Positions 1 through 50,694 of a stretch of 50,694 bases of DNA are shown piece after piece. This stretch comes from a virus. Every line of letters starts with the position of its first letter. The first letter of the stretch is position 1. The stretch is taken from positions 1 to 50,694 of the IMG/VR virus record IMGVR_UViG_3300045136_000360; one strand, given 5' to 3'. Below the pieces are notes generated by a model. The model made no database searches. It saw nothing but the letters and a program-made list of their open reading frames with translations, and was not told the origin of the DNA. The translations under genes were made by a program, and so were the position numbers.

Positions 1-493
1 CGTACTCGCTGACCACGTTTCAATCCTCACCCGACCCCGCGGCCGGGTGCGACCCGCCGCACCGGCTGCTGGTGGCGCTGACGAGCAAGTTTCAATCCTC
101 ACCCGACCCCGCGGCCGGGTGCGACGCGTGAAGGCGGTCTCGGGCGCGACCGCGGCGGAGATGTTTCAATCCTCACCCGACCCCGCGGCCGGGTGCGACC
201 TGGCGGCGCTCGGCTACGGCACCCAGTTCGCCGCCGTTTCAATCCTCACCCGACCCCGCGGCCGGGTGCGACGATGCAGGCGCTAGAGCAGGCAGGGGGG
301 AGTGGGACGCGTTTCAATCCTCACCCGACCCCGCGGCCGGGTGCGACGCGCCCCGTGATGAGCGACCGCGACCCCGGCGACGTTTCAATCCTCACCCGAC
401 CCCGCGGCCGGGTGCGACGTGGGGAGATCGGCGAGTTGGTAGCCGGCGAGGGCCAGGTTTCAATCCTCACCCGACCCCGCGGCCGGGTGCGAC
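1..493 (-). CRISPR. CRISPR array, left piece (7 repeats, 6 full spacers)
   Basis: Seven identical 37-nt repeats begin at 17, 89, 163, 236, 311, 382 and 457. On the + strand each starts GTTTCAATCC and ends GGGTGCGAC. Spacers are 34-38 nt (54-88, 126-162, 200-235, 273-310, 348-381, 419-456), and positions 1-16 are part of another spacer. On the - strand the repeat ends in ATTGAAAC, the usual 5' handle of type I-A/I-B/III-like systems, so transcription is inferred to run leftward from the phage side. The repeat has an inner palindrome around CCGCGG. No AT-rich leader and no cas genes are present; phage-like sequence abuts the last repeat at 494. Spacer 273-310 is identical to 34783-34820 of this window. 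Spacer 200-235 is the exact reverse complement of a spacer in the right array (50596-50631). Confidence 0.98.
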
Positions 494-696
494 GCCGCGG
501 CGCTGCATGGCATCGAAGATCCAGGCGGCGAACCGGGCCAGGATCGCCGGGTCGCGGGCCTCGGGGGGGCGCGGCGCGACCGGGGCGGGATCGTGTGGGC
601 GCGGGCGTGGCGGGGTCGGCCTGGCCGTCGAGGGACCAGTCGTGGTTTCGGTCGGCGGTGGAGTGGGGGCTTGATGATGGGGCTCTCCTTGATGAG
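494..696 (-). pseudogene. Broken minus-strand coding fragment abutting the CRISPR repeat
   Basis: Two minus-strand frames show strong GC-third-position coding signal in succession: about 690-600 (residues like DRNHDWSLDGQADP), then about 600-494 (ILARFAAWIFDAMQRRG). They are joined by an apparent one-base shift near 600. No ATG or GTG opens the first frame, although AAGGAG lies about 10 nt upstream of it. The second frame runs straight into the repeat and stops inside it, so the 3' end of the gene is lost at the junction. The family is not recognised. The last ~35 nt next to the repeat may themselves be a spacer identical to phage sequence, as expected for a crossover at 493/494. Confidence 0.35.
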
Positions 697-760
697 ATGA
701 TGAGGGGTCGCGATACCCGCGCCTGTCATGCTGGCCTCACTGTATCAGTAACCCCGGCGC

Positions 761-801
761 TTGACAAGTAGTCAACCCTAGAGTATCATTGATACCCTAG
801 G
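761..801 (+). promoter_or_regulatory. Sigma70-type promoter overlapped by a palindromic operator
   Basis: A perfect -35 TTGACA (761-766), a 17-nt spacer and -10 TATCAT (784-789) form a good primary-sigma promoter. The -10 lies inside an almost perfect 25-bp palindrome (777-801): CCTAGAGTATC, centre ATT, GATACCCTAGG. A protein bound there would block RNA polymerase, so this is probably a repressed rightward promoter for the replication/early genes. The same half-sites recur at about nine other places in the window. Between 802 and 993 I see no convincing gene. Confidence 0.75.
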
Positions 802-993
802 ACGGTGCCGGGCGTTGGACGCCCGGGGGAGTGCATGGAGGGCAGACCGGGAGATGCCGCGGCATGCACGGGAGAGAGTATGGGGTGGCCGCGCCCCGCA
901 CGATTATTCGTTGGGATGGATTGGCGGCGGAGGCGCAAAGGAGGGCGGGATGCCGCTGCGTGCGTCGATCTTGCGCCGTGAAAGGCGACTGAG

Positions 994-1293
994 ATGCTTT
1001 CCCCCTCCCCGCGGCCGGGTTCCCGCCCGGCCCCACGGCTACCCGCCCCGTTTCGCCACGAGCGCTGGCCTCGTGCGCGCACCCTCACCCACCACAAGGG
1101 CGGCGCCGGGCGTGTCCCGGCCGCCCTGCTCCCGCCGCGCGCGCGGCGGGGTGGTCCGGTGGTCCGGCGGCCGGCCTGGCTGCGCGACGAGCCGCTGGCG
1201 ACGGTGCTGACTGGGATGGCGGTCGTGCTGGACGCCGGGCTGCTGATCCTGGCGGCGGTGCTGCTGGCGGCGGGGCGCTGGCCGTGGGCGTGA
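994..1293 (+). CDS. Small membrane protein, unknown function
   Basis: The frame encodes up to 99 residues: an arginine/proline-rich N-terminal half and a C-terminal hydrophobic segment (about residues 68-95, including LLILAAVLLAAG) that should be one membrane helix. The N-terminal half has poor coding character, so the true product may start at GTG 1159 (about 44 residues). It ends just before the replication-protein gene. No family is recognised. A small inner-membrane phage protein of this kind could act in host takeover or superinfection control, but nothing in the sequence shows that. Confidence 0.4.
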   Translation: MLSPSPRPGSRPAPRLPAPFRHERWPRARTLTHHKGGAGRVPAALLPPRARRGGPVVRRPAWLRDEPLATVLTGMAVVLDAGLLILAAVLLAAGRWPWA

Positions 1294-1315
1294 CGATGTG
1301 GGGGCGGCGGCGCTG

Positions 1316-2200
1316 ATGGCCTGGATCGAGTCACACCAGACGCTGGCCCGCCACCCGAAGGCGATCAAGGCGGCGCACCTGCTGGGCATCGGCCGGGCGC
1401 AGGTGATCGGCCACCTCCACCTGCTCTGGTGGTGGGCGCTCGACTATGCGCAGGACGGCGACGTGAGCGCCTTCGGCGCGGTCGAGCTGGCCGAGGCGGC
1501 GGCCTGGGAGGGCAACGCGGAGGCGTTCGTCACGGCGCTGCTCGACTGCGGGCCGGGCGGCCGGCCGGGCTTCCTGGAGCGGACCGCCGACGGCCGGCTC
1601 GTCATCCACGACTGGTGGGAGTACGCTGGCAAGCTCATCGCCCGGCGCACGCTCGACGCCGCCCGCAAGCGCGCCGACCGCGCCCGTACGTCCGACGGAC
1701 GTCCCGCCGCCGCCCCGCCGGACGGGCAGGGGACGTCCCCTGCCCGTCCAGCGGACGCGGCCACGGACGTCCAGCGGACGTCCAGCGGACGTCCAGCGGA
1801 CGTCTCGCGTACCGTACCCAACCCAACCGTACCCAACCAACCCAACCCAACCGACCAACCGCGAGATGCCTCCCGCGCGCCGAACGGCCGGGCGGCGGTC
1901 GCCTCCGGGGGGCGGCCGGCGGGGCGGCGGAAGCCGGAGGAGATCGCGACCTGGGAGCCGCTGGCCTTCGCGCGGTTGTGGAACTTCTTCGGCAAGCTGG
2001 GGGGGTGCGAGGACGCGGCGCGGGAGTGGGACCGGCTGCAGCCGGACCGCGAGCTGATGCGGGCGATGCGGCTGGCGATCGAGCAGCAACGCGAGGCGTT
2101 CGGGTGGGGCCAGCCGGGCGGGCAAGCGCAGCCGTACCTGTCCACCTGGCTGCACCAGCGGCGGTGGACCTGGGAAGCGGTGCCGAACAAGGTCGAGTAA
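1316..2200 (+). CDS. Replication initiator-like protein (winged-helix, DnaD/phage O-like)
   Basis: From ATG 1316 the product begins MAWIESHQTLARHPK, a pattern common at the N terminus of phage replication-initiation (DnaD/replisome-organiser-like) winged-helix proteins, followed by HLHLLWWWALDYA. Residues ~115-190 form a low-complexity linker. The C-terminal ~90 residues (LWNFFGKLGG to TWLHQRRWTWE) form a second conserved-looking domain like those in phage replication proteins. A GTG at 1298 is an alternative start six codons upstream. The linker is encoded by an iteron-like repeat block (1697-1860), as in lambdoid O genes where the origin lies inside the initiator gene. No polymerase or helicase gene was recognised, so host replisome recruitment is inferred. 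The family call rests on pattern, not alignment. Confidence 0.6.
   Translation: MAWIESHQTLARHPKAIKAAHLLGIGRAQVIGHLHLLWWWALDYAQDGDVSAFGAVELAEAAAWEGNAEAFVTALLDCGPGGRPGFLERTADGRLVIHDWWEYAGKLIARRTLDAARKRADRARTSDGRPAAAPPDGQGTSPARPADAATDVQRTSSGRPADVSRTVPNPTVPNQPNPTDQPRDASRAPNGRAAVASGGRPAGRRKPEEIATWEPLAFARLWNFFGKLGGCEDAAREWDRLQPDRELMRAMRLAIEQQREAFGWGQPGGQAQPYLSTWLHQRRWTWEAVPNKVE
1697..1860 (+). repeat. Iteron-like GGACGTCC repeats plus AC-rich tract: candidate replication origin
   Basis: The palindrome GGACGTCC occurs at 1697, 1731, 1765, 1776 and 1787, with an imperfect copy at 1798. The last four are spaced exactly 11 bp apart, about one helical turn. From about 1813 to 1860 the + strand is almost free of G and is a run of CCCAACC/ACCCAACC units, strongly strand-asymmetric. 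Iterons beside a compositionally odd tract inside an initiator gene is the layout of lambda ori. The alternative is that this is merely DNA encoding a repetitive protein linker. Confidence 0.5.
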
Positions 2201-2213
2201 GCGAGGTGAGCGG

Positions 2214-2546
2214 ATGGGCAACGAGGACGTCTTCCCCGACGGGCCGGCGCCAGCGCGGCGGGTGGTCCGACGCGTCCGGCCGGGGCAACCGGCCGGGGAC
2301 GGCCGCGGCGAGGGCGGGCCGGGCTGGGAGCGGGCGCGGGCGCTGCACGCGGCAGCGGTGCGCTGGCTGCGGGCCGAGCCGGACCCGCCGGACCTGGCCG
2401 CGCCGCTGGCCTGCCCGGTCGGGGGCCACGCCCACCGGCTGGCGCTGCCGGGCGCGGGCCTGCCGCGCGACGGCGAGGCGCGGTCGTATCTCGGCCGGGC
2501 CTGGCGCTGGGACGCGGCGGCCAATGCCTGGCGCCGCGTGGGATGA
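2214..2546 (+). CDS. Hypothetical protein, replication region
   Basis: A 110-residue protein starting MGNEDVFPDG, just downstream of the replication-initiator gene and overlapping the next start by 4 nt (ATGA at 2543-2546). The centre is alanine/arginine-rich and the C-terminal part (RSYLGRAWRWDAAANAWRRVG) is tryptophan-rich and may be a small beta domain. No family is recognised. Third-codon GC and tight coupling on both sides support translation. Confidence 0.6.
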   Translation: MGNEDVFPDGPAPARRVVRRVRPGQPAGDGRGEGGPGWERARALHAAAVRWLRAEPDPPDLAAPLACPVGGHAHRLALPGAGLPRDGEARSYLGRAWRWDAAANAWRRVG

Positions 2547-2719
2547 GGACGCTGGAGGAGAACGGCCACCTCTTCACCTGCTGGGGGAGCCGCGAGGCTG
2601 TCCCCTGCACCCACGACGGCTGCCGCGCCGTGCGCGCCGCCGTGGCACTCGCCCGCGAGCGGGGCTATCTCGACCGATCGACCGCCACCCATGGAGGGAC
2701 TGGGCATGAGCGAGCATAG
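2543..2719 (+). CDS. Small cysteine-containing protein
   Basis: A 58-residue product beginning MRTLEENGHLFTCWG, read from the ATG that overlaps the stop of the preceding gene and ending inside the next gene (overlap 2706-2719). Three cysteines plus a histidine (C-x8-CTHDGC) could bind one metal ion. No family is recognised. Coupled starts on both sides are the main evidence that it is expressed. Confidence 0.5.
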   Translation: MRTLEENGHLFTCWGSREAVPCTHDGCRAVRAAVALARERGYLDRSTATHGGTGHERA

Positions 2720-3143
2720 TACGATCGCCTGGACGGACGCCACCTGGCCGGTCGTCGTCGGCTGCGACCGCGTGTCGCCCGGCTGCGCTGCCTGCTATGC
2801 CATCCGCGACGCCTGGCGGATGGCGCACAACCCGAACCCGAAGATCAGCGACGTTTACCGTGGGCTGGTGGAGCCGTGCGGGGCGGGTCATCTGATGGAT
2901 CGCGATCCAGGGTGCGAGCACTGTCGCGGCACCAGGTGGCGGCCCACCGTAGAGGGGTTGGCCTGGGCGCGGTCGCTGCGGGACCAGTGCCAGGCGGCTG
3001 GGGTTGGCTTCTGGTGGAAACAGTGGGGCGGCCCCGGCCCGGAGAGTGGCGGGAGTCTGCTGGACGGACGCCGCTGGGAGCAGATGCCGGACGGGACGGG
3101 CGGGATCGTGGACTTCGGTCTTGACACATCCGCTATCAAGTGA
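2706..3143 (+). CDS. DUF5131 (phage Gp37/Gp68)-like protein with shortened middle
   Basis: The start MSEHSTIAWTDATWPVVVGC and the Cys-rich SPGCAACYA match the opening of the Gp37/Gp68 (DUF5131) family, and the end WARSLRDQCQAAG...WWKQWGG...LLDGRRWEQMP matches its tail. Family members are usually about 230-300 residues; this one is about 145, so the central part seems to have been deleted and replaced by a short Cys/His-rich stretch (about residues 50-78). Function of the family is unsettled. The 3' end overlaps a promoter (TTGACA at 3121). I read it as a decayed or minimised member. Confidence 0.65.
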   Translation: MSEHSTIAWTDATWPVVVGCDRVSPGCAACYAIRDAWRMAHNPNPKISDVYRGLVEPCGAGHLMDRDPGCEHCRGTRWRPTVEGLAWARSLRDQCQAAGVGFWWKQWGGPGPESGGSLLDGRRWEQMPDGTGGIVDFGLDTSAIK

Positions 3144-3182
3144 GACACTGGCATTGACACGTTAGAGCATCGCTGATGCGTT
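3121..3182 (+). promoter_or_regulatory. Promoter with downstream operator
   Basis: TTGACA (3121-3126), 17 nt, then GACACT (3144-3149), aligned exactly with the TTGACA-17-GATACT promoters at 42803, 45763, 46586 and 48803. Seven nt downstream comes the recurrent three-half-site element: GACAC (3156), GCATC (3167), GATGC (3175). It would drive the small gene at 3201 and perhaps the sigma factor. Confidence 0.7.
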
Positions 3183-3200
3183 ACCGGGAGGAGATGCGCG

Positions 3201-3389
3201 ATGGCACTTGGGCACACCGGGGTTCAGCGGGGCAAGCGGGTACTGGTGATCCTCAAATCGGGGGAGCGCCTGATCGACCACTTCAAGTATCGCAACGACC
3301 TGGCGGTGTTCCTGCGGGAGGCGGGGCGGGTGGAGAAGGAGCGGATGCGCTCGCTATCGATCTACAAGGGGCCGGTCGCTGGGGAGTGA
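3201..3389 (+). CDS. Small basic protein, unknown
   Basis: A 62-residue protein, MALGHTGVQRGKRVLVILKS..., preceded by a good ribosome site (GGGAGGAG, ~9 nt upstream). It contains alternating hydrophobic residues (VLVILKSGERLIDHF) suggesting a short beta strand-turn-strand, then a charged helix (REAGRVEKERMRSL). It sits between two operator elements and directly before the sigma-factor gene. It could be a regulator such as an anti-sigma or operator-binding peptide, but that is only position-based inference. Confidence 0.65.
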   Translation: MALGHTGVQRGKRVLVILKSGERLIDHFKYRNDLAVFLREAGRVEKERMRSLSIYKGPVAGE

Positions 3390-3416
3390 CACTCAAGAGT
3401 ATCATTGACACGTTAG
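3388..3416 (+). promoter_or_regulatory. Operator element before the sigma-factor gene
   Basis: Half-sites GACAC (3388), GTATC (3399) and GACAC (3407) are phased as in the other copies and end about 10 nt before the sigma-factor ATG, abutting its ribosome site (AGGAGAG). No clear -35 box lies upstream at the expected distance. The element overlaps the stop of the preceding gene. Confidence 0.6.
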
Positions 3417-3425
3417 GAGAGACGA

Positions 3426-4022
3426 ATGCGGGTGCTGGGAGATCGGGAGGCGGAGATCGTGGCGCGGGCGCGGGCGGGCGACTCCGAGGCGCAGGGGGAG
3501 ATCTACGGGGCGTTCCGGTGGGTGATCTACGCCTTCATCTACCGGATGGTGGGCGACGAGGATGAGGCGGAGAACCTGACTCAGGACACCTTCATGCGGG
3601 CGTTTCGGGGGCTGTCGGCGACCAGGGAGGACACGAACGTGTCGGCCTGGCTGCACCGGATCGCCTCGAACGCCTGCCTGGACGTGCTGCGCCGGCGGCA
3701 GCGGCTGCGCTGGCAGCCGTGGGAGGGAGAGAAGCACGACCACCTGGTCGTCAGCACGGCGCTCGACGACCCGGAGCGCTCGGCCGAGCGGCGGGAGACG
3801 ATCCTGTTCGTCCGGCGGGTAATGGACCAGATGTCGAGCCGCCACCGGCTCGGGCTGATGCTGCGGGAGTACGAGGGCCTGAGTTGCGCGGAGATCGGGG
3901 AGGTGATGGGCCTGAGCCGGACGGCGGTCAAGTCGATGCTCTTCCGGGCGCGGGAGGAGTTCCGGGCGGTGTATGCCCGGCTTGAGCAGGAGGACCGGGA
4001 GTGGGCGGGGGCGGCGGCGTGA
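3426..4022 (+). CDS. RNA polymerase sigma factor, ECF-like sigma70 family
   Basis: A 198-residue protein with the two-domain plan of group 4 sigma factors. Region 2 is about residues 15-85 (EIYGAFRWVIYAFIYRMVGDEDEAENLTQDTF, with the conserved DAED-like/LTQDTF segment and WLHRIASNACLDVLRRR). Region 4 is about residues 125-182 (SSRHRLGLMLREYEGLSCAEIGEVMGLSRTAVKSMLFRAREEF, a clear helix-turn-helix). The length is typical of ECF factors. Phage-encoded sigma factors redirect host RNA polymerase to middle or late promoters. Its gene carries the same operator as other units, so it may be part of the regulon or direct it. Confidence 0.88.
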   Translation: MRVLGDREAEIVARARAGDSEAQGEIYGAFRWVIYAFIYRMVGDEDEAENLTQDTFMRAFRGLSATREDTNVSAWLHRIASNACLDVLRRRQRLRWQPWEGEKHDHLVVSTALDDPERSAERRETILFVRRVMDQMSSRHRLGLMLREYEGLSCAEIGEVMGLSRTAVKSMLFRAREEFRAVYARLEQEDREWAGAAA

Positions 4023-4415
4023 CGGTGGGGACGCGGAGCCTGCTGTTCGGGGTGCACCAGTTCCTTCTTCACCCGGTGATGGTGGCCCTGGGGTGGAGGA
4101 TGCTGTATGGGCGGTTCCCGAGGGACCCGCGAGTGTCGCACCCGGCCGCGGGGTCGGGTGAGGATTGAAACCCGCCACTGCTCACGCGAGATTGGGGTGC
4201 CGCCATCGCCCCTGTGCTGGGCGGACAAGCTGGCGACCGCGCTGTACCCCGCCTGGTTATTCCTGTTCCTGGCCCGGCTGAGTGGGGAGATAGGGGAGTA
4301 TCTGGCGCGGGCGCGGGAGGATGGTTCTATCGGCCCCGAGGCGACAGAGCGGGAGTGTCTGGCGACGTTACAGACCGACTGGCGACGGCAAGCATACGAG
4401 TATGGGGATCGTTGA
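4019..4415 (+). pseudogene. Phage protein (HD-like/LCWADKL family) split by a CRISPR repeat and lacking its middle
   Basis: From GTG 4019 (overlapping the sigma stop) the frame reads VTVGTRSLLFGVHQFLLHPVMVALGWRMLYGRFPRD up to 4134, then the CRISPR repeat begins at 4135 and its sequence brings a stop. After the repeat, 4172-4415 continue as CSREIGVPPSPLCWADKLATALYPAWLF...SGEIGEYL. Both halves match, in order, the two ends of a widespread phage protein I recall as GVHQF-HP...LYGR...HDWGYWG...HSR-YAR...LCWADKL. About 50-60 central residues, including the His/Asp-rich core, are missing. So the repeat sits exactly where a deletion has occurred, which points to a join made through CRISPR spacers rather than simple insertion. 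Confidence 0.7.
4135..4171 (+). CRISPR. Solitary full-length CRISPR repeat inside phage sequence
   Basis: One complete 37-nt repeat, identical to the terminal arrays' repeat and oriented like the right array (ending ATTGAAAC on the + strand). There is no second repeat within hundreds of bases. It interrupts a phage gene. Phage-encoded solitary repeats are known as RNA anti-CRISPRs, but the missing gene centre on either side suggests instead that the ~35-nt flanks (about 4100-4134 and 4172-4206) are adjacent spacers identical to the phage. Confidence 0.97.
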
Positions 4416-4438
4416 GCGACACGGCGGAGGAATGAGCA

Positions 4439-5761
4439 ATGGACCGGACGATCACCGAGCGCGACCCGTTCCTGGCAATGCCGCGCATCACGCCGGAGGG
4501 GTTCGCGGGGGCGATGGACGGCTCGCCAGCGCTGGCCGAGCGGCCGGCGCGCGCCTACTGGGAGGCCATCGCGGCCACGGGGGTGGACCCCCTGGTTGTG
4601 CTGGCCATCTTCCAGCATGAGAGCAGGATGGGCCGGCTGGGCGTGGCGACGGTGACGAAAAGCTGGGGGAACGTGAAGGCGACCAGTCGGCAGTTCGGGC
4701 CGCCGCCCGTGGGGACCTACACGACCGAGGATGGGCGGGCCTTCAGCAAGTACGCGACCTGGCTGGATGGTTGCGTGGCGACGGCGGCGCGGCTGGCAGC
4801 GCCGGAATGGGTCTACCGGGGCCGGGCGGGGATGGGGGAGGTGTTCGATCATCCGAGCGGGATGGTGTGGGCGCCGGCCGGCGACCGCAACGACCCGGCC
4901 GGCTACCTGGCGAGCGTGCTGCGGTTCATGAACGACCACGCCGACGCCCCGCACCTGGTGGAGGGGCGGTGGGCGATGGTCAACTCCGATCCGGAGCGGG
5001 GCGGGGCGGTGGAGGCGATCGTGCTGCACATCGCCGATGGGACCTATGACGGGACGATCAGTTGGTTCCGGAATAGCGGGTCAGGGGTCTCGGCGCACTT
5101 CGTGGTGGCGCTGGACGGGCGGATCGGGCAGTGCGTGCCGCTCGATCGCGTGGCCTGGGCGAACGGTTGGGACTTCCGCAAGGGGCTCGCCCGCTACCGG
5201 CCGAATCTGGCGAACCACCTGATCGCTCGCTGGTGGCGGGAGGGGAAGAACCCGAATGCGGTGACGGTGAGCATCGAGCATGAGGGCGTGTCCGGGCAGG
5301 GGATGCCCGAGGCGCAGTTGCGGGCCTCGGTGGCGCTGACCCGGTGGCTGTGCGACACCCTGGGAGTGCCGCGGGACCGGGATCACATCCTCGGGCACCG
5401 CGATCTCGACTCGGTGGAGCGGTCGAGGTGTCCGGGGCTGAGTGACCAGGAGTGGGGAGTGTACCTGTGGATGGTAGACGATGGGCCGGCTCCGGCCGCC
5501 GGGGGTGGGGATGAGTTCTACGCCCCGGACAACCCGTTCGGGGCGGTGCCGATGCGCCCACCAATCTGGACCAGGTGGAACCTGCTGCACCAGCAGGGGC
5601 TGGCGCTGCCGATGGTGGGCTACCCGATGGCCCCGCCGCAGGATGCCGGTGGGCGGATGATCCAGCGGTTCGAGCGGGGATGGCTGGCGGCCCAGGGAGA
5701 GCCGGAGCCGTGGGACGTGGTGATGCTGATGCCCCATGAGATCGCCAGCGGGCCGTCGTGA
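4439..5761 (+). CDS. Two-domain endolysin: glucosaminidase/lysozyme-like plus amidase_2
   Basis: This 440-residue protein should cut peptidoglycan at the end of infection. Residues ~35-170 look like a muramidase/glucosaminidase fold, with a likely catalytic Glu in IFQHESRMG. Residues ~180-335 are an N-acetylmuramoyl-L-alanine amidase (amidase_2/PGRP): AIVLHIADGTYDGTISWF, SAHFVVALDGRIGQC, then ILGHRDL and RCPG supply the His, His, Cys zinc ligands. After a glycine-rich linker, residues ~360-425 (IWTRWNLLHQQGLALPMVGY) form a further small domain, probably wall-binding. No signal peptide is seen, so export would need a holin. Holin-like genes lie 36 kb away at 41-42 kb. Confidence 0.88.
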   Translation: MDRTITERDPFLAMPRITPEGFAGAMDGSPALAERPARAYWEAIAATGVDPLVVLAIFQHESRMGRLGVATVTKSWGNVKATSRQFGPPPVGTYTTEDGRAFSKYATWLDGCVATAARLAAPEWVYRGRAGMGEVFDHPSGMVWAPAGDRNDPAGYLASVLRFMNDHADAPHLVEGRWAMVNSDPERGGAVEAIVLHIADGTYDGTISWFRNSGSGVSAHFVVALDGRIGQCVPLDRVAWANGWDFRKGLARYRPNLANHLIARWWREGKNPNAVTVSIEHEGVSGQGMPEAQLRASVALTRWLCDTLGVPRDRDHILGHRDLDSVERSRCPGLSDQEWGVYLWMVDDGPAPAAGGGDEFYAPDNPFGAVPMRPPIWTRWNLLHQQGLALPMVGYPMAPPQDAGGRMIQRFERGWLAAQGEPEPWDVVMLMPHEIASGPS

Positions 5762-5802
5762 TGGGGTGGGGACTGGTGGCGCCGGCGCGGCCGGGGAGGC
5801 GA

Positions 5803-5836
5803 GATAATACCCTGAGAGATCGGTGATACGTTATAC
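5803..5836 (+). promoter_or_regulatory. Operator-like element upstream of the 5856 unit
   Basis: The stretch contains GATAAT (5803-5808), AATACCCTGAGAGATC and GATAC (5824-5828), a degenerate copy of the recurrent operator, followed by TTATACT. No convincing TTGACA lies at the proper distance. It precedes the ribosome site GGGAGG of the small gene at 5856. Confidence 0.45.
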
Positions 5837-5855
5837 TGGCGATGGGAGGTGACGC

Positions 5856-5957
5856 GTGGCGAGCGAGGTGATGGCGGCGACGGTGCTGGTGGTGCTGTTC
5901 GGGCTGATGATCTGCCTGGGGGTGATCGTCCTGCAGGCGATGCTGCTGCCGCTGTGA
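5856..5957 (+). CDS. 33-residue membrane peptide
   Basis: Starts at GTG 5856 with GGGAGG 6-10 nt upstream and ends at 5957, overlapping the next start (GTGA). Almost the whole peptide is one hydrophobic helix (MAATVLVVLFGLMICLGVIV). No family is recognised. Its own ribosome site and coupled stop/start support translation. Confidence 0.55.
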   Translation: MASEVMAATVLVVLFGLMICLGVIVLQAMLLPL

Positions 5958-6214
5958 CGGGCGAGACGCTGGCGGCCCCGGACCTGGCGGGGCTGCCGGA
6001 GGATGGCGGGCGGGACCACGTGCGGATGGCCCGGACCGGACCGCTGCGCTCCGCCGAGGGGCAATGCCCGGCCTGCCGGCGGTTCGACACCTGGGCGCGG
6101 TGGCCGAACGGGGGGCAGGTCTGCACGACCTGTCACCCGGTCGGGTTCACGATTGTGGCCGGGGTGATCCAGGTGCCCTGGGTGACGACCACGAGGTTGA
6201 CGGGAGGTGGGTGA
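5954..6214 (+). CDS. Small zinc-ribbon-like protein
   Basis: An 86-residue product from GTG 5954, coupled to the preceding stop. Two Cys pairs, CPAC (about residues 38-41) and CTTC (about 58-61), are spaced as a zinc ribbon with an intervening tryptophan-rich loop. The C-terminal part is a hydrophobic strand-rich tail. Function is unknown. Confidence 0.6.
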   Translation: MTGETLAAPDLAGLPEDGGRDHVRMARTGPLRSAEGQCPACRRFDTWARWPNGGQVCTTCHPVGFTIVAGVIQVPWVTTTRLTGGG

Positions 6215-6463
6215 GTCCGTCTACGAGGCTGACGGCATCACCCTCCACCGGGGGGACGCGGCGGCCGTGCTGCCCGGCCTGGCGGGGCCAGCGTCGACGC
6301 GATCGTGACCGATCCCCCGGCGGGCATCTCCATGATGGGCCACCACTGGGATAGCGACCGGGGCGGGCGGGATGCCTGGGTGGCCTGGCTGGCGGGCCTC
6401 CTGCCCTCCTGGGCGCTGGTGCGGGGCCTGTGGCTGGCCAAGCGGCGGGCGTGGGATGCCTGA
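6207..6463 (+). pseudogene. Decayed DNA methyltransferase (frameshifted and truncated)
   Basis: The first frame reads SVYEADGITLHRGDAAAVLPGLAG. After a one-base shift in a G run near 6288, a second frame continues SVDAIVTDPPAGISMMGHHWDSDRGGRDAWVAWLAGLLPS and stops at 6463. Together they match the start of phage N4/N6-type methyltransferases: the target-gene opening LHRGDA, then the catalytic DPPY-like motif, here DPPA, with the tyrosine missing. The C-terminal two thirds, including the SAM-binding FxGxG region, are absent. The G-run shift could be a sequencing error, but the truncation and motif loss argue for a dead gene. Confidence 0.65.
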
Positions 6464-6872
6464 GGGGGGAGATGCCGTGGCGTGGCGGTTCGCGGGGGCG
6501 GTGGGACAGGCCAGGCGGAAGGCGGCGGCGGCCCCGGCCCTGAAGGAGCGGGAGGCCGGCTTCCAGCGGTACGTGATCGACCTGGCCGAGCGGAACGGCT
6601 GGCTGGTGTATCACATCCGGGACAGTCGGGCGGTGGTCAACAACGCCACGGGGGCGGGCTTCCCGGACCTGGTGATGGCGCACCCGACCCGGACGCTGCT
6701 GGTGATCGCCGAATTGAAGCAGGACCGGCGCTACCCGCGGGCGAATCAGCGGACCTGGCTGGCGGCCCTGGGGGCGGTGGCGGCGCTGGTGCCGGACGGC
6801 CGGGTGCGGGTGGAGGTCTGGCGGCCGAAGGACCGGCCGATGATCGAACGGTTCTTGCGTGGGACCGCCTGA
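6456..6872 (+). CDS. VRR-NUC domain nuclease
   Basis: The core (EREAGFQRYVIDLAERNGW, NATGAGFPDLVMAHP, LLVIAELKQD, NQRTWLAAL) is a VRR-NUC/PD-(D/E)XK nuclease, with catalytic Asp in GFPDLV and E-x-K in AELKQD. These small phage enzymes act as Holliday-junction resolvase-like or structure-specific nucleases in replication and packaging. The start is ATG 6456 (overlapping the methyltransferase remnant) or GTG 6477, which has a better-placed ribosome site (GGGGGGAG). Length (~135 residues) is normal. Confidence 0.82.
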   Translation: MPEGGDAVAWRFAGAVGQARRKAAAAPALKEREAGFQRYVIDLAERNGWLVYHIRDSRAVVNNATGAGFPDLVMAHPTRTLLVIAELKQDRRYPRANQRTWLAALGAVAALVPDGRVRVEVWRPKDRPMIERFLRGTA

Positions 6873-6928
6873 CGTGGCATGATACGGGCTGGAAGCTACT
6901 CGCCTCTGGTCGCCTGCGGGAGGGACTG

Positions 6929-8113
6929 ATGCCGCGGAAGTACGACCCGGAGCGGTTGCGGCCCTACTGGAACGGCACGCACGCGAGTTTCCGGAAGGGG
7001 TGCGCGGCCCTGGGCTGGGACTGGCGAAACGCGGAGCGGGCCTATCTGCGCCTCAAGCAGGAGATGGCGATGGCCGCTGCCCCGGTGGGCGACCAGCAGG
7101 ATGCGCCCGTGACCGGCGGGAAGCCCGAGACGGCGGTCGAGCGGCTGGCGCGGCTGGAGCGGGAGCGGCGGGAGGCGGAGGCGACGGTCATCCGGGAGCA
7201 GGTGCTGACGAATGAGGAAGCGGCGCTGCGGGTGATCCCGGACGCCCCGCGGGCGCGAGGCTACCAGGGGGCCAAGCAGCGGGAGACGGCCGTGCTGGCG
7301 ATGAGCGACCTGCACTGGGGGAAAAAGACCCTGACCTTCGACAACCGCATCCTCCGCGCCCGGCTGGAGGCGTTCGGGGTGAAACTGGCGGCTATCCGGG
7401 ACCTGATGAGCGAGTACGAGTTCGACGAACTGGTGATCCTGCTGCTGGGGGACGTGAACGACGGGACGGAGATCTACCCGAGCCAGGCGCACCATCAGGA
7501 CACCAGCAACGTCGAGGACCAGGCCAGCGACCTGAGCGCCTTCCTGGCCCCCTGGTTGCGGGCGCAGGCCGACGTGTGGGGGCGGGTCCGGGTGGAGGCC
7601 GTGCCCGGCAATCACGGCCGGGCGGGCAAGGGCGCGCACGAGGCCGCCAACTGGGACATCGTGGCCTACAAGTACACCAGTTTCCGGCTGGGGGACAGCA
7701 TCCCCGTGCACCTGAACCGGCAGGGGAGCCCCTTCATCCGCAAAACGCGGGTGTACGAGCACGACCTGCTCCTGCACCACGGCCACGAGATCAAGATGCA
7801 CATGAGTATCCCGTGGTACGGGCTGCAACTGCGGCTCGGGCGCTGGGCCACCAGCAACCTGGCCCCGTTCGATCTGTTCGTCTGCGGGCATTTTCACTCC
7901 GTGGGCTACTGGCAGATCAATCGTATCCCGGTGTTCCTGAACGGGACGGCGGTGACGGACGACAACTGGGCGCTGGAGGGGCTGGGCTACGACTCGGGCA
8001 CGAAGTGGTGGCTGTGGGGGATGAGCCCGAGCCGGCTCGTCACCTGGCAATTCGGCCTCTCGATCGCCGGGGACGGGCCGGCGGCGATACCCAAGGGCAT
8101 AGGAGATGCGTGA
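6929..8113 (+). CDS. Calcineurin-like metallophosphoesterase
   Basis: From ATG 6929 the product is 394 residues. The N-terminal ~100 residues form a basic, HTH-like/coiled region. The phosphoesterase core shows the family's metal motifs in order: MSDLHWG, LLGDVNDGTE, PGNHGR, HHGHE and CGHFH. Such phage proteins resemble SbcD/Mre11-type nucleases, often next to VRR-NUC or ParB-like genes, and may process DNA in replication or recombination. No SbcC-like partner is present. The longer frame upstream of 6929 is a shadow of the nuclease gene. Confidence 0.85.
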   Translation: MPRKYDPERLRPYWNGTHASFRKGCAALGWDWRNAERAYLRLKQEMAMAAAPVGDQQDAPVTGGKPETAVERLARLERERREAEATVIREQVLTNEEAALRVIPDAPRARGYQGAKQRETAVLAMSDLHWGKKTLTFDNRILRARLEAFGVKLAAIRDLMSEYEFDELVILLLGDVNDGTEIYPSQAHHQDTSNVEDQASDLSAFLAPWLRAQADVWGRVRVEAVPGNHGRAGKGAHEAANWDIVAYKYTSFRLGDSIPVHLNRQGSPFIRKTRVYEHDLLLHHGHEIKMHMSIPWYGLQLRLGRWATSNLAPFDLFVCGHFHSVGYWQINRIPVFLNGTAVTDDNWALEGLGYDSGTKWWLWGMSPSRLVTWQFGLSIAGDGPAAIPKGIGDA

Positions 8114-8896
8114 ATGACTGAGGTCGGGCGGGCGATCGACGCGGGGGGCTGGGCGATCCGGGTGGTCGGCCACGATATGGTGGCCCCGGACCAACTCCTG
8201 GCGAACCCGCGCAACTGGCGGCTGCACCCCCGGAGCCAACAGCAGGCGCTCGATGAGGCGGTGGCCGAGGTGGGGTTCATCCGGAGCGTGACGGTCAACC
8301 GCCGGACGGGCTTCATCGTGGACGGGCACCTGCGGGTGGAGCGGGCGCTGGCGGCCGGGGTGACGGCGATCCCGGTGGAGTACGTGGACCTGTCGGAAGA
8401 GGAGGAATGGAAGGCGCTGCTGTTCTTTGACCCGATCGCGGCGCTGGCGACCAAGGACGAGGCGGCGCTGGCGGCGCTGCGGGGCGAGGTGGACCTGAAG
8501 GGCGAGCAACTGCGGAAGCTGGCCGACGACCTGACCGGCGGGGCGAAGGAAACCAGCGACGGCTCGCTGCTGGCGCTGGTGGACGTGACGATCGGGGAGC
8601 CGCGGCATCAGGTGGCCGGGGGCGACGTCTGGCGGGTGGGGCCGCACATCCTGATCTGCGCCGACGTGATGGCCGGCTGGCCCGTTTGGGCGGACTACCT
8701 GCAGGAGGGGACGCTGTTCGTCCCCTACCCCGGCCCGTTCGTGCCCCTCTCGCTCCGGGCCGATGAGACGGCGCTGGTGCTGGTGCAACCGGACCCCTAC
8801 ATCGCCGGGCACCTGCTGGACCGCTACGCCGACGTCCGGGGAGAGGAGGCGGTGGGGCTGGAGCAGCGCACCGCCGAGCCGGGGGGTGCCCGATGA
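8114..8896 (+). CDS. ParB/Srx-like domain protein with vestigial methyltransferase-like tail
   Basis: Residues ~15-110 are a ParB-like domain (LLANPRNWRLHP...SQQQALDEAVAEVGFIRSV, GFIVDGHLRVERALAAG). Many phages fuse this domain to a DNA methyltransferase that begins GDVWxLGxHxLxCGD...DPPY. Here the tail starts the same way (GDVWRVGPHILICADV) but then reads LFVPYPGPF, with no DPPY and no SAM-binding segment, and is only ~100 residues long. I infer a former ParB-methyltransferase that lost its enzyme half. It starts one base after the preceding stop. Confidence 0.75.
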   Translation: MTEVGRAIDAGGWAIRVVGHDMVAPDQLLANPRNWRLHPRSQQQALDEAVAEVGFIRSVTVNRRTGFIVDGHLRVERALAAGVTAIPVEYVDLSEEEEWKALLFFDPIAALATKDEAALAALRGEVDLKGEQLRKLADDLTGGAKETSDGSLLALVDVTIGEPRHQVAGGDVWRVGPHILICADVMAGWPVWADYLQEGTLFVPYPGPFVPLSLRADETALVLVQPDPYIAGHLLDRYADVRGEEAVGLEQRTAEPGGAR

Positions 8897-9093
8897 GCGA
8901 GATCGGGCCGCCCTCCCCGGTGGGCATCGGGCTGGCCTGCCTGGGGGCCGTGATCGCGGGACGGGCGCTGCTGGCGCTGGGCGGCGACCTGCCCCCGTCC
9001 CCGCCCGGCCCCGAACAACTGTTCGCCTGCCTGGCGACCGCGCTGGCCCTGGGGCTGGCGCTGCTGCGGGCGGGCGGGGGGATGCGGCCATGA
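8893..9093 (+). CDS. Small protein with two membrane segments
   Basis: A 66-residue protein starting at ATG 8893 (ATGA overlap) and ending in an ATGA overlap with the DpdA-like gene. Two hydrophobic stretches (about residues 10-30 and 44-60) separated by a proline-rich loop predict a hairpin membrane protein. Its position inside the deazaguanine operon may be incidental. Confidence 0.6.
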   Translation: MSEIGPPSPVGIGLACLGAVIAGRALLALGGDLPPSPPGPEQLFACLATALALGLALLRAGGGMRP

Positions 9094-10004
9094 CCGAGCG
9101 CATCCGGACCGGCGGGACCTGGGACCCGGCGGCGCCCCCGATCTATTTCCTGGCCTCCAACGTGGACCGGATGCAGTGGGGCGTGCCGTGCCATGACCAC
9201 CTGCTGGTGGCGGTGAACGAGCTCCAGACCGAGGGCAATATCGAGAAGGTGGGGGGCTGGATCGCCGCCGGCAAGCAGGTGTTCATCGACAGTGGCATCT
9301 TCTGGCTGACCAACGAGCATGCCCGGCGCAATGGCGTGTCGATGGACGCGGCGCTGGCGCTGGCGCCGGAGGAGATCGACGGCTTCGAGGACCTCTGGAA
9401 GCGCTACCTCTACATCGTGAACCGCTACGGCGACCGGGCCTGGGGCTATATCGAGCTCGACCAGGGAGGGCGGGAGAACAAGCTCCGGACCCGCGCCCGG
9501 CTGGAGGCCGCCGGCCTGCGCCCGATCCCCGTCTATCACCCCCTGAACGATGGCTGGGACTACTTTGACGAGTTGGCAACCCGGTATGACCGCATCTGCT
9601 TCGGCAACATCGTGCAGGCCGACCAGTCGACCCGGCTGCGGCTGCTGGCGACGCTCTGGGAGCGCAAGTGCCGGTACCCCGACCTGTGGGTGCACGTGCT
9701 GGGGATGACCCCCAACGAATGGTTCAACGCCTACCCGCCGTCGAGTTCCGACAGCTCGACCTGGCTCTCCATCGTGCGCTGGGACTGCTACCGGGACGCG
9801 GCGGCGGGCAAGGGGTTCGGGAGGATGCCGAAGAACTTCCAGTACGCGCTGGGGGGCGACCCGGAGGGCGACACCGGCAGCCGGAAGGCGGTCCGGATGG
9901 CGAGCTACGGGAGCAACCTGATCGAGCGCAACCTGCGGAACCACCTGGCGGCCCTGCGGCGGCTGGGCTGCGTCATCCACCCCCCGGAGGACACCCGTGG
10001 CTGA
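9090..10004 (+). CDS. dpdA: DpdA-like deazaguanine DNA transglycosylase (TGT-like fold)
   Basis: A 304-residue protein resembling phage DpdA proteins, which exchange guanine in DNA for a 7-deazaguanine base. Visible features include VFIDSGIFWL (catalytic Asp region of the TGT barrel), YIELDQGG, the ARYDRICFGNIVQ-like strand, and WVHVLGMTPNEWFNAYPPSSSDSSTWLS, which corresponds to the HxxG...SxDSxxWL segment typical of the family. It lies directly upstream of QueD, QueE and FolE genes, so precursor supply and insertion are encoded together. It starts at ATG 9090 with a 4-nt overlap. The alternative, a tRNA-guanine transglycosylase, is less likely in this context and length. Confidence 0.78.
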   Translation: MTERIRTGGTWDPAAPPIYFLASNVDRMQWGVPCHDHLLVAVNELQTEGNIEKVGGWIAAGKQVFIDSGIFWLTNEHARRNGVSMDAALALAPEEIDGFEDLWKRYLYIVNRYGDRAWGYIELDQGGRENKLRTRARLEAAGLRPIPVYHPLNDGWDYFDELATRYDRICFGNIVQADQSTRLRLLATLWERKCRYPDLWVHVLGMTPNEWFNAYPPSSSDSSTWLSIVRWDCYRDAAAGKGFGRMPKNFQYALGGDPEGDTGSRKAVRMASYGSNLIERNLRNHLAALRRLGCVIHPPEDTRG

Positions 10005-10374
10005 GACGATGCTGGCGATCGTGCGGTTCGCGGCCGAGGGCTGGCACCGCTGGCCGGACGCCCCCGACCGGCGCCGCTACCTGCGGGACCCCCACCGCCA
10101 TCTGTTTCACATCGAGGTGGCGATCGAGGTGCGGCACGACGAGCGGGAGATCGAGTACCACGACCTGCTGGACCTGTGCCGGCGCCTGTGGCCCGACCGG
10201 GAGTTGGACGGCCGCGCGCCCGGCGACTGCGCCGCCTGGTCGTGCGAGACGCTGGCCCGCTCCCTGGCCGACCGCCTGGGGGCGATCTACCCCGGCCGGG
10301 CGCTGCAGGTGCGGGTGTTCGAGGATGGGGAGGTGGGCGCGCTGCTGGCCCGCCTCCCCACCAGTCAGGAGTAG
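9997..10374 (+). CDS. Conserved phage protein, possibly T-fold (QueD-like) relative
   Basis: A 125-residue protein from GTG 9997, overlapping the DpdA stop. The sequence FAAEGWHRWPDAPDRRRYLRDPHRHLFHIEVAIEV, with HDEREIEYHDL, is a pattern I have seen in small phage proteins. The clustered histidines and alternating strands recall the tunnel-fold family that includes QueD, but the QueD catalytic cysteine is not evident. It sits between dpdA and queD, so a role in deazaguanine chemistry or substrate delivery is plausible but unproven. Confidence 0.55.
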   Translation: MAETMLAIVRFAAEGWHRWPDAPDRRRYLRDPHRHLFHIEVAIEVRHDEREIEYHDLLDLCRRLWPDRELDGRAPGDCAAWSCETLARSLADRLGAIYPGRALQVRVFEDGEVGALLARLPTSQE

Positions 10375-10379
10375 CACGC

Positions 10380-10772
10380 ATGTTCCGAATCACCAAGGAG
10401 TTCTCGTTCTCGGCCTCGCACGTGCTGGCGGGCTTGCCCGAGGGGCACCCCTGCGGCCGGCTGCACGGGCACAACTACCGGGTGGAGGTGGTCCTGGAGG
10501 GGGAGGTGGACGGGATCGGGTTCGTGCTGGACTACAACGCGCTCGCCCCGCTGGCCGACCACCTGAAGGCGCGGTTCGACCACCGGCATCTGAACGACGT
10601 GCTGGCGCCATTGAACCCCACGGCCGAGCACCTGGCCTACTACCTGTATCACTGGATCGCTGGGGCATTCCCCGACTGGCCGCTGGCGGAGGTGCGGGTG
10701 AGCGAGACGGCCAAGACGTGGGCCAGCTACCGGCCAGATGGTCCGGATGGGATGGAGGTTCCGGGTGACTGA
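10380..10772 (+). CDS. queD: QueD: 6-carboxy-5,6,7,8-tetrahydropterin synthase
   Basis: A 130-residue T-fold enzyme converting 7,8-dihydroneopterin triphosphate to 6-carboxytetrahydropterin, the second step of preQ0 synthesis. It shows FSFSASHVLAG (first zinc His), HPCGRLHGHNY (catalytic Cys and the two further zinc His), VLDYNAL and a FDHRHLND segment, then NPTAEHLAYY with the conserved Glu. Length and motif order are normal, so it should be active. It is followed by QueE in an overlapping frame. Confidence 0.93.
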   Translation: MFRITKEFSFSASHVLAGLPEGHPCGRLHGHNYRVEVVLEGEVDGIGFVLDYNALAPLADHLKARFDHRHLNDVLAPLNPTAEHLAYYLYHWIAGAFPDWPLAEVRVSETAKTWASYRPDGPDGMEVPGD

Positions 10773-11448
10773 TCACACCTACCGGGTGAATGACGTGTAC
10801 GCCTGCATCCAGGGGGAGGGGGCGCTGGCGGGCCTGCCGATGGTGCTGCTGCGCCTGCATGGCTGCGGCGTCGGCTGCCCCTTCTGCGACACGAAGGAGA
10901 CGTGGGAAACCACGGCAGCCAACCGGGTTCCAACCCTCGACGATGCCCTGGGGGCCAACCCCCGCTGGTGCGAGATGACCGCGGACGCGCTGGCCGCCGC
11001 CCTGCGGGAGCGCTTCCCGCGCCTGGGCTGGGTGCTCGTGACCGGGGGCGAGCCCGCCGACCAGCCCCTCGGCCCGCTGGTGGAGGCGCTGCACCGCAAG
11101 CACTTCATCGCCGCCCTGGAAACCAGCGGCACCGCCCTGGGCCACGTGGGGGCGCGCTTCCACTGGGTCTGCGTCAGCCCCAAGATCGGCATGCCCGGCG
11201 GCCGGCCCATCCTGCCGGACGCGCTGGCGAGCGCCAATGAGATCAAGATGGTGATCGGCCGGCAATCCGACCTGGATAAGCTAGACACCCTACTGGCCGA
11301 CCACCGGGGGCATATCCCGGCCAGCGCCATGATCTCGCTCCAGCCCATGAGCGCGAATGCAACCGCCACCCGGCTCTGCTTGGAGACGGCCCTGGCGCGG
11401 GGCTGGCGACTCTCCCTGCAATTGCACAAGTACATCGGCGCGAGGTGA
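10765..11448 (+). CDS. queE: QueE: 7-carboxy-7-deazaguanine synthase (radical SAM)
   Basis: From GTG 10765 (8-nt overlap with queD) the product is 227 residues. VYACIQGEGALAGLPMVLLR and HGCGVGCPFCDTKETW give the radical-SAM cluster motif C-x3-C-x2-C. LVTGGEPADQP is the GGEP motif binding SAM, and ALETSGT, SPKIGMPGG and EIKMVIG match QueE strands. It converts carboxytetrahydropterin to 7-carboxy-7-deazaguanine (CDG). QueC (CDG to preQ0) was not found nearby, so either the host supplies it or CDG or a derivative is the base used. Confidence 0.92.
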   Translation: MTDHTYRVNDVYACIQGEGALAGLPMVLLRLHGCGVGCPFCDTKETWETTAANRVPTLDDALGANPRWCEMTADALAAALRERFPRLGWVLVTGGEPADQPLGPLVEALHRKHFIAALETSGTALGHVGARFHWVCVSPKIGMPGGRPILPDALASANEIKMVIGRQSDLDKLDTLLADHRGHIPASAMISLQPMSANATATRLCLETALARGWRLSLQLHKYIGAR

Positions 11449-11452
11449 CGGC

Positions 11453-12001
11453 ATGAGCGTGGACACGGCCGCGATCGAGAACGCCATCCGGACGATCCTG
11501 GCCGCCATCGGGGAGGACCCCGAGCGGGAGGGGCTGCGGGACACCCCGGCGCGCGTCGCCCGCTTCTGGCGGGAGTTCGTGGACTACGACCCCGGCGAGA
11601 TCGAGCGGGTGTTCACCGCTACCCGGCGGGGCCAGCTCGTGGCCGTGGCCGGGATGCGGGTCTGGAGCCTGTGCGAGCATCACCTGCTGCCCTTCTGGTG
11701 CGACGTGACGATCGGCTACCTGCCCCGCGGGCGGGTGCTGGGCCTGAGCAAGTTCGCTCGGGTCGCCCACCAGCACGCCCACGGGCTGCAAATCCAGGAG
11801 CGGCTGGCCGGGCAGATCGCCCGCTCGATCGAGGAGGCCACCGGCTCGCCCGACGTGGGCGTGATCGTGACCGGCGAGCACCTGTGCATGACGATGCGGG
11901 GCATCCGGACGCCGGGGCGGATGACGACCCTCGACTTCCGAGGGCGGCTGGACGAGGACCCGACCCTCCAGGCGCACTTGCTGCGCCTGGCCGGGGTTTG
12001 A
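11453..12001 (+). CDS. folE: FolE: GTP cyclohydrolase I
   Basis: A 182-residue enzyme (typical for type I) opening GTP to dihydroneopterin triphosphate, the first step toward deazaguanines. It starts ATG 11453, 4 nt after the queE stop. Motifs: GLRDTPARVARFW, WSLCEHHLLPF (zinc Cys and His), GRVLGLSKFARVAHQHAHGL, QERLAGQIARSIEE, and TGEHLCMTMRGIR (second zinc Cys). All catalytic landmarks seem intact. A phage copy ensures precursor supply independent of host folate control. Confidence 0.95.
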   Translation: MSVDTAAIENAIRTILAAIGEDPEREGLRDTPARVARFWREFVDYDPGEIERVFTATRRGQLVAVAGMRVWSLCEHHLLPFWCDVTIGYLPRGRVLGLSKFARVAHQHAHGLQIQERLAGQIARSIEEATGSPDVGVIVTGEHLCMTMRGIRTPGRMTTLDFRGRLDEDPTLQAHLLRLAGV

Positions 12002-12016
12002 GCGTGGGGCTTTGAG

Positions 12017-12577
12017 ATGGCGGCGCCGAAACGGACGCGGCAGCAGCGGGAAATGGACCTGAGCCTGATCGCCGACTGGATGGCGGAGGGCCGGGGGCTG
12101 ATGGAGATCACCAGCTTGCTCAACGGCCGGCGGGGGCCGGACGGCTATACCCTGACCTACCAGCAGATTCATCTCGACATGCGGGAGGTGGAGAAACGCT
12201 GGAAGCTCAACCAGCTTGAGAAGTTCGACGAGCTCAGGGGGAAGCGCCGGGCGGAGTTGGAGCGGCTGAAACGGGTGGCCTGGGATGAATGGTACGCCTC
12301 CAAGCGGGTCAAGGAGATTAGCACCTCCGAGCAGGCCGGGGAGCGGCGGCGGGTGAGCCTGCGGCGGGAGGAGCGGGTGGGGGACCCGCGCTTCCTGGAG
12401 GTGATCCACAAGTGCATCGACCGGCTGATCAAACTGGACGGGGTGGACGTGCAGGAGACGGTGGAACTGGTGATCCGCAAGGAGGCGGAGGAGATCGCGC
12501 GGGAGTTCGGGCTGGACCCGGCGGACGTGCTGCGGGAGGCGCAGGACGTTCTCAGGCGCTCCCGAGGGGAGTCCTGA
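12017..12577 (+). CDS. Terminase small subunit-like DNA-binding protein
   Basis: A 186-residue protein immediately upstream of the large terminase. The N-terminal ~60 residues (DLSLIADWMAEGRGLMEITSLLNGR, YTLTYQQIHLDMREVEKRW) look like a helix-turn-helix as in small terminase/packaging-recognition proteins. The middle is a long charged helix (coiled-coil character, ~65-120), and the C-terminal part has the DPADVLREAQDVL segment. The call rests on position and HTH. It probably binds the pac or cos site. Confidence 0.7.
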   Translation: MAAPKRTRQQREMDLSLIADWMAEGRGLMEITSLLNGRRGPDGYTLTYQQIHLDMREVEKRWKLNQLEKFDELRGKRRAELERLKRVAWDEWYASKRVKEISTSEQAGERRRVSLRREERVGDPRFLEVIHKCIDRLIKLDGVDVQETVELVIRKEAEEIAREFGLDPADVLREAQDVLRRSRGES

Positions 12578-12578
12578 C

Positions 12579-14261
12579 GTGGTGGCGGCCCGGTCGGAGC
12601 GGCTGGAGGCGACGCTGACCGCGCTGACGGCGGTGCGGTTGCGCCGGCTCTATCACCAGCGGGCGGCGGCGGCGATGGGCCGGGAGGTGCCCGAGCCGAC
12701 CGACCGGGACCTGCGGGAGTTGGAGGGGGACTGGGAAGGCTGGCTGGGGGCGATGTTTCCCGGGGCAATGGCGGCGCCGTTCGGGGAGCACCATCGGCGC
12801 TACTGGGAGTTGATCTGGTCGATCGAGGCCGGGGAGCGCCCCCGCCCGATCGTGATGATCCTGGCCCGTGGGGGAGGCAAGTCGACCTGCGCGCAGGGGG
12901 CGGTCGTCGCCCTCGGGGCGCGGCGCAAGCGCCGGTACGGGCTGTACGTGTCGGGGACGCAGGACCAGGCCGACAAGCACCTGGCGGACGTGGAGAACCT
13001 GCTGGGCTCGCCCGGCATCGAGCGTTATTACCCCGACCTGGCCCGCCGCAAGGTCAACAAGTACGGCCACTCGCGGGGCTGGCGGCGCAACCGGCTGTGG
13101 ACCGCCAGCGGGTTCGTGGTGGACGCGATGGGCTTCGATACCGCCATCCGGGGTATCAAGGCCATGAACCAGCGCCCGGACTTCATCGTGATCGATGACG
13201 TGGACGCCCAGCACGACTCCCCCGAGGTGGTGCGGAAGAAGATCGACATCCTGACCGGGAGCATCTTGCCGGCCGGCTCGGGGGATTGTGCCGTGCTGGC
13301 GATCCAGAACGTGGTGCACCCGGACGGGGTGTTCGCCCGGCTGGGCGGGGTGAGCAAGACGCCCGCCGACTTCCTGGCCGACCGGGTGCTGATCGGTCCG
13401 ATCCCTGCCGTGGTCGGGCTGACCTACGAGCAGCGGGAGGATGACGAGGGCCGGCTGCGGTTCGTCATCACCGGGGGGACCGCCACCTGGGAGGGGCAGT
13501 CCCTGACGGTCTGCCAGCATCAGATCGACACGATGGGCATGAGCGCCTTCCTGCGAGAGGCGCAGCATCAGGTTGGCGCGCCACCGGGCGGGATGTTCTC
13601 ACACCTGCGCTACCAGCACGTGACGCGAGGCGAGATGCCGGCGCTGGTGCGGGTGGAGGTGTGGGTGGACCCGGCGGTGACGGACACGGATCAGTCGGAC
13701 GCCCACGGCATCCAGGCTGACGGGCTGGGCGTGGATGGGCGGGTCTACCGGCTGTTCTCCTGGGAGGACCGGACGACGCCCGAGGACTCGCTGCGGCGGG
13801 CGATCGCCAAGGCCGTGGAACTGGGGTCGCTGGTGGTGGGGGTCGAGACGGACCAGGGGGGCGACACCTGGCGGAGCGTGTACGAGCGGGCCTGGGAGCG
13901 CTTCGCGGCCGACTGGCGGGAGGCGCGGCCGGGCCGGGACCTGCCCCGGCGACCCGACTTCGTGTGGGCCAAGGCGGGCCAGGGGCACGGCCCCAAGGTC
14001 CACCGGGCCAGCCAGATGCTGGCCGACTACGAGGCGGGTGGGATCGTGCACGTGACCGGGACGCACGAGACGCTGGAAGCGGCGCTGTTCCGCTACCCGC
14101 TGACCAAGCCGCTCGATCTGGTGGACGCCGGCTACTGGTCGTGGGCCAGCCTGCGGAACCGATTCACCCCGACCGCGCTCCCGGAGAGCCTGGAAGCGCC
14201 GAGTATCTGGAGCATGGAGCGGGGCGATACCCTTGGGGATGATGAATACGGCGACGACTAG
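12579..14261 (+). CDS. Terminase large subunit
   Basis: A 560-residue DNA-packaging motor. Walker A is ILARGGGKSTC (about residue 90-100), Walker B is FIVIDDVD (about 200), and the nuclease half shows WVDPAVTDTDQSDAHGI, VVGVETDQGGDTW and further acidic residues (residues ~360-430) for RNase-H-like metal binding. It cuts concatemeric DNA and threads it into proheads through the portal encoded next. It starts at GTG 12579. Positions 13130-13163 are the exact protospacer of a spacer in the right CRISPR array, so the host defence targets this gene. Confidence 0.92.
   Translation: MVAARSERLEATLTALTAVRLRRLYHQRAAAAMGREVPEPTDRDLRELEGDWEGWLGAMFPGAMAAPFGEHHRRYWELIWSIEAGERPRPIVMILARGGGKSTCAQGAVVALGARRKRRYGLYVSGTQDQADKHLADVENLLGSPGIERYYPDLARRKVNKYGHSRGWRRNRLWTASGFVVDAMGFDTAIRGIKAMNQRPDFIVIDDVDAQHDSPEVVRKKIDILTGSILPAGSGDCAVLAIQNVVHPDGVFARLGGVSKTPADFLADRVLIGPIPAVVGLTYEQREDDEGRLRFVITGGTATWEGQSLTVCQHQIDTMGMSAFLREAQHQVGAPPGGMFSHLRYQHVTRGEMPALVRVEVWVDPAVTDTDQSDAHGIQADGLGVDGRVYRLFSWEDRTTPEDSLRRAIAKAVELGSLVVGVETDQGGDTWRSVYERAWERFAADWREARPGRDLPRRPDFVWAKAGQGHGPKVHRASQMLADYEAGGIVHVTGTHETLEAALFRYPLTKPLDLVDAGYWSWASLRNRFTPTALPESLEAPSIWSMERGDTLGDDEYGDD
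13130..13163 (-). other. Protospacer matching right-array spacer 50525-50558
   Basis: The 34-nt spacer at 50525-50558 is the exact reverse complement of 13130-13163 (34 of 34), in the terminase large subunit between the Walker motifs. In repeat-forward orientation the protospacer is on the - strand, with CAT immediately 5' of it. That is the candidate PAM position for type I systems. Confidence 0.97.
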
Positions 14262-14273
14262 GAGGGGTGGGCG

Positions 14274-16742
14274 ATGGTGGCGGAAGAGGCGCGGCCGGCG
14301 GGCCGGCTGGTGCTGGAGGAGATCGGGCGCACCGGCCTCACTCAGCACGGGGGGTACATCTATGAGGAGTACACCCGCGAGCTTCATGGCACCCGCTGGC
14401 GGGACACCGTGCGGGACATGGTGGACAACGACCCGATCGTGGGGGCGATCCTGTTCGCGGTGGGGATGTTGCTGCGGGGCGTGACCTGGACGATTGTGCC
14501 GGCCTCGGACGATCCAGAGGATGAGGCGGTCGGCCAGTTCTTCTCCGAGTGCTGGCAGGACATGAGCCATACCCCGGAGCAGTTTCTGGCCGAGTGCCTG
14601 AGTTTCCTGCCCTGGGGGTGGTCGCTGCACGAGATCGTCTATAAGCAACGCCTGGGCCCCAACCAGACCGACCCCAGCAAGCGGAGCCAGTACGACGACG
14701 GGCGGATCGGCTGGCGCAAGTTTGCCATCCGGTCGCAGGACACCCTCTTGAAGTGGGAGATCGATGACGCGGACGGCTCGGTGCGGGGCATGTGGCAGCA
14801 ACTGCCCACCACCGGGAAACTGGTGTTCATCCCGATCGAGAAGTCCTTGCTCTTCCGGACGACCAGCCGCAAGGGGAACCCCGAGGGGCGGAGCATCCTG
14901 CGGAACGCGGTGCGGCCCTGGCACTTCCGCAAACACATCGAGACGATCGAGGGGATCGGGGTCGAGCGGGACCTGGCGGGGTTGCCGGTGCTGTACGCCC
15001 CGAGCCAGATCATGCTGGACAACGCCAGCCCGGCCGAAAAGACCCTGTACAGCCAACTCAAGCGGATCATCCGGAACATCAAGCGGGATGAGCAGGAGGG
15101 CCTGATCATCCCCGGCGACCGGGATGACAAGGGCAACCGGCGGTACGAGTTGACCCTGCTGTCGACTGGCGGGCAGCGGCAGTTCGACACCAACACGATC
15201 GTCACCCGCTACGCCCAGCAGCTCGCCATGACCGTGCTGGCGGATTTCGTCTTGCTGGGCCATGAGAAGGTTGGGTCCTTCGCCCTCTCCAGCGACAAGA
15301 CGGGCATGTTCACCTTCGCGCTGAACACCTGGGCGGCCGAGATCGCGGGGGTGCTGAACCGCTACGCCGTCCCCCGGCTGATGGCCCTCAACGGCATGGA
15401 CCCGCGTCGCCGGCCGACCTTCCAGCCCGGCGAGGTGCAGGCCCCCGACCTGGGCGCTCTGGCCGACTACGTGACGAAACTGGCCGGATCGGGGGTGCCA
15501 CTGTTCCCCGACCCGGAGCTTGAGGGCTACCTGCGCCGGGTGGCCAAACTGCCGACCCCGCCGCTCGAGGAGCTTGAGGCGCGGGCGAACGAATTGCGTC
15601 AATTGCGTCAGGAGGAGGCGGAACGCCGGGAGGTCGAGATGGCGGTGATGGCGACGCGGGGACAGGGTGGCGGGCCACCGGAGGGCGAGGCGCCGGACCA
15701 GGGGCAGCAGGCGCGGGAGGTGGCGCTATGGCCCGGCTGGGGGGAATACAACCGGCGGGTGGGCATGACCCGGCGCACGGCGGAGGATGACATCGACGTG
15801 GACCATGAGGCGCGCCGGCAGGGGGACGGCTGGCGGGAGGCGGCGTTGCCGGTCGATCCGCGGGTGCCGGCCTACGCGACCGGGCCGGTGAGTCTGGACA
15901 CGGCGGTGGCGGAGATCATCGCGGACCAGCGCTGGGAGGCCGAGGGCCGCAAGCGGGCGGAGCGGGTGCAGGACGAGCGGGCGCGCCGGGGGGAGGCGGG
16001 CGCGCCACAGACGTTCCACCTGGCCGGGCAGCACGACCAGAAGACGCACGGACACGGCGGGACCGGGGCCGGTGGTGGCCCGGCGGGCACGCCGGTGAGC
16101 AAGGCGCTGACGCACGATCCGCTCCACCCGCCGATCATCGCCACGACACTGGCGGAGACGATGGCGGTGATCGATGCCGTGCACGGGGACGGCGACCTGC
16201 CGACGATCCCCGTGCGCCTGGGGGGCAACACGGCCGGGGTGTACAACTACACCGTGGCCCCGGACGGGCGCAAGGTCGCCCGAGAGATCGGGGTAAGCCC
16301 GGGCCTGGCGATGGGGAGCCCTCACTGGGCATTGACGCACGAGGTGGGGCACCTCCTGGATCAGCAGGGGTTCGGCGGGGGCAAGGGCTGGAGTTCCCGC
16401 CACGACCCGCACCCGGCCTGGCAGGCGTTCCGGGACGCGGTTGACGCCTCCCCAACCATTCAGCATCTCCGGGCGCTGCATACCGGGAAGGCCCAATTGC
16501 CCGGCCAGGGGAAATCCCTGCTCCAGCAGGGCAAGTACGTGGATTACCTCTTGAAGCCGGAGGAGGTGTTTGCGCGGGCCTACACCCAGTGGATCGCGGT
16601 GAAGGCGAACCACAAGGGGATGCTGGGGGTGATCAACAAGACGACCAGTGGGCCGATCCCGATGCACTGGCCCAAGAGCGAGTGGGGGCCGATCGGGGCG
16701 GCATTGGACGCGCTGTTCGCGGCGAAGGGCTGGACGCAGTAG
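14274..16742 (+). CDS. Portal protein fused to a zincin metallopeptidase-like domain
   Basis: Residues ~1-480 are a DUF935-like portal (YEEYTRELHGTRWRDTVRDMVDNDPIVGAIL, LPWGWSLHEIVYKQR, EGRSILRNAVRPW, GHEKVGSFALSSDKT, MNG-DPRRRPTF). An acidic/Arg-rich linker follows, then FHLAGQHDQKTHGHGG. Residues ~600-822 form a separate domain with HEVGH at about 689-693 (zinc HExxH), a downstream third-ligand candidate in the YLLKPEEVFARAY segment, and C-terminal KSEWGPIGAALDALF. The portal forms the dodecameric DNA gate. The peptidase would be a virion-carried or maturation enzyme, like the polyvalent-protein proteases of other phages. Portals are normally 450-550 residues, so the fusion is unusual. Confidence 0.85.
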   Translation: MVAEEARPAGRLVLEEIGRTGLTQHGGYIYEEYTRELHGTRWRDTVRDMVDNDPIVGAILFAVGMLLRGVTWTIVPASDDPEDEAVGQFFSECWQDMSHTPEQFLAECLSFLPWGWSLHEIVYKQRLGPNQTDPSKRSQYDDGRIGWRKFAIRSQDTLLKWEIDDADGSVRGMWQQLPTTGKLVFIPIEKSLLFRTTSRKGNPEGRSILRNAVRPWHFRKHIETIEGIGVERDLAGLPVLYAPSQIMLDNASPAEKTLYSQLKRIIRNIKRDEQEGLIIPGDRDDKGNRRYELTLLSTGGQRQFDTNTIVTRYAQQLAMTVLADFVLLGHEKVGSFALSSDKTGMFTFALNTWAAEIAGVLNRYAVPRLMALNGMDPRRRPTFQPGEVQAPDLGALADYVTKLAGSGVPLFPDPELEGYLRRVAKLPTPPLEELEARANELRQLRQEEAERREVEMAVMATRGQGGGPPEGEAPDQGQQAREVALWPGWGEYNRRVGMTRRTAEDDIDVDHEARRQGDGWREAALPVDPRVPAYATGPVSLDTAVAEIIADQRWEAEGRKRAERVQDERARRGEAGAPQTFHLAGQHDQKTHGHGGTGAGGGPAGTPVSKALTHDPLHPPIIATTLAETMAVIDAVHGDGDLPTIPVRLGGNTAGVYNYTVAPDGRKVAREIGVSPGLAMGSPHWALTHEVGHLLDQQGFGGGKGWSSRHDPHPAWQAFRDAVDASPTIQHLRALHTGKAQLPGQGKSLLQQGKYVDYLLKPEEVFARAYTQWIAVKANHKGMLGVINKTTSGPIPMHWPKSEWGPIGAALDALFAAKGWTQ

Positions 16743-16754
16743 GAGGAGCGCGGG

Positions 16755-16964
16755 GTGGATGACCGGCTGAAGGCGATCATGGACTTCCTGGGAGTGGATG
16801 AGGGGATGGCCCGGCTGGTGATGGCGGTCGAGGACGGGGAGGTGCCCGGGGATGCCTACGCCGTGGATGAGGCCGGCAACCCACTGCCCGATAGCGAGGA
16901 TTTCGACCGCTGGGCGGAGAGCGCGGGGCGCTGGAATGGGGAGGGCAATGAAGGCGGTGATTAG
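16755..16964 (+). CDS. Small acidic protein, unknown
   Basis: A 69-residue product from GTG 16755, preceded by AGGAGGAG, strongly acidic with an N-terminal helix (RLKAIMDFLGVDEGMARLVMAV). It overlaps the start of the next gene by 17 nt. It may be a head accessory factor, but no family is recognised. Confidence 0.55.
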   Translation: MDDRLKAIMDFLGVDEGMARLVMAVEDGEVPGDAYAVDEAGNPLPDSEDFDRWAESAGRWNGEGNEGGD

Positions 16965-17250
16965 CATCGTGGTCGAGGTGGCCGATGAGGCGGCGGCGCA
17001 CCGGCTGGGGGCGGCGCTGCTGGGCCAGTTCATCGAGCCGGCCGAGGGGCGGGTGAGCCTGCTGCCCGAGGGGAGCGAATTCCTGGGCATCTGCTACGGG
17101 GAGCCGGCGGCGGGGGAGGATGCCGGGACGGCGGTGGAGGTCGCCCCGGAGCCGGCCCCGGAGCCCGAGACCGGGCCGAGCGCGGTGGAGATCGCGGAGG
17201 AGATCATCCGGCAGAACCGGAAGAAGAAGCGGGGGGACCGGGGGGCATGA
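16948..17250 (+). CDS. Hypothetical head-region protein
   Basis: A 100-residue protein (MKAVISIVVEVADEAAAHRL...). The first ~55 residues are alternating strands and helices, the middle is a Pro/Glu-rich linker, and the end is basic (RQNRKKKRGDRG). Start ATG 16948 lies in the end of the preceding gene, and its TGA overlaps ATG 17247 (ATGA). Unknown function; translation is supported by coupling. Confidence 0.6.
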   Translation: MKAVISIVVEVADEAAAHRLGAALLGQFIEPAEGRVSLLPEGSEFLGICYGEPAAGEDAGTAVEVAPEPAPEPETGPSAVEIAEEIIRQNRKKKRGDRGA

Positions 17251-17477
17251 CGATCTGGCTGGCCCTGTGTCTGGACGATGGCGAGCCGGCCCCGCTGGGA
17301 GCCTACATCGACCTGCCGACCTTGCAGCGGCACGTGGAGTCCTGCCCGGCGGTGCGGGACGCGGCGGCCAGCGGCGAGCCGGTGGCCTGGCGGCGGCTGG
17401 CCCCGGACAAATGGCAACTGGACGTGCTGTGGACGACCTACCAGGCATTCCGGCTGACGGTCGAGGGCGCGGCCTGA
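17247..17477 (+). CDS. Hypothetical small protein upstream of the MuF protein
   Basis: A 76-residue protein, MTIWLALCLDDGEPAPLGAY..., coupled by ATGA to the gene before and by a TGATG overlap to the MuF gene. It looks like a compact alpha/beta domain (DLPTLQRHVESC, WRRLAPDKWQLDVLW). No family is recognised. Confidence 0.6.
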   Translation: MTIWLALCLDDGEPAPLGAYIDLPTLQRHVESCPAVRDAAASGEPVAWRRLAPDKWQLDVLWTTYQAFRLTVEGAA

Positions 17478-20400
17478 TGGTCCTCACCGCCCGGCCCGCG
17501 CCCGCGCCGGCCCTGCCCGGCGACGCGGCGCCTGATGCCGACGAGGGCATGCACGCCCTGGCCGACGCCGCCCTGCCCGTGTGGTCGGCCACGCTGCACG
17601 CCGGCTGGCGGCTCCTGGTGGGCGGGGTAGACGCTGGGAAGCTCGCGGGCTATCTGGCGGCGCGGGACGGGGAGAGCGCGCTGGATGCCTTCGATTGGGG
17701 GGGGCACCTGGCCTGGCTGCGAGGCCGGCTCACGCCGCTGGTGCGGGACCTGGCCTGGGACGCGGGGACCGAGGCCGGGGAGGTGCTGGGCGGGGCGATC
17801 CTGGCCGGGGCGGGGCGGCGGTTCGCGGAGGTGGGGAGCGTCACCTATCGGTTCGACGTGCTCAATCCACGGGTGCTGGACTGGATCGACCAGGGCGCGG
17901 CGGCGCTGGTGACGGAGATCGGGGAGGAGACGCGGGCGGCGCTGCGCGAACTTATCCGGCGGGCCTGGCTGGAGGGGATCGACGTGCCCACGCAGGCGCG
18001 GCTGATCGCCCAGTTCGTGGGGCTGCATTCCCGGCAGGCCGGCGCTGCCCTGAACCTGCAGAAGCGCCTCACGGCCGCCGCGTTGAAACCGTTCGCCGGC
18101 AAAAAGAGCCTGACCCCGAAGGAGGTCGCGGCCGTGGCGGCGGCGCTGGCGAAGGTGCAGGCGACCGTCGACCAGTACGTGGCCCGCGCCCGGCGGCAGC
18201 GGGCGGTGACAATCGCTCGGACCGAGACGATCCGGGCCGCCAACATGGGGCAGCAGTTGCTCTGGAAGCAGGCGGCCGACCAGGGCTTGCTGGTGCCGGG
18301 GCTGACGCGGCGGCGCTGGATCGTGACCCGCGACGATAAGCTCTGCCCCTACTGCCGGCGGCTGGTGGGGGTGACGGTCGGGCTCGACGAGCCATTCCCG
18401 ACCGAGTTCGGCCCCCGGCTGACCCCGCCGCTGCATCCCCGCTGCCGCTGCGCGATGGCGCTGGAGTTCGTGGAGGCCGCCGGGGCTGGGGAACGGGTGC
18501 GCGCGTCGGCCGCGGCCCCCGCCGTCCTGGTGGAAGGCGAGACGTATCAGCACGCGAACGGCGACCAGTACACCGTGGTGAAGGTGGCCAGCACCGGGGG
18601 GGCGGCCAAGATTCACTGGCTGACCGGGAGCAAGGCCGGCCAGGTCAAATGGGTGACGGGCTGGGACAAGCTGGTGGCGACCGGCAAGCATACGCTCGTC
18701 GCGGCCCCCGCGCCGCCGCCAGCCCCGATGATGGCCGTGGGCATGGTCTTCGAGCACCCGAGCGGGGACCAGTACACGGTGATCAGTATCGCCAGCACCG
18801 GCGGGGCGCAGAAAATCCAGTGGCTGACCGGGAGCAAGGCCGGCCAGGTCAAGTGGGTCACGGGCTGGGACAAGCTGGTGGCGACCGGCAAGCACCTGCC
18901 GGTGGGCGGCCACGGTGCGGCCCCCGCGCCCCCGCCCCCGCCGCCGGCTCCCGCCCCGGTGGCCCCGGCGGCCCCGGCGGCGCCATTCCCGGTGGGGACG
19001 AAGATCGAGATTTCCCCCGGCGATGAGTACCTGGTCGTGGACGCGACCGGGGGCGATGTTGTGCTGAAGAATCTGACCACCGGACTCACGCACACGGGAA
19101 AGGTGAGCATCCTCCAGAACCAGGTGACGAGCGGCGGGTGGAAGGTAACGCTGCCCGCAGGGGGAGCCGCCCCGGCCCAACCGCCGCCCGGCGCGCCGGG
19201 GAGTCCTGCTGTCGGGGACATTGTGGAACTCTCGGGGGGTGGCAAGATCAAGATCGTCGACAGTGGCGCTTACGGCTATTCGTTCGAATGGCTGACCGGG
19301 CCGCTGGCCGGCCAGCTGGATACCGTCGACACGGCAGTGCTGGACGCGCAGATCGCCACTGGCAACGCCAAGAAGGTGGTCGGTCCCGCCACCGCGCCAG
19401 GTGGGTTCGTCGCCGGTGGGACGTACCAGAACAGTCAGGGGGTGCAGTACACGGTCGTCAAAGCCCCCACGGCCGGCGGGGCGATGAAGATCGAGTACCT
19501 GACCGGCCCCAACGCCGGCAAGCAGAAATGGGTGACGGGCTGGGACGCCCAACTGGCGGCCGGCAAGCATAAGCCCCTGACCGTGGCGTCCCCGGCCGCC
19601 CCGCCATCGGGGAGCCCACCGGCCCCCGCGCCCGCGCCCCCACCGCCCCCGCCACCCCCACCGCCCCCGGCGGCGCCCCCCACGGTCACGGCGGGCGGGC
19701 CGAAGCCCTGGGAGACGCCGGACCCGCCGTTCGCGCTGTCGAGCCTGACGCCGAAAGCCCGCGGCAACGTGGGCGGCTACCACGAGAAGAGCATCTATAC
19801 CGACCAGCAGGGCCGGACCTGGATGTTCAAGCCGGATGAGACGGCCGGCTATGCCGAGCTCTCGGGCTACTGGGTGATGCACGCCCTGGGGATCGAGGCG
19901 CCGGAGGTCTACTACGTCACGCTGGGGGGCAAGAGGGGCACCCTCCAGCGCTTCCACGACGGCGTGACCGGGGATCTTGCCTACGACGAGGTGAAGGGGC
20001 TGAGCGCGGACCAGTTGGCCGACCTGCAGGTGCATCAGGTGATCGACTGGCTGATCTCCCAGCACGACACCAACCAGGGCGCGATCGTGAAGGGTCCGGG
20101 TGGCCGGCTGCTGGCGGTGGACAAAGGGCAGTCATTCAAGTTCCTGGGCCGCGACACCCTAGGGTGGCAATACAACCCCAACCTATTGAAGGTGATGTAC
20201 CGCCAGATGTGGGAGGACTACCTGGACGGGCGGATCGCGCTGGACCGGGGGGCCATCCAGGGGATCATCGACCGCATCGAGCGCCTGGACGATGACCTCT
20301 ACAAGCGCCTGCTGGCCCCCTACGCCCGCCACGCGGTGAAGCAGGGCTGGTACCCGACCGAGGATGCCTTCTATCAGAAGGCGCTGGCCCGCAAGCATGG

Positions 20401-22162
20401 CATCCGGGCCGACTTCGAGGACCTGTACCACCGGGCGGCGGCGGAGCGGCAGCGGCGGGGCCATGGGCTGCCGGCGCCGGCGCGCCGGCCCGTCACGCCG
20501 GTCGATCAGGGGCTGGCGAGCGACCTGGCCCGCACGGGGTGGGCGGGGCGGTCGATCCTGGTGCGGGGGCCGGAGTTCGAGAACGGGAACCTGCTGGCCT
20601 ACGTGGTCGAGATGGCCGGGGGCGGGCGGCGGCTGGTGCTGGAGGGGAAGGTGCGGCCGCAGGCAGAGGCGGCGCTGCTGGCCCGCCTGGACGTGGCTGG
20701 GGGGGCGGCCACGGCCGCCGCCCCGGTGGTGAACGATCCCATCTGGCCGAGCCTGCTGACGACGATCAAGCACGTGGCGCATCACCTGAAACCGACCTCT
20801 CCCGGCTACGACGGGAAGCTGAACCCGGCGAAGGTGACGCCCATCCAGCAGGCAGCGCAGGCGGTGGGGCAGTTGCCCGCCGGACCGATGCGGGACCACT
20901 ATGCCGGGATCATCCAGGAGATGACCGGGCATACGGTGGCGGAGGTGGCCGCGGCGAGCCTGCCGGAGTTGGACGCCTGGCTCAAGGCGGGCTACCAGGA
21001 CAAGGTCTATACGTTCTACGTGCCGCCGCCGCCCACCGCGAGCGCTGGCGCGGGGAGGGTGAAGGCGACCAGGGATCACCCCTGGCAGCACGACCTGCGG
21101 ATGGAGAACGGCCGGCTCGTGGAGGCCGGGGGGCGGCGAACGCTTCACGGCCAGACGATGCTGACCATCGACCTGGGGCACGGGCTGACGGCCACCTATA
21201 CTCCTCAGGGGGAGTTGATGAGCAGGGCTGGCCGGCTGCGCATCTACCGGGACAACTTCACCGGGACCGAGGCCGAGTTGCAGGAGGCGCTGAACCAGTT
21301 GCAGCGGCTGGGTCTGGACGGGACCCTGGCCGACGCCGCCGATGTTGAATTGCTGTACCTGCATCACCAGGCGCACGCGGCCAAAATGGAGCTCGACCCG
21401 GACTACCAGCGGGACGTGGTGCAGGCGATTGCCAGCCAGCCCGGCATGACCGTGGTGGAGCAGATCGCCGTGCATAAGGCGTTCTGGAACAAGCGGCTGG
21501 GCGTGGCCGACGTGGCCGCCCTGGCCAGCTACGACCCGATGCCGAAGTTCGACCGGGTATGGGCGCCGGGGGCGGGGGCGCGGCTGGAGGAGGGCGGCTG
21601 GGCCTACTGGACGCGGTTCGACATTACCGAGGCCGATCTGCAGCGGGAGATGGGGGACTATGGGTTGACGCACTCCCTCTCCAGTGATCTGGAGAGCTTC
21701 TTGACCACCGTGCTCGACAACAACGGGCACATGCTGAACACCGAGGAGCGGATCAGGACCGGAACGTTCGGCGGGGAGGGCATGAGCCCGGTCGCCGACA
21801 TGCAGACCGGCGGCGCGAGCTACGTGTTCACCCGGATCAAGCGGAAGTCGGAATGGGACCATGGGAACCTGGTGTTCGACCTGCGGCTGGCGCTGCGGAC
21901 GGATATCATCGCCTATGACAGCGACAAGTTCGGGCGGTCCGACGCCGCAACCAAACAGACGCGGATCGTTGACATAGCAGGGTGGAAGAGGTCGGCAACT
22001 CGTTCGGTGAACGAGTTGATCGTAAAAAACGGCTTCTCCATCCTCGAGCATCTGGTGCGGATCAACACGTTCGGTGGGGATCGGGCGAGGGTGATCAGGC
22101 TGTTCCGCGACCGTGGGATCACGCACATCAATGGGCGGAAGGTGGAGGATATCGTCGTCTAA
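17477..22162 (+). CDS. Giant MuF head-morphogenesis protein with repeats, kinase-like and C-terminal effector-like regions
   Basis: The 1561-residue product starts ATG 17477. Residues ~60-335 are a MuF/SPP1 gp7-type domain (ARTETIRAANMGQQLLWKQA, RRRWIVTRDDKLCPYCRRL, LHPRCRCAM, with Cys pairs as usual). Residues ~350-700 hold about five ~60-residue repeats (GDQYTVVKVASTGGA...WLTGSKAGQVKWVTGWD). After a proline-rich linker (~708-735), residues ~740-990 resemble a PI3/4-kinase or HipA-like kinase: WMFKPDE with the ATP lysine, QHDTNQGAIV as catalytic loop, LLAVDKGQ as metal-binding loop. The last ~350 residues (EGMSPVADMQTGGASYVFTRI) are unrecognised. MuF proteins often carry cargo enzymes injected with DNA, so a virion-delivered kinase-like effector is inferred. 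Confidence 0.8.
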   Translation: MVLTARPAPAPALPGDAAPDADEGMHALADAALPVWSATLHAGWRLLVGGVDAGKLAGYLAARDGESALDAFDWGGHLAWLRGRLTPLVRDLAWDAGTEAGEVLGGAILAGAGRRFAEVGSVTYRFDVLNPRVLDWIDQGAAALVTEIGEETRAALRELIRRAWLEGIDVPTQARLIAQFVGLHSRQAGAALNLQKRLTAAALKPFAGKKSLTPKEVAAVAAALAKVQATVDQYVARARRQRAVTIARTETIRAANMGQQLLWKQAADQGLLVPGLTRRRWIVTRDDKLCPYCRRLVGVTVGLDEPFPTEFGPRLTPPLHPRCRCAMALEFVEAAGAGERVRASAAAPAVLVEGETYQHANGDQYTVVKVASTGGAAKIHWLTGSKAGQVKWVTGWDKLVATGKHTLVAAPAPPPAPMMAVGMVFEHPSGDQYTVISIASTGGAQKIQWLTGSKAGQVKWVTGWDKLVATGKHLPVGGHGAAPAPPPPPPAPAPVAPAAPAAPFPVGTKIEISPGDEYLVVDATGGDVVLKNLTTGLTHTGKVSILQNQVTSGGWKVTLPAGGAAPAQPPPGAPGSPAVGDIVELSGGGKIKIVDSGAYGYSFEWLTGPLAGQLDTVDTAVLDAQIATGNAKKVVGPATAPGGFVAGGTYQNSQGVQYTVVKAPTAGGAMKIEYLTGPNAGKQKWVTGWDAQLAAGKHKPLTVASPAAPPSGSPPAPAPAPPPPPPPPPPPAAPPTVTAGGPKPWETPDPPFALSSLTPKARGNVGGYHEKSIYTDQQGRTWMFKPDETAGYAELSGYWVMHALGIEAPEVYYVTLGGKRGTLQRFHDGVTGDLAYDEVKGLSADQLADLQVHQVIDWLISQHDTNQGAIVKGPGGRLLAVDKGQSFKFLGRDTLGWQYNPNLLKVMYRQMWEDYLDGRIALDRGAIQGIIDRIERLDDDLYKRLLAPYARHAVKQGWYPTEDAFYQKALARKHGIRADFEDLYHRAAAERQRRGHGLPAPARRPVTPVDQGLASDLARTGWAGRSILVRGPEFENGNLLAYVVEMAGGGRRLVLEGKVRPQAEAALLARLDVAGGAATAAAPVVNDPIWPSLLTTIKHVAHHLKPTSPGYDGKLNPAKVTPIQQAAQAVGQLPAGPMRDHYAGIIQEMTGHTVAEVAAASLPELDAWLKAGYQDKVYTFYVPPPPTASAGAGRVKATRDHPWQHDLRMENGRLVEAGGRRTLHGQTMLTIDLGHGLTATYTPQGELMSRAGRLRIYRDNFTGTEAELQEALNQLQRLGLDGTLADAADVELLYLHHQAHAAKMELDPDYQRDVVQAIASQPGMTVVEQIAVHKAFWNKRLGVADVAALASYDPMPKFDRVWAPGAGARLEEGGWAYWTRFDITEADLQREMGDYGLTHSLSSDLESFLTTVLDNNGHMLNTEERIRTGTFGGEGMSPVADMQTGGASYVFTRIKRKSEWDHGNLVFDLRLALRTDIIAYDSDKFGRSDAATKQTRIVDIAGWKRSATRSVNELIVKNGFSILEHLVRINTFGGDRARVIRLFRDRGITHINGRKVEDIVV
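18526..19575 (+). repeat. Tandem coding repeats inside the MuF gene
   Basis: Copies at about 18526-18693 and 18733-18899 are nearly identical at DNA level over ~75 nt (encoding WLTGSKAGQVKWVTGWDKL). More diverged copies occupy about 18985-19135, 19200-19380 and 19402-19575. Each repeat is a ~55-residue beta-rich unit, separated by Pro/Ala linkers. Recent duplication is evident between the first two. Confidence 0.85.
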
Positions 22163-22569
22163 TGGACGTGGGCGAGGTGCTGCGGAGGGTCGTGGAGGCG
22201 GGGGCAGTCGTGACGGCGCGACTGCCCTGGTCGGGGGAGGAGATCGGCCCCTACCCGGTGGACTGGCTGCGCTTCGATGGGCGGCAGGTGGCCTGGCTGT
22301 GGACGGGGGAGGGGGCGCGGCTGCACGAGTTCGAGGTGTCCGGGGTCGAGGTGGACGCGGAGGATAGCATCGTCACCATCCGGACGGGCGGGGAGGATGG
22401 GGTGGTGCTGGTGGTGGAGTGGGGCTGGGACCCGGCGGCGCGGGCGACGCTGGACGCATGGGTGGCAGCGCTGGCGCGGGGGGAGGCGTCGCGGGTGTAC
22501 CCGGAGGGGGGCTGGTGGTATGCCGGCATACCGGACGATTCTCGAACGCCGTCGCCAGTCGGACGGTGA
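22162..22569 (+). CDS. Hypothetical protein after the MuF gene
   Basis: A 135-residue protein, MDVGEVLRRVVEAGAVVTAR..., starting in the last base of the MuF stop region (TAATGG). Strand-rich centre (RFDGRQVAWLWTGEGARLHEFEVSGVEV) and tryptophan-rich C-terminal half. It overlaps the next gene by 50 nt, so one of the two may use a different boundary. Family unknown. Confidence 0.55.
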   Translation: MDVGEVLRRVVEAGAVVTARLPWSGEEIGPYPVDWLRFDGRQVAWLWTGEGARLHEFEVSGVEVDAEDSIVTIRTGGEDGVVLVVEWGWDPAARATLDAWVAALARGEASRVYPEGGWWYAGIPDDSRTPSPVGR

Positions 22570-22840
22570 GTGGCGACCGCTGGTGGCCTGGGGCTGGGCC
22601 GGGCGGGGTCTGGTGCGGGTGATGGTTGCCCACGGGGAGCGGGCGCTGGCGGCGGGGTATGCGGCCATCCTGACCGAGATGCGGGGGCGGGGCCTGACCG
22701 AGAGCGACATCTGGCAGGCGATCCGGGACGGGACGCCCGGCTATACGGTGCTGCGGGATGCGGAGCGCATAATCGAGGCCCCGAGCCTGGCCAGGGCGAT
22801 GGGGGAGGCGCTGTATGCCGGGCGGCCGGCGGGGGGATAG
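22520..22840 (+). CDS. Hypothetical protein
   Basis: A 106-residue product from ATG 22520: MPAYRTILERRRQSDGEWRP..., with a helix-rich body and the C-terminal ESDIWQAIRDGTPGYTVLRD. The preceding gene's 3' end overlaps it in another frame. No family is recognised. Confidence 0.55.
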   Translation: MPAYRTILERRRQSDGEWRPLVAWGWAGRGLVRVMVAHGERALAAGYAAILTEMRGRGLTESDIWQAIRDGTPGYTVLRDAERIIEAPSLARAMGEALYAGRPAGG

Positions 22841-22845
22841 GCGGG

Positions 22846-23037
22846 ATGGTGGTCGATCTGGTCAAGCAGGCGATCATGGAGGAGATCGAGCGGCACCGAG
22901 AGCGGTTGGAGGCTGATCGGTCGCTGACCCGGATCGATGTGGTGGTCAAATTGGACTACCGAACGCGGGAGCCGGCGGTGATCCTGCTGCGGACCGAGGG
23001 GGAGCGGCTGGTCGGACGGGCGCGCCGGTCCGGGTGA
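22846..23037 (+). CDS. Small hypothetical protein
   Basis: A 63-residue protein starting ATG 22846, 5 nt after the preceding stop. An N-terminal charged helix (VKQAIMEEIERHRERLEADR) is followed by a strand pair (IDVVVKLDYR...AVILLRTEGERLVG). It ends just before a promoter. Unknown function. Confidence 0.55.
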   Translation: MVVDLVKQAIMEEIERHRERLEADRSLTRIDVVVKLDYRTREPAVILLRTEGERLVGRARRSG

Positions 23038-23039
23038 CG

Positions 23040-23145
23040 TTGCGAAACTCAAGGGGATCACATACACTCTAAGGGACAGGACAACGCTGCTCCGCCACAG
23101 GAGAAGGGTCGGCGGCGGTCCCCTGGGATGAGGGGGCTGCCGCCG
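23040..23145 (+). promoter_or_regulatory. Promoter and hairpin leading the protease-scaffold-capsid operon
   Basis: TTGCGA (23040-23045), 17 nt, TACACT (23063-23068) is a fair sigma70-like promoter. A stable hairpin follows: arms 23110-23123 (CGGCGGCGGTCCCC) and 23132-23145 (GGGGGCTGCCGCCG), 25 nt before the ATG at 23171. The hairpin could terminate upstream readthrough or shape the 5' UTR of the abundant capsid transcript. Confidence 0.5.
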
Positions 23146-23170
23146 TTATGTTTGTCCGGTTGGAGGCGCG

Positions 23171-25246
23171 ATGCCCTATTCGGGTCCGAACGATCCCGAC
23201 CTGCCGGCCAACGTGCGAACGCTGCCCGAGGGGGAGCGGGCGCGCTGGGTGGCCGTGTGGAATGACGCCTACCGGGCATGCCGGGAGCGTGGGGGGAAGG
23301 ACTGCGAGGGCGCGGCCTTCCGGACGGCCAACGGCGCGCTCAAGAGATCGGCCAATCAGCCCGACGCGGGGGATGTGCACATGCCACAGCCGGTCAAGGT
23401 GAAGCGGGACCGGGATGCGAAACCGACGCGCTACTTCCTGGCCCGCCTGCGGGACCTGCTCAAGGAGTACGTGGGCAAGGGCGAGATGACCGACCAGGAC
23501 TACGCGGCGGCCGTGCGCAAGGCGCGGGCGCACGCCGGGGGGATGATGCGGGCGCGGCGGCGCTCCGAGATGGCCGCCCACTGCGGGATGCCCCACGCGG
23601 GGGAGAGGCAGGCCGCCGAGGATGACGGGGAGCACACCGGCCTGATCGTGGCGCTGTGGGTGCCGGCGCCGCAGGCCGACCTGCTGGCGGTCGCGGGTGG
23701 GGAGCCGGCGGCGGACCTGCATCTGACGCTGGCCTACCTGGGGGAGAGCACGCCGGACCTGGCGGCCAAGGTGCACACGGCGGTCGGGCGCTTCTGCGAA
23801 CGGCGCGGCCCGGTGACGGCGACGGTGAGCGGCATCGGGCGCTTCGCTGCCCCGGCCGGCGAGGATGACGCCTATGAAGCGGTGTACGCCTCGGTGGACT
23901 GTCCCTACCTGGGCCGGCTGCGGGAGGAGTTGATCGACTGCCTGATGGCCTGCGGACTGCCGGTGTCGATGGATCACGGGTTCACCCCCCACATCACGCT
24001 GGCCTACGTCCCGGCCGGCGAGCCGTCGCCCATCGACCAGGTGGAGCCGATGGAGATGCGCTTCACGACCGTCTGTGTGGCGGCCGGCGAGGACCGGACG
24101 GAGTTCGCCCTGGCCGGCCCCGACCCGCACGCGGCCAATGGCGGCCTCTACCCCGGCATGATGCCGGCCGCCTACCGCGAGGTGCACGACCTGGTCGCCC
24201 GGCGGGAGGGGCAGACGCACCGGCTGTTCCTGGAGGCGCGGTTCGGGGAAGCGCCGGAGTGGATTCCGGTGCTGCCGGCGCCGGGGACCTATGCCCACCC
24301 GCGCTATGGGGAGATCGTCATCACCCGCGCGCGCAATGAGCGGTTCGTGCAGCAGTTCAACGGCGGGGTGTACCAGAGCCAGGTGCCGGTGGATGCCGAG
24401 CACGAGACGAAGCTGTCCGGGGCCTGCGGGTGGATCACGGAGCTCCGGCTGAATGCGGACGGCTCGGCTGACGCGCGGGTGGAGTGGACGGACCGGGGGA
24501 TCGCCCTGATGGAGGGCGGCCGGTTCAAATACGTGAGCCCCGAGTGGTACGACGAATGGACGGACCCGGCCACGCGGCAGGTGCATCGGGACGTGTTGAT
24601 CGGGGCCGCCCTGACCACGCGACCATTTTTCAAGGAGGGGGCCTTGCGGTCCCTGGTGGCCTCGGAGCGGGGGCTGGAGTGGCCCGATGAGGCGGCCGGG
24701 ACGGACGGCCGCGGTGATCAGGAGGAGAGCAGGATGGCGGAGCAGCAGGTGGCGATGACGGAGGAGCAGGCCCGGCGGTTCGCGGAGATGGAGCGGCAGC
24801 TTACCGAGGCGCAGGCGCAGGCCAAGCAGCTCGCGGAGCGGCTGGCGAGCCAGGAGCGGGCGGCCCGGACCAAGCGGTTCACCGATGAGGTGCTGGGCCG
24901 GTCGGATGAGAACGGCCACGCCTGGACGGTGGGTGAGGTGAAGGCGCACGTGACCTTCATGGAGAAGCTGGCGCTCGCTTTCGGCGAGCAGAGCGAGGAG
25001 TTGGCCTACTACATCGCCACGATGCGGTCGGCGACCGAGCAGGCGCGCCAGGGCAAGCTGTTCGCGGAGGTGGGCACGGACGCCACCCGGCCGGCCGGCG
25101 AGGACGCGGTGGCGCGGGCGCGGGGCCTGGCGGCCAAGCGGGCGGCGGAGGAGAGGATCAGCCTGGGCGACGCCCTGGGGCTGGTCTTCCAGGAGGACCC
25201 GGCGCTGTACGCGGCCTACACCGCGCAGACCACGCAGACGCTCTAA
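23171..25246 (+). CDS. ChaB - 2H phosphoesterase - Mu I-like prohead protease - scaffold polyprotein
   Basis: A 691-residue protein. Residues ~1-60 are ChaB-like (YSGPNDPDLPANVRTLPEGERARWVAVWN). Residues ~155-310 are a 2H phosphoesterase/LigT-like domain with the paired HLTLAYLG (~183) and HITLAYV (~274) motifs. Residues ~325-510 resemble the Mu gpI prohead protease (VPVDAEHETK, AGWITEL-like, VEWTDRGIALMEGGRFKYVSPEW). From ~515 a charged coiled-coil (MAEQQVAMTEEQARRFAEME) is the scaffold, released by proteolysis. An internal ATG at 24734 could give a separate scaffold, as in Mu. Position before decoration and capsid genes fits. Fusion of a 2H phosphoesterase to a prohead protease is odd. Confidence 0.85.
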   Translation: MPYSGPNDPDLPANVRTLPEGERARWVAVWNDAYRACRERGGKDCEGAAFRTANGALKRSANQPDAGDVHMPQPVKVKRDRDAKPTRYFLARLRDLLKEYVGKGEMTDQDYAAAVRKARAHAGGMMRARRRSEMAAHCGMPHAGERQAAEDDGEHTGLIVALWVPAPQADLLAVAGGEPAADLHLTLAYLGESTPDLAAKVHTAVGRFCERRGPVTATVSGIGRFAAPAGEDDAYEAVYASVDCPYLGRLREELIDCLMACGLPVSMDHGFTPHITLAYVPAGEPSPIDQVEPMEMRFTTVCVAAGEDRTEFALAGPDPHAANGGLYPGMMPAAYREVHDLVARREGQTHRLFLEARFGEAPEWIPVLPAPGTYAHPRYGEIVITRARNERFVQQFNGGVYQSQVPVDAEHETKLSGACGWITELRLNADGSADARVEWTDRGIALMEGGRFKYVSPEWYDEWTDPATRQVHRDVLIGAALTTRPFFKEGALRSLVASERGLEWPDEAAGTDGRGDQEESRMAEQQVAMTEEQARRFAEMERQLTEAQAQAKQLAERLASQERAARTKRFTDEVLGRSDENGHAWTVGEVKAHVTFMEKLALAFGEQSEELAYYIATMRSATEQARQGKLFAEVGTDATRPAGEDAVARARGLAAKRAAEERISLGDALGLVFQEDPALYAAYTAQTTQTL

Positions 25247-25258
25247 GGGGAGGGTGAG

Positions 25259-25660
25259 ATGGCGATCGAGAGCAATGAGGTCTTCGACTACGGGCAGATG
25301 ACGGCGAACGCCGACCTGAGCGCCAAGCAGTACTACTTCGTCAAGGTCGCGTCGGCCACGCAGGTGGCCCTCTGCGCGGCGGCGACCGACCGGGCGCTGG
25401 GCGTGCTGCGGAACAAGCCCAAGAGCGGCGAGGCGGCGCTGGTGCGGGTGCTGGGCGTGGCGAAGGTGGTCTCCGATGGGTCGGTCACCGCGATCGCGGC
25501 CGGCGATTATGTTGGGCCGAACGCCGCCGGCAAGGCGGTGAAGAAGGCGATCGCGGACTACTCGGTGGCCGGCATTGCCCTGGAGGCCAGCGCGGCGGAC
25601 GGGGCGGTGATCTCGGTGCTGCTGATCCCCGGAGCGTTCTTCCGGACGGCGGCGGGCTAA
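25259..25660 (+). CDS. Head decoration (capsid cement) protein, DUF2190-like
   Basis: A 133-residue protein between scaffold and capsid genes: YYFVKVASATQVALCAAATDRALGVL, GDYVGPNAAGKAVKKA, ALEASAADGAVISVLLIPG. The gly/ala-rich beta pattern with a G-x-x-ALE-A segment is typical of DUF2190/cement proteins that bind the expanded capsid lattice. Ribosome site GGGGAGG lies upstream. Length is normal. Confidence 0.8.
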   Translation: MAIESNEVFDYGQMTANADLSAKQYYFVKVASATQVALCAAATDRALGVLRNKPKSGEAALVRVLGVAKVVSDGSVTAIAAGDYVGPNAAGKAVKKAIADYSVAGIALEASAADGAVISVLLIPGAFFRTAAG

Positions 25661-25707
25661 TCGCTGGTGTGAGGTGCCCGGCCACCGGGCAAGAGGGGGA
25701 ATGACCG

Positions 25708-26661
25708 ATGCAGCCAACCGCTCGTGATCTGCACGTCGATGCGCTCCTGACGGAGCTCAGCATCGGCTACACCAACCCGGAGTACATCGCCGACCGGATT
25801 TTCCCGCTGGTGCGGGTAAACAAGCAGTCGGACATCGTGCCGAAGTACGACCAGAGCCACTGGTTCCGCAACCTGGCCGCGCCGCGGGCGCCGGGCGGGC
25901 GCTCGGCCCGGTCCGGGTGGACGGTGAACAACAGCGATACCTACTTCGCGATGCGGTACTCGATAGGCCACGAGATCCCGGATGAGGTGCGGGACAACGC
26001 CGACGCCCCGTACAACGTCGACCGGGACGCGGTGGCCTTCGTGACCGACAAGATTCTGATGAACCGGGAGGTCTCGTTCGCCAGCGACTTCTTCAAGACC
26101 GGGGTGTGGGGCGCGGACAAGACCGGCGGGGTCGATTTCACCAAGTGGAGCGACTACGCCTCCAGCTCGCCACTGGTCGATTTCACCACCTTCCGGGACC
26201 TGGTGGAATTGAAGATCGGGCGGGAGCCGAACACGCTGGTGCTGGGCAAGCCGGCGTGGAACAAGCTGAAGTGGCACCCGGACCTGATCGACCTGATCAA
26301 GCACACCCAGCGGGGCCAACTCTCGGTGGACCTGTTCGCCACGCTGACGGAGTTCTCGCGGGTGCTGATCGGCAAGGCGATCTACACCACGAGCGCCGAG
26401 GGGACCGCGGAGGGGAGCGTCACCTACACGCGCATCTGGGACGATGACGCGCTGATGCTGTGGGTGCCGGAGGCGGCGAGCCTGCTGACCCCGGCCGCCG
26501 GCTACACGTTCGTCTGGCAAAGGGTGCCGAACATGATCCAGTACATCAAGCGGATGCGGGACGAGGAGCGCGAGGTCGATATTATCGAGGCCAACACCTA
26601 CTACGACCAGAAGGTGACGGCCGCCCGCGCCGGGCTGTTCATGGCCGATGCGGTGGACTAA
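25708..26661 (+). CDS. Major capsid protein (HK97-like fold, Mu/E-type)
   Basis: A 317-residue protein in the standard position after the decoration gene. Residues 1-60 hold the N-arm (ELSIGYTNPEYIADRIFPLVRVNKQSD). Residues ~190-230 contain EPNTLVLGKPAWNKLKWHPD, and the C-terminal part has IYTTSAEG, DDDALMLWVPEAASL and TFVWQRVP, all familiar in DUF-type phage major capsid proteins. No long N-terminal scaffold is fused, because scaffold is supplied upstream. The unit ends in a strong hairpin. Confidence 0.88.
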   Translation: MQPTARDLHVDALLTELSIGYTNPEYIADRIFPLVRVNKQSDIVPKYDQSHWFRNLAAPRAPGGRSARSGWTVNNSDTYFAMRYSIGHEIPDEVRDNADAPYNVDRDAVAFVTDKILMNREVSFASDFFKTGVWGADKTGGVDFTKWSDYASSSPLVDFTTFRDLVELKIGREPNTLVLGKPAWNKLKWHPDLIDLIKHTQRGQLSVDLFATLTEFSRVLIGKAIYTTSAEGTAEGSVTYTRIWDDDALMLWVPEAASLLTPAAGYTFVWQRVPNMIQYIKRMRDEEREVDIIEANTYYDQKVTAARAGLFMADAVD

Positions 26662-26664
26662 AAC

Positions 26665-26689
26665 CCTAGGATGCGATTGATACTCTAGG
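26665..26689 (+). promoter_or_regulatory. Operator copy after the capsid gene
   Basis: A 25-bp element with CCTAGGATGCG, centre ATT, and GATACTCTAGG has the same length and arms as the operator at 777-801. It lies between the capsid stop and a terminator-like hairpin. No -35 box is obvious. Confidence 0.6.
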
Positions 26690-26697
26690 ATGAGGGC

Positions 26698-26731
26698 GGG
26701 GGGCCGGCCACCATCAGACGGCCGGCCCCCC
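26698..26731 (+). terminator. Strong hairpin, probable terminator/attenuator after capsid gene
   Basis: Perfect 12-bp stem: 26698-26709 (GGGGGGCCGGCC) pairs with 26720-26731 (GGCCGGCCCCCC), loop 10 nt. There is no T tract, so it may be a processing or attenuation hairpin that keeps capsid mRNA in excess. Confidence 0.65.
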
Positions 26732-26744
26732 TGCGGAGGGCGAG

Positions 26745-27104
26745 ATGCCACGTCGACAGGGGGAGCCGACGCCGATGCCGGTGGATGCGTACACGCACGT
26801 CGCCAGGTGGCCGATGACCTACAACGGCCAGGAGCTTGACCGGGGGCAGGCGTTCCGGGTGATCGGGGCGCGCAACGATGAGAAGCTGGTCCGGCTGGGC
26901 TATATCGCGGAGCTTGCGCCGGTGGCGGAGCTCTACGAGTGTGGGGTGTGTGGGGCGCGGTTCATCGGCCTGGGGGAGCGGCAGGGCCACGGTGACAAGC
27001 GGCACTCCCCGGTCCCCCGCACTCCCGAGGAAGAGGAAGCGCGGCAGGAGCGGGAGGAGCGACTGCTGCTGGAGACGAGCCCGCTGGGCGCGGGCGCCCG
27101 CTAG
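26745..27104 (+). CDS. Head-tail region protein with C2H2-like zinc finger
   Basis: A 119-residue protein. The N-terminal ~65 residues (MTYNGQELDRGQAFRVIGARNDEKLVRLGYIA) look like a small beta domain found in phage virion-associated proteins. Residues ~66-88 (YECGVCGARFIGLGERQGH) plus a following KRH form a C-x2-C...H...H finger. The tail is Glu/Arg-rich. ATG 26745 is preceded by GGAGGG. An internal ATG at 26775 is possible. Confidence 0.65.
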   Translation: MPRRQGEPTPMPVDAYTHVARWPMTYNGQELDRGQAFRVIGARNDEKLVRLGYIAELAPVAELYECGVCGARFIGLGERQGHGDKRHSPVPRTPEEEEARQEREERLLLETSPLGAGAR

Positions 27105-27119
27105 GGCAGGGAGGACCGG

Positions 27120-27611
27120 ATGCTCAATCAGCTTTCCGAGGGGGCGGTGCTGGCCGGCAAGCTCGTGATGCCGTCCGGGGCGGCGCTGGTAGTCAAGAAG
27201 TTGGAGATCAACGCCGCGCCGACCGGGGCCGAGCAGGACACCGGCTGGGACCTGCCGGCCAAGGCCATCGTGCTGGACGTCTGGGTGGACGTGCGCGTTG
27301 CCGAGGCAACCGGCCTGACCAAGACGCTGGACGTTGGCCTGCTCAGTTCCGAGTCTGGCGGTGACACCGATGGCTTCCTGGCCTCGGTGAGCGTCGCCAG
27401 CACCGGGCTGAAGAAGGGCACGCTGGCCAGCACGGGCCAGACCAGGGGCGCGCTCCTGTATGCCGACGAGTCCGGGACCGGCGGCCTGGTCCCCGAGCCC
27501 CACGTGGTCGGCACGGCCCGCTCGGTCGTCTACGACGCCGATAGTAATGACTGGGTGGAGTTCCGGGGAGACATCTATATCCTGTACCTGGAGCTTGGTA
27601 TCACCAAGTAG
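27120..27611 (+). CDS. Hypothetical virion protein
   Basis: A 163-residue protein with a beta-rich, Ala/Gly/Thr-rich sequence (KAIVLDVWVDVRVAEATGLTKTLDVGLLSSESGG, then GALLYADESGTGGLVPEPHVVG). It starts ATG 27120 with GGGAGG upstream and lies between capsid and connector genes. Decoration or head fibre is the likely role by position and composition. No family is recognised. Confidence 0.6.
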   Translation: MLNQLSEGAVLAGKLVMPSGAALVVKKLEINAAPTGAEQDTGWDLPAKAIVLDVWVDVRVAEATGLTKTLDVGLLSSESGGDTDGFLASVSVASTGLKKGTLASTGQTRGALLYADESGTGGLVPEPHVVGTARSVVYDADSNDWVEFRGDIYILYLELGITK

Positions 27612-27650
27612 GCGCGACCGGGGTGGGCGACCACCACGAGGGAGGCCGAC

Positions 27651-27941
27651 ATGGGGAATCTCCGCAAGCAGGCGGGCCAGGCCGGCGCCGCCACCCGCGT
27701 GAGCGGCGTGACCACCGAGCAGACGATCAGGACGGGGGCCGGGGTGCTGGAGCGCATCGTCGTGGCCAATGGCAACGCGGCCGCGCAGACGCTGACGATC
27801 GCCGACGGGGCGACCGTCAGGCATGTGGCGCGGGTGCCGGCGGGGACGACGCTGGCGCTGGAATACCTGATGGGGTTCGGCACGAGCCTGAAGGTGACAC
27901 CCAGTGCCGTCGAGGTCGACGCGCTGATCCTGTTCAGCTAG
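27651..27941 (+). CDS. Hypothetical small virion protein
   Basis: A 96-residue beta-rich protein (ERIVVANGNAAAQTLTIADGATVRH, LALEYLMGFGTSLKVTPSAVEVDALILFS). The VANGNAAAQTLTIAD stretch recalls the NDDAAAQTVTVTG stretch of the paired small proteins at 29785 and 30151, so it may be a distant member of the same set. Confidence 0.6.
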   Translation: MGNLRKQAGQAGAATRVSGVTTEQTIRTGAGVLERIVVANGNAAAQTLTIADGATVRHVARVPAGTTLALEYLMGFGTSLKVTPSAVEVDALILFS

Positions 27942-27956
27942 CAGGGATGGTGCGGG

Positions 27957-28412
27957 ATGGCCTGGACCTATACGGGAGACCCCGCCAGCAGCAACCGGGA
28001 CGCGGTGCGGTTCGCCATCGGGGACACCGATGCGGGGGACCAGCAGGTGCAGGACGCCGAGATTGACTATCTGCTGGGCCTCTACCCCAATCCCCTGATC
28101 GCCGGGGCGCATGCCTGCCGGCGGCTGGCGGCCAAATACGCCCGGCAGGTGAGCAAGGCGGTCGGCTCGGCCAGCCTCCAGGCATCGGACCGGATGCGGC
28201 ACTACGCGGACCTGGCCGAGTTGCTGCTGGCGGAGGCGACCGGCGGGGCGGGCGCGGGTAGTGGGCTGACGGTGTATGCCGGGGGGCTGAGTGAGGCGGA
28301 GAAGGAGAGTGACCGGGAGGATACGGACCTGGTGCAGCCGGCCCTGCGGCGGGACCTGCTGCGGGTGCGGGGCAGCCGGCTGGACGATGAGGACGCCGAC
28401 GCGCTGGAGTGA
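27957..28412 (+). CDS. Head-tail connector (gp6-like)
   Basis: A 151-residue protein starting MAWTYTGDPASSNRDAVRFAIGDTDAGDQQVQDAEIDYLL, characteristic of gp6-like head-tail connectors that dock under the portal. Helix-rich centre (ACRRLAAKYARQVSKAVG). Position directly before the head-closure gene supports the call. Confidence 0.83.
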   Translation: MAWTYTGDPASSNRDAVRFAIGDTDAGDQQVQDAEIDYLLGLYPNPLIAGAHACRRLAAKYARQVSKAVGSASLQASDRMRHYADLAELLLAEATGGAGAGSGLTVYAGGLSEAEKESDREDTDLVQPALRRDLLRVRGSRLDDEDADALE

Positions 28413-28415
28413 CGG

Positions 28416-28733
28416 ATGGCCTGGGATACGGATCTGGAGACGCTGTTCCCCCATTGGGTGACGGTCGAGCCCTACGCCGCGCAGGATGCCTACGGGGAGG
28501 CGACCTATGGGGACCCGGCCCCCTACCGGGCGCGGGTGGAGCAGACGACCAGGCGGGTGCTGACCCGAGACGGCCAGGAGCGGGTGAGTGGGACGGTGAC
28601 GTATCTGGTGGCCGACCGGCCGATCGACCCCCGGAGCAAGCTCACTCTCCCGGACGGCACGACCCCGGTGATCCTGTCGGTCGAGAGCGCGGTGGATGAG
28701 GACGGCACCTACTACGTGGCGGTGAGGACCTGA
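28416..28733 (+). CDS. Head closure / head-tail joining protein
   Basis: A 105-residue protein with beta-barrel features of head-closure proteins: FPHWVTVEPYAAQDAYGEATYG, YRARVEQTTRRVLTRDGQE, GTVTYLVADRPIDPRSKLTLPDGTTPVIL. It starts 3 nt after the connector stop and overlaps the next gene by one base. Likely closes the DNA channel after packaging. Confidence 0.75.
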   Translation: MAWDTDLETLFPHWVTVEPYAAQDAYGEATYGDPAPYRARVEQTTRRVLTRDGQERVSGTVTYLVADRPIDPRSKLTLPDGTTPVILSVESAVDEDGTYYVAVRT

Positions 28734-29158
28734 TGAGCGTGCGGGTGACGGCGAGCATCACCGGGGATGAGACGCTGGCGGCCAAACTGGGGCAACTGGT
28801 GGGGAAGGCCCCTCAGGCGGCCGCGGCGGCGCTGTTCCAGGAGGGGGAGCGGGTGATGGCGGCCTCCAAGTTGTTGGTGCCGGTGGACACCGGGGCGCTG
28901 CGGGCCAGCGGCCACGTGCAGCCGCCGCGCGTCGAGGGCACGCTGGTGCGGGTGGAACTCGGCTATGGGGGCGTGGCCGGCGCGACCGTGGGCGGAAAGT
29001 ACGTCGGGTACGCGGTGTACGTCCATGAGAACCTGACGGCCGCGCACCCGGTGGGGAAGGCGAAGTACCTGGAGGAGCCGATGCTGGCGGCCCTGCCGGG
29101 GATGGGCCAGCGGATCGGGAAGGCGCTGGCCGCCGGGCTGGGCCTGGGAGGGCTCTGA
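28733..29158 (+). CDS. HK97 gp10-like tail-component protein
   Basis: A 141-residue protein, with VMAASKLLVPVDTGALRASG being the hallmark of the HK97 gp10/tail-completion family, followed by VELGYGGVAGATVGGKYVGYAVYVHENL and the aromatic-rich C-terminal part. It joins the tail to the head-closure ring. Confidence 0.85.
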   Translation: MSVRVTASITGDETLAAKLGQLVGKAPQAAAAALFQEGERVMAASKLLVPVDTGALRASGHVQPPRVEGTLVRVELGYGGVAGATVGGKYVGYAVYVHENLTAAHPVGKAKYLEEPMLAALPGMGQRIGKALAAGLGLGGL

Positions 29159-29159
29159 G

Positions 29160-29552
29160 GTGGCGGCGGTGGCGCACGACCTGGCGACGCACCTGGCCCT
29201 GATGGGGCACGGGACGCTGGGAGAGACGGTCTTTGCCGGTCGGTTGCCCCCGACCCCGGACGCCGCCGTGGCCGTGCAGGGGCCGTATGGGGGTGAAGGA
29301 CCGATCTGGACGCACGACGGGATGACCGCCGACCGGCAGCGGGTGCAGATCGCCGTGCGGGCCGCGACCTATGCGGCCGCCGAGAGTCTGGCGACCGCGA
29401 TTTACCGGACGCTGGCGAAGGTGGTCAATGGGGCGATGGGGGAGGGGCACTATCAGCGGGTGATGCCCCTCCAGGCGCCGTTCCTGCTGGAGCGGGATGA
29501 GCATGAGCGGGTGATCTTCGCCTTCAACTGCGCGGTGACGCGCAACCTGTAG
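29160..29552 (+). CDS. Tail terminator/completion-like protein
   Basis: A 130-residue product from GTG 29160, in the canonical position after gp10-like. LPPTPDAAVAVQGPYGGEGP, RQRVQIAVRAATYAAAESLATAIYRTL and FLLERDEHERVIFAFNCAVTRN match tail-terminator/minor-capsid PF12691-type sequences. It caps the tail tube. Confidence 0.75.
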   Translation: MAAVAHDLATHLALMGHGTLGETVFAGRLPPTPDAAVAVQGPYGGEGPIWTHDGMTADRQRVQIAVRAATYAAAESLATAIYRTLAKVVNGAMGEGHYQRVMPLQAPFLLERDEHERVIFAFNCAVTRNL

Positions 29553-29561
29553 GAGATCGGG

Positions 29562-29780
29562 ATGGCAGAGGAAGAGAAGGGCTATACCGAGGGGGCCTGG
29601 TCGGGGCTGCCGGCCTACTGGTGCACGCGGTGCCCCTTCGACACGCTGGACCGGGGGGCGATGGAGCAGCACCAGCGGGAGGTGCACGGCCCGCCGCCGC
29701 CCGTCATCCGGGACACCGGACTGCTCGACCAGCGGGGGAGACGGATCACCAGGGCTGTGCAGGTGACGATGGAGGGATAG
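29562..29780 (+). CDS. Small C2H2 zinc-finger-like protein
   Basis: A 72-residue protein with YWCTRCPFDTLDRGAMEQHQREVHG, a C-x2-C-x12-H-x4-H finger. Similar small fingers occur among phage tail genes. It has the ribosome site GGAGATCGGG and lies 5 nt before the next gene. Confidence 0.65.
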   Translation: MAEEEKGYTEGAWSGLPAYWCTRCPFDTLDRGAMEQHQREVHGPPPPVIRDTGLLDQRGRRITRAVQVTMEG

Positions 29781-29784
29781 GACC

Positions 29785-30132
29785 ATGCCGACGACCGCGC
29801 TCACCAAGATCACCGCGCCGGGGCGGTACCCGAGCGCCTGGACGGACCTGACGTTCACGGCCGGGGATGCAGTTAACGGCAATCATTTCGTCAGCACGGG
29901 GAAAGAGTTCATCATCGTCAGGAACAACCACGCCACGCTGGCGCGGACCGTGACCATCGCGGGCTCGGCCGACCCGTTCAACCGGACGGCCAGCATCGTC
30001 AAATCGGTGGCGGCGCTGGGCTACGCGATGTTCGGGCCGGTGCCGGCGAGTTATTGGGCCAATGCCAGTGGGCAGATCGTGCTGACGCCCGAGACGACCG
30101 ATATTCAGTTCGCGATCATCACCCTGCCATAG
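29785..30132 (+). CDS. Small tail/virion protein, paralog A
   Basis: A 115-residue protein (MPTTALTKITAPGRYPSAWT...) about 65% identical by eye to the next gene product. Both share NGNHFVSTGKE, IIVRN, GSADPF, RTASI, YWAN and SGQIVLTP. Beta-rich, probably a small virion decoration or tail-surface protein. Duplicated in tandem. Confidence 0.7.
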   Translation: MPTTALTKITAPGRYPSAWTDLTFTAGDAVNGNHFVSTGKEFIIVRNNHATLARTVTIAGSADPFNRTASIVKSVAALGYAMFGPVPASYWANASGQIVLTPETTDIQFAIITLP

Positions 30133-30150
30133 CAGGAGGGGAGGGGAGCC

Positions 30151-30495
30151 ATGCCGACGACGGCCATCACCAAGCAGACGGCGCCGGGGCAGTACCCGAC
30201 CGCCTGGGGCGACCTCACGTTCGCCGCGATGGATCAGGCCAACGGCAATCATTTCGTCAGCACGGGCAAGGAACTGATCATCGTGCGCAATGACGACGCC
30301 GCCGCTCAGACGGTGACGGTGACGGGCTCGGCCGATCCGTTTGGCCGGACGGCCAGCATTCAGAAGTCGATCAACGCCGCCGGCCTGGCCATCTTTGGCC
30401 CATTGCCGTCAAGCTACTGGGCGAACAACTCGGGCCAGATCGTGCTGACCCCGAGCAGCAATAACCTGAAGGTGGCCATCGTCACGCTGCCGTAG
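30151..30495 (+). CDS. Small tail/virion protein, paralog B
   Basis: A 114-residue tandem paralog of the gene at 29785 (MPTTAITKQTAPGQYPTAWG...). The divergence lies mainly in the middle and near the C terminus, so the pair is not a very recent duplicate. Function is unknown; position is just before the tail tube gene. Confidence 0.7.
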   Translation: MPTTAITKQTAPGQYPTAWGDLTFAAMDQANGNHFVSTGKELIIVRNDDAAAQTVTVTGSADPFGRTASIQKSINAAGLAIFGPLPSSYWANNSGQIVLTPSSNNLKVAIVTLP

Positions 30496-30528
30496 CGAGG
30501 GCGGCGATGACACCGAGAGGAGGAGCAT

Positions 30529-30963
30529 ATGGCGACCGCTGCGATTCACGCCATCGGGACCCTGCTGAAGATGGGGGACGGTGGCTCCCCCGAGACGTTC
30601 ACGACGATCGCGGAGGTGCTGAGCATCCGCGGCCCCAGCCTGTCGAGCGACACGATCGACGTGACCAACCACGACACCTCGAACGGCTACCGCGAGTTCA
30701 TCATGGGGCTCCAGGACGGCGGGGAGGTGACGTTCTCGATCAACTACCAGCCGACCGCGCCGACCCATAATGCCACCAGCGGCCTGCTCAAGGCGTACGA
30801 CGCCAAGACCAAGAAGAACTGGAGGCTGGTCTTCCCGGACGCCGGCGGGACGACCTGGAACTTCGCCGGCGTCGTCCGGACCTTCTCGGTCAATGCGCCC
30901 ATCGACGCGCAGCTCACCGCCGACGTGACGATCAAGGTGAGTGGCAAGCCGACGCTGGTCTAA
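30529..30963 (+). CDS. Major tail (tube) protein
   Basis: A 144-residue protein: GTLLKMGDGGSPETFTTIAE, ISIRGPSLSSD-like, TIDVTNHDTSNGYREFIMGLQDGGEVTFSINYQP and KKNWRLVFPDAGGTTWNF are diagnostic of siphophage tail-tube proteins (DUF-type TTP). It polymerises around the tape measure to form the tube. It is followed by the chaperone pair. The intergenic stretch 30964-31035 holds a GC-rich inverted repeat (GGGGCAGGG...CCCTGTCCC). Confidence 0.88.
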   Translation: MATAAIHAIGTLLKMGDGGSPETFTTIAEVLSIRGPSLSSDTIDVTNHDTSNGYREFIMGLQDGGEVTFSINYQPTAPTHNATSGLLKAYDAKTKKNWRLVFPDAGGTTWNFAGVVRTFSVNAPIDAQLTADVTIKVSGKPTLV

Positions 30964-31035
30964 TACCCCGAGGTACGAGCAATGGGGCAGGGTGATCCCC
31001 CTGTCCCGCCACTGGAGACAGGAGTGTGAGCGACC

Positions 31036-31422
31036 GTGACCGTCAAGACCAAGCACCGGGGGGTCCCGATCGTCGTCGTGACCCTGGGAGAAGCCGAACG
31101 GCATCTGCGCCTGGACTTCAACGCGATGGCGCTCCTGGAGGAACACCTGGGGATCAACCTGCTGAGCGGCGATTTCGACTGGACGCAGCTCACCATCCGG
31201 CAGGTGCGGGCGTTCGTCTGGGCCTGCCTCCAGCACGGCGATGATCCGCGCCCCACGCTCGAGGAGGTGGGGGGCTGGATGCACCCGAACAATATGCTGG
31301 AGATTGCTCAGGCGATCGGCTGGCTATGGAGCGAGGGGCAACCCGAGCCCGACCAGGAGGCGGCCTCCCCTTTGGTGCATCGGAGCAAGGCGGAGCGGCG
31401 GGCGGCCCGGACGGGGGGCTGA
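31036..31422 (+). CDS. Tail assembly chaperone, short form (gpG-like)
   Basis: A 128-residue product from GTG 31036: VTLGEAERHLRLDFNAMALLEEHLGINL and LTIRQVRAFVWACLQHGD, typical of tail-assembly chaperones that coat the tape measure during tail assembly. It ends TGA 31420, immediately after a G-GGG-GGC heptamer. Most ribosomes should stop here; a minority shift -1 to make the long form. Confidence 0.82.
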   Translation: MTVKTKHRGVPIVVVTLGEAERHLRLDFNAMALLEEHLGINLLSGDFDWTQLTIRQVRAFVWACLQHGDDPRPTLEEVGGWMHPNNMLEIAQAIGWLWSEGQPEPDQEAASPLVHRSKAERRAARTGG

Positions 31423-31763
31423 CCTGGGATGCCGTCTGGTCGGTGGCGCGGATCGACCTGGGGCTGTCGGACGATGAGTTCTGGCGGCTGGTGCCGCGCC
31501 AGTACGCGGCCTTGCTCAAGCGGAGGCGTGAGGTGAATCGGCGGGCCGACCTGCGGGCCGGCATCGTGGCGGCGGTGATCGCCAATGCGCACCGGGGAAA
31601 GGACAGCCAGCCGTTCAGGCCGAAGGACTTCATGGTCGACCCGCCGCCGGCCGCGGCCCCCCGGCCGCAGACGCCGGCCGAGATGCTGGCGATGGTCGAG
31701 ACGCTGAACGCGCTGTTCGGCGGGGAGGATCGGCGGGGACGGCCGGAGGAGGGGGCGGAATGA
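31036..31763 (+). CDS. Tail assembly chaperone, -1 frameshift fusion (gpGT-like)
   Basis: Reading shifts back one base at 31413-31419 and continues LTWDAVWSVARIDLGLSDDEFWRLVPRQYAALLKRRRE...NAHRGKDSQPFRPKDFM to 31763. That is the usual second domain of the long chaperone. The second frame has no start of its own at a sensible place, and the tape measure ATG overlaps its end (31760). This is the lambda G/GT arrangement. The fused product is about 241 residues. Confidence 0.85.
31413..31419 (+). promoter_or_regulatory. Programmed -1 ribosomal frameshift site
   Basis: In frame ACG GGG GGC TGA, the heptamer G GGG GGC fits X-XXY-YYZ, and the stop follows directly. Slipping back one base gives CTG ACC TGG, the open second chaperone frame. 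A downstream pseudoknot or stem was not resolved by eye. Confidence 0.8.
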
Positions 31764-34700
31764 GCTTCGGGCCGCAGATGACCCTGGCCGACCTGATGGT
31801 CCGCCTGAACCTGGACACGTCGAACTTCGAGCGGGGAGCGCGGCGGGCCGAGCAATCCGCTCGGGGGTTCCGGCGGGTGTTGCAGGACACCCTCTCCGGG
31901 GCGACGATGGGCGCCGGCATGGCGGTGGCGAACGCGGCGCTGAGCGTGCTGGTGCAGGCGTTCAACGCCGCCCAGGACGCGGTGATCGGGTTCAACAGCA
32001 CGCTGGAGCAGGCCGACCTGGCCTTCGGCAAGATGCTGAAATCGGGGGAGGCCGCCAGGTCCTTCCTGGCCGACCTGAAGCGCTTCGCGGCGCAGACGCC
32101 GTTCGAGTTCCCCGAGTTGCTGACCGCCAGCCGGCGTCTGCTGGCCTTCAAGTTTCAGGCCGGGCAGATCATCCCGCTGATGACCGCCATCGGGGACGTG
32201 GCGGCGGCCAGTGGCAATGCCGGGGCGGAGGGGATTGGGCGGCTGACGACGGCCCTGGGGCAGATGCAGGCCAAGGGGCGGGTGCAGCAGGAGGAGTTGC
32301 TGCAACTGCAGGAGGCGGGCGTCGCCACCAGTGAGATTCTGGCGATCGTGGCCCGCGACGTCGGCATGACGATGGATGAGGTGGAGGAGGCGCTGAGCAA
32401 GGGGCGCATCTCCAGTGACGCGTTCATCAAGGCGTTCATGGAGTGGAGCCAGGCCAACGTCGGCGGGATGATGGCGGAGCAGGCCAAGACCTTCCAGGGG
32501 GCCATGTCCACCATCTCCGACAGCCTGCGGGACGCGGCGGCGACCGCCTTCCGGGCGCTGTTCGTGCGGTTGAGCGAGGCGGCCCAGCGGTTCGCCCAGT
32601 TCGTGCAGTCGGCCGAGTTCGGGGAGTGGGTGCAAAAGACGGCGCTGTACGTGGAGTTCGTGATCCGGGCGCTCGCGGTGCTGGCGAACGCCTTCCAACG
32701 GACGATGGTGGCGATCGCGACGATCGTGGTGACGGCCGGAGCGGTGATCCTGAAGGGGATGGCCCTGCTGAACCCGTTCGTGCGGCACTCCCCGAGCCTG
32801 GTGGAGTCGGTGGAGGAGGGGTTCGGGCGGCGCATCCCGGCGGCGATCGCCGGCATGGCGGAGCAGGTGCGGGAGAAGCTGGCGATCGCCGGCCGGGCGG
32901 TGGCGGCCTTCAAGGCGATGGCGAGCGGGGGGCTGGCGCGGGCGGAGGGGCTGCGGGAGTCGGAGACGGTGGGCCAGGTGGCGCGGCTGGGGCCGGGGGC
33001 GACCGGGGCCTATGTCGAGGCCCGGAACGCGATGCGGGACCTGGAGAGCCAGGCCGAGAGCCTGGGTGGGGAGATTCGGGAGGGGGAGGCGGCGCTGCGG
33101 GAGATGGAGCGGGCGCTGCGGCCGCTCCAGGATGCGTTCGACGCCGCGTCCCGGCGGGTGCAGGGCTACCGGAACACCATCGCCGAGGCGCAAGAGGCGA
33201 TGCGGCGGCTGGTGAGCGAGGGCAAACTGCCCGGCGAGGAGCATCACGAGAACCAACTGGCCGACAACCGGCGCCGGCAGGCCGAGACGGAACTGCGGAT
33301 GCTGGAACTGAAGGCGAAGGGGTCCCCGACCGCGACCGATGAGCGGGAGTACCAGCGGTTGCAGAAGCAACTGGAGGGGTTGCGGACGGAGGAGCAAAGG
33401 CTCCGGTTGCAGGGGGAACTGACCTTCGGGGAGCAGCGGCGGAAGTTGGCTCAGGCTGCCGGTGAGCATAAGGAGGTGAGCGCCAGGGACCGGCTGGCAG
33501 GGATCCTCAAGGCCAAGGAGGCACTCCAGCAGGCCCAGCAGGCGCTGCCGGCAGCCGAGGCCGAGATGAAGGGGGCCGGGGAGGCGCTGGAACTTGCCAA
33601 GGGGAAGATCGAGCTCCAGCGAACGGCGTTGCAGGACCTGAAGGATGAGTACGCGGAGATCACGCGGGAGTTGCAGGCGCAGCGGGCGGCGATGGACCAG
33701 ATGCTCGCCGAGGCGCGGGAGTTGGACCAGGCGGCGAAGGCTGGCGCTGGTGGGGCTGGCAAGGGCGATATTGGGAAGGGGCTGACGTTCGGGGCGGGGA
33801 CCGCGCCGCCGTGGGCGAAGAAGGCCGACGACTGGGCCACGGAGAACAACGCCCTGCGCTCGCTGGCGACCGAGCTTGAGGAGACACTGAAAACGCTGGA
33901 GAAGAACCTGGACACGGGCGTGGGCAAGATCGAGGCGTTCGCGACCGGGTTCCAGAAGCAATTCGGGATCGAGGGCGGGCTGCCGGGGGCACTGGCCGCG
34001 TTCCGGCAGGGGTGGGATGACAACTTTGGGCCAATGATGGAGAAACTGGGCGAGTTTGGGACCTGGCTGAGTGAGAACACGCCCGCCGCGATGCAGGGGT
34101 TCCAGCGTGGGTGGGAGACTTATCTGCGGCCGACCTTCGAGGCGATCCGGGAGGGGGCCAAGACGGTGGGGGTGGACGTGAACACGGGCCTGGTGCAACT
34201 GTTCTCGCTGTGGCTGCCGCTGAGCCTTGGGAACTGGCAGCGGTCCTGGGCAGTGGCGGAGGCGGTGTTCAAGGGGATGGGTCCGCTGTTCGACCCCCAT
34301 GGGCCGATGAAGCCGCTGTACGATTTCGAGGTGTTCTGGCGGGTGACGCTGCCGGTGGCGGTGAATGGGTTCCTGGGCAACACCCTGGACAAGTTGTTGG
34401 AGGGGCTGGGCAGCCTGTTGGAGAAATTGCGGCCGATTGGGGAGGTGCTGGGGGCGATCAAGAAGGGGTTCGAGTCGATCAAACCCCCGGACTGGATGGG
34501 GGGCGGGAACGCCGCGCCAGGCATGGACGGCGGCAACGGCCGGGGGAGCGGCGGGGGCCGGCGGCAGATGTACGCGACCGGGGGGAGTTTCGTGGTGGGC
34601 GGCCACGGGGGGCTGGACAGCCAGCTCGTGAGCTTCATGGCGACGCCGGGGGAGCGGGTGACGATCACGCCGCCGGGGAATGGGGGCGGTGCGCTGGCGC

Positions 34701-34852
34701 TGACCGGGCCGCTGGTGGGGAGCATCTCGATCCAGGGGCGAGAAGACGTGACGGCGCTGCTGCGGGCGCTGGAGGGGATGCTGATGCAGGCGCTAGAGCA
34801 GGCAGGGGGGAGTGGGACGCGATTCCCGCTGGGGATGGAGCGGCGGATGTAG
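31760..34852 (+). CDS. Tape measure protein
   Basis: A 1030-residue protein in the canonical place after the chaperones. The N-terminal half has TMP-type sequence (RFAAQTPFEFPELLTASRRLLAF, EGIGRLTTALGQMQAKGRVQQEELLQLQE, FQGAMSTISDSLRDAAATAF). A hydrophobic segment (~300-335) precedes long coiled-coil regions (~400-680). The C terminus has GGSFVVGGHGGLDSQLVSFMATPGE, common at TMP ends. At about 0.15 nm per residue it implies a tail near 150 nm. The extreme 3' end, 34783-34820, is an exact protospacer of left-array spacer 273-310. Confidence 0.93.
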   Translation: MSFGPQMTLADLMVRLNLDTSNFERGARRAEQSARGFRRVLQDTLSGATMGAGMAVANAALSVLVQAFNAAQDAVIGFNSTLEQADLAFGKMLKSGEAARSFLADLKRFAAQTPFEFPELLTASRRLLAFKFQAGQIIPLMTAIGDVAAASGNAGAEGIGRLTTALGQMQAKGRVQQEELLQLQEAGVATSEILAIVARDVGMTMDEVEEALSKGRISSDAFIKAFMEWSQANVGGMMAEQAKTFQGAMSTISDSLRDAAATAFRALFVRLSEAAQRFAQFVQSAEFGEWVQKTALYVEFVIRALAVLANAFQRTMVAIATIVVTAGAVILKGMALLNPFVRHSPSLVESVEEGFGRRIPAAIAGMAEQVREKLAIAGRAVAAFKAMASGGLARAEGLRESETVGQVARLGPGATGAYVEARNAMRDLESQAESLGGEIREGEAALREMERALRPLQDAFDAASRRVQGYRNTIAEAQEAMRRLVSEGKLPGEEHHENQLADNRRRQAETELRMLELKAKGSPTATDEREYQRLQKQLEGLRTEEQRLRLQGELTFGEQRRKLAQAAGEHKEVSARDRLAGILKAKEALQQAQQALPAAEAEMKGAGEALELAKGKIELQRTALQDLKDEYAEITRELQAQRAAMDQMLAEARELDQAAKAGAGGAGKGDIGKGLTFGAGTAPPWAKKADDWATENNALRSLATELEETLKTLEKNLDTGVGKIEAFATGFQKQFGIEGGLPGALAAFRQGWDDNFGPMMEKLGEFGTWLSENTPAAMQGFQRGWETYLRPTFEAIREGAKTVGVDVNTGLVQLFSLWLPLSLGNWQRSWAVAEAVFKGMGPLFDPHGPMKPLYDFEVFWRVTLPVAVNGFLGNTLDKLLEGLGSLLEKLRPIGEVLGAIKKGFESIKPPDWMGGGNAAPGMDGGNGRGSGGGRRQMYATGGSFVVGGHGGLDSQLVSFMATPGERVTITPPGNGGGALALTGPLVGSISIQGREDVTALLRALEGMLMQALEQAGGSGTRFPLGMERRM
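34783..34820 (-). other. Protospacer matching left-array spacer 273-310
   Basis: All 38 nt of the spacer at 273-310 are identical, same + strand sense, to 34783-34820. In repeat-forward orientation the protospacer lies on the - strand, with ATC immediately 5'. The target is the last codons of the tape measure gene. Confidence 0.97.
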
Positions 34853-34861
34853 GAGGGGCGT

Positions 34862-35203
34862 GTGCCGACGTATGCTGGCGTGACCTTTCAGGTGCACCTG
34901 GACGGCTCCTGGGTGCCGGAGTGGGACCGGGAGGTGGTCATCACCCGGACGCTGATCCCTGGGAGTGGCAAGGAGAACGTGCAGAGCGCCGGGTTCCAGA
35001 ACCGGCGTATCCGGGTGGTGGCCGACTTCACCAGCCTGGCCGACCTGCAGACCATGCAGGGTGCGGTAGGGACGACGCTGCGGACGTTGGGGAGCTTCCT
35101 GGGGGCGACGCACACGGCGATGCTGACGGCAGTCCGGAATCCACGGAAGGTCTACGGGCAGGGGGTGTATCGGGCCGAGTTGGAGTTCGAGCGGTTCAGT
35201 TGA
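34862..35203 (+). CDS. Tail protein downstream of tape measure (distal-tail position)
   Basis: A 113-residue protein from GTG 34862 (GGAGG upstream): YAGVTFQVHLDGSWVPEWDREVVITRTLIPGSGKENVQSAG, DLQTMQGAVGTTLRTLGSF, beta-rich. It occupies the distal-tail position between tape measure and hub, but is much shorter than a full Dit, so it may be a minimal Dit or tail-tip adaptor. Confidence 0.6.
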   Translation: MPTYAGVTFQVHLDGSWVPEWDREVVITRTLIPGSGKENVQSAGFQNRRIRVVADFTSLADLQTMQGAVGTTLRTLGSFLGATHTAMLTAVRNPRKVYGQGVYRAELEFERFS

Positions 35204-35228
35204 CACCCTTGGGTATCATTTACTCGTT
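35201..35228 (+). promoter_or_regulatory. Operator-like element before the hub gene
   Basis: TTGACA (35200-35205), GACAC (35202), GTATC (35213) and a TACTC half-site, phased as in the other operators. It lies 33 nt before ATG 35262. A proper -10 at 17 nt is not evident, so promoter activity is uncertain. Confidence 0.5.
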
Positions 35229-35261
35229 ATGGTAGTAGTGCGATCGGGGTAGGGGTCAGGG

Positions 35262-38042
35262 ATGGGGCTGTCAGACCGGATCGACGCCGACAATCAGTTG
35301 ATCTCGGCCGTGGTGTACGCGGGTGGGCGGCGGTTGAGCGGCGTGGTCTCGGTGACGGTGGACCTGGGGTACGACGTGGTGAGCGCCTCCGCGACCGTGA
35401 CGCTGGATGGGGCGGTGCCCTCGCACGTGACGTTCCGGCAGAAGCTGGAGGTGTGGCTGGGCTGGGACGGCTACCTGGCGGCGGTGTTTGTCGGCTTCGT
35501 GGAGGATGACGGGCGGCGCTATTTCCCCCAGCAGGGGACGATCCGGGGGGCGGGGTGGTTGCGACTGGCCCAGTATTCCTACCCGAGCGACCTGAGCTAC
35601 AGCAGCCAGACGGATACGGCGATCGTGGAGAGCCTGCTGGGCCTGGTTGGGGTGCCCGAGCGCTCGATCCAGGGTCGGGGCTACACGATGGGCGTGACGA
35701 AGGCCGTGACCGTGCGGGCGGGGCAACCCGTGTGGGACCGCATCAATGAGTTGGACCAGGTGTGGGGCTATAAGACGTTCGACAGCCCGGACGGGAAGGT
35801 GCGGCGGCGCCGGATCAGCGGGAACCCGGCCGGCGGGAGCGTGTGGACCTATACCGAGGGCGACAACATCATCCAGATCGACCGGCCGCGGACGATCCGG
35901 GGCGTGCACAACAAGGTGATCGTACGGGGGCTGCCGGGGACGCTGTTCACCCCCAGCAGCACCCGGCAGGCGACCAGTCCCTACGTGCCCACGCCGCCCA
36001 CCTACGTGCCCTACGAGTTCGTGTCCGATCTGATTGAGGACAACACGGCCGCTGAGGAGATCAGTCTGCGGCTGATGAGTGACGTGAACAAGCTGGTGGA
36101 GGAGGTGCAACTGGAGGTCGGGGGCAACCCGCTGCTGCGGCCGGGTCAGACGATCTCGGTCACGGCCCCCAGCGTGGGCATCGGGAGCGCCACCCGCTAC
36201 CGCATCCGGCACATCAGCCACCGGATGACCGGGCGGGAGTTCAGGACGAGCCTGCTGGTCGAGGGTGGGGCCGGGGAGGCGGGCTACGAGGTAGACCTGG
36301 ACCCAGAGGCGGCCTTCACCTACCGCGTGACGCGGGAGACCTTCCAGATCTGGAACGGGGCAGGCTACGACGCCAGCGCCCAGTATTACACCGTCATGTG
36401 CGACGCCTCGCCCTCCTGGGACCCGGACGGGACGATCGCCGCCTATAGCTGGTCGAACAACAAGAACGGCGACGTCGGGAGCGCGTCCACCTACCAGACC
36501 AAGTTCACCGCCGCCCAGATTGCCACCGCGACCATCACGCTGACCGTGACCGACAACGACGGCAATACAGCCAGTGTGACCCACAATGTGGGGGTGGGCG
36601 GGGAGGTTGCGCCCCAGCTCGTTCGGAAGCTGGCCGTGGCGGCCGGCAGCCAGGCCGAGTGGTCCCCGGATGGCGGGACAACCTGGTACACCTGGGCTCC
36701 TGGGGCGGGGGCCGTGGTGAGCACGCCGGAGATCGCGCCCGAGGACATCACCTACTTTGGGCTATCGGACGGCAAGCTCTACCGGCTGGAGGACTGGGAC
36801 AGCAGCTCGGCGCCGGCGCTCCTCACCACCTTCGACGCCCAGGTGAACTGCATCTGGGTGAACGAGGCCGACAACAACCGGATCTGGGTGGGGCTGGCGA
36901 ACGGGAAAATCCACCTGAGCGTCGACGGGGGCGTGACCTGGACGCTGAAGAAAACCTACGGCAACCCGGTGCTGCGGCTGATCGAGAGCGCGTTCGAGCC
37001 GGGGCAGGTGCGGGTGGCGGTGGGGAATACGATCAGGATCACCTACACCGAGTTCGCTGACGACGCGACGCTGATCCTGTTCGACGCGGGGGCGACGGCG
37101 CGGCACACGGCCGGGGCGCTGGGGTTCGGGGGCTACGGCTGCGGGAGTGTGAGTAGTGGGCAGACGAACGCCGTGCAGAAGGAGGATGGCACGGTCATCA
37201 CCTTCCCGGCGCTGACGCCGGCGGTGGAGGACGTGCGGGGGATCGCCCATCACATCCGGGATGACGTGCTGTTCGCGGTGGACGCGCAGGGACGGTCGTT
37301 CCGTAAGGGGGCGGGGAGCACGACCTTCACCCAGATGGGGACACTGAACGGATCGGGGACGGTGAATCACGTCATTCGGGACGGGGACGCGCCGGAGATC
37401 ATCTACGCGGCGGCCGATGACGGGCTCTACAAGACCTGGGACGGGGCGGCGACCTGGGTGCGGCTGCGGGACTACACGGCTGTGGGGCTGGTTGGTCGCC
37501 AGGTGGGGTACGGCGGGGCGGGGGCCTGGTCCATCGCTCCGGTGACGGTTGTCAGCACGGGTGGGGTTGGCAAGGTCGCGAACCTATGGAACGGGGTATC
37601 CAACGACACCCCGCCGGCTGGCTGGACCGACGTGGGATTTGCCGATAGCGGCTGGGCGGCCAGCATGCAGATGACCCAGAACATTAGCGCCTATTATCTC
37701 CCGCCGAGTGGGGCGCAGTGGGTGAGCACGCACGGGACCGGGATCGGGGTAGCGGCCAATAACGAGTTCCTGTTCCGGCAGACGTTCACCGTCGGGGATG
37801 GGGAGATTACGGCCGTGACGCTCGCCCTCAACTATGACGACTACCTCATCGGCTTGTGGATCAACGGCGTGCTGGTGGTTCAGGACCTGTCCCACTCCGA
37901 TCCCCAGCCGGACCCGGCCGACAATTACGCCATCAGTCCGAGCCTGCTGGTGAATGGGACCAACGTCATCGCCGCCCACGTGCGGCAATCCAGCGCGGTG
38001 AACTCGCCCCAGGCCATCAGTTTCCGCTTGGAGGTGCGCTGA
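35262..38042 (+). CDS. Tail hub/tail-tip protein with PKD-like domain, propeller-like region and C-terminal carbohydrate-binding domain
   Basis: A 926-residue protein. Residues ~1-345 look like a tail-hub (gp27/protein-D-type): ISATVTLDG-like strands, GFVEDDGRRYF, SYPSDLSYSSQTDTAIVESLL, RPGQTISVTAPSVG. Residues ~365-445 are a PKD-like domain (SPSWDPDGTIAAYSWSNN, ATITLTVTDNDGNTASV). Residues ~450-760 have repeated beta-propeller/sortilin-type units (HLSVDGGVTWTLKKTYGN, YKTWDGAATWVRLRDY-like). The C-terminal ~160 residues (NLWNGVSNDTPPAGWTD...NYDDYLIGLWINGVLV) resemble a galactose-binding-like domain. Host receptor or glycan recognition at the tail tip is inferred. Confidence 0.8.
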   Translation: MGLSDRIDADNQLISAVVYAGGRRLSGVVSVTVDLGYDVVSASATVTLDGAVPSHVTFRQKLEVWLGWDGYLAAVFVGFVEDDGRRYFPQQGTIRGAGWLRLAQYSYPSDLSYSSQTDTAIVESLLGLVGVPERSIQGRGYTMGVTKAVTVRAGQPVWDRINELDQVWGYKTFDSPDGKVRRRRISGNPAGGSVWTYTEGDNIIQIDRPRTIRGVHNKVIVRGLPGTLFTPSSTRQATSPYVPTPPTYVPYEFVSDLIEDNTAAEEISLRLMSDVNKLVEEVQLEVGGNPLLRPGQTISVTAPSVGIGSATRYRIRHISHRMTGREFRTSLLVEGGAGEAGYEVDLDPEAAFTYRVTRETFQIWNGAGYDASAQYYTVMCDASPSWDPDGTIAAYSWSNNKNGDVGSASTYQTKFTAAQIATATITLTVTDNDGNTASVTHNVGVGGEVAPQLVRKLAVAAGSQAEWSPDGGTTWYTWAPGAGAVVSTPEIAPEDITYFGLSDGKLYRLEDWDSSSAPALLTTFDAQVNCIWVNEADNNRIWVGLANGKIHLSVDGGVTWTLKKTYGNPVLRLIESAFEPGQVRVAVGNTIRITYTEFADDATLILFDAGATARHTAGALGFGGYGCGSVSSGQTNAVQKEDGTVITFPALTPAVEDVRGIAHHIRDDVLFAVDAQGRSFRKGAGSTTFTQMGTLNGSGTVNHVIRDGDAPEIIYAAADDGLYKTWDGAATWVRLRDYTAVGLVGRQVGYGGAGAWSIAPVTVVSTGGVGKVANLWNGVSNDTPPAGWTDVGFADSGWAASMQMTQNISAYYLPPSGAQWVSTHGTGIGVAANNEFLFRQTFTVGDGEITAVTLALNYDDYLIGLWINGVLVVQDLSHSDPQPDPADNYAISPSLLVNGTNVIAAHVRQSSAVNSPQAISFRLEVR

Positions 38043-39829
38043 TGTTCGCTGACTGGCTGCGGTCCCTGCGGGAGCAATGGGAGCGGGACATTCGCCGGCA
38101 CCTGCTGGATGCCGGCATCTCCGGCCGCACCATCGACGCCAGCAACCTATCCGGCGTCACCACGGCCGTGGCCCGGGTGGGGGTGCGCAAAAACAGCGGC
38201 GGCAGCACCTACTTCCGGCGACGGGTGAATCTGGTCGAGGGGATCGGGGTGACGCTCACGCTGACCGATGACGGGGCGAATGAGGAGGTCGACGTCATGG
38301 TGAGTGCCACCGGGTCATCGGCTGGGGTATTCAACGTGCGGGAATACGGGGCCGCCGGGGACGGCGTGGCTGACGACGCGGCGGCCTGCCAGTCGGCGAT
38401 CGACGCCGCCGTGACGGCCGGCGGTGGCGACGTCGTTTGGCCCGCCGGGACCTACAAGCTTGGCAGCGGGCTAACCGTGACCGGGAACGTGAGGATCAGG
38501 CTCATCGGGCGCGGGGCGACGCTCAAGCCGCAGGCGAACGTCACGGCCATCCGCGTCACCCAGGCCCTTGGCGGGACAAGCGTCGGCTGCCTGATCGACG
38601 GATTCGTGATCGACGGGGACGACCTGGCCGGCAGCATCGGCATCCAGCTCAAGGACACCGACCGGCCCACCGTGCGAAACTGCTGGATCACCGACTGTGC
38701 CATCGGGATCAGCTTCGCCGTCACCACCGCCGGCTCCACGTGGGTTGAGGGCGCCGCCATCTATGACACGTTCATACACTCCTGCACCAATGGCGTCACG
38801 TTCGAGCGGCTGGGTGGGGTCAGCACGGCCTCCTTCGGCGAGACGGTGATGGTCAACGTCGGGATCAATGACTGCACCGTGGGCCTGTCGATCAACAACG
38901 CTTGCAACATGTACCGGAGCAGCATCAAAGGGATGACCATCTGGTGCTACGCCGGCCAGAAGGCCCTCTACCTGAATGGCGTGTTCCACGGGACGATTTT
39001 CGAGATCGGGCTGGAGAGTTTCAGCGGTTCCGGGACGACTGGCATCCACGTCGGCCCAAACGCCAGCAATACCCACCTGATGCAGCTCTACACGAATTTC
39101 ACCGGACCATTTGGCACCCCATATAACATTTACTCAGGCAAATATATTCGTTTCCAGGAGGGGCAGCGCCTCTGGACCAATGCCGGCCAAGCGTATTTTG
39201 AGGGTATCCAGATCAACGACACCGCGGGTCGCCTGGTGCTGGCCGGGTGGTATGCCGGTGGCGGGGGGATCGAGGCCGGTCCCGGAGGGACCGGCAGTCG
39301 GGATGTGAATCTGTACCGCAAGGCGGCCAACGTCTGGGCCACCGACGACGTGTTCGTGTTGGGGAGCTTCACCACGGCGGCGCTGCCGGCGGCGGCGACG
39401 GCCGGGGCCGGGGCGCTGGCCTACGTGAGCGACGCCGCCAGCAAGCTGCAAATCAGCGACGGCACGGCATGGTATGCGGTGATGATCAACCCGATGACCG
39501 CGGCGGGGGACCTCATTCTGGGCGGCACATCGGGGTCGCCACAGCGGCTGGCAGTCGGGTCCGAGGGGAAGGTGCTCAAGGTGGTGAGTGGTAGCCCGAA
39601 CTGGGCGACCCATAACGCCGGGCACGCCATCGAGGACGAGGGGATCGCGCTCACCCAGCGTGATGCGCTGAACTTCACGGGGAGCGGCGTGGCGGCGACG
39701 GACGACGCCGGTGCCGGCAAGACGGTGGTGACGGTCAACCGCTGGGAGCCGCTGACGAATGGGGTCGCGGCGACGCCGGAGTTGGTGTATGCCGATGGCG
39801 ACGTGATCATGGTGGAGGAGACGGCGTGA
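38042..39829 (+). CDS. Tailspike with pectate-lyase-like beta-helix
   Basis: A 595-residue protein. The N-terminal ~100 residues attach to the tail. From ~105, VFNVREYGAAGDGVADDAAACQSAIDAA is the signature of the Pectate_lyase_3/tailspike family, leading into a right-handed beta-helix of repeated strands (~120-400; VTGNVRIRLIGRGATLKP, IDGFVIDGDDLAGSIGIQL). The C-terminal part (ALAYVSDAASKLQISDGTAWYAV) is a fibre-like domain. It likely cleaves or binds host surface polysaccharide. Starts ATG 38042 in the stop of the hub gene. Codon usage near 39120-39200 is locally AT-richer, possibly a transferred segment. Confidence 0.83.
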   Translation: MFADWLRSLREQWERDIRRHLLDAGISGRTIDASNLSGVTTAVARVGVRKNSGGSTYFRRRVNLVEGIGVTLTLTDDGANEEVDVMVSATGSSAGVFNVREYGAAGDGVADDAAACQSAIDAAVTAGGGDVVWPAGTYKLGSGLTVTGNVRIRLIGRGATLKPQANVTAIRVTQALGGTSVGCLIDGFVIDGDDLAGSIGIQLKDTDRPTVRNCWITDCAIGISFAVTTAGSTWVEGAAIYDTFIHSCTNGVTFERLGGVSTASFGETVMVNVGINDCTVGLSINNACNMYRSSIKGMTIWCYAGQKALYLNGVFHGTIFEIGLESFSGSGTTGIHVGPNASNTHLMQLYTNFTGPFGTPYNIYSGKYIRFQEGQRLWTNAGQAYFEGIQINDTAGRLVLAGWYAGGGGIEAGPGGTGSRDVNLYRKAANVWATDDVFVLGSFTTAALPAAATAGAGALAYVSDAASKLQISDGTAWYAVMINPMTAAGDLILGGTSGSPQRLAVGSEGKVLKVVSGSPNWATHNAGHAIEDEGIALTQRDALNFTGSGVAATDDAGAGKTVVTVNRWEPLTNGVAATPELVYADGDVIMVEETA

Positions 39830-40761
39830 CGAAGTTGAACGAGGTTATCCTGAGGGACACGCTCGCCAACCGGCCGGCGGCCGGGGTGGCCGGGAGACTG
39901 TTCTACGATACGACCAACAATCAGCTCCAGCGCGACAACGGCTCGGTCTGGGAGAGTGTGGAGGGGTCCGGGGGCGGGGGTGGTGCGCCGGTCAGCGCCA
40001 CCTACGTGGTGGAGGACGCCGATGGGACACTGACGGCCGAGCGGGTGCTGGGGACGACGGTCATCACCCAGGCGGCCTATGGGAGCCGGCAGGCGGCGGC
40101 CAAGGCGGGGAGATTGTTCTTTCCGACCGACGGGTTCACGCTCGATCGAGATAATGGCTCGGCCTGGACCCCATACGGGCCAATTTTCCCACTCACACCC
40201 CCCGTCGATGGCGATTTCGCCTGGGTCAATCAGGGTAGCGCCACGGTGACGACAGCAAACGGCGGCATCCACCTCTCAGACCCGGCTAATGTGGGCGGCG
40301 GGTTCCGAATCAGGAAGAAGGCGGCCCCAGCGACGCCGTATTCCATCGTCGTCTGCATGCTGCCGCTCATCGCCACGATGGCGGTAGGGGGGAACAACCC
40401 CGAGGTGGGGATGTGCTGGCGCCAGTCGACTGACGGGAAGCTGGTGGTGGTACGGTTTGCGAATGATGTGGAGGTGATCAACCTCTTTGTCGACAAGTTC
40501 ACCAATCCCACGACGTTCAGTGCACGCTATACGTCAATGAAGGCCAACCATTTCCTTGCAGCGGGGGCGCTCTGGCTCAAGCTGGAGGATGACGGGACCA
40601 ACCGGAAGGTGCACTACGGTGTGGACGGGGTGAACTGGCAGCAGCTTCACTCGGTGTCTAGGACTGATTTTCTGACCGCGGATGAGGTGGGGTTCTACGC
40701 CTCGGCGGGGAATGCGACGTACAAAGCTGGGGTGACGCTGCTGAGTTGGAAGCAGGGGTAA
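39826..40761 (+). CDS. Tail fibre-like protein with lectin/concanavalin-like domain
   Basis: A 311-residue product from GTG 39826, overlapping the tailspike stop. The N-terminal segment RDTLANRPAAGVAGRLFYDTTNNQLQRDNGSVWE is the short repeat found in tail-fibre proteins, present again near residue 88 (AAAKAGRLFFPTDGFTLDRDNGSAWT). The C-terminal ~180 residues (VDGDFAWVNQGSATVTTANGGIHL to VGFYASAGNATYKAGVTLLSW) are a jelly-roll/concanavalin-A-like carbohydrate-binding domain. Confidence 0.72.
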   Translation: MTKLNEVILRDTLANRPAAGVAGRLFYDTTNNQLQRDNGSVWESVEGSGGGGGAPVSATYVVEDADGTLTAERVLGTTVITQAAYGSRQAAAKAGRLFFPTDGFTLDRDNGSAWTPYGPIFPLTPPVDGDFAWVNQGSATVTTANGGIHLSDPANVGGGFRIRKKAAPATPYSIVVCMLPLIATMAVGGNNPEVGMCWRQSTDGKLVVVRFANDVEVINLFVDKFTNPTTFSARYTSMKANHFLAAGALWLKLEDDGTNRKVHYGVDGVNWQQLHSVSRTDFLTADEVGFYASAGNATYKAGVTLLSWKQG

Positions 40762-40774
40762 GGGGGAGGGAGCG

Positions 40775-41161
40775 ATGGCGTGCATCTACGCGGCGGAGTC
40801 GGGGGAGATTGTGGCGCTCTATGCCAACGACGAGGAGGAGCGGCGTTACGGGCCGCCGCCGGCCTGGGCGCACCGGCTGCGGTTTGACGAGAGGACGAAC
40901 GCGCACATCCTGGCCGGGTATGGCCGCGATCACAATGGGCATCGGCTGGTGGGGTCGGAGTTGCGGCACAACGGGGTGCTGGTGACGGTGAACCCGGATG
41001 GTGAGGAGGAGGGGGACACCGGGGCGACGCTAGCGCGGACGCTCCGGGACTATCTGGAGGAGACGAGGAACCCGACCGGGGCGCAGACGGTGAGGGCGGT
41101 GAGGGCGCTCTGTCAGGTGGCGCTCTCGCTGATGCGCCAGGGGCGGCGGGTGGATGGCTGA
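40775..41161 (+). CDS. Hypothetical protein, tail-fibre/lysis region
   Basis: A 128-residue protein, MACIYAAESGEIVALYANDEEERRYG..., with a beta-rich N-terminal half and a helix-rich C-terminal half (TLRDYLEETRNPTGAQTVRAVRALCQVALSL). It could be a fibre-associated chaperone by position, but no family is recognised. ATG 40775 has GGGAGGGAG upstream. Confidence 0.6.
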   Translation: MACIYAAESGEIVALYANDEEERRYGPPPAWAHRLRFDERTNAHILAGYGRDHNGHRLVGSELRHNGVLVTVNPDGEEEGDTGATLARTLRDYLEETRNPTGAQTVRAVRALCQVALSLMRQGRRVDG

Positions 41162-41182
41162 GGGTCGTGGGGAGGAGGGGGG

Positions 41183-41470
41183 ATGGACGGGAATCTGATG
41201 CCGTGGGCGCAGTTCGGCGCCCTGGGGTTGGTGGCTGGGACTGTCATGCTCGCCTATCGGTCGCTGGTGGAGCGGCTGCTGGGGGTGGTGAAGGACAATA
41301 CGACGGCGATGGTGGAGGTATCTGGTGCGGTGCGGGCAAACACGGAGGCGATGGGGCGGCTGACGTGGATGGTGGACCGACTGCGGGACATCGTGGACGA
41401 CCTGGACGACCGGGTGATGACGCTGGAGGGGCAGGGGGGACAGGGTTCACGGCGGAGGGAGGTGCGCTGA
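41183..41470 (+). CDS. Membrane-anchored coiled-coil protein (XhlA/holin-accessory-like)
   Basis: A 95-residue protein with one N-terminal membrane segment (FGALGLVAGTVMLAY) and a long amphipathic region (VVKDNTTAMVEVSGAVRANTEAMGRLTWMVDRLRDIV), like hemolysin XhlA/holin-accessory proteins. It ends in a one-base overlap with the next holin-like gene, so a lysis role is inferred. Confidence 0.6.
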   Translation: MDGNLMPWAQFGALGLVAGTVMLAYRSLVERLLGVVKDNTTAMVEVSGAVRANTEAMGRLTWMVDRLRDIVDDLDDRVMTLEGQGGQGSRRREVR

Positions 41471-41781
41471 TGCTGGACGGGGTGGACCCCGATGGGGTGA
41501 TGCAGGCGGTGCTGGTGGTGAGCCTGGCGATCGCGTCGCTGGTGCAGGGGACAGTCGCGGTGATTCGGATGGCGGTGGCCCCGCCGCGGTGGGTGGTGCC
41601 GCTGGTGGCGATCCTGGCCGGGGTAGGGGCGGCCGAGTTGCTGATCCTCGCGCCCCGGAGCATGCACGCGACGGCGCTGCTGGGGGGCTGGATGGCGGCG
41701 CTGGCGGCGGTGGGGACGGTGGAGCTCGTGGGGCGGGCGAAACCTAGAGGTGTTAGCAATACTCATGGGGAGCGGTCGTAG
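41470..41781 (+). CDS. Holin-like membrane protein
   Basis: A 103-residue protein with about three hydrophobic segments (VMQAVLVVSLAIASLV, WVVPLVAILAGVGAAELLIL, ALLGGWMAALAAVGTVEL) and a short charged tail: holin topology. It follows a membrane-anchored coiled-coil protein. The endolysin is far away at 4.4-5.8 kb, but the two would be closer on a circular or permuted map. Confidence 0.62.
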   Translation: MLDGVDPDGVMQAVLVVSLAIASLVQGTVAVIRMAVAPPRWVVPLVAILAGVGAAELLILAPRSMHATALLGGWMAALAAVGTVELVGRAKPRGVSNTHGERS

Positions 41782-42125
41782 TGGAGCGTGGGGTGCTGGT
41801 CGGGCAGGGGCCGGCGGCCTGGTCGGGGGAGCATGGGGTCGTGGCGGCGATGTGGGGGCTGCTGCGGTCCGACCTGGCGCTGGGCTGGGCGCGGGGGGCG
41901 AGGGGCCGGCTGGGGCTGGCGGCCTTCTATTTCCTGCACCGGCCGTCGTTCGCCCGGTGGCTGGCGGTGTCGGGGGTGAGGGAGGACCCGGCCATGGTGC
42001 GGGATACCCTGCTGGTCGGCTGCTGGCCTCGGGGCGGTGGGGGGGCGGAGTATCCCGAGCCCCCTGGGGAGGATGAGGCGCTGGAGGCGTGGCTGAAGCG
42101 GCAGCGGAGGGGGTGGGGGGCGTGA
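41781..42125 (+). CDS. Hypothetical protein, lysis region
   Basis: A 114-residue protein from GTG 41781: WGLLRSDLALGWARGARGRLGLAAFYFLHRPSFARWLAV. Hydrophobic, tryptophan-rich helices suggest membrane association. Overlaps both neighbours (1 and 4 nt). Unknown family. Confidence 0.55.
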   Translation: MERGVLVGQGPAAWSGEHGVVAAMWGLLRSDLALGWARGARGRLGLAAFYFLHRPSFARWLAVSGVREDPAMVRDTLLVGCWPRGGGGAEYPEPPGEDEALEAWLKRQRRGWGA

Positions 42126-42379
42126 GCATGCGGTATCGGATGGTGGGCGGGGGCGGGGTGGGGCCGGTTGGGCGGCCCGGCAAGCGGGCGGTGCCATGGG
42201 GGCGGGTGCTGGTGGGGGCGCAGCTCGCGCTGGACCTGGCGCTGGGCGCGGGGCTGGTGGGGATGGCGCGGCGGGCGGAGGCGGCCGAGGCGCGGGTCGT
42301 GCGCCTGGAGTGGCAGATGCGAGACGTATCGGGGTACGTGCACGAGCTGATGCGGGCGTTGATGCCGAGGGGGCGATAG
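42122..42379 (+). CDS. Membrane protein with coiled coil (spanin-like topology)
   Basis: Start GTG 42122 or ATG 42128. The product has a basic N terminus, one membrane segment (VLVGAQLALDLALGAGLVGM) and a helical coiled coil (ARRAEAAEARVVRLEWQMRDVSGYVHELMRAL). That topology is like an inner-membrane spanin or lysis regulator. No lipobox-containing partner was found. Confidence 0.5.
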   Translation: MSMRYRMVGGGGVGPVGRPGKRAVPWGRVLVGAQLALDLALGAGLVGMARRAEAAEARVVRLEWQMRDVSGYVHELMRALMPRGR

Positions 42380-42391
42380 AGGGAGGCGACA

Positions 42392-42700
42392 GTGGGGGGG
42401 GTGGTAGTCCGGATGTTCCCCGAGACGCGGTGCTGGATACGGGGCGAATTCCTGGACGCCTGGGATGAGGTGGTCGGGGAGGTGGGGGAGGAGGCGGCGG
42501 TGAGGCTGCTCGGGCGGCCGATCGCGAACGCCCGGTGGGACGGGGACGTGGCGATCCAGGTGTTCGAGCGCTGCCGGATGGAGCGGTTGGGAGCGGGGCG
42601 GGCTCGCGTGGTGCCGGAGGGTGCGGGAGCGGTGCTGGTGCGGTCAATGCTGCGCGGGTTGGGATGCATGGCCGTCCGGGAGGGGGAGCCGGCGACCTGA
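42392..42700 (+). CDS. Hypothetical protein, last gene of the late unit
   Basis: A 102-residue product from GTG 42392: VVVRMFPETRCWIRGEFLDAWDEVVGEVGEEAAVRLLGRPIANARW. Mixed alpha/beta. It precedes an intrinsic terminator. Unknown function. Confidence 0.55.
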   Translation: MGGVVVRMFPETRCWIRGEFLDAWDEVVGEVGEEAAVRLLGRPIANARWDGDVAIQVFERCRMERLGAGRARVVPEGAGAVLVRSMLRGLGCMAVREGEPAT

Positions 42701-42731
42701 TCGCTGCCCGAGAGCGCAAGCGCGCAAGTCG

Positions 42732-42763
42732 GCCCCCGCTGATAATCCAGCGGGGGCTTTCTT
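42732..42763 (+). terminator. Rho-independent terminator
   Basis: A 10-bp stem (GCCCCCGCTG, 42732-42741, with its complement ending CAGCGGGGGC at 42757), a 6-nt loop, and the T-rich tail TTTCTTG. It ends the structural/lysis operon. Confidence 0.9.
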
Positions 42764-42802
42764 GTGTCCGTGGTGGCGGGCCAAATTGGGCGACTGGAGC
42801 AC

Positions 42803-42865
42803 TTGACTAATCCCGGTTGTCATGAGATACTGGGGATGCGATACTCTAGGGTATCGGTGATGCAG
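42803..42865 (+). promoter_or_regulatory. Promoter with three-half-site operator
   Basis: TTGACT (42803-42808), 17 nt, GATACT (42826-42831), then GATAC (42840), GTATC (42851) and GATGC (42859). The element directly follows the late terminator and drives the accessory/replication-type genes from 42890. Confidence 0.8.
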
Positions 42866-42889
42866 TAGCGAGATACGGTGGGATGGACG

Positions 42890-43309
42890 ATGGCGAAGCG
42901 GGGCCTGGAATGGGTTGACGCGACGATCGAGGCGGTGAACGACAAGGGCCTGAAGTGGGGCGGGGAGTGGCACAACTTTTCGAAGTGGGCCAACAAGGAC
43001 CGGCATGTGCCCAGCAAGGGCGAGACGGTGCTGGTGGGGATGGACGGGGAGTTCGTGATGGACGTCGCGCCGGCGGGTGAGAAGGCGAGCGGCGTGGCGG
43101 GCGCGGTCCCGGTGGCGGCGGCGGCGCTGGCGAGCGCCGAGCGGGAGCGGACGATCACCCGCCTGGCGGTGCTGAAGGCGGCGGTGGAGTTCCTGGGGAC
43201 CCGGATGCAGGCGCATCCGGAGCAGGAGATCAAGGCCGATCACGTTCTGGCGCTGGCCACCAAGTTCGAGTCGTGGGTGAACCGTCCGTCTGAGGAGGGG
43301 GGTGAGTAG
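42890..43309 (+). CDS. OB-fold-like / ssDNA-binding-like protein
   Basis: A 139-residue product from ATG 42890. WVDATIEAVNDKGLKWGGEWHNFSKWANKD, then VPSKGETVLVGMDGEFVMDV, has the spacing of a single OB fold as in small ssDNA-binding proteins. The C-terminal half is helical (SAERERTITRLAVLKAAVEFLGTRM). It lies two genes before the sliding-clamp-like gene, which fits a DNA-metabolism role. Family not firmly recognised. Confidence 0.6.
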   Translation: MAKRGLEWVDATIEAVNDKGLKWGGEWHNFSKWANKDRHVPSKGETVLVGMDGEFVMDVAPAGEKASGVAGAVPVAAAALASAERERTITRLAVLKAAVEFLGTRMQAHPEQEIKADHVLALATKFESWVNRPSEEGGE

Positions 43310-43310
43310 G

Positions 43311-43571
43311 ATGGCGGGGACGTTCCCGGAGATCGTGACGGTGGCCGTGGTGGCGGAGTTGAGCGATCGGTGGTCGATCGAGTTCCGGCCGCGCCGGGAC
43401 GGCCGGCTGACGGCGATCCTGCGGGACGCCGCGACCGGGCAGTCCTGGCGGCAGGTGGTCGTGCGGCCGGTCACGGCGTTCAATTCGGCCTACTGGTCGC
43501 TGCTGCGGAGCGATCACGAGGCGGCCGAGCGGGCGGGTGAGTTGGGCGGGTTGCGGAGCGTCGGGCGGTGA
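43311..43571 (+). CDS. Hypothetical protein
   Basis: An 86-residue product from ATG 43311 with the ribosome site GAGGGGGG upstream. Beta-rich (VTVAVVAELSDRWSIEFRPRRDGRLTAIL) with an Arg-rich core, possibly nucleic-acid binding. Unknown family. Confidence 0.55.
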   Translation: MAGTFPEIVTVAVVAELSDRWSIEFRPRRDGRLTAILRDAATGQSWRQVVVRPVTAFNSAYWSLLRSDHEAAERAGELGGLRSVGR

Positions 43572-43575
43572 GCTC

Positions 43576-43677
43576 ATGACGGAGCAGGGGACCGCGGATC
43601 ACGCGATCCTGCACCTGCGCCCGTATGGCCGGGGGCCGATCCCGGCCTTCTACCAGGATCGAGTCGAGGAGGTGTGA
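43576..43677 (+). CDS. 33-residue micro-protein
   Basis: Opens ATG 43576, closes TGA 43675, overlapping the next gene's GTG at 43674. Composition is normal for a coding region. Function unknown. Translation is inferred only from coupling. Confidence 0.35.
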   Translation: MTEQGTADHAILHLRPYGRGPIPAFYQDRVEEV

Positions 43678-44750
43678 CGGTGGTCGATGCGTTGGCCCTG
43701 GCCGCGTTCAGTGGGGCGTTCGGGCAGTCGAGGGCGCTGGTGCGCGGGGACGGGCTGGTGGCCCTGGAGGGGGAGGACGCGACCGCGTACCTGCCTGCCG
43801 AGCCGCTCGCGGAAGGGGCGCACCTGGAGGTGCCGGCAGGCGACTGGGATTGCATCGCGCTCCCTGAACTCAAGCGGGGCGACCTGCGCTGGCGGACCCC
43901 GGCGAGGCCGCAGGGGACGCTGTGGCCGGTGGCGCGGGGCGGGCGGGCGATGCTGCGCCTGGACGGGCAGGAGGCGCGGCTGGTGGGCCTGGCCTCGCGG
44001 ATGGCTTCGGCCGATGACTACCGGCCGCTGCTGGGGAACGTCTGGTTCCAGCCGGCCGATGGGCGGTGGCACGCGGTGGCGACCGATGGGTGTCGCCTGA
44101 TGGCCGTCCACCTGGGTCCGACCGCCCGGACGGCGATCGGGGGGAAACTGGAGGGGGAGGGGCTGTTCCTGCCGCGGGGGGTGGCGCTGGCGCTGGGCCG
44201 GGCGCGGCCGGACCGGGTGGTGATCTCCCTGGGTCTGCGGGACCAGGCGCCCCGGACGATCAAGGTGCGGTGCCTGCGAGAGATCGATGGGGAGATGCGG
44301 GCGGTGGCCCTGGTGGGGGTGAAGCATCTGGTGTCCGGCTGTCCGAACTGGCGGGCGGTGCTGGAGATGGCGACCAGGACGGTGACGGCGCGGGCGACGC
44401 TCCACCGCTCCCAGCTCGGCTACCGGCTGGCGGCGCTGGTGGCGGAGCACCGGGCCGCCCAGCGGGCGGGCCAGAAGGGGAGGTACGACCGGACGGTGTT
44501 CTGGTGCGGGCGGGTGGCGTTCGACCACGAATTGCTGCTGACGCTGGCGGACCCGTGGCTGGGGGACGCGACGATCGCGTTCGGCTGGGAGGACCGGCCC
44601 GAGAGCGAGGCGCCGATGCACGTCCGGATCGGGGAGCGGGTCGAGGGGGCGATCATGCCGCTGGTGCTCGGGAGGGACGGGGACGGCAACGGCGTGGCGC
44701 CGGACCTGGCTCCCGAGCGGGAGCCCGAGGCGGCGGGCATCGCCCCCTGA
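43674..44750 (+). CDS. Sliding-clamp-like protein (DNA polymerase III beta-like)
   Basis: A 358-residue product from GTG 43674, close to the 366-residue length of bacterial beta clamps. Around residue 115, SADDYRPLLGNVWFQPADGRWHAVATDGCRLMAVHLG reproduces the clamp's second-domain start (D-x-RPxLxG-V...ATDG-RLA). The C terminus has RVEGAIMPLVLG, close to the clamp IMP-like end. The phage may supply its own processivity factor, or a clamp-like late-transcription factor. No polymerase was found in the window. Confidence 0.7.
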   Translation: MTVVDALALAAFSGAFGQSRALVRGDGLVALEGEDATAYLPAEPLAEGAHLEVPAGDWDCIALPELKRGDLRWRTPARPQGTLWPVARGGRAMLRLDGQEARLVGLASRMASADDYRPLLGNVWFQPADGRWHAVATDGCRLMAVHLGPTARTAIGGKLEGEGLFLPRGVALALGRARPDRVVISLGLRDQAPRTIKVRCLREIDGEMRAVALVGVKHLVSGCPNWRAVLEMATRTVTARATLHRSQLGYRLAALVAEHRAAQRAGQKGRYDRTVFWCGRVAFDHELLLTLADPWLGDATIAFGWEDRPESEAPMHVRIGERVEGAIMPLVLGRDGDGNGVAPDLAPEREPEAAGIAP

Positions 44751-44811
44751 TACCTCGGGGGATGGACCACACGGTGGGTGATGGAAGGGGAGGTGAAGGT
44801 GGGGGCGGTCG

Positions 44812-45063
44812 ATGCGTGAGGCGATCGAGCGGGCGGCGTTGCTGGAGCGCATGGCCGACGTGCTGGGCCGGCTGGGTCCGGGGTGTCGGGCCATGGGGGA
44901 GCGGCACCGGGCGGCGGCGGCCCGGCTGCGGGAGGCTGGGCGATGCGGGGGGGGGCGATCGCCACGGGGTCGCGTTGCACTGGCGGTATGCCTGGTATGC
45001 CTAGCGGCGGGAGCTACGAGCCGGCGTACGGGGCAGAGAAGGCAGTCTGGAATAGGAAATTAG
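44812..45063 (+). CDS. Small helical protein, possibly degenerate
   Basis: From ATG 44812 the product begins MREAIERAALLERMADVLGRLGPGC, a helical N-terminal ~45 residues with good coding bias. After about 44945 (a G9 run) the frame loses coding character, so either the true stop is in another frame or the gene is decaying. The following 45000-45117 is AT-richer and looks non-coding. Confidence 0.4.
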   Translation: MREAIERAALLERMADVLGRLGPGCRAMGERHRAAAARLREAGRCGGGRSPRGRVALAVCLVCLAAGATSRRTGQRRQSGIGN

Positions 45064-45117
45064 GAGGGGATGGGATAGTCGCTTAGTAGGGCTGAAATTG
45101 ATTGACTGGGGGAGAAC

Positions 45118-45394
45118 ATGAGGCGTATAACGTGGAGTAGGCAAGATCGGAGGGAGAGGAATGGGAGAGCCGACTCTGGTCGAGATCACCACTACGAGGT
45201 TCGTAGCTCGGACGGGGTGGTGATCCTGGTGGCGCTGCGGTTCGCGGACGCGGCGTCCTGGGTGCGGGGCCTGCCTGTCCGCGAGTGGGGGACTATTCGA
45301 TCCTGGAGATTGCCGACGCGAGTCTGGACGGGGAGGTAGCGGCCGCCATGGGGCGATGGCGGGCAGTGGTGATGGGCGTGGTCAGGGGCGCGTG
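45118..45394 (+). pseudogene. Frameshifted small gene
   Basis: ATG 45118 reads HHYEVRSSDGVVILVALRFADAASWVRGLPVREWG, then loses coding bias. A one-base shift at the G run near 45285-45290 restores DYSILEIADASLDGEVAAAMGRWRAVV to a stop at 45394. It looks like one ~90-residue gene broken by a 1-nt indel, real or due to sequencing. Confidence 0.5.
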
Positions 45395-45418
45395 ATCGCG
45401 AGATCGTGTTAGTGAGGA

Positions 45419-45736
45419 ATGGGGTTGATGGCGGCAGAGTATATCTGCGACTGCTGTGGGAGGCGAGCGCCGGGAGTGGCGATCGACCATCGGTTCCGTC
45501 CCCCATCGGACTGGTTCACTCGGAGTTTCACCCTGCCGAGCGGGCGGCACGTGATCCTGTGTGGGTGCTGTCAGGAGTGCATGGAGCAGATGGACCTGGT
45601 GGATGGGGAGAGGGGAACGGACCGGCTGGTGGCGCAGTGGCCGATCACATTCGGGGGAGAGCGGGACGGTGCGGACGGTGGAAACCTGGGTCGCCATCTC
45701 TGGCGGGGTGGTTGGGGGGGGGATGGCGCTGATTGA
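45419..45736 (+). CDS. Zinc-binding small protein (three Cys clusters)
   Basis: Start ATG 45419, or ATG 45428 two codons in. YICDCCGRRAPG and ILCGCCQECMEQMD give CxCC/CxxC-type clusters fit for one or two zinc ions. In between, IDHRFRPPSDWF is a short loop. The C-terminal ~25 residues are glycine-rich and may be spurious. Unknown family. Confidence 0.55.
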   Translation: MGLMAAEYICDCCGRRAPGVAIDHRFRPPSDWFTRSFTLPSGRHVILCGCCQECMEQMDLVDGERGTDRLVAQWPITFGGERDGADGGNLGRHLWRGGWGGDGAD

Positions 45737-45762
45737 GGCGCGACCGATCGCGTGTCGGGCGC

Positions 45763-45820
45763 TTGACAGATCAGCGATCAGGTGAGATACTACGGGTATG
45801 ACACGCTAGGGTGTCACCGA
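45763..45820 (+). promoter_or_regulatory. Promoter with operator (module copy 1)
   Basis: TTGACA (45763-45768), 17 nt, GATACT (45786-45791), GACAC (45800), GTGTC (45811). The first ~30 nt are identical to the two promoter modules at 46586 and 48803, but the third half-site and leader diverge. It drives 45848. Confidence 0.8.
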
Positions 45821-45847
45821 TTGGCGGGTGCGTGAAGGGAGGGGGCG

Positions 45848-46267
45848 ATGCCCTGCAACCTGGCGGTGTCGATCACGAAGGTGGCCCTGACGGGGCCGGC
45901 GGCGAGCCTGGTGACGCCGGAGGCGGTCAGGGCGCTGGTAGAGGCGCACCTGCTGGAGGCATTTGGGGTCACGAGCCAGGTGTATGTCAGCAACGGGTCG
46001 GTGTATGGGAGCGCGACCGTCCGGGGGGAGGGGGTGTCGATCGCGGTCTGTGGGGGCCAGGTGACGGTGCGGGCGGTGACGGCGGCGACCCGTGAGGCGA
46101 TCCTGGCGGGGCTGACGGGGCTGCTGGGGCAGGCGGGGGAGTTGGCCCTGGCCTCGGCGGTGGCGGAGGTGCTGGCCGAGTTCGGGGGGGACCTGGTGGC
46201 GGACCAGGTGGCCGTTGACGATGGTGGGACGGTGCGGCCGGCGCACCGGCTGACGCTGAACTTCTGA
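45848..46267 (+). CDS. Hypothetical protein upstream of the AAA+ gene
   Basis: A 139-residue protein: SITKVALTGPAASLVTPEAVRALVEAHLLEAFGVTSQVYVS, then beta strands GSATVRGEGVSIAVCGGQVTVRA and a helical Ala/Leu-rich second half. Acidic. Together with the next small gene it precedes the AAA+ ATPase, so it may be a partner or substrate adaptor. No family is recognised. Confidence 0.6.
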   Translation: MPCNLAVSITKVALTGPAASLVTPEAVRALVEAHLLEAFGVTSQVYVSNGSVYGSATVRGEGVSIAVCGGQVTVRAVTAATREAILAGLTGLLGQAGELALASAVAEVLAEFGGDLVADQVAVDDGGTVRPAHRLTLNF

Positions 46268-46278
46268 GGGGGTGCGCG

Positions 46279-46488
46279 ATGCGGGAGGTCGTGGCGCTGG
46301 TCTACGGGGGGACGGTCGAGGTGCACTGCAACGGGATGTCGTTCGGGGAGGCGGAGGCGCTGAGCCGGCTGTTCGCGGAGCGGCTGGGCCTGCGGGTGCC
46401 GATCACGATGACCCAGGAGCCGGAGCAGCACCGGGAGGATGGCCCCCGGCACGTGCACGTCGTGGGGGCGCACCGGCTGGGGCACTGA
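46279..46488 (+). CDS. Small hypothetical protein
   Basis: A 69-residue protein: VALVYGGTVEVHCNGMSFGEAEALSRLFAERLGLRVPITM and a His-rich tail. Beta-hairpin plus helix. It ends before a terminator and a second copy of the promoter module. Confidence 0.55.
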   Translation: MREVVALVYGGTVEVHCNGMSFGEAEALSRLFAERLGLRVPITMTQEPEQHREDGPRHVHVVGAHRLGH

Positions 46489-46518
46489 GGCGTCCCGAGC
46501 CGACCAGTCCGGGTGGGG

Positions 46519-46562
46519 GAGCCCGGCGGGCCGATGGACCGGCCTGCCGGGCTCCTGCTTTT
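46519..46562 (+). terminator. Rho-independent terminator
   Basis: Outer stem GAGCCCGGC (46519-46527) with GCCGGGCTC (46546-46554), inner GGCC/GGCC pairing, then TGCTTTTCC. It separates 46279 from the AAA+ promoter. Confidence 0.85.
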
Positions 46563-46677
46563 CCTGGTGGCCCGCCACCAGGCGCTTGACAGATCAGCGA
46601 TCAGGTGAGATACTGGGCGCATGACACGCTAGAGTGTCAGTGATGCAATCACGAACGGGAGGGAGACGCGATGGGGG
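46563..46677 (+). repeat. 115-bp promoter-operator-leader module, copy 2
   Basis: This begins with a perfect 9-bp hairpin (CCTGGTGGC/GCCACCAGG, 46563-46582), then TTGACA (46586), 17 nt, GATACT (46609), GACAC (46623), GTGTC (46634), GATGC (46642), a common leader and ribosome site GGGAGGGAG, and the ATG of the AAA+ gene at 46671. The copy at 48780-48894 differs at one base only. Confidence 0.92.
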
Positions 46678-48503
46678 CAACGATCGCCAGTCCAACGATC
46701 GCCAGTCCGGCGTGGTATCAGGAGTTGAGCCAGGCGTACGGGTCGGGGGAGGCGCACGCCTTCATCCTGTCGGGGGACACCGCGGGGTACGTGGAGCAGA
46801 CCCGGACGCTGCGGGGGTACCTGGAGGAGGTGCTGAGCCGGCCGCGCAACGAGGCGCGCAGGGACGGCATCGAGAGCATTCTGGTCCGGTACGACCGGGC
46901 CTCGGGGGTGACGTTCGGGAGCCCGGAGCAGGAGCGGCGGGCGATCGCGCTCGTGACCGGGAAGGAGGCCGGGGCGAAGCCGGCCAGCCCGACCGCTGCC
47001 GCGCTGGGGGCGATCGGGGGGAGCCTGCCGGGGGCCGGCAATCCGTTCGCCAGCACCCAGCCCCTCGCCGCCCTGACGGCGATTGATAAGCTGGTGCGGG
47101 CCTCGGGCGGGGTGAATCAGGTGAGCGTGGTGATCGATGAGGCGCAGACGATCTGCCCGGCCGCCGACGTGGCGACGATGAGCGGGGAGGATCGGACGCT
47201 GCTGGTGCTGCTCAAGACGTGGGCGCGGGATGAGCGGGTGGCCCGGACCAAGGCGATCATCGTCCTGCTGGTGGGCGACCTGACCGAGCTCCACCCCGAC
47301 CTGCGGGCGGCCTCGGGCGGCTGGCGGTCGGTGCTGGTGCCCCTGCCCGATCAGGCGCGCCGGGAGGGGTTCATCGCCTGGTGGCTGGCCCAGCGGGCGG
47401 CGAAGGGTAGGGCGGTGGACCTGGACGGGCTGACGGTGGAGCAATTGGCCCGGGCGACGGCGGGGCTGAACCTGCGTGGCGTTGAGGACGTGCTGCTGCG
47501 GGGGGCGAAGGCGGGAGCGGTGACGGCCGGGATCGTGAAAGCGCGCAAGGATGAGATCATTCGGAGCGAGTACGCGGAAGTGGCGGAGATGCTGGAGCCG
47601 CTGCCGGGCGGGCTGGAGGACGTCGGGGGGCTGGATTTTGTGAAGGGGTGGCTGGCCCGGCGGCTGCTGGGTCCGATCGAGGCGGGGCGGACGGCGGACG
47701 TGCCGAAGGGGCTGCTGCTGGTGGGGCCTCCGGGCACCGGCAAGACGTACCTGGCCCGGGGGATCGCCGGGGCGACCAGGATGAACGCGATCCAGATCAG
47801 GATGGAGAAGGTGCAGGATAGCCTGGTGGGGGCCAGCGAGCGGAAGATGGCGCGAGTGCTGGGGTTCGCCCTGGCCCTGGCCCCGACGATTATTTTCGTG
47901 GACGAACTGGACCAGACCGATATCGGGACCCGTGGGGACACGTCGGGGAACCCCGTGGCGAAGAACCTGTTCAACCAACTGCTGACCTTCCTGGGGGATG
48001 AGGTGATCCGGGGGCGGGTGGTGCTGATCGCGGCCAGCAACCGGCCCGAGAAGTTGGACCCGGCGCTGTTGCGGTCGGGCCGGATGGACGCGATCCTGCC
48101 GGTGCTGCTGCCGGGGATGGCCGACCGGGCGGCCATCGCGGCGCGGCACCTGCTGAGCCGGGGGATGGACCTGAGCCGGTGTGCCACGGGGATGCTGGCC
48201 GCTGGGACCGAGCGGTACAGCTCGGCCGACGTGGCGGCCGTGGTGGGGGAGGCCGTGCTGCTGGCGCGGGACGAGGGCCGGGACTACATCAGCCCGGCCG
48301 ACGTGGAGGCGGCGCTGGCGGACGTGCTGCCGAGCGTCAGCCCGCAGCAGAACGACCAGTACACGCGGCTGGCGATCGCGGCCTGCAACCGGCGGAGCCT
48401 GCTGCCGCCGGAGTGGCGGGACCGGATGGAGGCGGCCCGCGAGACGGCCACGGCCGAGTCCGGCGGGGGCCGGTGGGAGTGGGCGGAGGAGCGGAGCCTG
48501 TGA
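46671..48503 (+). CDS. AAA+ ATPase (FtsH/Cdc48/Ycf46-like)
   Basis: A 610-residue protein with a degenerate N-terminal ATPase-like half (VSVVIDEAQTICP, IIVLLVGDLTEL) and a complete C-terminal AAA+ module: Walker A LLVGPPGTGKT (~351-361), Walker B TIIFVDELDQ (~404-413), sensor 1 LIAASNRP, arginine-finger region LRSGRMD (~472) and a lid domain. The architecture resembles Ycf46-type paired ATPases that unfold or remodel protein complexes. It shares a promoter module with the 48888/49018 unit and may act with the DUF3150-like protein. No protease domain is fused. Confidence 0.85.
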   Translation: MGATIASPTIASPAWYQELSQAYGSGEAHAFILSGDTAGYVEQTRTLRGYLEEVLSRPRNEARRDGIESILVRYDRASGVTFGSPEQERRAIALVTGKEAGAKPASPTAAALGAIGGSLPGAGNPFASTQPLAALTAIDKLVRASGGVNQVSVVIDEAQTICPAADVATMSGEDRTLLVLLKTWARDERVARTKAIIVLLVGDLTELHPDLRAASGGWRSVLVPLPDQARREGFIAWWLAQRAAKGRAVDLDGLTVEQLARATAGLNLRGVEDVLLRGAKAGAVTAGIVKARKDEIIRSEYAEVAEMLEPLPGGLEDVGGLDFVKGWLARRLLGPIEAGRTADVPKGLLLVGPPGTGKTYLARGIAGATRMNAIQIRMEKVQDSLVGASERKMARVLGFALALAPTIIFVDELDQTDIGTRGDTSGNPVAKNLFNQLLTFLGDEVIRGRVVLIAASNRPEKLDPALLRSGRMDAILPVLLPGMADRAAIAARHLLSRGMDLSRCATGMLAAGTERYSSADVAAVVGEAVLLARDEGRDYISPADVEAALADVLPSVSPQQNDQYTRLAIAACNRRSLLPPEWRDRMEAARETATAESGGGRWEWAEERSL

Positions 48504-48512
48504 CGGATGGGG

Positions 48513-48535
48513 GCGGCGGGGCGTTGCCCCGCCGC
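48513..48535 (+). terminator. Hairpin after the AAA+ gene, possible terminator
   Basis: A 10-bp stem GCGGCGGGGC (48513-48522) with GCCCCGCCGC (48526-48535) and a 3-nt loop. The tail is TTCGT, with only a short T stretch. It would reduce readthrough into 48561. Confidence 0.65.
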
Positions 48536-48560
48536 TTCGTATCAGCGAGGGAGGGGCGCG

Positions 48561-48776
48561 ATGGGCACGCGGTACGGGGAGTTCGAGTTCGAGTTGTTGC
48601 TGGAGGGTGGGGAGATCGTCACCTGGACGGGGACGGACGGGGTGGACGCCGCGCATCGGTACGCCGCCAGCCACCAGGGAGTGGCCGTGATCGCCTGGCG
48701 GGAGCCGGTACGCCGGTGGGGCGTGTACGTATGGGGCGGCGCCAGGATCATCGAGCCTGGTGATGACCGGCGCTAG
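48561..48776 (+). CDS. Small hypothetical protein
   Basis: A 71-residue protein from ATG 48561 (GAGGGGCGCG upstream): EFEFELLLEGGEIVTWTGTDGVDAAHRYAASH, ending VYVWGGARIIEPGDD. Beta-rich. Reminiscent of small phage proteins of the DUF-type Arm/beta family, but not assigned. Confidence 0.55.
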   Translation: MGTRYGEFEFELLLEGGEIVTWTGTDGVDAAHRYAASHQGVAVIAWREPVRRWGVYVWGGARIIEPGDDRR

Positions 48777-48779
48777 CTC

Positions 48780-48894
48780 CCTGGTGGCCCGCCACCAGGC
48801 GCTTGACAGATCAGCGATCAGGTGAGATACTGGGCGCATGACACGCTAGGGTGTCAGTGATGCAATCACGAACGGGAGGGAGACGCGATGGGGC
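48780..48894 (+). repeat. 115-bp promoter-operator-leader module, copy 3
   Basis: Direct repeat of 46563-46677 with one substitution (CTAGGG for CTAGAG in the operator core). Hairpin 48780-48799, TTGACA 48803, GATACT 48826, GACAC 48840, GTGTC 48851, GATGC 48859. It even preserves the leader and the start of the next gene (GATGGGG). Confidence 0.92.
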
Positions 48895-49013
48895 GCGTGC
48901 TGACCGAGGAGGAGGCGCGTGCCGCCTGGGGTCGGGAGGGGTTCCACCGGGTGGCCCCCTGGTGTGGCCTGGGGGACGTGGTGGCGGTTCGCGAGCAGCT
49001 ATTGGAGGGATAG
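48888..49013 (+). CDS. 41-residue protein after the duplicated promoter
   Basis: ATG 48888 follows the same leader and ribosome site as the AAA+ gene. The product, MGRVLTEEEARAAWGREGFH..., is short and ends 4 nt before the DUF3150-like GTG. The leader duplication may have placed a strong start here. Unknown function. Confidence 0.5.
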   Translation: MGRVLTEEEARAAWGREGFHRVAPWCGLGDVVAVREQLLEG

Positions 49014-49017
49014 GACC

Positions 49018-50223
49018 GTGGCAACTGACGTGCAGGAGATGGTGACGGACGCGGGGGTGCGGTCGGTGGACGCTCGGGCGCTGATGCAGGACGGCGTGGT
49101 GGCGCGGGTGCGGATTCAGCGCTGGCGGCCCTATGCCGGACTGGATGAGGCCGACCTGGGCCTGCCGGCGATGGACGACGAGGAGAAGCGGCGGGTGCGC
49201 CGGGTGATCGACCTGGGGCGGAAGCTGCTGGTCACGCCCGAGTGGGAGCGCCGGGTGCACAAGGATGAGGAGGCGATCCGGGGCGTGCTGGAGCGCAACA
49301 GCTTCAACATCGGGGGGGCGCGGTTCATTCCGGCGCGGTCGTACCTGCGCTGGAAGGCCGAGCACGCGGCGGCCGTGCAGCGGCTGCTGGAGACCAGGGA
49401 CGCGATGGTGGCCGCCTGGGATGAGATCGGGGAGACGTTGCGGGCTGAGTTCGCTCGGGCGGCCGACGTTGCCTATCGCAATGCCTCGGCGGTGAGCGGC
49501 GAGGTTGCCGCGATGGGGCCGGTCGCCTTCCGGGAGGAGTACGTGGGGCGGGTGATGGCCCTGCGGCCCGGCCCGGAGGCGGTGGCGCAGTCGTTCTCGG
49601 TGACGGTGGAACTGGACTACCTGGACTCCAGCGCGGCCCCGGCGGGTCCGGTGGCCGAGCAGCCTGGGACGGCTCGGGAGATGATGGCCGCCGACGTGGC
49701 CGCCGACGTGGCGAGACGGCGGGAGGCGCTGGCCGAGGGGTTCCTGCGGGACGTGCTGGCGCAGATCGGGGAGATGGTCTACCAGGCGGCCGGGGATGTG
49801 CTGGGCAGCCTGGCCCGCAACGGCCGGCTGACCGGGAGCAGCGCCCGTCAGCTCGAGAACCTGGCGCGGCAGGAGCCATTGCTGACCTTCGCCGACGACC
49901 CGGAGATGGCAGCGATCGTCGGGCAGGTGAAGCGGATCGTGGACACGCCGGCCGAGGCGCGGGAGGCGGGGGAGATCGCCAGGGTGCTGCGGGCGGTGGC
50001 GGTGCTGGCCCGGCGGCAACTGATCGACCTGGGCCGGGACGTGGACAGCCTGCGGGAGTTGGGCGTGCCCGACCGGCCAAGCGAGGCCGCGGTGCGGGAG
50101 GCGCGGGACCTGCTGCTGCCGGCCTCGGCGCAGATGACGCTCGACCAGGCGGAGATGGGCGAGCTCGACCCCGGCGCGATCGTGGCTCCCGATCTGGAGC
50201 AGGAGGATCGGGACCTGGGGTGA
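49018..50223 (+). CDS. DUF3150-like protein
   Basis: A 401-residue product from GTG 49018. Largely helical and acidic: VRIQRWRPYAGLDEADLGLP, KRRVRRVIDLGRKLL, RGVLERNSFNIGGARFIPARSYLRW, then long helices. Sequence pattern and neighbourhood (next to an AAA+ gene) recall DUF3150 proteins, which pair with MoxR-like ATPases and VWA proteins in phages and bacteria. A VWA partner would be expected downstream but the CRISPR array begins at 50269. The family call is tentative. Confidence 0.55.
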   Translation: MATDVQEMVTDAGVRSVDARALMQDGVVARVRIQRWRPYAGLDEADLGLPAMDDEEKRRVRRVIDLGRKLLVTPEWERRVHKDEEAIRGVLERNSFNIGGARFIPARSYLRWKAEHAAAVQRLLETRDAMVAAWDEIGETLRAEFARAADVAYRNASAVSGEVAAMGPVAFREEYVGRVMALRPGPEAVAQSFSVTVELDYLDSSAAPAGPVAEQPGTAREMMAADVAADVARRREALAEGFLRDVLAQIGEMVYQAAGDVLGSLARNGRLTGSSARQLENLARQEPLLTFADDPEMAAIVGQVKRIVDTPAEAREAGEIARVLRAVAVLARRQLIDLGRDVDSLRELGVPDRPSEAAVREARDLLLPASAQMTLDQAEMGELDPGAIVAPDLEQEDRDLG

Positions 50224-50268
50224 GCCGTTGGGAGAACAGGCGGTGCGGCCCCGGAGCGCGATCGGCGC
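50220..50268 (+). CDS. Truncated start of the next phage gene at the junction
   Basis: GTG 50220 overlaps the preceding TGA and opens a frame (VSRWENRRCGPGARSA) that runs straight into the first repeat of the right array. Only ~16 codons are phage. The last ~35 nt before 50269 may double as a spacer. Included as a partial gene; the start could be spurious. Confidence 0.3.
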
Positions 50269-50694
50269 GTCGCACCCGGCCGCGGGGTCGGGTGAGGATT
50301 GAAACCGGTGGAGGGGGTGGCGTGCGCCAGTGCAGGGACGTCGCACCCGGCCGCGGGGTCGGGTGAGGATTGAAACGCCAGCCCGCGGATGGCTGCCTCC
50401 CCGAGCTTGAGTCGCACCCGGCCGCGGGGTCGGGTGAGGATTGAAACAAACCCTGAGATCGCGTCATTGATGCCTTTGCCGCCGACTGTCGCACCCGGCC
50501 GCGGGGTCGGGTGAGGATTGAAACGGCCTTGATACCCCGGATGGCGGTATCGAAGCCCGTCGCACCCGGCCGCGGGGTCGGGTGAGGATTGAAACGGCGG
50601 CGAACTGGGTGCCGTAGCCGAGCGCCGCCAGGTCGCACCCGGCCGCGGGGTCGGGTGAGGATTGAAACCAGACCCGCCGGCGCGCCCGCGGCCC
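50269..50694 (+). CRISPR. CRISPR array, right piece (6 repeats, 5 full spacers)
   Basis: Repeats start at 50269, 50340, 50411, 50488, 50559 and 50632. They are identical to the left array but on the opposite strand (GTCGCACCCG...ATTGAAAC on +). Spacers are 34-40 nt; 50669-50694 is an incomplete last spacer. Spacer 50525-50558 exactly matches the terminase gene (13130-13163, opposite strand). Spacer 50596-50631 is shared with the left array. No leader or cas genes. Both arrays point outward from the phage, with their presumed leader-proximal ends at the phage junctions. Confidence 0.98.

What the first reader, a model, noticed from the sequence alone, without database searches (positions are those of the whole stretch)
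273..310. Left-array spacer is an exact copy of this phage's tape measure gene
All 38 nt of spacer 273-310 equal 34783-34820. A CRISPR spacer and its protospacer on one contig means either a self-targeting element or, more likely, host array and phage sequence joined in one molecule or assembly. It ties this phage to the host carrying this array.
Basis: seen in the sequence. Interest (0 to 1): 0.8.

Follow-up and report, generated by a model that had tools for sequence, protein, structure and literature searches.

The report
Phage contig stitched to host CRISPR arrays
A bacterial immune-memory array that really does contain pieces of this phage appears on the same assembled sequence as the phage, most likely because assembly software confused the stored pieces with the phage itself, so the link to a host is genuine but the joined molecule probably is not.

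Summary
In detail: spacer 273-310 equals 34783-34820 at 38 of 38 bases, inside the tape measure gene. It is one of several signs. A right-hand array spacer (50525-50558) is also an exact copy, of the terminase gene (13130-13163); the two arrays point in opposite directions, share one spacer with different neighbours, and show no leader or cas genes; and a lone repeat lies at 4135-4171. That lone repeat sits inside a phage gene: homology to the 'bH1327' protein runs up to both repeat edges, with about 49 or more codons missing between them, while 47 of 50 homologs keep the middle. Two such pieces of one gene flanking one repeat are what two neighbouring host spacers copied from this phage would look like. 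Best explanation: phage and host array share 34-40 base spacer/protospacer stretches, and an assembly step with short overlaps walked from phage into the host array at both ends, and in and out once at 4135. The host-phage immunity link is real, with two spacers shown and about four more inferred. The joined molecule is probably an artefact. Real recombination at spacers is not excluded without reads.

The parts
1..493 (-). left CRISPR array: 7 identical 37-nt repeats, 6 full spacers and one cut by the contig end; crRNA sense on the minus strand
   Evidence: Rfam CRISPR-DR9 on the minus strand
273..310 (-). spacer L4, exact copy of the tape measure gene
34783..34820 (-). protospacer of L4 inside ORF 31760-34852; strand given is the crRNA-sense strand
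31760..34852 (+). tape measure protein gene, 1030 aa
   Evidence: PHROGs
50269..50694 (+). right CRISPR array: 6 identical repeats, 5 full spacers and one cut by the contig end; inverted relative to the left array
50525..50558 (+). spacer R4, exact copy of 13130-13163
13130..13163 (-). protospacer of R4 in the terminase large subunit ORF 12579-14261
200..235 (-). spacer L3, identical to R5; its neighbours on both sides differ between the two arrays
50596..50631 (+). spacer R5, identical to L3
4135..4171 (+). solitary exact repeat copy in place of the middle of a phage gene
4019..4134 (+). first part of the broken gene (residues 11-48 of bH1327 homolog P0001); its last 34-40 nt are an inferred host spacer
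   Evidence: tblastn 64%, 3e-16
4172..4415 (+). last part of the broken gene (match to residues 97-141 of P0001); its first 34-40 nt are an inferred host spacer
   Evidence: tblastn 44%, 2e-8
494..533 (-). phage sequence at the left junction: inferred spacer (34-40 nt), inside a weakly supported minus-strand ORF
   Evidence: inference; codon score
50229..50268 (+). phage sequence at the right junction: inferred spacer (34-40 nt), between the stop at 50223 and the first repeat
   Evidence: inference
494..50268 (+). phage body (tailed phage with head, tape measure and tail genes), probably incomplete at both ends

Best explanation
The arrays belong to a bacterial host that has stored several pieces of this phage as spacers. 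Each such spacer (34-40 nt) is identical to a stretch of the phage, so an assembly step using overlaps no longer than a spacer cannot tell phage from array there. At both ends of the contig the assembly followed such a stretch out of the phage into the array (junctions 493/494 and 50268/50269). At 4134-4172 it entered the array on one phage-derived spacer, crossed one repeat, entered the next spacer, taken from the same gene further on, and returned to the phage, losing the middle of that gene. Shown: the exact matches of L4 and R4, inverted arrays, one shared spacer with different neighbours, the broken gene with the repeat in its place. Inferred: that the phage bases beside each junction are spacers, and that the event happened in assembly rather than in a cell.
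For: Two of 10 distinct full-length spacers are exact phage copies, the other 8 at shuffled level. The lone repeat has phage sequence on both sides that belongs to one gene: tblastn of the bH1327 homolog gives two pieces, residues 11-48 and 97-141, meeting the repeat edges; the first piece alone finds 5 phage records at 68% over 37 of 37 residues. In 47 of 50 viral-contig homologs the middle is present, and residues 48 to 112 are 63-114 aa apart in 47 of 47, against 26 aa in the window including the repeat. Junctions fall exactly on repeat borders, and phage-like sequence, not a recognisable leader, precedes both first repeats. The shared spacer L3=R5 has different neighbours on both sides, as expected if array paths were mixed. 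In a toy graph built from random phages and arrays with 34-38 nt phage-derived spacers, both the in-and-out walk and the run-out walk exist in 50 of 50 trials at each of the five k tested from 21 to 35, and in 0 of 50 at k of 55, 77 and 127. PMC6617893 (passages) states that repetitive regions in CRISPR arrays can give chimeric contigs in short-read assembly.
Against: No reads, coverage or assembler settings were available. Assemblers whose final k is above about 41 should not make these joins unless a low-k path is carried forward. The bases next to the junctions read sense relative to the genes they cut (4 of 4), whereas 9 of 10 in-array spacers read antisense (2 measured, 7 by codon model); Fisher p = 0.005 if all were independent, though two of the four are in one gene and the assignments at 494 and 50268 are weak. 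Evidence that genes are cut at 494 and 50268 is much weaker than at 4135: the peptide at 494 had no match in phages. Two neighbouring spacers from one gene in the same order and orientation are unlikely under random uptake; a re-entry this local requires them.
Confidence: 0.75

Rival explanations
1. Real recombination: the phage recombined with the host array at short spacer/protospacer identities. At 4135 this put a CRISPR repeat directly before a protospacer, which would make that target look like the host's own array and so escape interference.
For: It would leave the same footprint as seen at 4135-4171: repeat edges exact, both flanks from one gene.
Against: It needs independent events at three places, loses the middle of a gene that 47 of 50 homologs keep, and would leave the phage joined to two arrays that still target it.
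Confidence: 0.08
2. The phage carries solitary repeat units as RNA anti-CRISPRs, and the assembly joined phage and array through the shared 37-nt repeat.
For: Exact solitary repeat 4135-4171 matching the array repeat and Rfam CRISPR-DR9.
Against: The repeat lies inside a broken gene, not in a natural intergenic region, and no sigma-70 promoter or terminator match was found in 3900-4300. It does not explain the missing middle of the gene.
Confidence: 0.07
3. Phage-borne arrays used against rival phages with the host's Cas proteins.
For: Arrays are at both phage ends in this record; viruses with mini-arrays exist (PMC6858448 and PMC11656645, passages).
Against: Published virus-borne mini-arrays have 1-2 spacers and the virus's own target loci are mutated or deleted (PMC6858448, passages); here there are at least 6 and 5 full spacers and two exact self-targets. 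No leader recognised.
Confidence: 0.05
4. A prophage integrated in, or lying between, host CRISPR arrays.
For: Phage flanked by arrays on both sides.
Against: Insertion into one array would leave both halves in the same orientation; they are inverted. No host gene or leader between phage and repeats was recognised; no cas or integrase match appeared among the ORFs scanned.
Confidence: 0.03

Closest known systems
Host CRISPR array with spacers matching a co-occurring phage (37-nt repeat, Rfam RF01322 CRISPR-DR9)
   Same: identical repeats, 34-40 nt spacers, exact protospacers in a phage; the nearest repeat found, with 4 mismatches, lies beside type I-C cas genes in an Anaerolineae MAG
   Different: no cas genes or leader seen in the window; the repeat itself was not found elsewhere; neither protospacer is preceded by TTC, the I-C motif recalled from memory
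Solitary repeat units / RNA anti-CRISPRs (Racr), PMC10651486
   Same: a single exact host-type repeat within phage sequence
   Different: sits in place of the middle of a gene; no promoter match; better explained by passage through a host array
Virus-borne mini-CRISPR arrays (SPV1/SPV2), PMC6858448
   Same: arrays next to viral genes, no viral cas genes seen
   Different: long arrays, inverted at the two ends, with exact self-targets
Chimeric contigs at CRISPR arrays in short-read metagenomes, PMC6617893
   Same: array sequence confuses assembly
   Different: here the bridge is the spacer/protospacer identity, so phage and host are joined; the passages read speak of the repeats

Membership tests
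CRISPR array | several identical direct repeats with unique spacers of similar length | tested here: met
   7 and 6 exact 37-nt repeats, full spacers of 34-40 nt
CRISPR array | repeat belongs to a known CRISPR repeat family | tested here: met
   14 of 14 copies reach the gathering score of RF01322
CRISPR array | adjacent cas genes and leader | not testable with these tools
   arrays run off both contig ends; phage-like sequence directly precedes the first repeats; the sample's other contigs are not available
Type I-C CRISPR-Cas | I-C cas genes with this repeat | tested here: inconclusive
   only a repeat with 4 mismatches (L033) has I-C cas genes beside it
Solitary repeat unit / Racr | single repeat in an intergenic region of the virus | tested here: not met
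   4135-4171 splits a gene whose two parts match one homolog up to the repeat edges
Solitary repeat unit / Racr | promoter upstream (often present, per PMC10651486) | tested here: inconclusive
   0 sigma-70 matches in 3900-4300; the phage may use its own sigma factor
Virus-borne mini-CRISPR array | 1-2 spacers per array | tested here: not met
   6 and 5 full spacers before the contig ends
Virus-borne mini-CRISPR array | own genome lacks an exact target | tested here: not met
   two exact self-matches
Prophage integrated into a CRISPR array | same array orientation on both sides | tested here: not met
   left array minus, right array plus
Assembly chimera | junctions not supported by reads | not testable with these tools
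   no reads available

The most novel reading that the evidence does not exclude
The junctions are real: the phage recombines with its host's CRISPR array through the spacers that target it, so that a protospacer becomes preceded by a CRISPR repeat and is then read as the host's own array and spared. This would be escape by acquiring the host's self-mark.
Probability: 0.05. Interest if true: 0.85.

Novelty: already known. Interest (0 to 1): 0.25.

Why it matters
As biology it is an ordinary host-phage CRISPR link: at least two exact spacers, probably about six, from one host against this phage. As a caution it is useful. A virus record can show arrays, self-targeting spacers and a solitary repeat that no molecule carries. 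Because the broken gene leaves the repeat outside any long real ORF, such a repeat could probably pass a search for intergenic solitary repeats of the kind used to find RNA anti-CRISPRs in IMG/VR (PMC10651486, passages; this was not run here). A simple check separates the two: see whether the two flanks are parts of one gene.

Tried and rejected
Exact repeat in viral contigs and genome contigs: 0. Relaxed repeat: 0 in viral contigs, 8 stretches in 5 genomes with 4-8 mismatches in genome contigs. Relatives of the portal protein: 19 viral loci at 46-51% identity, of little use for gene order; the terminase matched 0 of 9 of the records tried. The last full gene before the right array had no relative in phages or viral contigs.

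I first took 4135-4171 for an anti-CRISPR solitary repeat and the joins for repeat-to-repeat joins; the broken gene ended that reading. I considered a type III system because in-array spacers read antisense (9 of 10: 10 distinct full-length spacers; the 16-nt L0 and 26-nt R6 ends and the duplicate R5 were left out). With the four junction stretches added it is 9 of 14, and I do not claim a strand bias. No common motif beside the two protospacers was found; of the three stretches before a junction repeat only the one at 494 shows TTC, at a length of 36. The C-terminal piece of the broken gene alone had no match in phages nor in 400 genomes of the phylum, and no Pfam family; it is recognised through the homolog found with the N-terminal piece. 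A first regular-expression count of the homologs missed most of them (motif found in 7 of 11 ORFs, 50 loci) and was replaced by an alignment-based count.

Recalled, not from a call: the I-C TTC motif, and the reasoning about self-discrimination and about how assemblers carry low-k paths forward.

Full report
What is there. The window is a linear virus record of 50,694 bases. It has a left CRISPR array (1-493, 7 identical 37-nt repeats), a right array (50269-50694, 6 identical repeats) in the opposite orientation, and one solitary exact repeat at 4135-4171. All 14 copies reach the Rfam score for CRISPR-DR9. Between the arrays is phage sequence with terminase, portal, head, capsid, tape measure and tail genes.

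The observation. Spacer 273-310 equals 34783-34820 at 38 of 38 bases, in the tape measure ORF. A second spacer, 50525-50558 in the right array, equals 13130-13163 in the terminase ORF at 34 of 34 bases. Of 10 distinct full-length spacers these two match; the other eight have longest exact matches of 10-12 nt, as 300 shuffled spacers do (mean 11.5, maximum 16). So the arrays hold real memory of this phage, or of one identical at these places.

The arrays. Spacer 200-235 is the same as 50596-50631, but its neighbours on both sides differ. In repeat orientation both arrays start with a repeat directly next to phage-like sequence, without a recognisable leader: on the right, 45 nt after a stop codon. 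An insertion into one array would leave both halves in one orientation; they are inverted.

The lone repeat. It first looked like an anti-CRISPR solitary repeat. But the 37 residues coded before it match the 'bH1327 protein' of five phage records from Manatee Spring at 68%. The full homolog of 212 aa (P0001, from L036) aligns to the window in two pieces: residues 11-48 to 4019-4135 (64%, 3e-16) and residues 97-141 to 4170-4304 (44%, 2e-8), meeting the repeat edges on both sides. Of 50 homologs from viral contigs, 47 carry the middle; the other three alignments end early but continue beyond residue 48. From residue 48 to residue 112 there are 63-114 aa in 47 of 47; in the window 26 aa, 12 of which are the repeat. 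So roughly 49 codons or more of the gene are missing and a repeat stands in their place.

Is the left end the same phage? The segment 494-4134 has the tetranucleotide make-up of the rest, a phage-type sigma factor gene and an 18-bp operator-like palindrome that recurs in the body: 7 sites with up to 2 mismatches, 1 of them left of the lone repeat, against 0 in 30 shuffles. I take it as one phage.

Mechanism. A repeat flanked by two pieces of one phage gene is what an array with two neighbouring spacers from that gene looks like. If the 34-40 nt on either side are spacers, a path through short overlaps leads from phage into array and back. The same step at 494 and 50268 leads into the array without return, which gives two arrays in whatever orientation the spacers have. 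In a toy graph with random phages and 34-38 nt phage-derived spacers, these walks exist in 50 of 50 trials at each k tested from 21 to 35, in part of the trials at k of 37, in 0 and 1 of 50 at k of 41, and in 0 of 50 at k of 55, 77 and 127. The mixed neighbours of the shared spacer fit the same cause. That CRISPR repeats can give chimeric contigs in short-read assembly is stated in PMC6617893 (passages read).

What does not fit well. The four junction stretches read sense to the genes they cut, while 9 of 10 array spacers read antisense (Fisher p = 0.005 if independent). Two of the four come from one gene, and the gene assignments at 494 and 50268 are weak, so I leave this open. Assemblers with a large final k should not make these joins unless they carry a low-k path forward. 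No reads were available.

Known relatives. The nearest repeat found (4 mismatches) sits beside type I-C genes in an Anaerolineae MAG; the exact repeat was not found in the two collections scanned, which may leave out records very near the window. Solitary repeats as RNA anti-CRISPRs (PMC10651486, passages) and virus-borne mini-arrays (PMC6858448, passages; PMC11656645, passages) were considered; the first fails on position, the second on array length and on exact self-targets. Literature searches for such joins did not list, in titles or abstract starts, a paper on spacer-bridged phage-host contigs; I did not read the listed papers in full (PMC8034630 was read in passages only).

Verdict. The match is real and is an ordinary, informative host-phage CRISPR link. 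The single molecule is probably an assembly product. Its value is mostly as a warning for surveys of virus-borne arrays and solitary repeats.

Noticed in passing
window 3387, 20152, 35201, 42839, 45799, 46622, 48839: Operator-like palindrome TGACACNCTAGRGTGTCA, in several cases just upstream of phage genes: 7 sites with up to 2 mismatches against 0 in 30 shuffles; a 114-nt promoter-like block is 99% identical at 46563 and 48780.
   Followed up: partly
window 8763-12001: Genes like queuine tRNA-ribosyltransferase (phrog_887), QueE and GTP cyclohydrolase I in one cluster, suggesting 7-deazaguanine chemistry on phage DNA or tRNA.
   Followed up: no
window 23171-25246: One 691-aa ORF matches both RNA ligase families (about residues 142-315) and head maturation protease families (about 356-685), a possible fusion.
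   Followed up: no
window 1-533, 4095-4211, 50229-50694: In-array spacers read antisense to coding in 9 of 10 cases (2 measured, 7 by codon model), junction stretches sense in 4 of 4; unexplained.
   Followed up: partly
window 29785-30132 and 30151-30495: Two adjacent ORFs about 70% identical in protein, a tandem duplication.
   Followed up: no
window 494-50268: No DNA polymerase, primase or replicative helicase match among the ORFs scanned, so the phage is probably incomplete.
   Followed up: partly

What the first reader, a model, noticed from the sequence alone, without database searches (positions are those of the whole stretch)
4135..4171. Solitary CRISPR repeat inside a phage gene: crossover scar or RNA anti-CRISPR
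A single intact repeat lies in a phage gene. Known phage solitary repeats can act as RNA anti-CRISPRs by capturing Cas proteins. Here, however, the gene is missing ~50-60 central residues exactly at the repeat, which fits a path phage - spacer A - repeat - spacer B - phage, with A and B adjacent spacers against the same gene. Either outcome is notable: a candidate Racr in a GC-rich phage, or direct evidence of two neighbouring spacers taken from one gene.
Basis: partly seen in the sequence, partly recalled or inferred. Interest (0 to 1): 0.85.

Follow-up and report, generated by a model that had tools for sequence, protein, structure and literature searches.

The report
CRISPR repeat misassembled into phage gene
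A bacterial CRISPR repeat sits in the middle of a broken phage gene in this assembled contig, most likely because the assembler crossed between the phage and its host's CRISPR arrays through spacers identical to phage DNA, so it is probably an assembly artefact and not a new phage weapon.

Summary
An intact 37-nt CRISPR repeat lies at 4135-4171, inside a gene that lacks about 48-66 central residues present in all 22 relatives that span the region. But it is not solitary. Thirteen identical copies form arrays at both contig ends (17-493 minus strand; 50269-50668 plus strand). The two arrays share one repeat-spacer-repeat unit with different neighbours on both sides. Two of their ten complete spacers match this phage perfectly, at 34783-34820 and 13130-13163. 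Every phage/repeat junction falls exactly on a repeat edge. The simplest account is a chimeric assembly: the contig leaves the phage through host spacers at three places, and at 4135 it re-enters ~150-200 nt further on. A toy de Bruijn test shows this path is legal for k up to 36, whether or not the two spacers are neighbours, so it does not prove adjacent spacers. The nearest repeats in cellular genomes sit beside type I-C cas genes. Racr features fail: no promoter, inside a gene, not solitary. A better Racr candidate with a related repeat was found elsewhere (L090:533-569). A real phage-array recombinant is not excluded without reads. The PAM test was inconclusive.

The parts
4135..4171 (+). 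intact 37-nt CRISPR repeat (type I-C-like) inside a phage gene
   Evidence: exact match to 13 other copies; Rfam CRISPR-DR9
4022..4134 (+). N-terminal half of a phage gene of the 'GVHQF...HDWGYWG...LCWADK' family, cut at the repeat
   Evidence: translation, alignment with 22 relatives
4172..4415 (+). C-terminal part of the same gene in another frame; 48-66 central residues are missing
   Evidence: translation, alignment
4099..4134 (+). inferred spacer/protospacer A (about 34-40 nt, phage side entering the repeat)
   Evidence: inference from the junction; no TTC PAM at the expected distance
4172..4207 (+). inferred spacer/protospacer B (repeat side leading back into the phage)
   Evidence: inference from the junction; its PAM side lies in the missing DNA
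17..493 (-). CRISPR array of 7 identical repeats at the left contig end; the phage begins at 494
50269..50668 (+). CRISPR array of 6 identical repeats at the right contig end; the phage ends at 50268
163..272 (-). repeat-spacer-repeat unit identical to 50559-50668 but with other neighbours on both sides
50559..50668 (+). repeat-spacer-repeat unit identical (reverse complement) to 163-272
273..310 (-). spacer, 38/38 identical to phage 34783-34820
34783..34820 (-). protospacer of spacer 273-310
50525..50558 (+). spacer, 34/34 identical to phage 13130-13163 (minus strand)
13130..13163 (-). protospacer of spacer 50525-50558

Best explanation
The repeat at 4135-4171 is most likely not part of the phage genome. 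A host with a CRISPR-Cas system, probably type I-C, carries spacers copied from this phage. In short-read assembly, each spacer that equals phage DNA (34-40 nt) is a shared node between phage and array. The contig crosses such nodes at three places: at each end it runs off into an array, and at 4135 it passes through one repeat and returns to the same gene 150-200 nt further on, so the intact stretch is replaced by the 37-nt repeat. At that point the intact phage arm and the short repeat arm form a bubble in the graph, and the repeat arm has the higher coverage because every array position contributes to it. Shown: the repeat copies, the arrays at both ends, the two spacers matching this phage, the gap in the gene, the exactness of the junctions, and that the path is legal for k up to 36. 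Inferred: that A and B are spacers, the bubble and its coverage, and that the assembler and not the phage made the join.
For: Thirteen identical repeats form arrays at both contig ends in opposite orientation. All phage-repeat junctions (493/494, 4134/4135, 4171/4172, 50268/50269) fall exactly on repeat edges. Two of 10 distinct complete spacers match this phage at 100%, so this host population targets this phage, and an array carried by the phage itself would target its own genome. One repeat-spacer-repeat unit occurs in both arrays with different neighbours on both sides, as expected when assembly paths tangle in arrays. The gene is intact in all 22 spanning relatives and none has a repeat there. 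The toy graph allows the path for k up to 36. Chimeric contigs from CRISPR arrays in short-read assemblies are reported in PMC6617893. A second IMG/VR contig shows the same anatomy: L090:4537-4573 cuts an HNH gene after SRVVLT, where relatives continue with the HNH core.
Against: Reads were not available. Neither A nor B was found in any sequenced array, and no genome with the exact repeat was found (150 spacers of a related MAG give no real match). The type I-C PAM TTC is at the expected place at the left junction only, not at 4135 or 50269; of the two known protospacers one has ATC and the other has TTC two bases off. No independent copy of this phage with the intact gene was found, although records very near the window may be hidden by the tools. 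Multi-k assemblers usually resolve such joins at larger k.
Confidence: 0.85

Rival explanations
1. A real recombinant phage: a double crossover between the phage gene and a host array, at spacers A and B, replaced the middle of the gene by one repeat. Protospacer B would lose its PAM side and gain a self-like repeat handle, so the phage would escape that spacer.
For: It gives exactly the same sequence as the assembly path. The gene is small and might be dispensable. A second case exists in L090.
Against: It does not explain the arrays at both contig ends or the shared unit with different neighbours. Recombination over about 35-nt homologies twice within 200 nt is unlikely. Protospacer A would keep its 5' side.
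Confidence: 0.07
2. A Racr: a solitary repeat transcribed by the phage as a small RNA that captures Cas proteins.
For: The repeat alone folds well (-20 kcal/mol, z -3.6) and is identical to the array repeat, so it could bind the same Cas proteins. Racr candidates exist for almost all CRISPR types (PMC10651486).
Against: Inside a broken gene and not between genes; no promoter-like site from 3400 to 4500; in its context the repeat hairpin is not favoured (z 0.87); not solitary in this record. Viruses with related repeats show what a better candidate looks like: L090:533-569 follows a promoter-like site and precedes an HTH gene, and L092:11895-11931 is intergenic.
Confidence: 0.03
3. The phage carries real CRISPR arrays at both genome ends plus one stray repeat, used against competitors or the host.
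For: Arrays and phage genes are joined in one record; some phages do carry CRISPR arrays (established knowledge).
Against: Two of ten spacers match this very phage perfectly; no cas gene was met among the window proteins scanned (not every gene was scanned); one unit is repeated with different neighbours.
Confidence: 0.03

Closest known systems
Chimeric contigs caused by CRISPR arrays in short-read metagenome assembly (discussed in PMC6617893)
   Same: Repeats collapse and join sequences that are not neighbours in any molecule.
   Different: Here the bridge is spacer = protospacer identity between host array and phage, and one crossing returns into the same gene, so it imitates an insertion with a deletion.
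Solitary repeat units / RNA anti-CRISPRs (Racrs), PMC10651486
   Same: A single intact repeat within phage sequence.
   Different: Racr candidates were sought in intergenic regions, solitary repeats are often just downstream of a promoter, and they are not associated with other repeats; here the repeat is in a broken gene, without a promoter-like site, in a contig with 13 more copies.
Type I-C CRISPR arrays (Cas3-Cas5-Cas8c-Cas7-Cas4-Cas1-Cas2)
   Same: The closest repeats in cellular genomes (JAJZIR010000002.1, JAGGZD010000098.1) lie beside type I-C cas genes.
   Different: The host with the exact repeat was not found, so the type is by repeat similarity only.

Membership tests
Racr / solitary repeat unit | not associated with other (partial) repeats | tested here: not met
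   No repeat within 100 nt, but 13 identical copies as arrays in the same 50.7-kb record
Racr / solitary repeat unit | lies in an intergenic region | tested here: not met
   Interrupts a gene conserved in 22 spanning relatives
Racr / solitary repeat unit | often just downstream of a promoter | tested here: not met
   0 promoter-like sites at 3400-4500; the consensus scan may miss other promoter types
Racr / solitary repeat unit | expressed as a small RNA that binds Cas proteins | not testable with these tools
   needs small-RNA sequencing and binding assays
Spacer-bridged assembly chimera | arrays with the same repeat joined to the phage elsewhere in the contig | tested here: met
   arrays at 17-493 and 50269-50668
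Spacer-bridged assembly chimera | array spacers identical to the phage | tested here: met
   38/38 at 34783-34820 and 34/34 at 13130-13163
Spacer-bridged assembly chimera | both flanks of the internal repeat are spacers of the host | tested here: inconclusive
   no array holding A or B found; PAM test inconclusive
Spacer-bridged assembly chimera | junction not supported by spanning reads | not testable with these tools
   reads not held
Type I-C CRISPR array | type I-C cas genes beside the array | not testable with these tools
   the arrays run off the contig ends, so their cas neighbours are not in the window; related repeats in two MAGs lie beside type I-C cas genes

The most novel reading that the evidence does not exclude
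A real phage that recombined with its host's CRISPR array at two spacers, swapping the middle of a gene for one repeat and thereby hiding one protospacer behind a self-like repeat handle. The L090 HNH gene would be a second instance.
Probability: 0.07. Interest if true: 0.75.

Novelty: not a real feature. Interest (0 to 1): 0.2.

Why it matters
It shows how a host spacer identical to phage DNA can make an assembler write a CRISPR repeat into a phage gene. Such contigs look like solitary repeats, so lists of Racr candidates drawn from viral metagenomes should check whether the gene around the repeat has a gap and whether arrays of the same repeat occur in the contig or sample. The two perfect spacer matches do give a sound link between this phage and a host that carries this repeat, probably with a type I-C system.

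Tried and rejected
Exact repeat in IMG/VR and GTDB contigs: none. Repeat with up to 1 mismatch in 111 and 400 genomes of the phyla of the two MAGs with related repeats: none. Spacers of the related MAG LSA4.bin17 (150 spacers) against the window: only 13-18 nt partial matches, taken as chance. Exact flanks A and B in other viral contigs: none. Same phage in GenBank phages: none for window bases 1-25000. PAM test of the junctions: inconclusive. Terminase-based relatives gave no match to the broken gene, so relatives were found through the gene itself. Relatives of a virus record cannot be drawn. The idea that the contig proves adjacent spacers was rejected by the toy graph.

Full report
What is there. 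The 37 bases at 4135-4171 are a perfect CRISPR repeat, one of 14 identical copies in the window, recognised by Rfam as CRISPR-DR9. Seven copies form an array on the minus strand at 17-493 and six an array on the plus strand at 50269-50668.

The gene. Upstream of the repeat, from about 4022, the frame reads TVGTRSLLFGVHQFLLHPVMVALGWRMLYGRFPRDPRV and then runs into the repeat and stops in it. Downstream another frame reads RHCSREIGVPPSPLCWADKLATALYPAWLFLFLARLSGEIGEYL.... A search of IMG/VR gave 23 relatives; 22 span the region and all are continuous, with 48-66 residues between the two halves, including a conserved HDWGYWG...MDG..G..HP stretch. The two representatives scanned have no Pfam match. 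If the gene is otherwise intact, the missing stretch is a multiple of three bases long. So the window shows an internal gap filled by exactly one repeat.

The arrays and the phage. Ten distinct complete spacers are present. Spacer 273-310 equals phage 34783-34820 in 38 of 38 bases and spacer 50525-50558 equals phage 13130-13163 in 34 of 34. The host population that owns these arrays has therefore met this phage. One repeat-spacer-repeat unit, 163-272, is repeated as 50559-50668, but its neighbours differ on both sides; this is expected where an assembly path wanders through repeats, though independent arrays sharing a spacer are possible.

Junctions. The phage meets a repeat edge at 493/494, 4134/4135, 4171/4172 and 50268/50269. 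In repeat orientation three of these are phage-to-repeat and one is repeat-to-phage. This is what follows if spacers identical to the phage act as bridges: the phage side of each junction is itself the spacer.

Toy graph. With a random filler in place of the missing stretch and a host array holding A and B, the window's path is a legal walk in the de Bruijn graph for k from 21 to 36 and not for 37 and above. It is equally legal when A and B are far apart in the array or in reverse order, since the repeat itself collapses at these k. The path therefore does not show that A and B are adjacent. The spacer length of 36 was assumed; real spacers here are 34-40 nt. The test shows possibility, not that the assembler did it.

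CRISPR type. The exact repeat was not found in genome contigs, but a looser pattern found related repeats in two MAGs. Beside them lie cas3, cas5, cas8c, cas7, cas4 and cas1 of type I-C. The known type I-C PAM is TTC at the 5' side (PMC8406640, abstract). At the left junction TTC lies 36 nt before the repeat; at 4135 and 50269 there is none; the two known protospacers have ATC, and TTC shifted by two bases. I count this test as inconclusive.

Racr. Published Racr candidates were sought in intergenic regions, apart from other repeats, and solitary repeats are often just downstream of a promoter (PMC10651486). The window's repeat is inside a gene, has no promoter-like site nearby, and folds no better than shuffled sequence in its context. 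A scan with a looser repeat pattern gave other virus contigs with related repeats. L090:533-569 lies 9 nt after a promoter-like site and before an HTH gene, and L092:11895-11931 lies between genes: these look like ordinary Racr candidates. L090:4537-4573, however, cuts an HNH-type gene after SRVVLT, where relatives go on with the HNH core: the same anatomy as in the window.

Judgement. The assembly chimera explains the internal repeat, the gap, the end arrays and the shared unit together; the rivals explain only part. A real recombinant would give the same bases at 4135 and cannot be excluded without reads, so I keep 7% for it.

Noticed in passing
L090:533-569 (IMGVR_UViG_3300045902_000236): Intact related repeat 9 nt after a promoter-like site TTGAAT-17-TATGAT and just before a ribosome-binding site and a small HTH gene: a good Racr candidate, possibly with an Aca-like regulator.
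   Followed up: partly
L090:4537-4573: Second identical repeat in the same contig, cutting an HNH-type gene after SRVVLT with its core missing; same anatomy as the window, probably the same artefact.
   Followed up: partly
L092:11895-11931 (IMGVR_UViG_3300000827_000030): Single related repeat between a RecT-like gene and the next gene, 19 nt before its start codon: another Racr candidate.
   Followed up: partly
L089:1-201 and L091:10532-11051 (IMGVR_UViG_3300022554_000219): Virus record with cas8c (49659-51383), cas2, a leader-like stretch and a repeat at the right end and three repeats at the left end; the cut spacer parts (15 + 20 nt) add up to one 35-nt spacer, so the record may be circular with its own type I-C system.
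   Followed up: partly
window 2691-3143: DUF5131-like gene of 150 aa whose first ~45 residues match the start of a 243-position family; a middle stretch seems to be missing, with no CRISPR repeat there.
   Followed up: partly
window 12579-14261 and 14274-16742: Terminase large subunit and portal; the nearest IMG/VR relatives are only about 56% and 50% identical, so the phage has no close relative among the records shown.
   Followed up: partly

What the first reader, a model, noticed from the sequence alone, without database searches (positions are those of the whole stretch)
50525..50558. Right-array spacer is an exact copy of the terminase large subunit gene
34 of 34 nt match 13130-13163 on the opposite strand. 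With the tape measure spacer this gives two independent exact hits to the same phage from two array pieces, both with repeat-forward protospacers on the phage - strand. Repeated sampling of the same strand would fit primed adaptation. Flanks differ (CAT versus ATC on the 5' side), so no PAM is yet defined.
Basis: partly seen in the sequence, partly recalled or inferred. Interest (0 to 1): 0.78.

Follow-up and report, generated by a model that had tools for sequence, protein, structure and literature searches.

The report
Host CRISPR spacers fused onto phage contig
A 34-letter immune-memory spacer really is an exact copy of a phage packaging gene, but the CRISPR pieces on this contig look like bacterial host arrays wrongly joined to the phage sequence at places where spacer and phage are identical, so this is ordinary host immunity plus a chimeric contig rather than a phage carrying CRISPR or proof of primed adaptation.

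Summary
The match is real: spacer 50525-50558 equals 13163..13130 in terL, 34/34 (chance expectation about 10^-15). A second spacer (310..273) equals 34820..34783 in the tape measure gene, 38/38. The inference drawn from this is not supported: two spacers on one strand is a coin toss, no PAM emerges, and the other eight distinct complete spacers do not match this phage.

The contig is a tailed-phage genome joined to CRISPR pieces with one identical 37-nt repeat: 7 copies at the left end (- strand), 6 at the right (+), and one solitary repeat at 4135-4171 inside a gene. Nine intact homologous loci encode 50-68 residues (HDxGYWGSPNMDG core) where the window has only the repeat, out of frame. The flanks of that repeat are therefore probably two more spacers; both array ends also abut phage-like sequence without a leader.

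Best explanation: arrays of an uncultured host, probably type I-C, were joined to the phage through spacer=protospacer identity, most likely during assembly. A toy multi-k assembler did not reproduce the join; short-anchor gap filling did. True DNA recombination is a live rival. Counting four inferred junction protospacers, strands are 3:3.

The parts
50525..50558 (+). Spacer R4 of the right array piece, exact copy of part of terL
   Evidence: 34/34 to 13163..13130
13130..13163 (-). Protospacer in the terminase large subunit gene (ORF 12579-14261)
   Evidence: phrog_38
273..310 (-). Spacer L3 of the left array piece, exact copy of part of the tape measure gene
   Evidence: 38/38 to 34820..34783
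34783..34820 (-). Protospacer in the tape measure gene (ORF 31760-34852)
   Evidence: PF20155
17..493 (-). Left CRISPR array piece, 7 exact repeats, runs off the contig start
   Evidence: Rfam CRISPR-DR9
50269..50694 (+). Right CRISPR array piece, 6 exact repeats, runs off the contig end
   Evidence: Rfam CRISPR-DR9
4135..4171 (+). Solitary exact repeat inside the gene 4019-4415, in place of about 50 codons
   Evidence: Rfam CRISPR-DR9
4019..4415 (+). Gene broken by the solitary repeat (N part 4019-4134, C part 4172-4415 in another frame)
   Evidence: Nine intact homologous loci L131-L139; frames
4101..4134 (+). X: inferred spacer=protospacer before the solitary repeat (34 nt assumed)
   Evidence: inference
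4172..4205 (+). Y: inferred spacer=protospacer after the solitary repeat (34 nt assumed)
   Evidence: inference
50235..50268 (+). R0: inferred spacer=protospacer at the right junction (34 nt assumed); ends a short GTG frame from 50220
   Evidence: inference
494..527 (-). L0: inferred spacer=protospacer at the left junction (34 nt assumed); ends an open minus-strand frame
   Evidence: inference
200..235 (-). Spacer L4, identical to R5 of the right piece
50596..50631 (+). Spacer R5, identical to L4 of the left piece

Best explanation
The repeats and spacers are pieces of CRISPR arrays of the phage's uncultured bacterial host, probably served by a type I-C Cas system. The terL and tape measure spacers are genuine immune memory against this phage or a near-identical one. 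They sit on the phage contig because phage and array sequence were joined wherever a spacer and its protospacer are identical: at the left end (L0), at the right end (R0), and inside the gene 4019-4415, where the path leaves the phage at X, crosses one repeat and re-enters the phage at Y. The most likely cause is a short-anchor step in assembly (gap filling or contig extension). Shown: the exact matches, the repeats, the broken gene, no leader-like sequence at the junctions. Inferred: that X, Y, L0 and R0 are spacers, the host system type, and the assembly cause.
For: Exact spacer matches. The solitary repeat stands where nine homologous loci have 50-68 further residues including a conserved core; N and C parts are in different frames. 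Array pieces abut phage-like sequence without a leader at both ends, unlike L047. The two pieces are inverted to each other and share a 111-nt identical segment. No cas gene among the phage proteins scanned. Similar repeats stand beside I-C cas genes in bacterial contigs. Gap filling with k up to 35 takes the repeat instead of the true middle, and greedy extension enters the repeat when array depth is higher. Short reads are known to give chimeric contigs at CRISPR arrays (PMC6617893).
Against: A multi-k de Bruijn toy never produced the join, so a modern assembler would need an extra faulty step. No reads or depth are available. Homologs of the two end frames were not found, so truncation at the ends is not shown. 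X, Y, L0 and R0 were not seen in an independent array.
Confidence: 0.65

Rival explanations
1. Real recombinant DNA: phage and host CRISPR locus recombined at spacer=protospacer identities. For example a phage segment entered the chromosome between two divergent arrays at L0 and R0, and a second exchange at X and Y put one repeat in place of about 150 nt of a gene.
For: Joins lie where spacer and phage identity would place crossovers; the two pieces diverge, as arrays flanking a cas locus could. Recombination between spacers and phage targets is documented (Varble 2019 as summarised in PMC8616872). A toy multi-k assembler needs junction reads to make such joins.
Against: Needs at least three exchanges over about 34 nt in one molecule; no host gene beyond the arrays is present; both pieces simply run off the contig.
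Confidence: 0.12
2. Phage-borne arrays: the phage itself carries mini-arrays and a solitary repeat, used against related phages or as an RNA anti-CRISPR.
For: Solitary repeats and mini-arrays occur in viruses with repeats like the host's (PMC6858448, PMC10651486).
Against: Two spacers match the carrier itself exactly; no leader; pieces hold at least 6 and 7 repeats, not 1-2 spacers; the solitary repeat breaks a conserved gene and is not truly solitary.
Confidence: 0.08
3. Library chimeras: template switching during whole-genome amplification or PCR joined phage and array at shared spacers before sequencing.
For: Would give junction reads without biology; needs only short identity (general knowledge).
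Against: Such chimeras are usually a minority and would have to win at three places in one contig.
Confidence: 0.1
4. One reading: primed adaptation with strand-biased repeated sampling of this phage.
For: The two certain protospacers are on one strand; the inferred X and Y come from one gene and strand.
Against: Two of two has probability 0.5; with the four inferred ones the count is 3:3. The 5' flanks CAT and ATC share no PAM and neither is the canonical I-C TTC (PMC8482600).
Confidence: 0.1

Closest known systems
Type I-C CRISPR arrays of Chloroflexota and Armatimonadota relatives (L038, L047)
   Same: 37-nt repeat starting GTCGCACCC and ending GGGTGAGGATTGAAAC; spacers of similar length; arrays beside Cas3c, Cas5c, Cas8c, Cas7c
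   Different: Middle of the repeat differs (closest 4 mismatches, single copies in L038 and L045; 6 in L047); window has no cas genes or leader
Virus-borne mini-CRISPR arrays (SPV1/SPV2, PMC6858448)
   Same: CRISPR repeats on a viral sequence with spacers against a virus
   Different: Those hold 1-2 spacers, have leaders, are intergenic and avoid self-matching; here 6-7 repeats, no leader, exact self-matches, one broken gene
Solitary repeat units / RNA anti-CRISPRs (Racr, PMC10651486)
   Same: One repeat alone in a phage genome
   Different: Here it lies inside a conserved gene, other repeats are on the same contig, and its flanks belong to that gene
Recombination between phages and CRISPR loci in staphylococci (Varble 2019, read only as summarised in PMC8616872)
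   Same: Would join phage and array at spacer=protospacer identity
   Different: Not shown here; would need several exchanges in one molecule

Membership tests
CRISPR array | Identical direct repeats with unique spacers of similar length | tested here: met
   14 exact 37-nt repeats, complete spacers 34-40 nt; Rfam CRISPR-DR9
CRISPR array | Spacers derived from foreign DNA | tested here: met
   Two exact matches to phage genes
Type I-C CRISPR-Cas locus | cas3-cas5c-cas8c-cas7c operon with the array | tested here: inconclusive
   Present beside similar repeats in L047 and L038; none in the window; host not found
Type I-C CRISPR-Cas locus | Canonical PAM TTC 5' of protospacers | tested here: not met
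   Flanks CAT and ATC; only two protospacers, other I-C PAMs are known
Virus-borne mini-CRISPR array | 1-2 spacers, leader, intergenic position | tested here: not met
   6-7 repeats per piece, no leader-like sequence (by eye)
Virus-borne mini-CRISPR array | Spacers do not match the carrier virus | tested here: not met
   Two exact self-matches
Solitary repeat unit / Racr | Intergenic repeat not associated with other repeats | tested here: not met
   4135-4171 is inside a conserved gene and 13 more copies lie on the contig
Solitary repeat unit / Racr | Transcribed small RNA that inhibits Cas | not testable with these tools
   Needs RNA and an assay
Primed adaptation | Strand-biased, distance-clustered protospacers around a priming site | tested here: inconclusive
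   2 certain (both -) or 6 with inference (3+, 3-); too few

The most novel reading that the evidence does not exclude
The joins are real DNA: the phage recombined with its host's CRISPR locus at several spacer=protospacer identities, entering between two divergent arrays (perhaps removing cas genes) and swapping part of one gene for a repeat, so that stored spacers served as landing sites for the phage they target.
Probability: 0.12. Interest if true: 0.8.

Novelty: new member of a known kind. Interest (0 to 1): 0.35.

Why it matters
It ties an uncultured phage to a host with a particular repeat (probably type I-C) through at least two, perhaps six, exact spacers. It also shows a specific hazard: in metagenomic virus collections, spacer=protospacer identity can apparently put CRISPR repeats and array pieces onto phage contigs. 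Such contigs could be counted as phage-borne arrays, self-targeting phages or solitary repeat units. A simple check catches it: does the repeat break a conserved gene, and do both flanks belong to that gene? If the joins were real DNA, it would instead be natural evidence of spacer-guided recombination between a phage and the immune locus that targets it.

Tried and rejected
PAM from the two flanks: CAT and ATC, no shared motif, no I-C TTC. Matches of the other spacers: none closer than chance; spacer L6 has 9 of 35 mismatches at 16993, which 8 of 300 random GC-rich 35-mers equal, so not significant over eight spacers. terL spacer against TerL-relative loci: best 7 mismatches (L035), so no better target among the fetched loci. 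Host search by exact repeat in viral contigs and GTDB r220 contigs: none; 400 genomes of one phylum at up to 3 mismatches: none. Homologs of the left-junction frame: none; of the 434-aa right-end protein: none. The C part of the broken gene alone found nothing by peptide patterns or in annotated phages; it was recovered with a degenerate codon pattern, then with that homolog as query. The motif behind that pattern was partly recalled from memory; the homology itself was tested by alignment. Multi-k assembly toy: no join. Leader at the junctions: window flanks do not look like the L047 leader by eye.

Full report
Observation. The window is a 50,694-base virus record. Positions 50525-50558 are a 34-nt spacer between two exact copies of the repeat GTCGCACCCGGCCGCGGGGTCGGGTGAGGATTGAAAC, and they equal 13163..13130 letter for letter. 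A chance match is expected about 10^-15 times. The target lies in the terminase large subunit gene (phrog_38). The companion spacer 310..273 equals 34820..34783 in the tape measure gene (38/38; PF20155).

Surroundings. Fourteen exact repeats are present: seven on the - strand at 17-493, six on the + strand at 50269-50668, and one alone at 4135-4171. All reach the Rfam CRISPR-DR9 threshold. The left and right pieces are inverted to each other, both run off the contig, and they share one spacer with its two repeats, 111 identical nt, while the neighbouring spacers differ. Between the pieces is a tailed-phage genome: replication initiator, sigma factor, endolysin, exonuclease, QueE- and FolE-like genes, terminase, portal, head protease, major head protein, tape measure, tail proteins and an AAA ATPase.

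The solitary repeat is the informative part. Upstream of it a GTG start at 4019, overlapping the sigma-factor stop, begins VTVGTRSLLFGVHQFLLHPVMVALGWRMLYGRFPRDPR. Downstream, in another frame, comes RHCSREIGVPPSPLCWADKLATALYPAWLF.... A degenerate pattern for the C part found one homolog (L050), and its protein as query gave nine loci, one of them the same contig (L131). In all nine these two parts are one gene, with 50-68 further residues between them including the conserved HDxGYWGSPNMDG-like core. The window has only the 37-nt repeat there. The simplest reading is that both flanks of the repeat are spacer=protospacer sequences from one gene, on the + strand and roughly 150-200 nt apart, and that the contig path crossed an array between them.

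The two array ends fit the same reading but less firmly. On both sides the first repeat directly follows phage-like sequence with no leader. On the right it cuts a short GTG frame that overlaps the preceding stop by four bases (50220). On the left it ends an open minus-strand frame reading LARFAAWIFDAMQRRG, which has no ordinary start codon and no codon-position signal. No homolog of the left frame was found and the right one is too short to search, so truncation there is not shown. In a related array (L047) a cas2-like gene and about 150 nt of leader precede the first repeat (the cas2 reading is mine, from the sequence).

Whose arrays. Repeats with the same ends occur in Chloroflexota and Armatimonadota contigs. 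The closest, with 4 mismatches, are single copies in L038 and L045. In L047 (6 mismatches) and L038 the neighbouring genes score as Cas3c, Cas5c, Cas8c and Cas7c, with Cas4 and Cas1c in L047. A type I-C system in an uncultured host is therefore likely, by similarity only.

Mechanism of the join. A plain multi-k de Bruijn toy with coverage pruning never formed the join: above k=35 phage and array share nothing, and below it pruning cuts phage from spacer on both sides. This counts against a simple assembler error and is why confidence is moderate. A shortest-path gap fill with k of 35 or less always took the 37-nt repeat in place of a 152-nt stand-in middle, and a greedy k=31 extension entered the repeat when array depth exceeded phage depth. 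Such steps exist in some pipelines; the pipeline here is unknown. Real recombination at spacer-protospacer identity is documented (summarised in PMC8616872) and would suit the divergent arrays, but needs at least three exchanges in one molecule. Amplification chimeras are a third option. A common technical cause acting at shared spacers seems most likely to me.

Strand: both certain protospacers are on the - strand, probability 0.5 by chance; with the four inferred ones the count is three and three. PAM: CAT and ATC, no I-C TTC (I-C PAMs listed in PMC8482600). Of ten distinct complete spacers, eight show no match to the phage body beyond chance. Primed adaptation is not excluded, but it is not supported by these data.

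Comparison with known systems. Virus-borne mini-arrays have one or two spacers, a leader, an intergenic place and avoid self-matching (PMC6858448); solitary repeat units were sought as intergenic repeats without other repeats nearby (PMC10651486). The window fails these tests. It is best filed as host CRISPR array pieces with exact spacers against a co-occurring phage, a known kind of relationship, seen through a chimeric contig.

Limits.

Noticed in passing
window 2691-3143: A DUF5131 (PF07505) gene lacks its middle: N and C parts match relatives L059, L096 and L116, which have roughly 150-190 more residues between them. The frame stays open and no CRISPR repeat is present.
   Followed up: partly
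window 46563-46676 and 48780-48893: A 114-nt promoter-like segment (TTGACA, 17 nt, GATACT, then a TGACAC..GTGTCA-like element) is duplicated with one difference in front of two genes.
   Followed up: partly
window 779, 3163, 3395, 42847, 46630, 48847: A recurring operator-like motif TAGAGTATCAKTGATRC: 7 matches at up to 3 mismatches against 0.03 expected, several beside TTGACA-type promoter sequence; possibly sites of one phage regulator.
   Followed up: partly
window 8670-11998: Genes like a queuine tRNA-ribosyltransferase, QueE and GTP cyclohydrolase I sit together, suggesting a 7-deazaguanine DNA or RNA modification pathway.
   Followed up: no
window 200-235 and 50596-50631: The two array pieces share one spacer with both flanking repeats, but its neighbours differ on each side: two arrays, strain variants, or an assembly tangle.
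   Followed up: partly
window 23171-25243: One ORF matches both RNA ligase families (residues about 142-315) and head maturation protease families (about 356-685), an apparent fusion.
   Followed up: no
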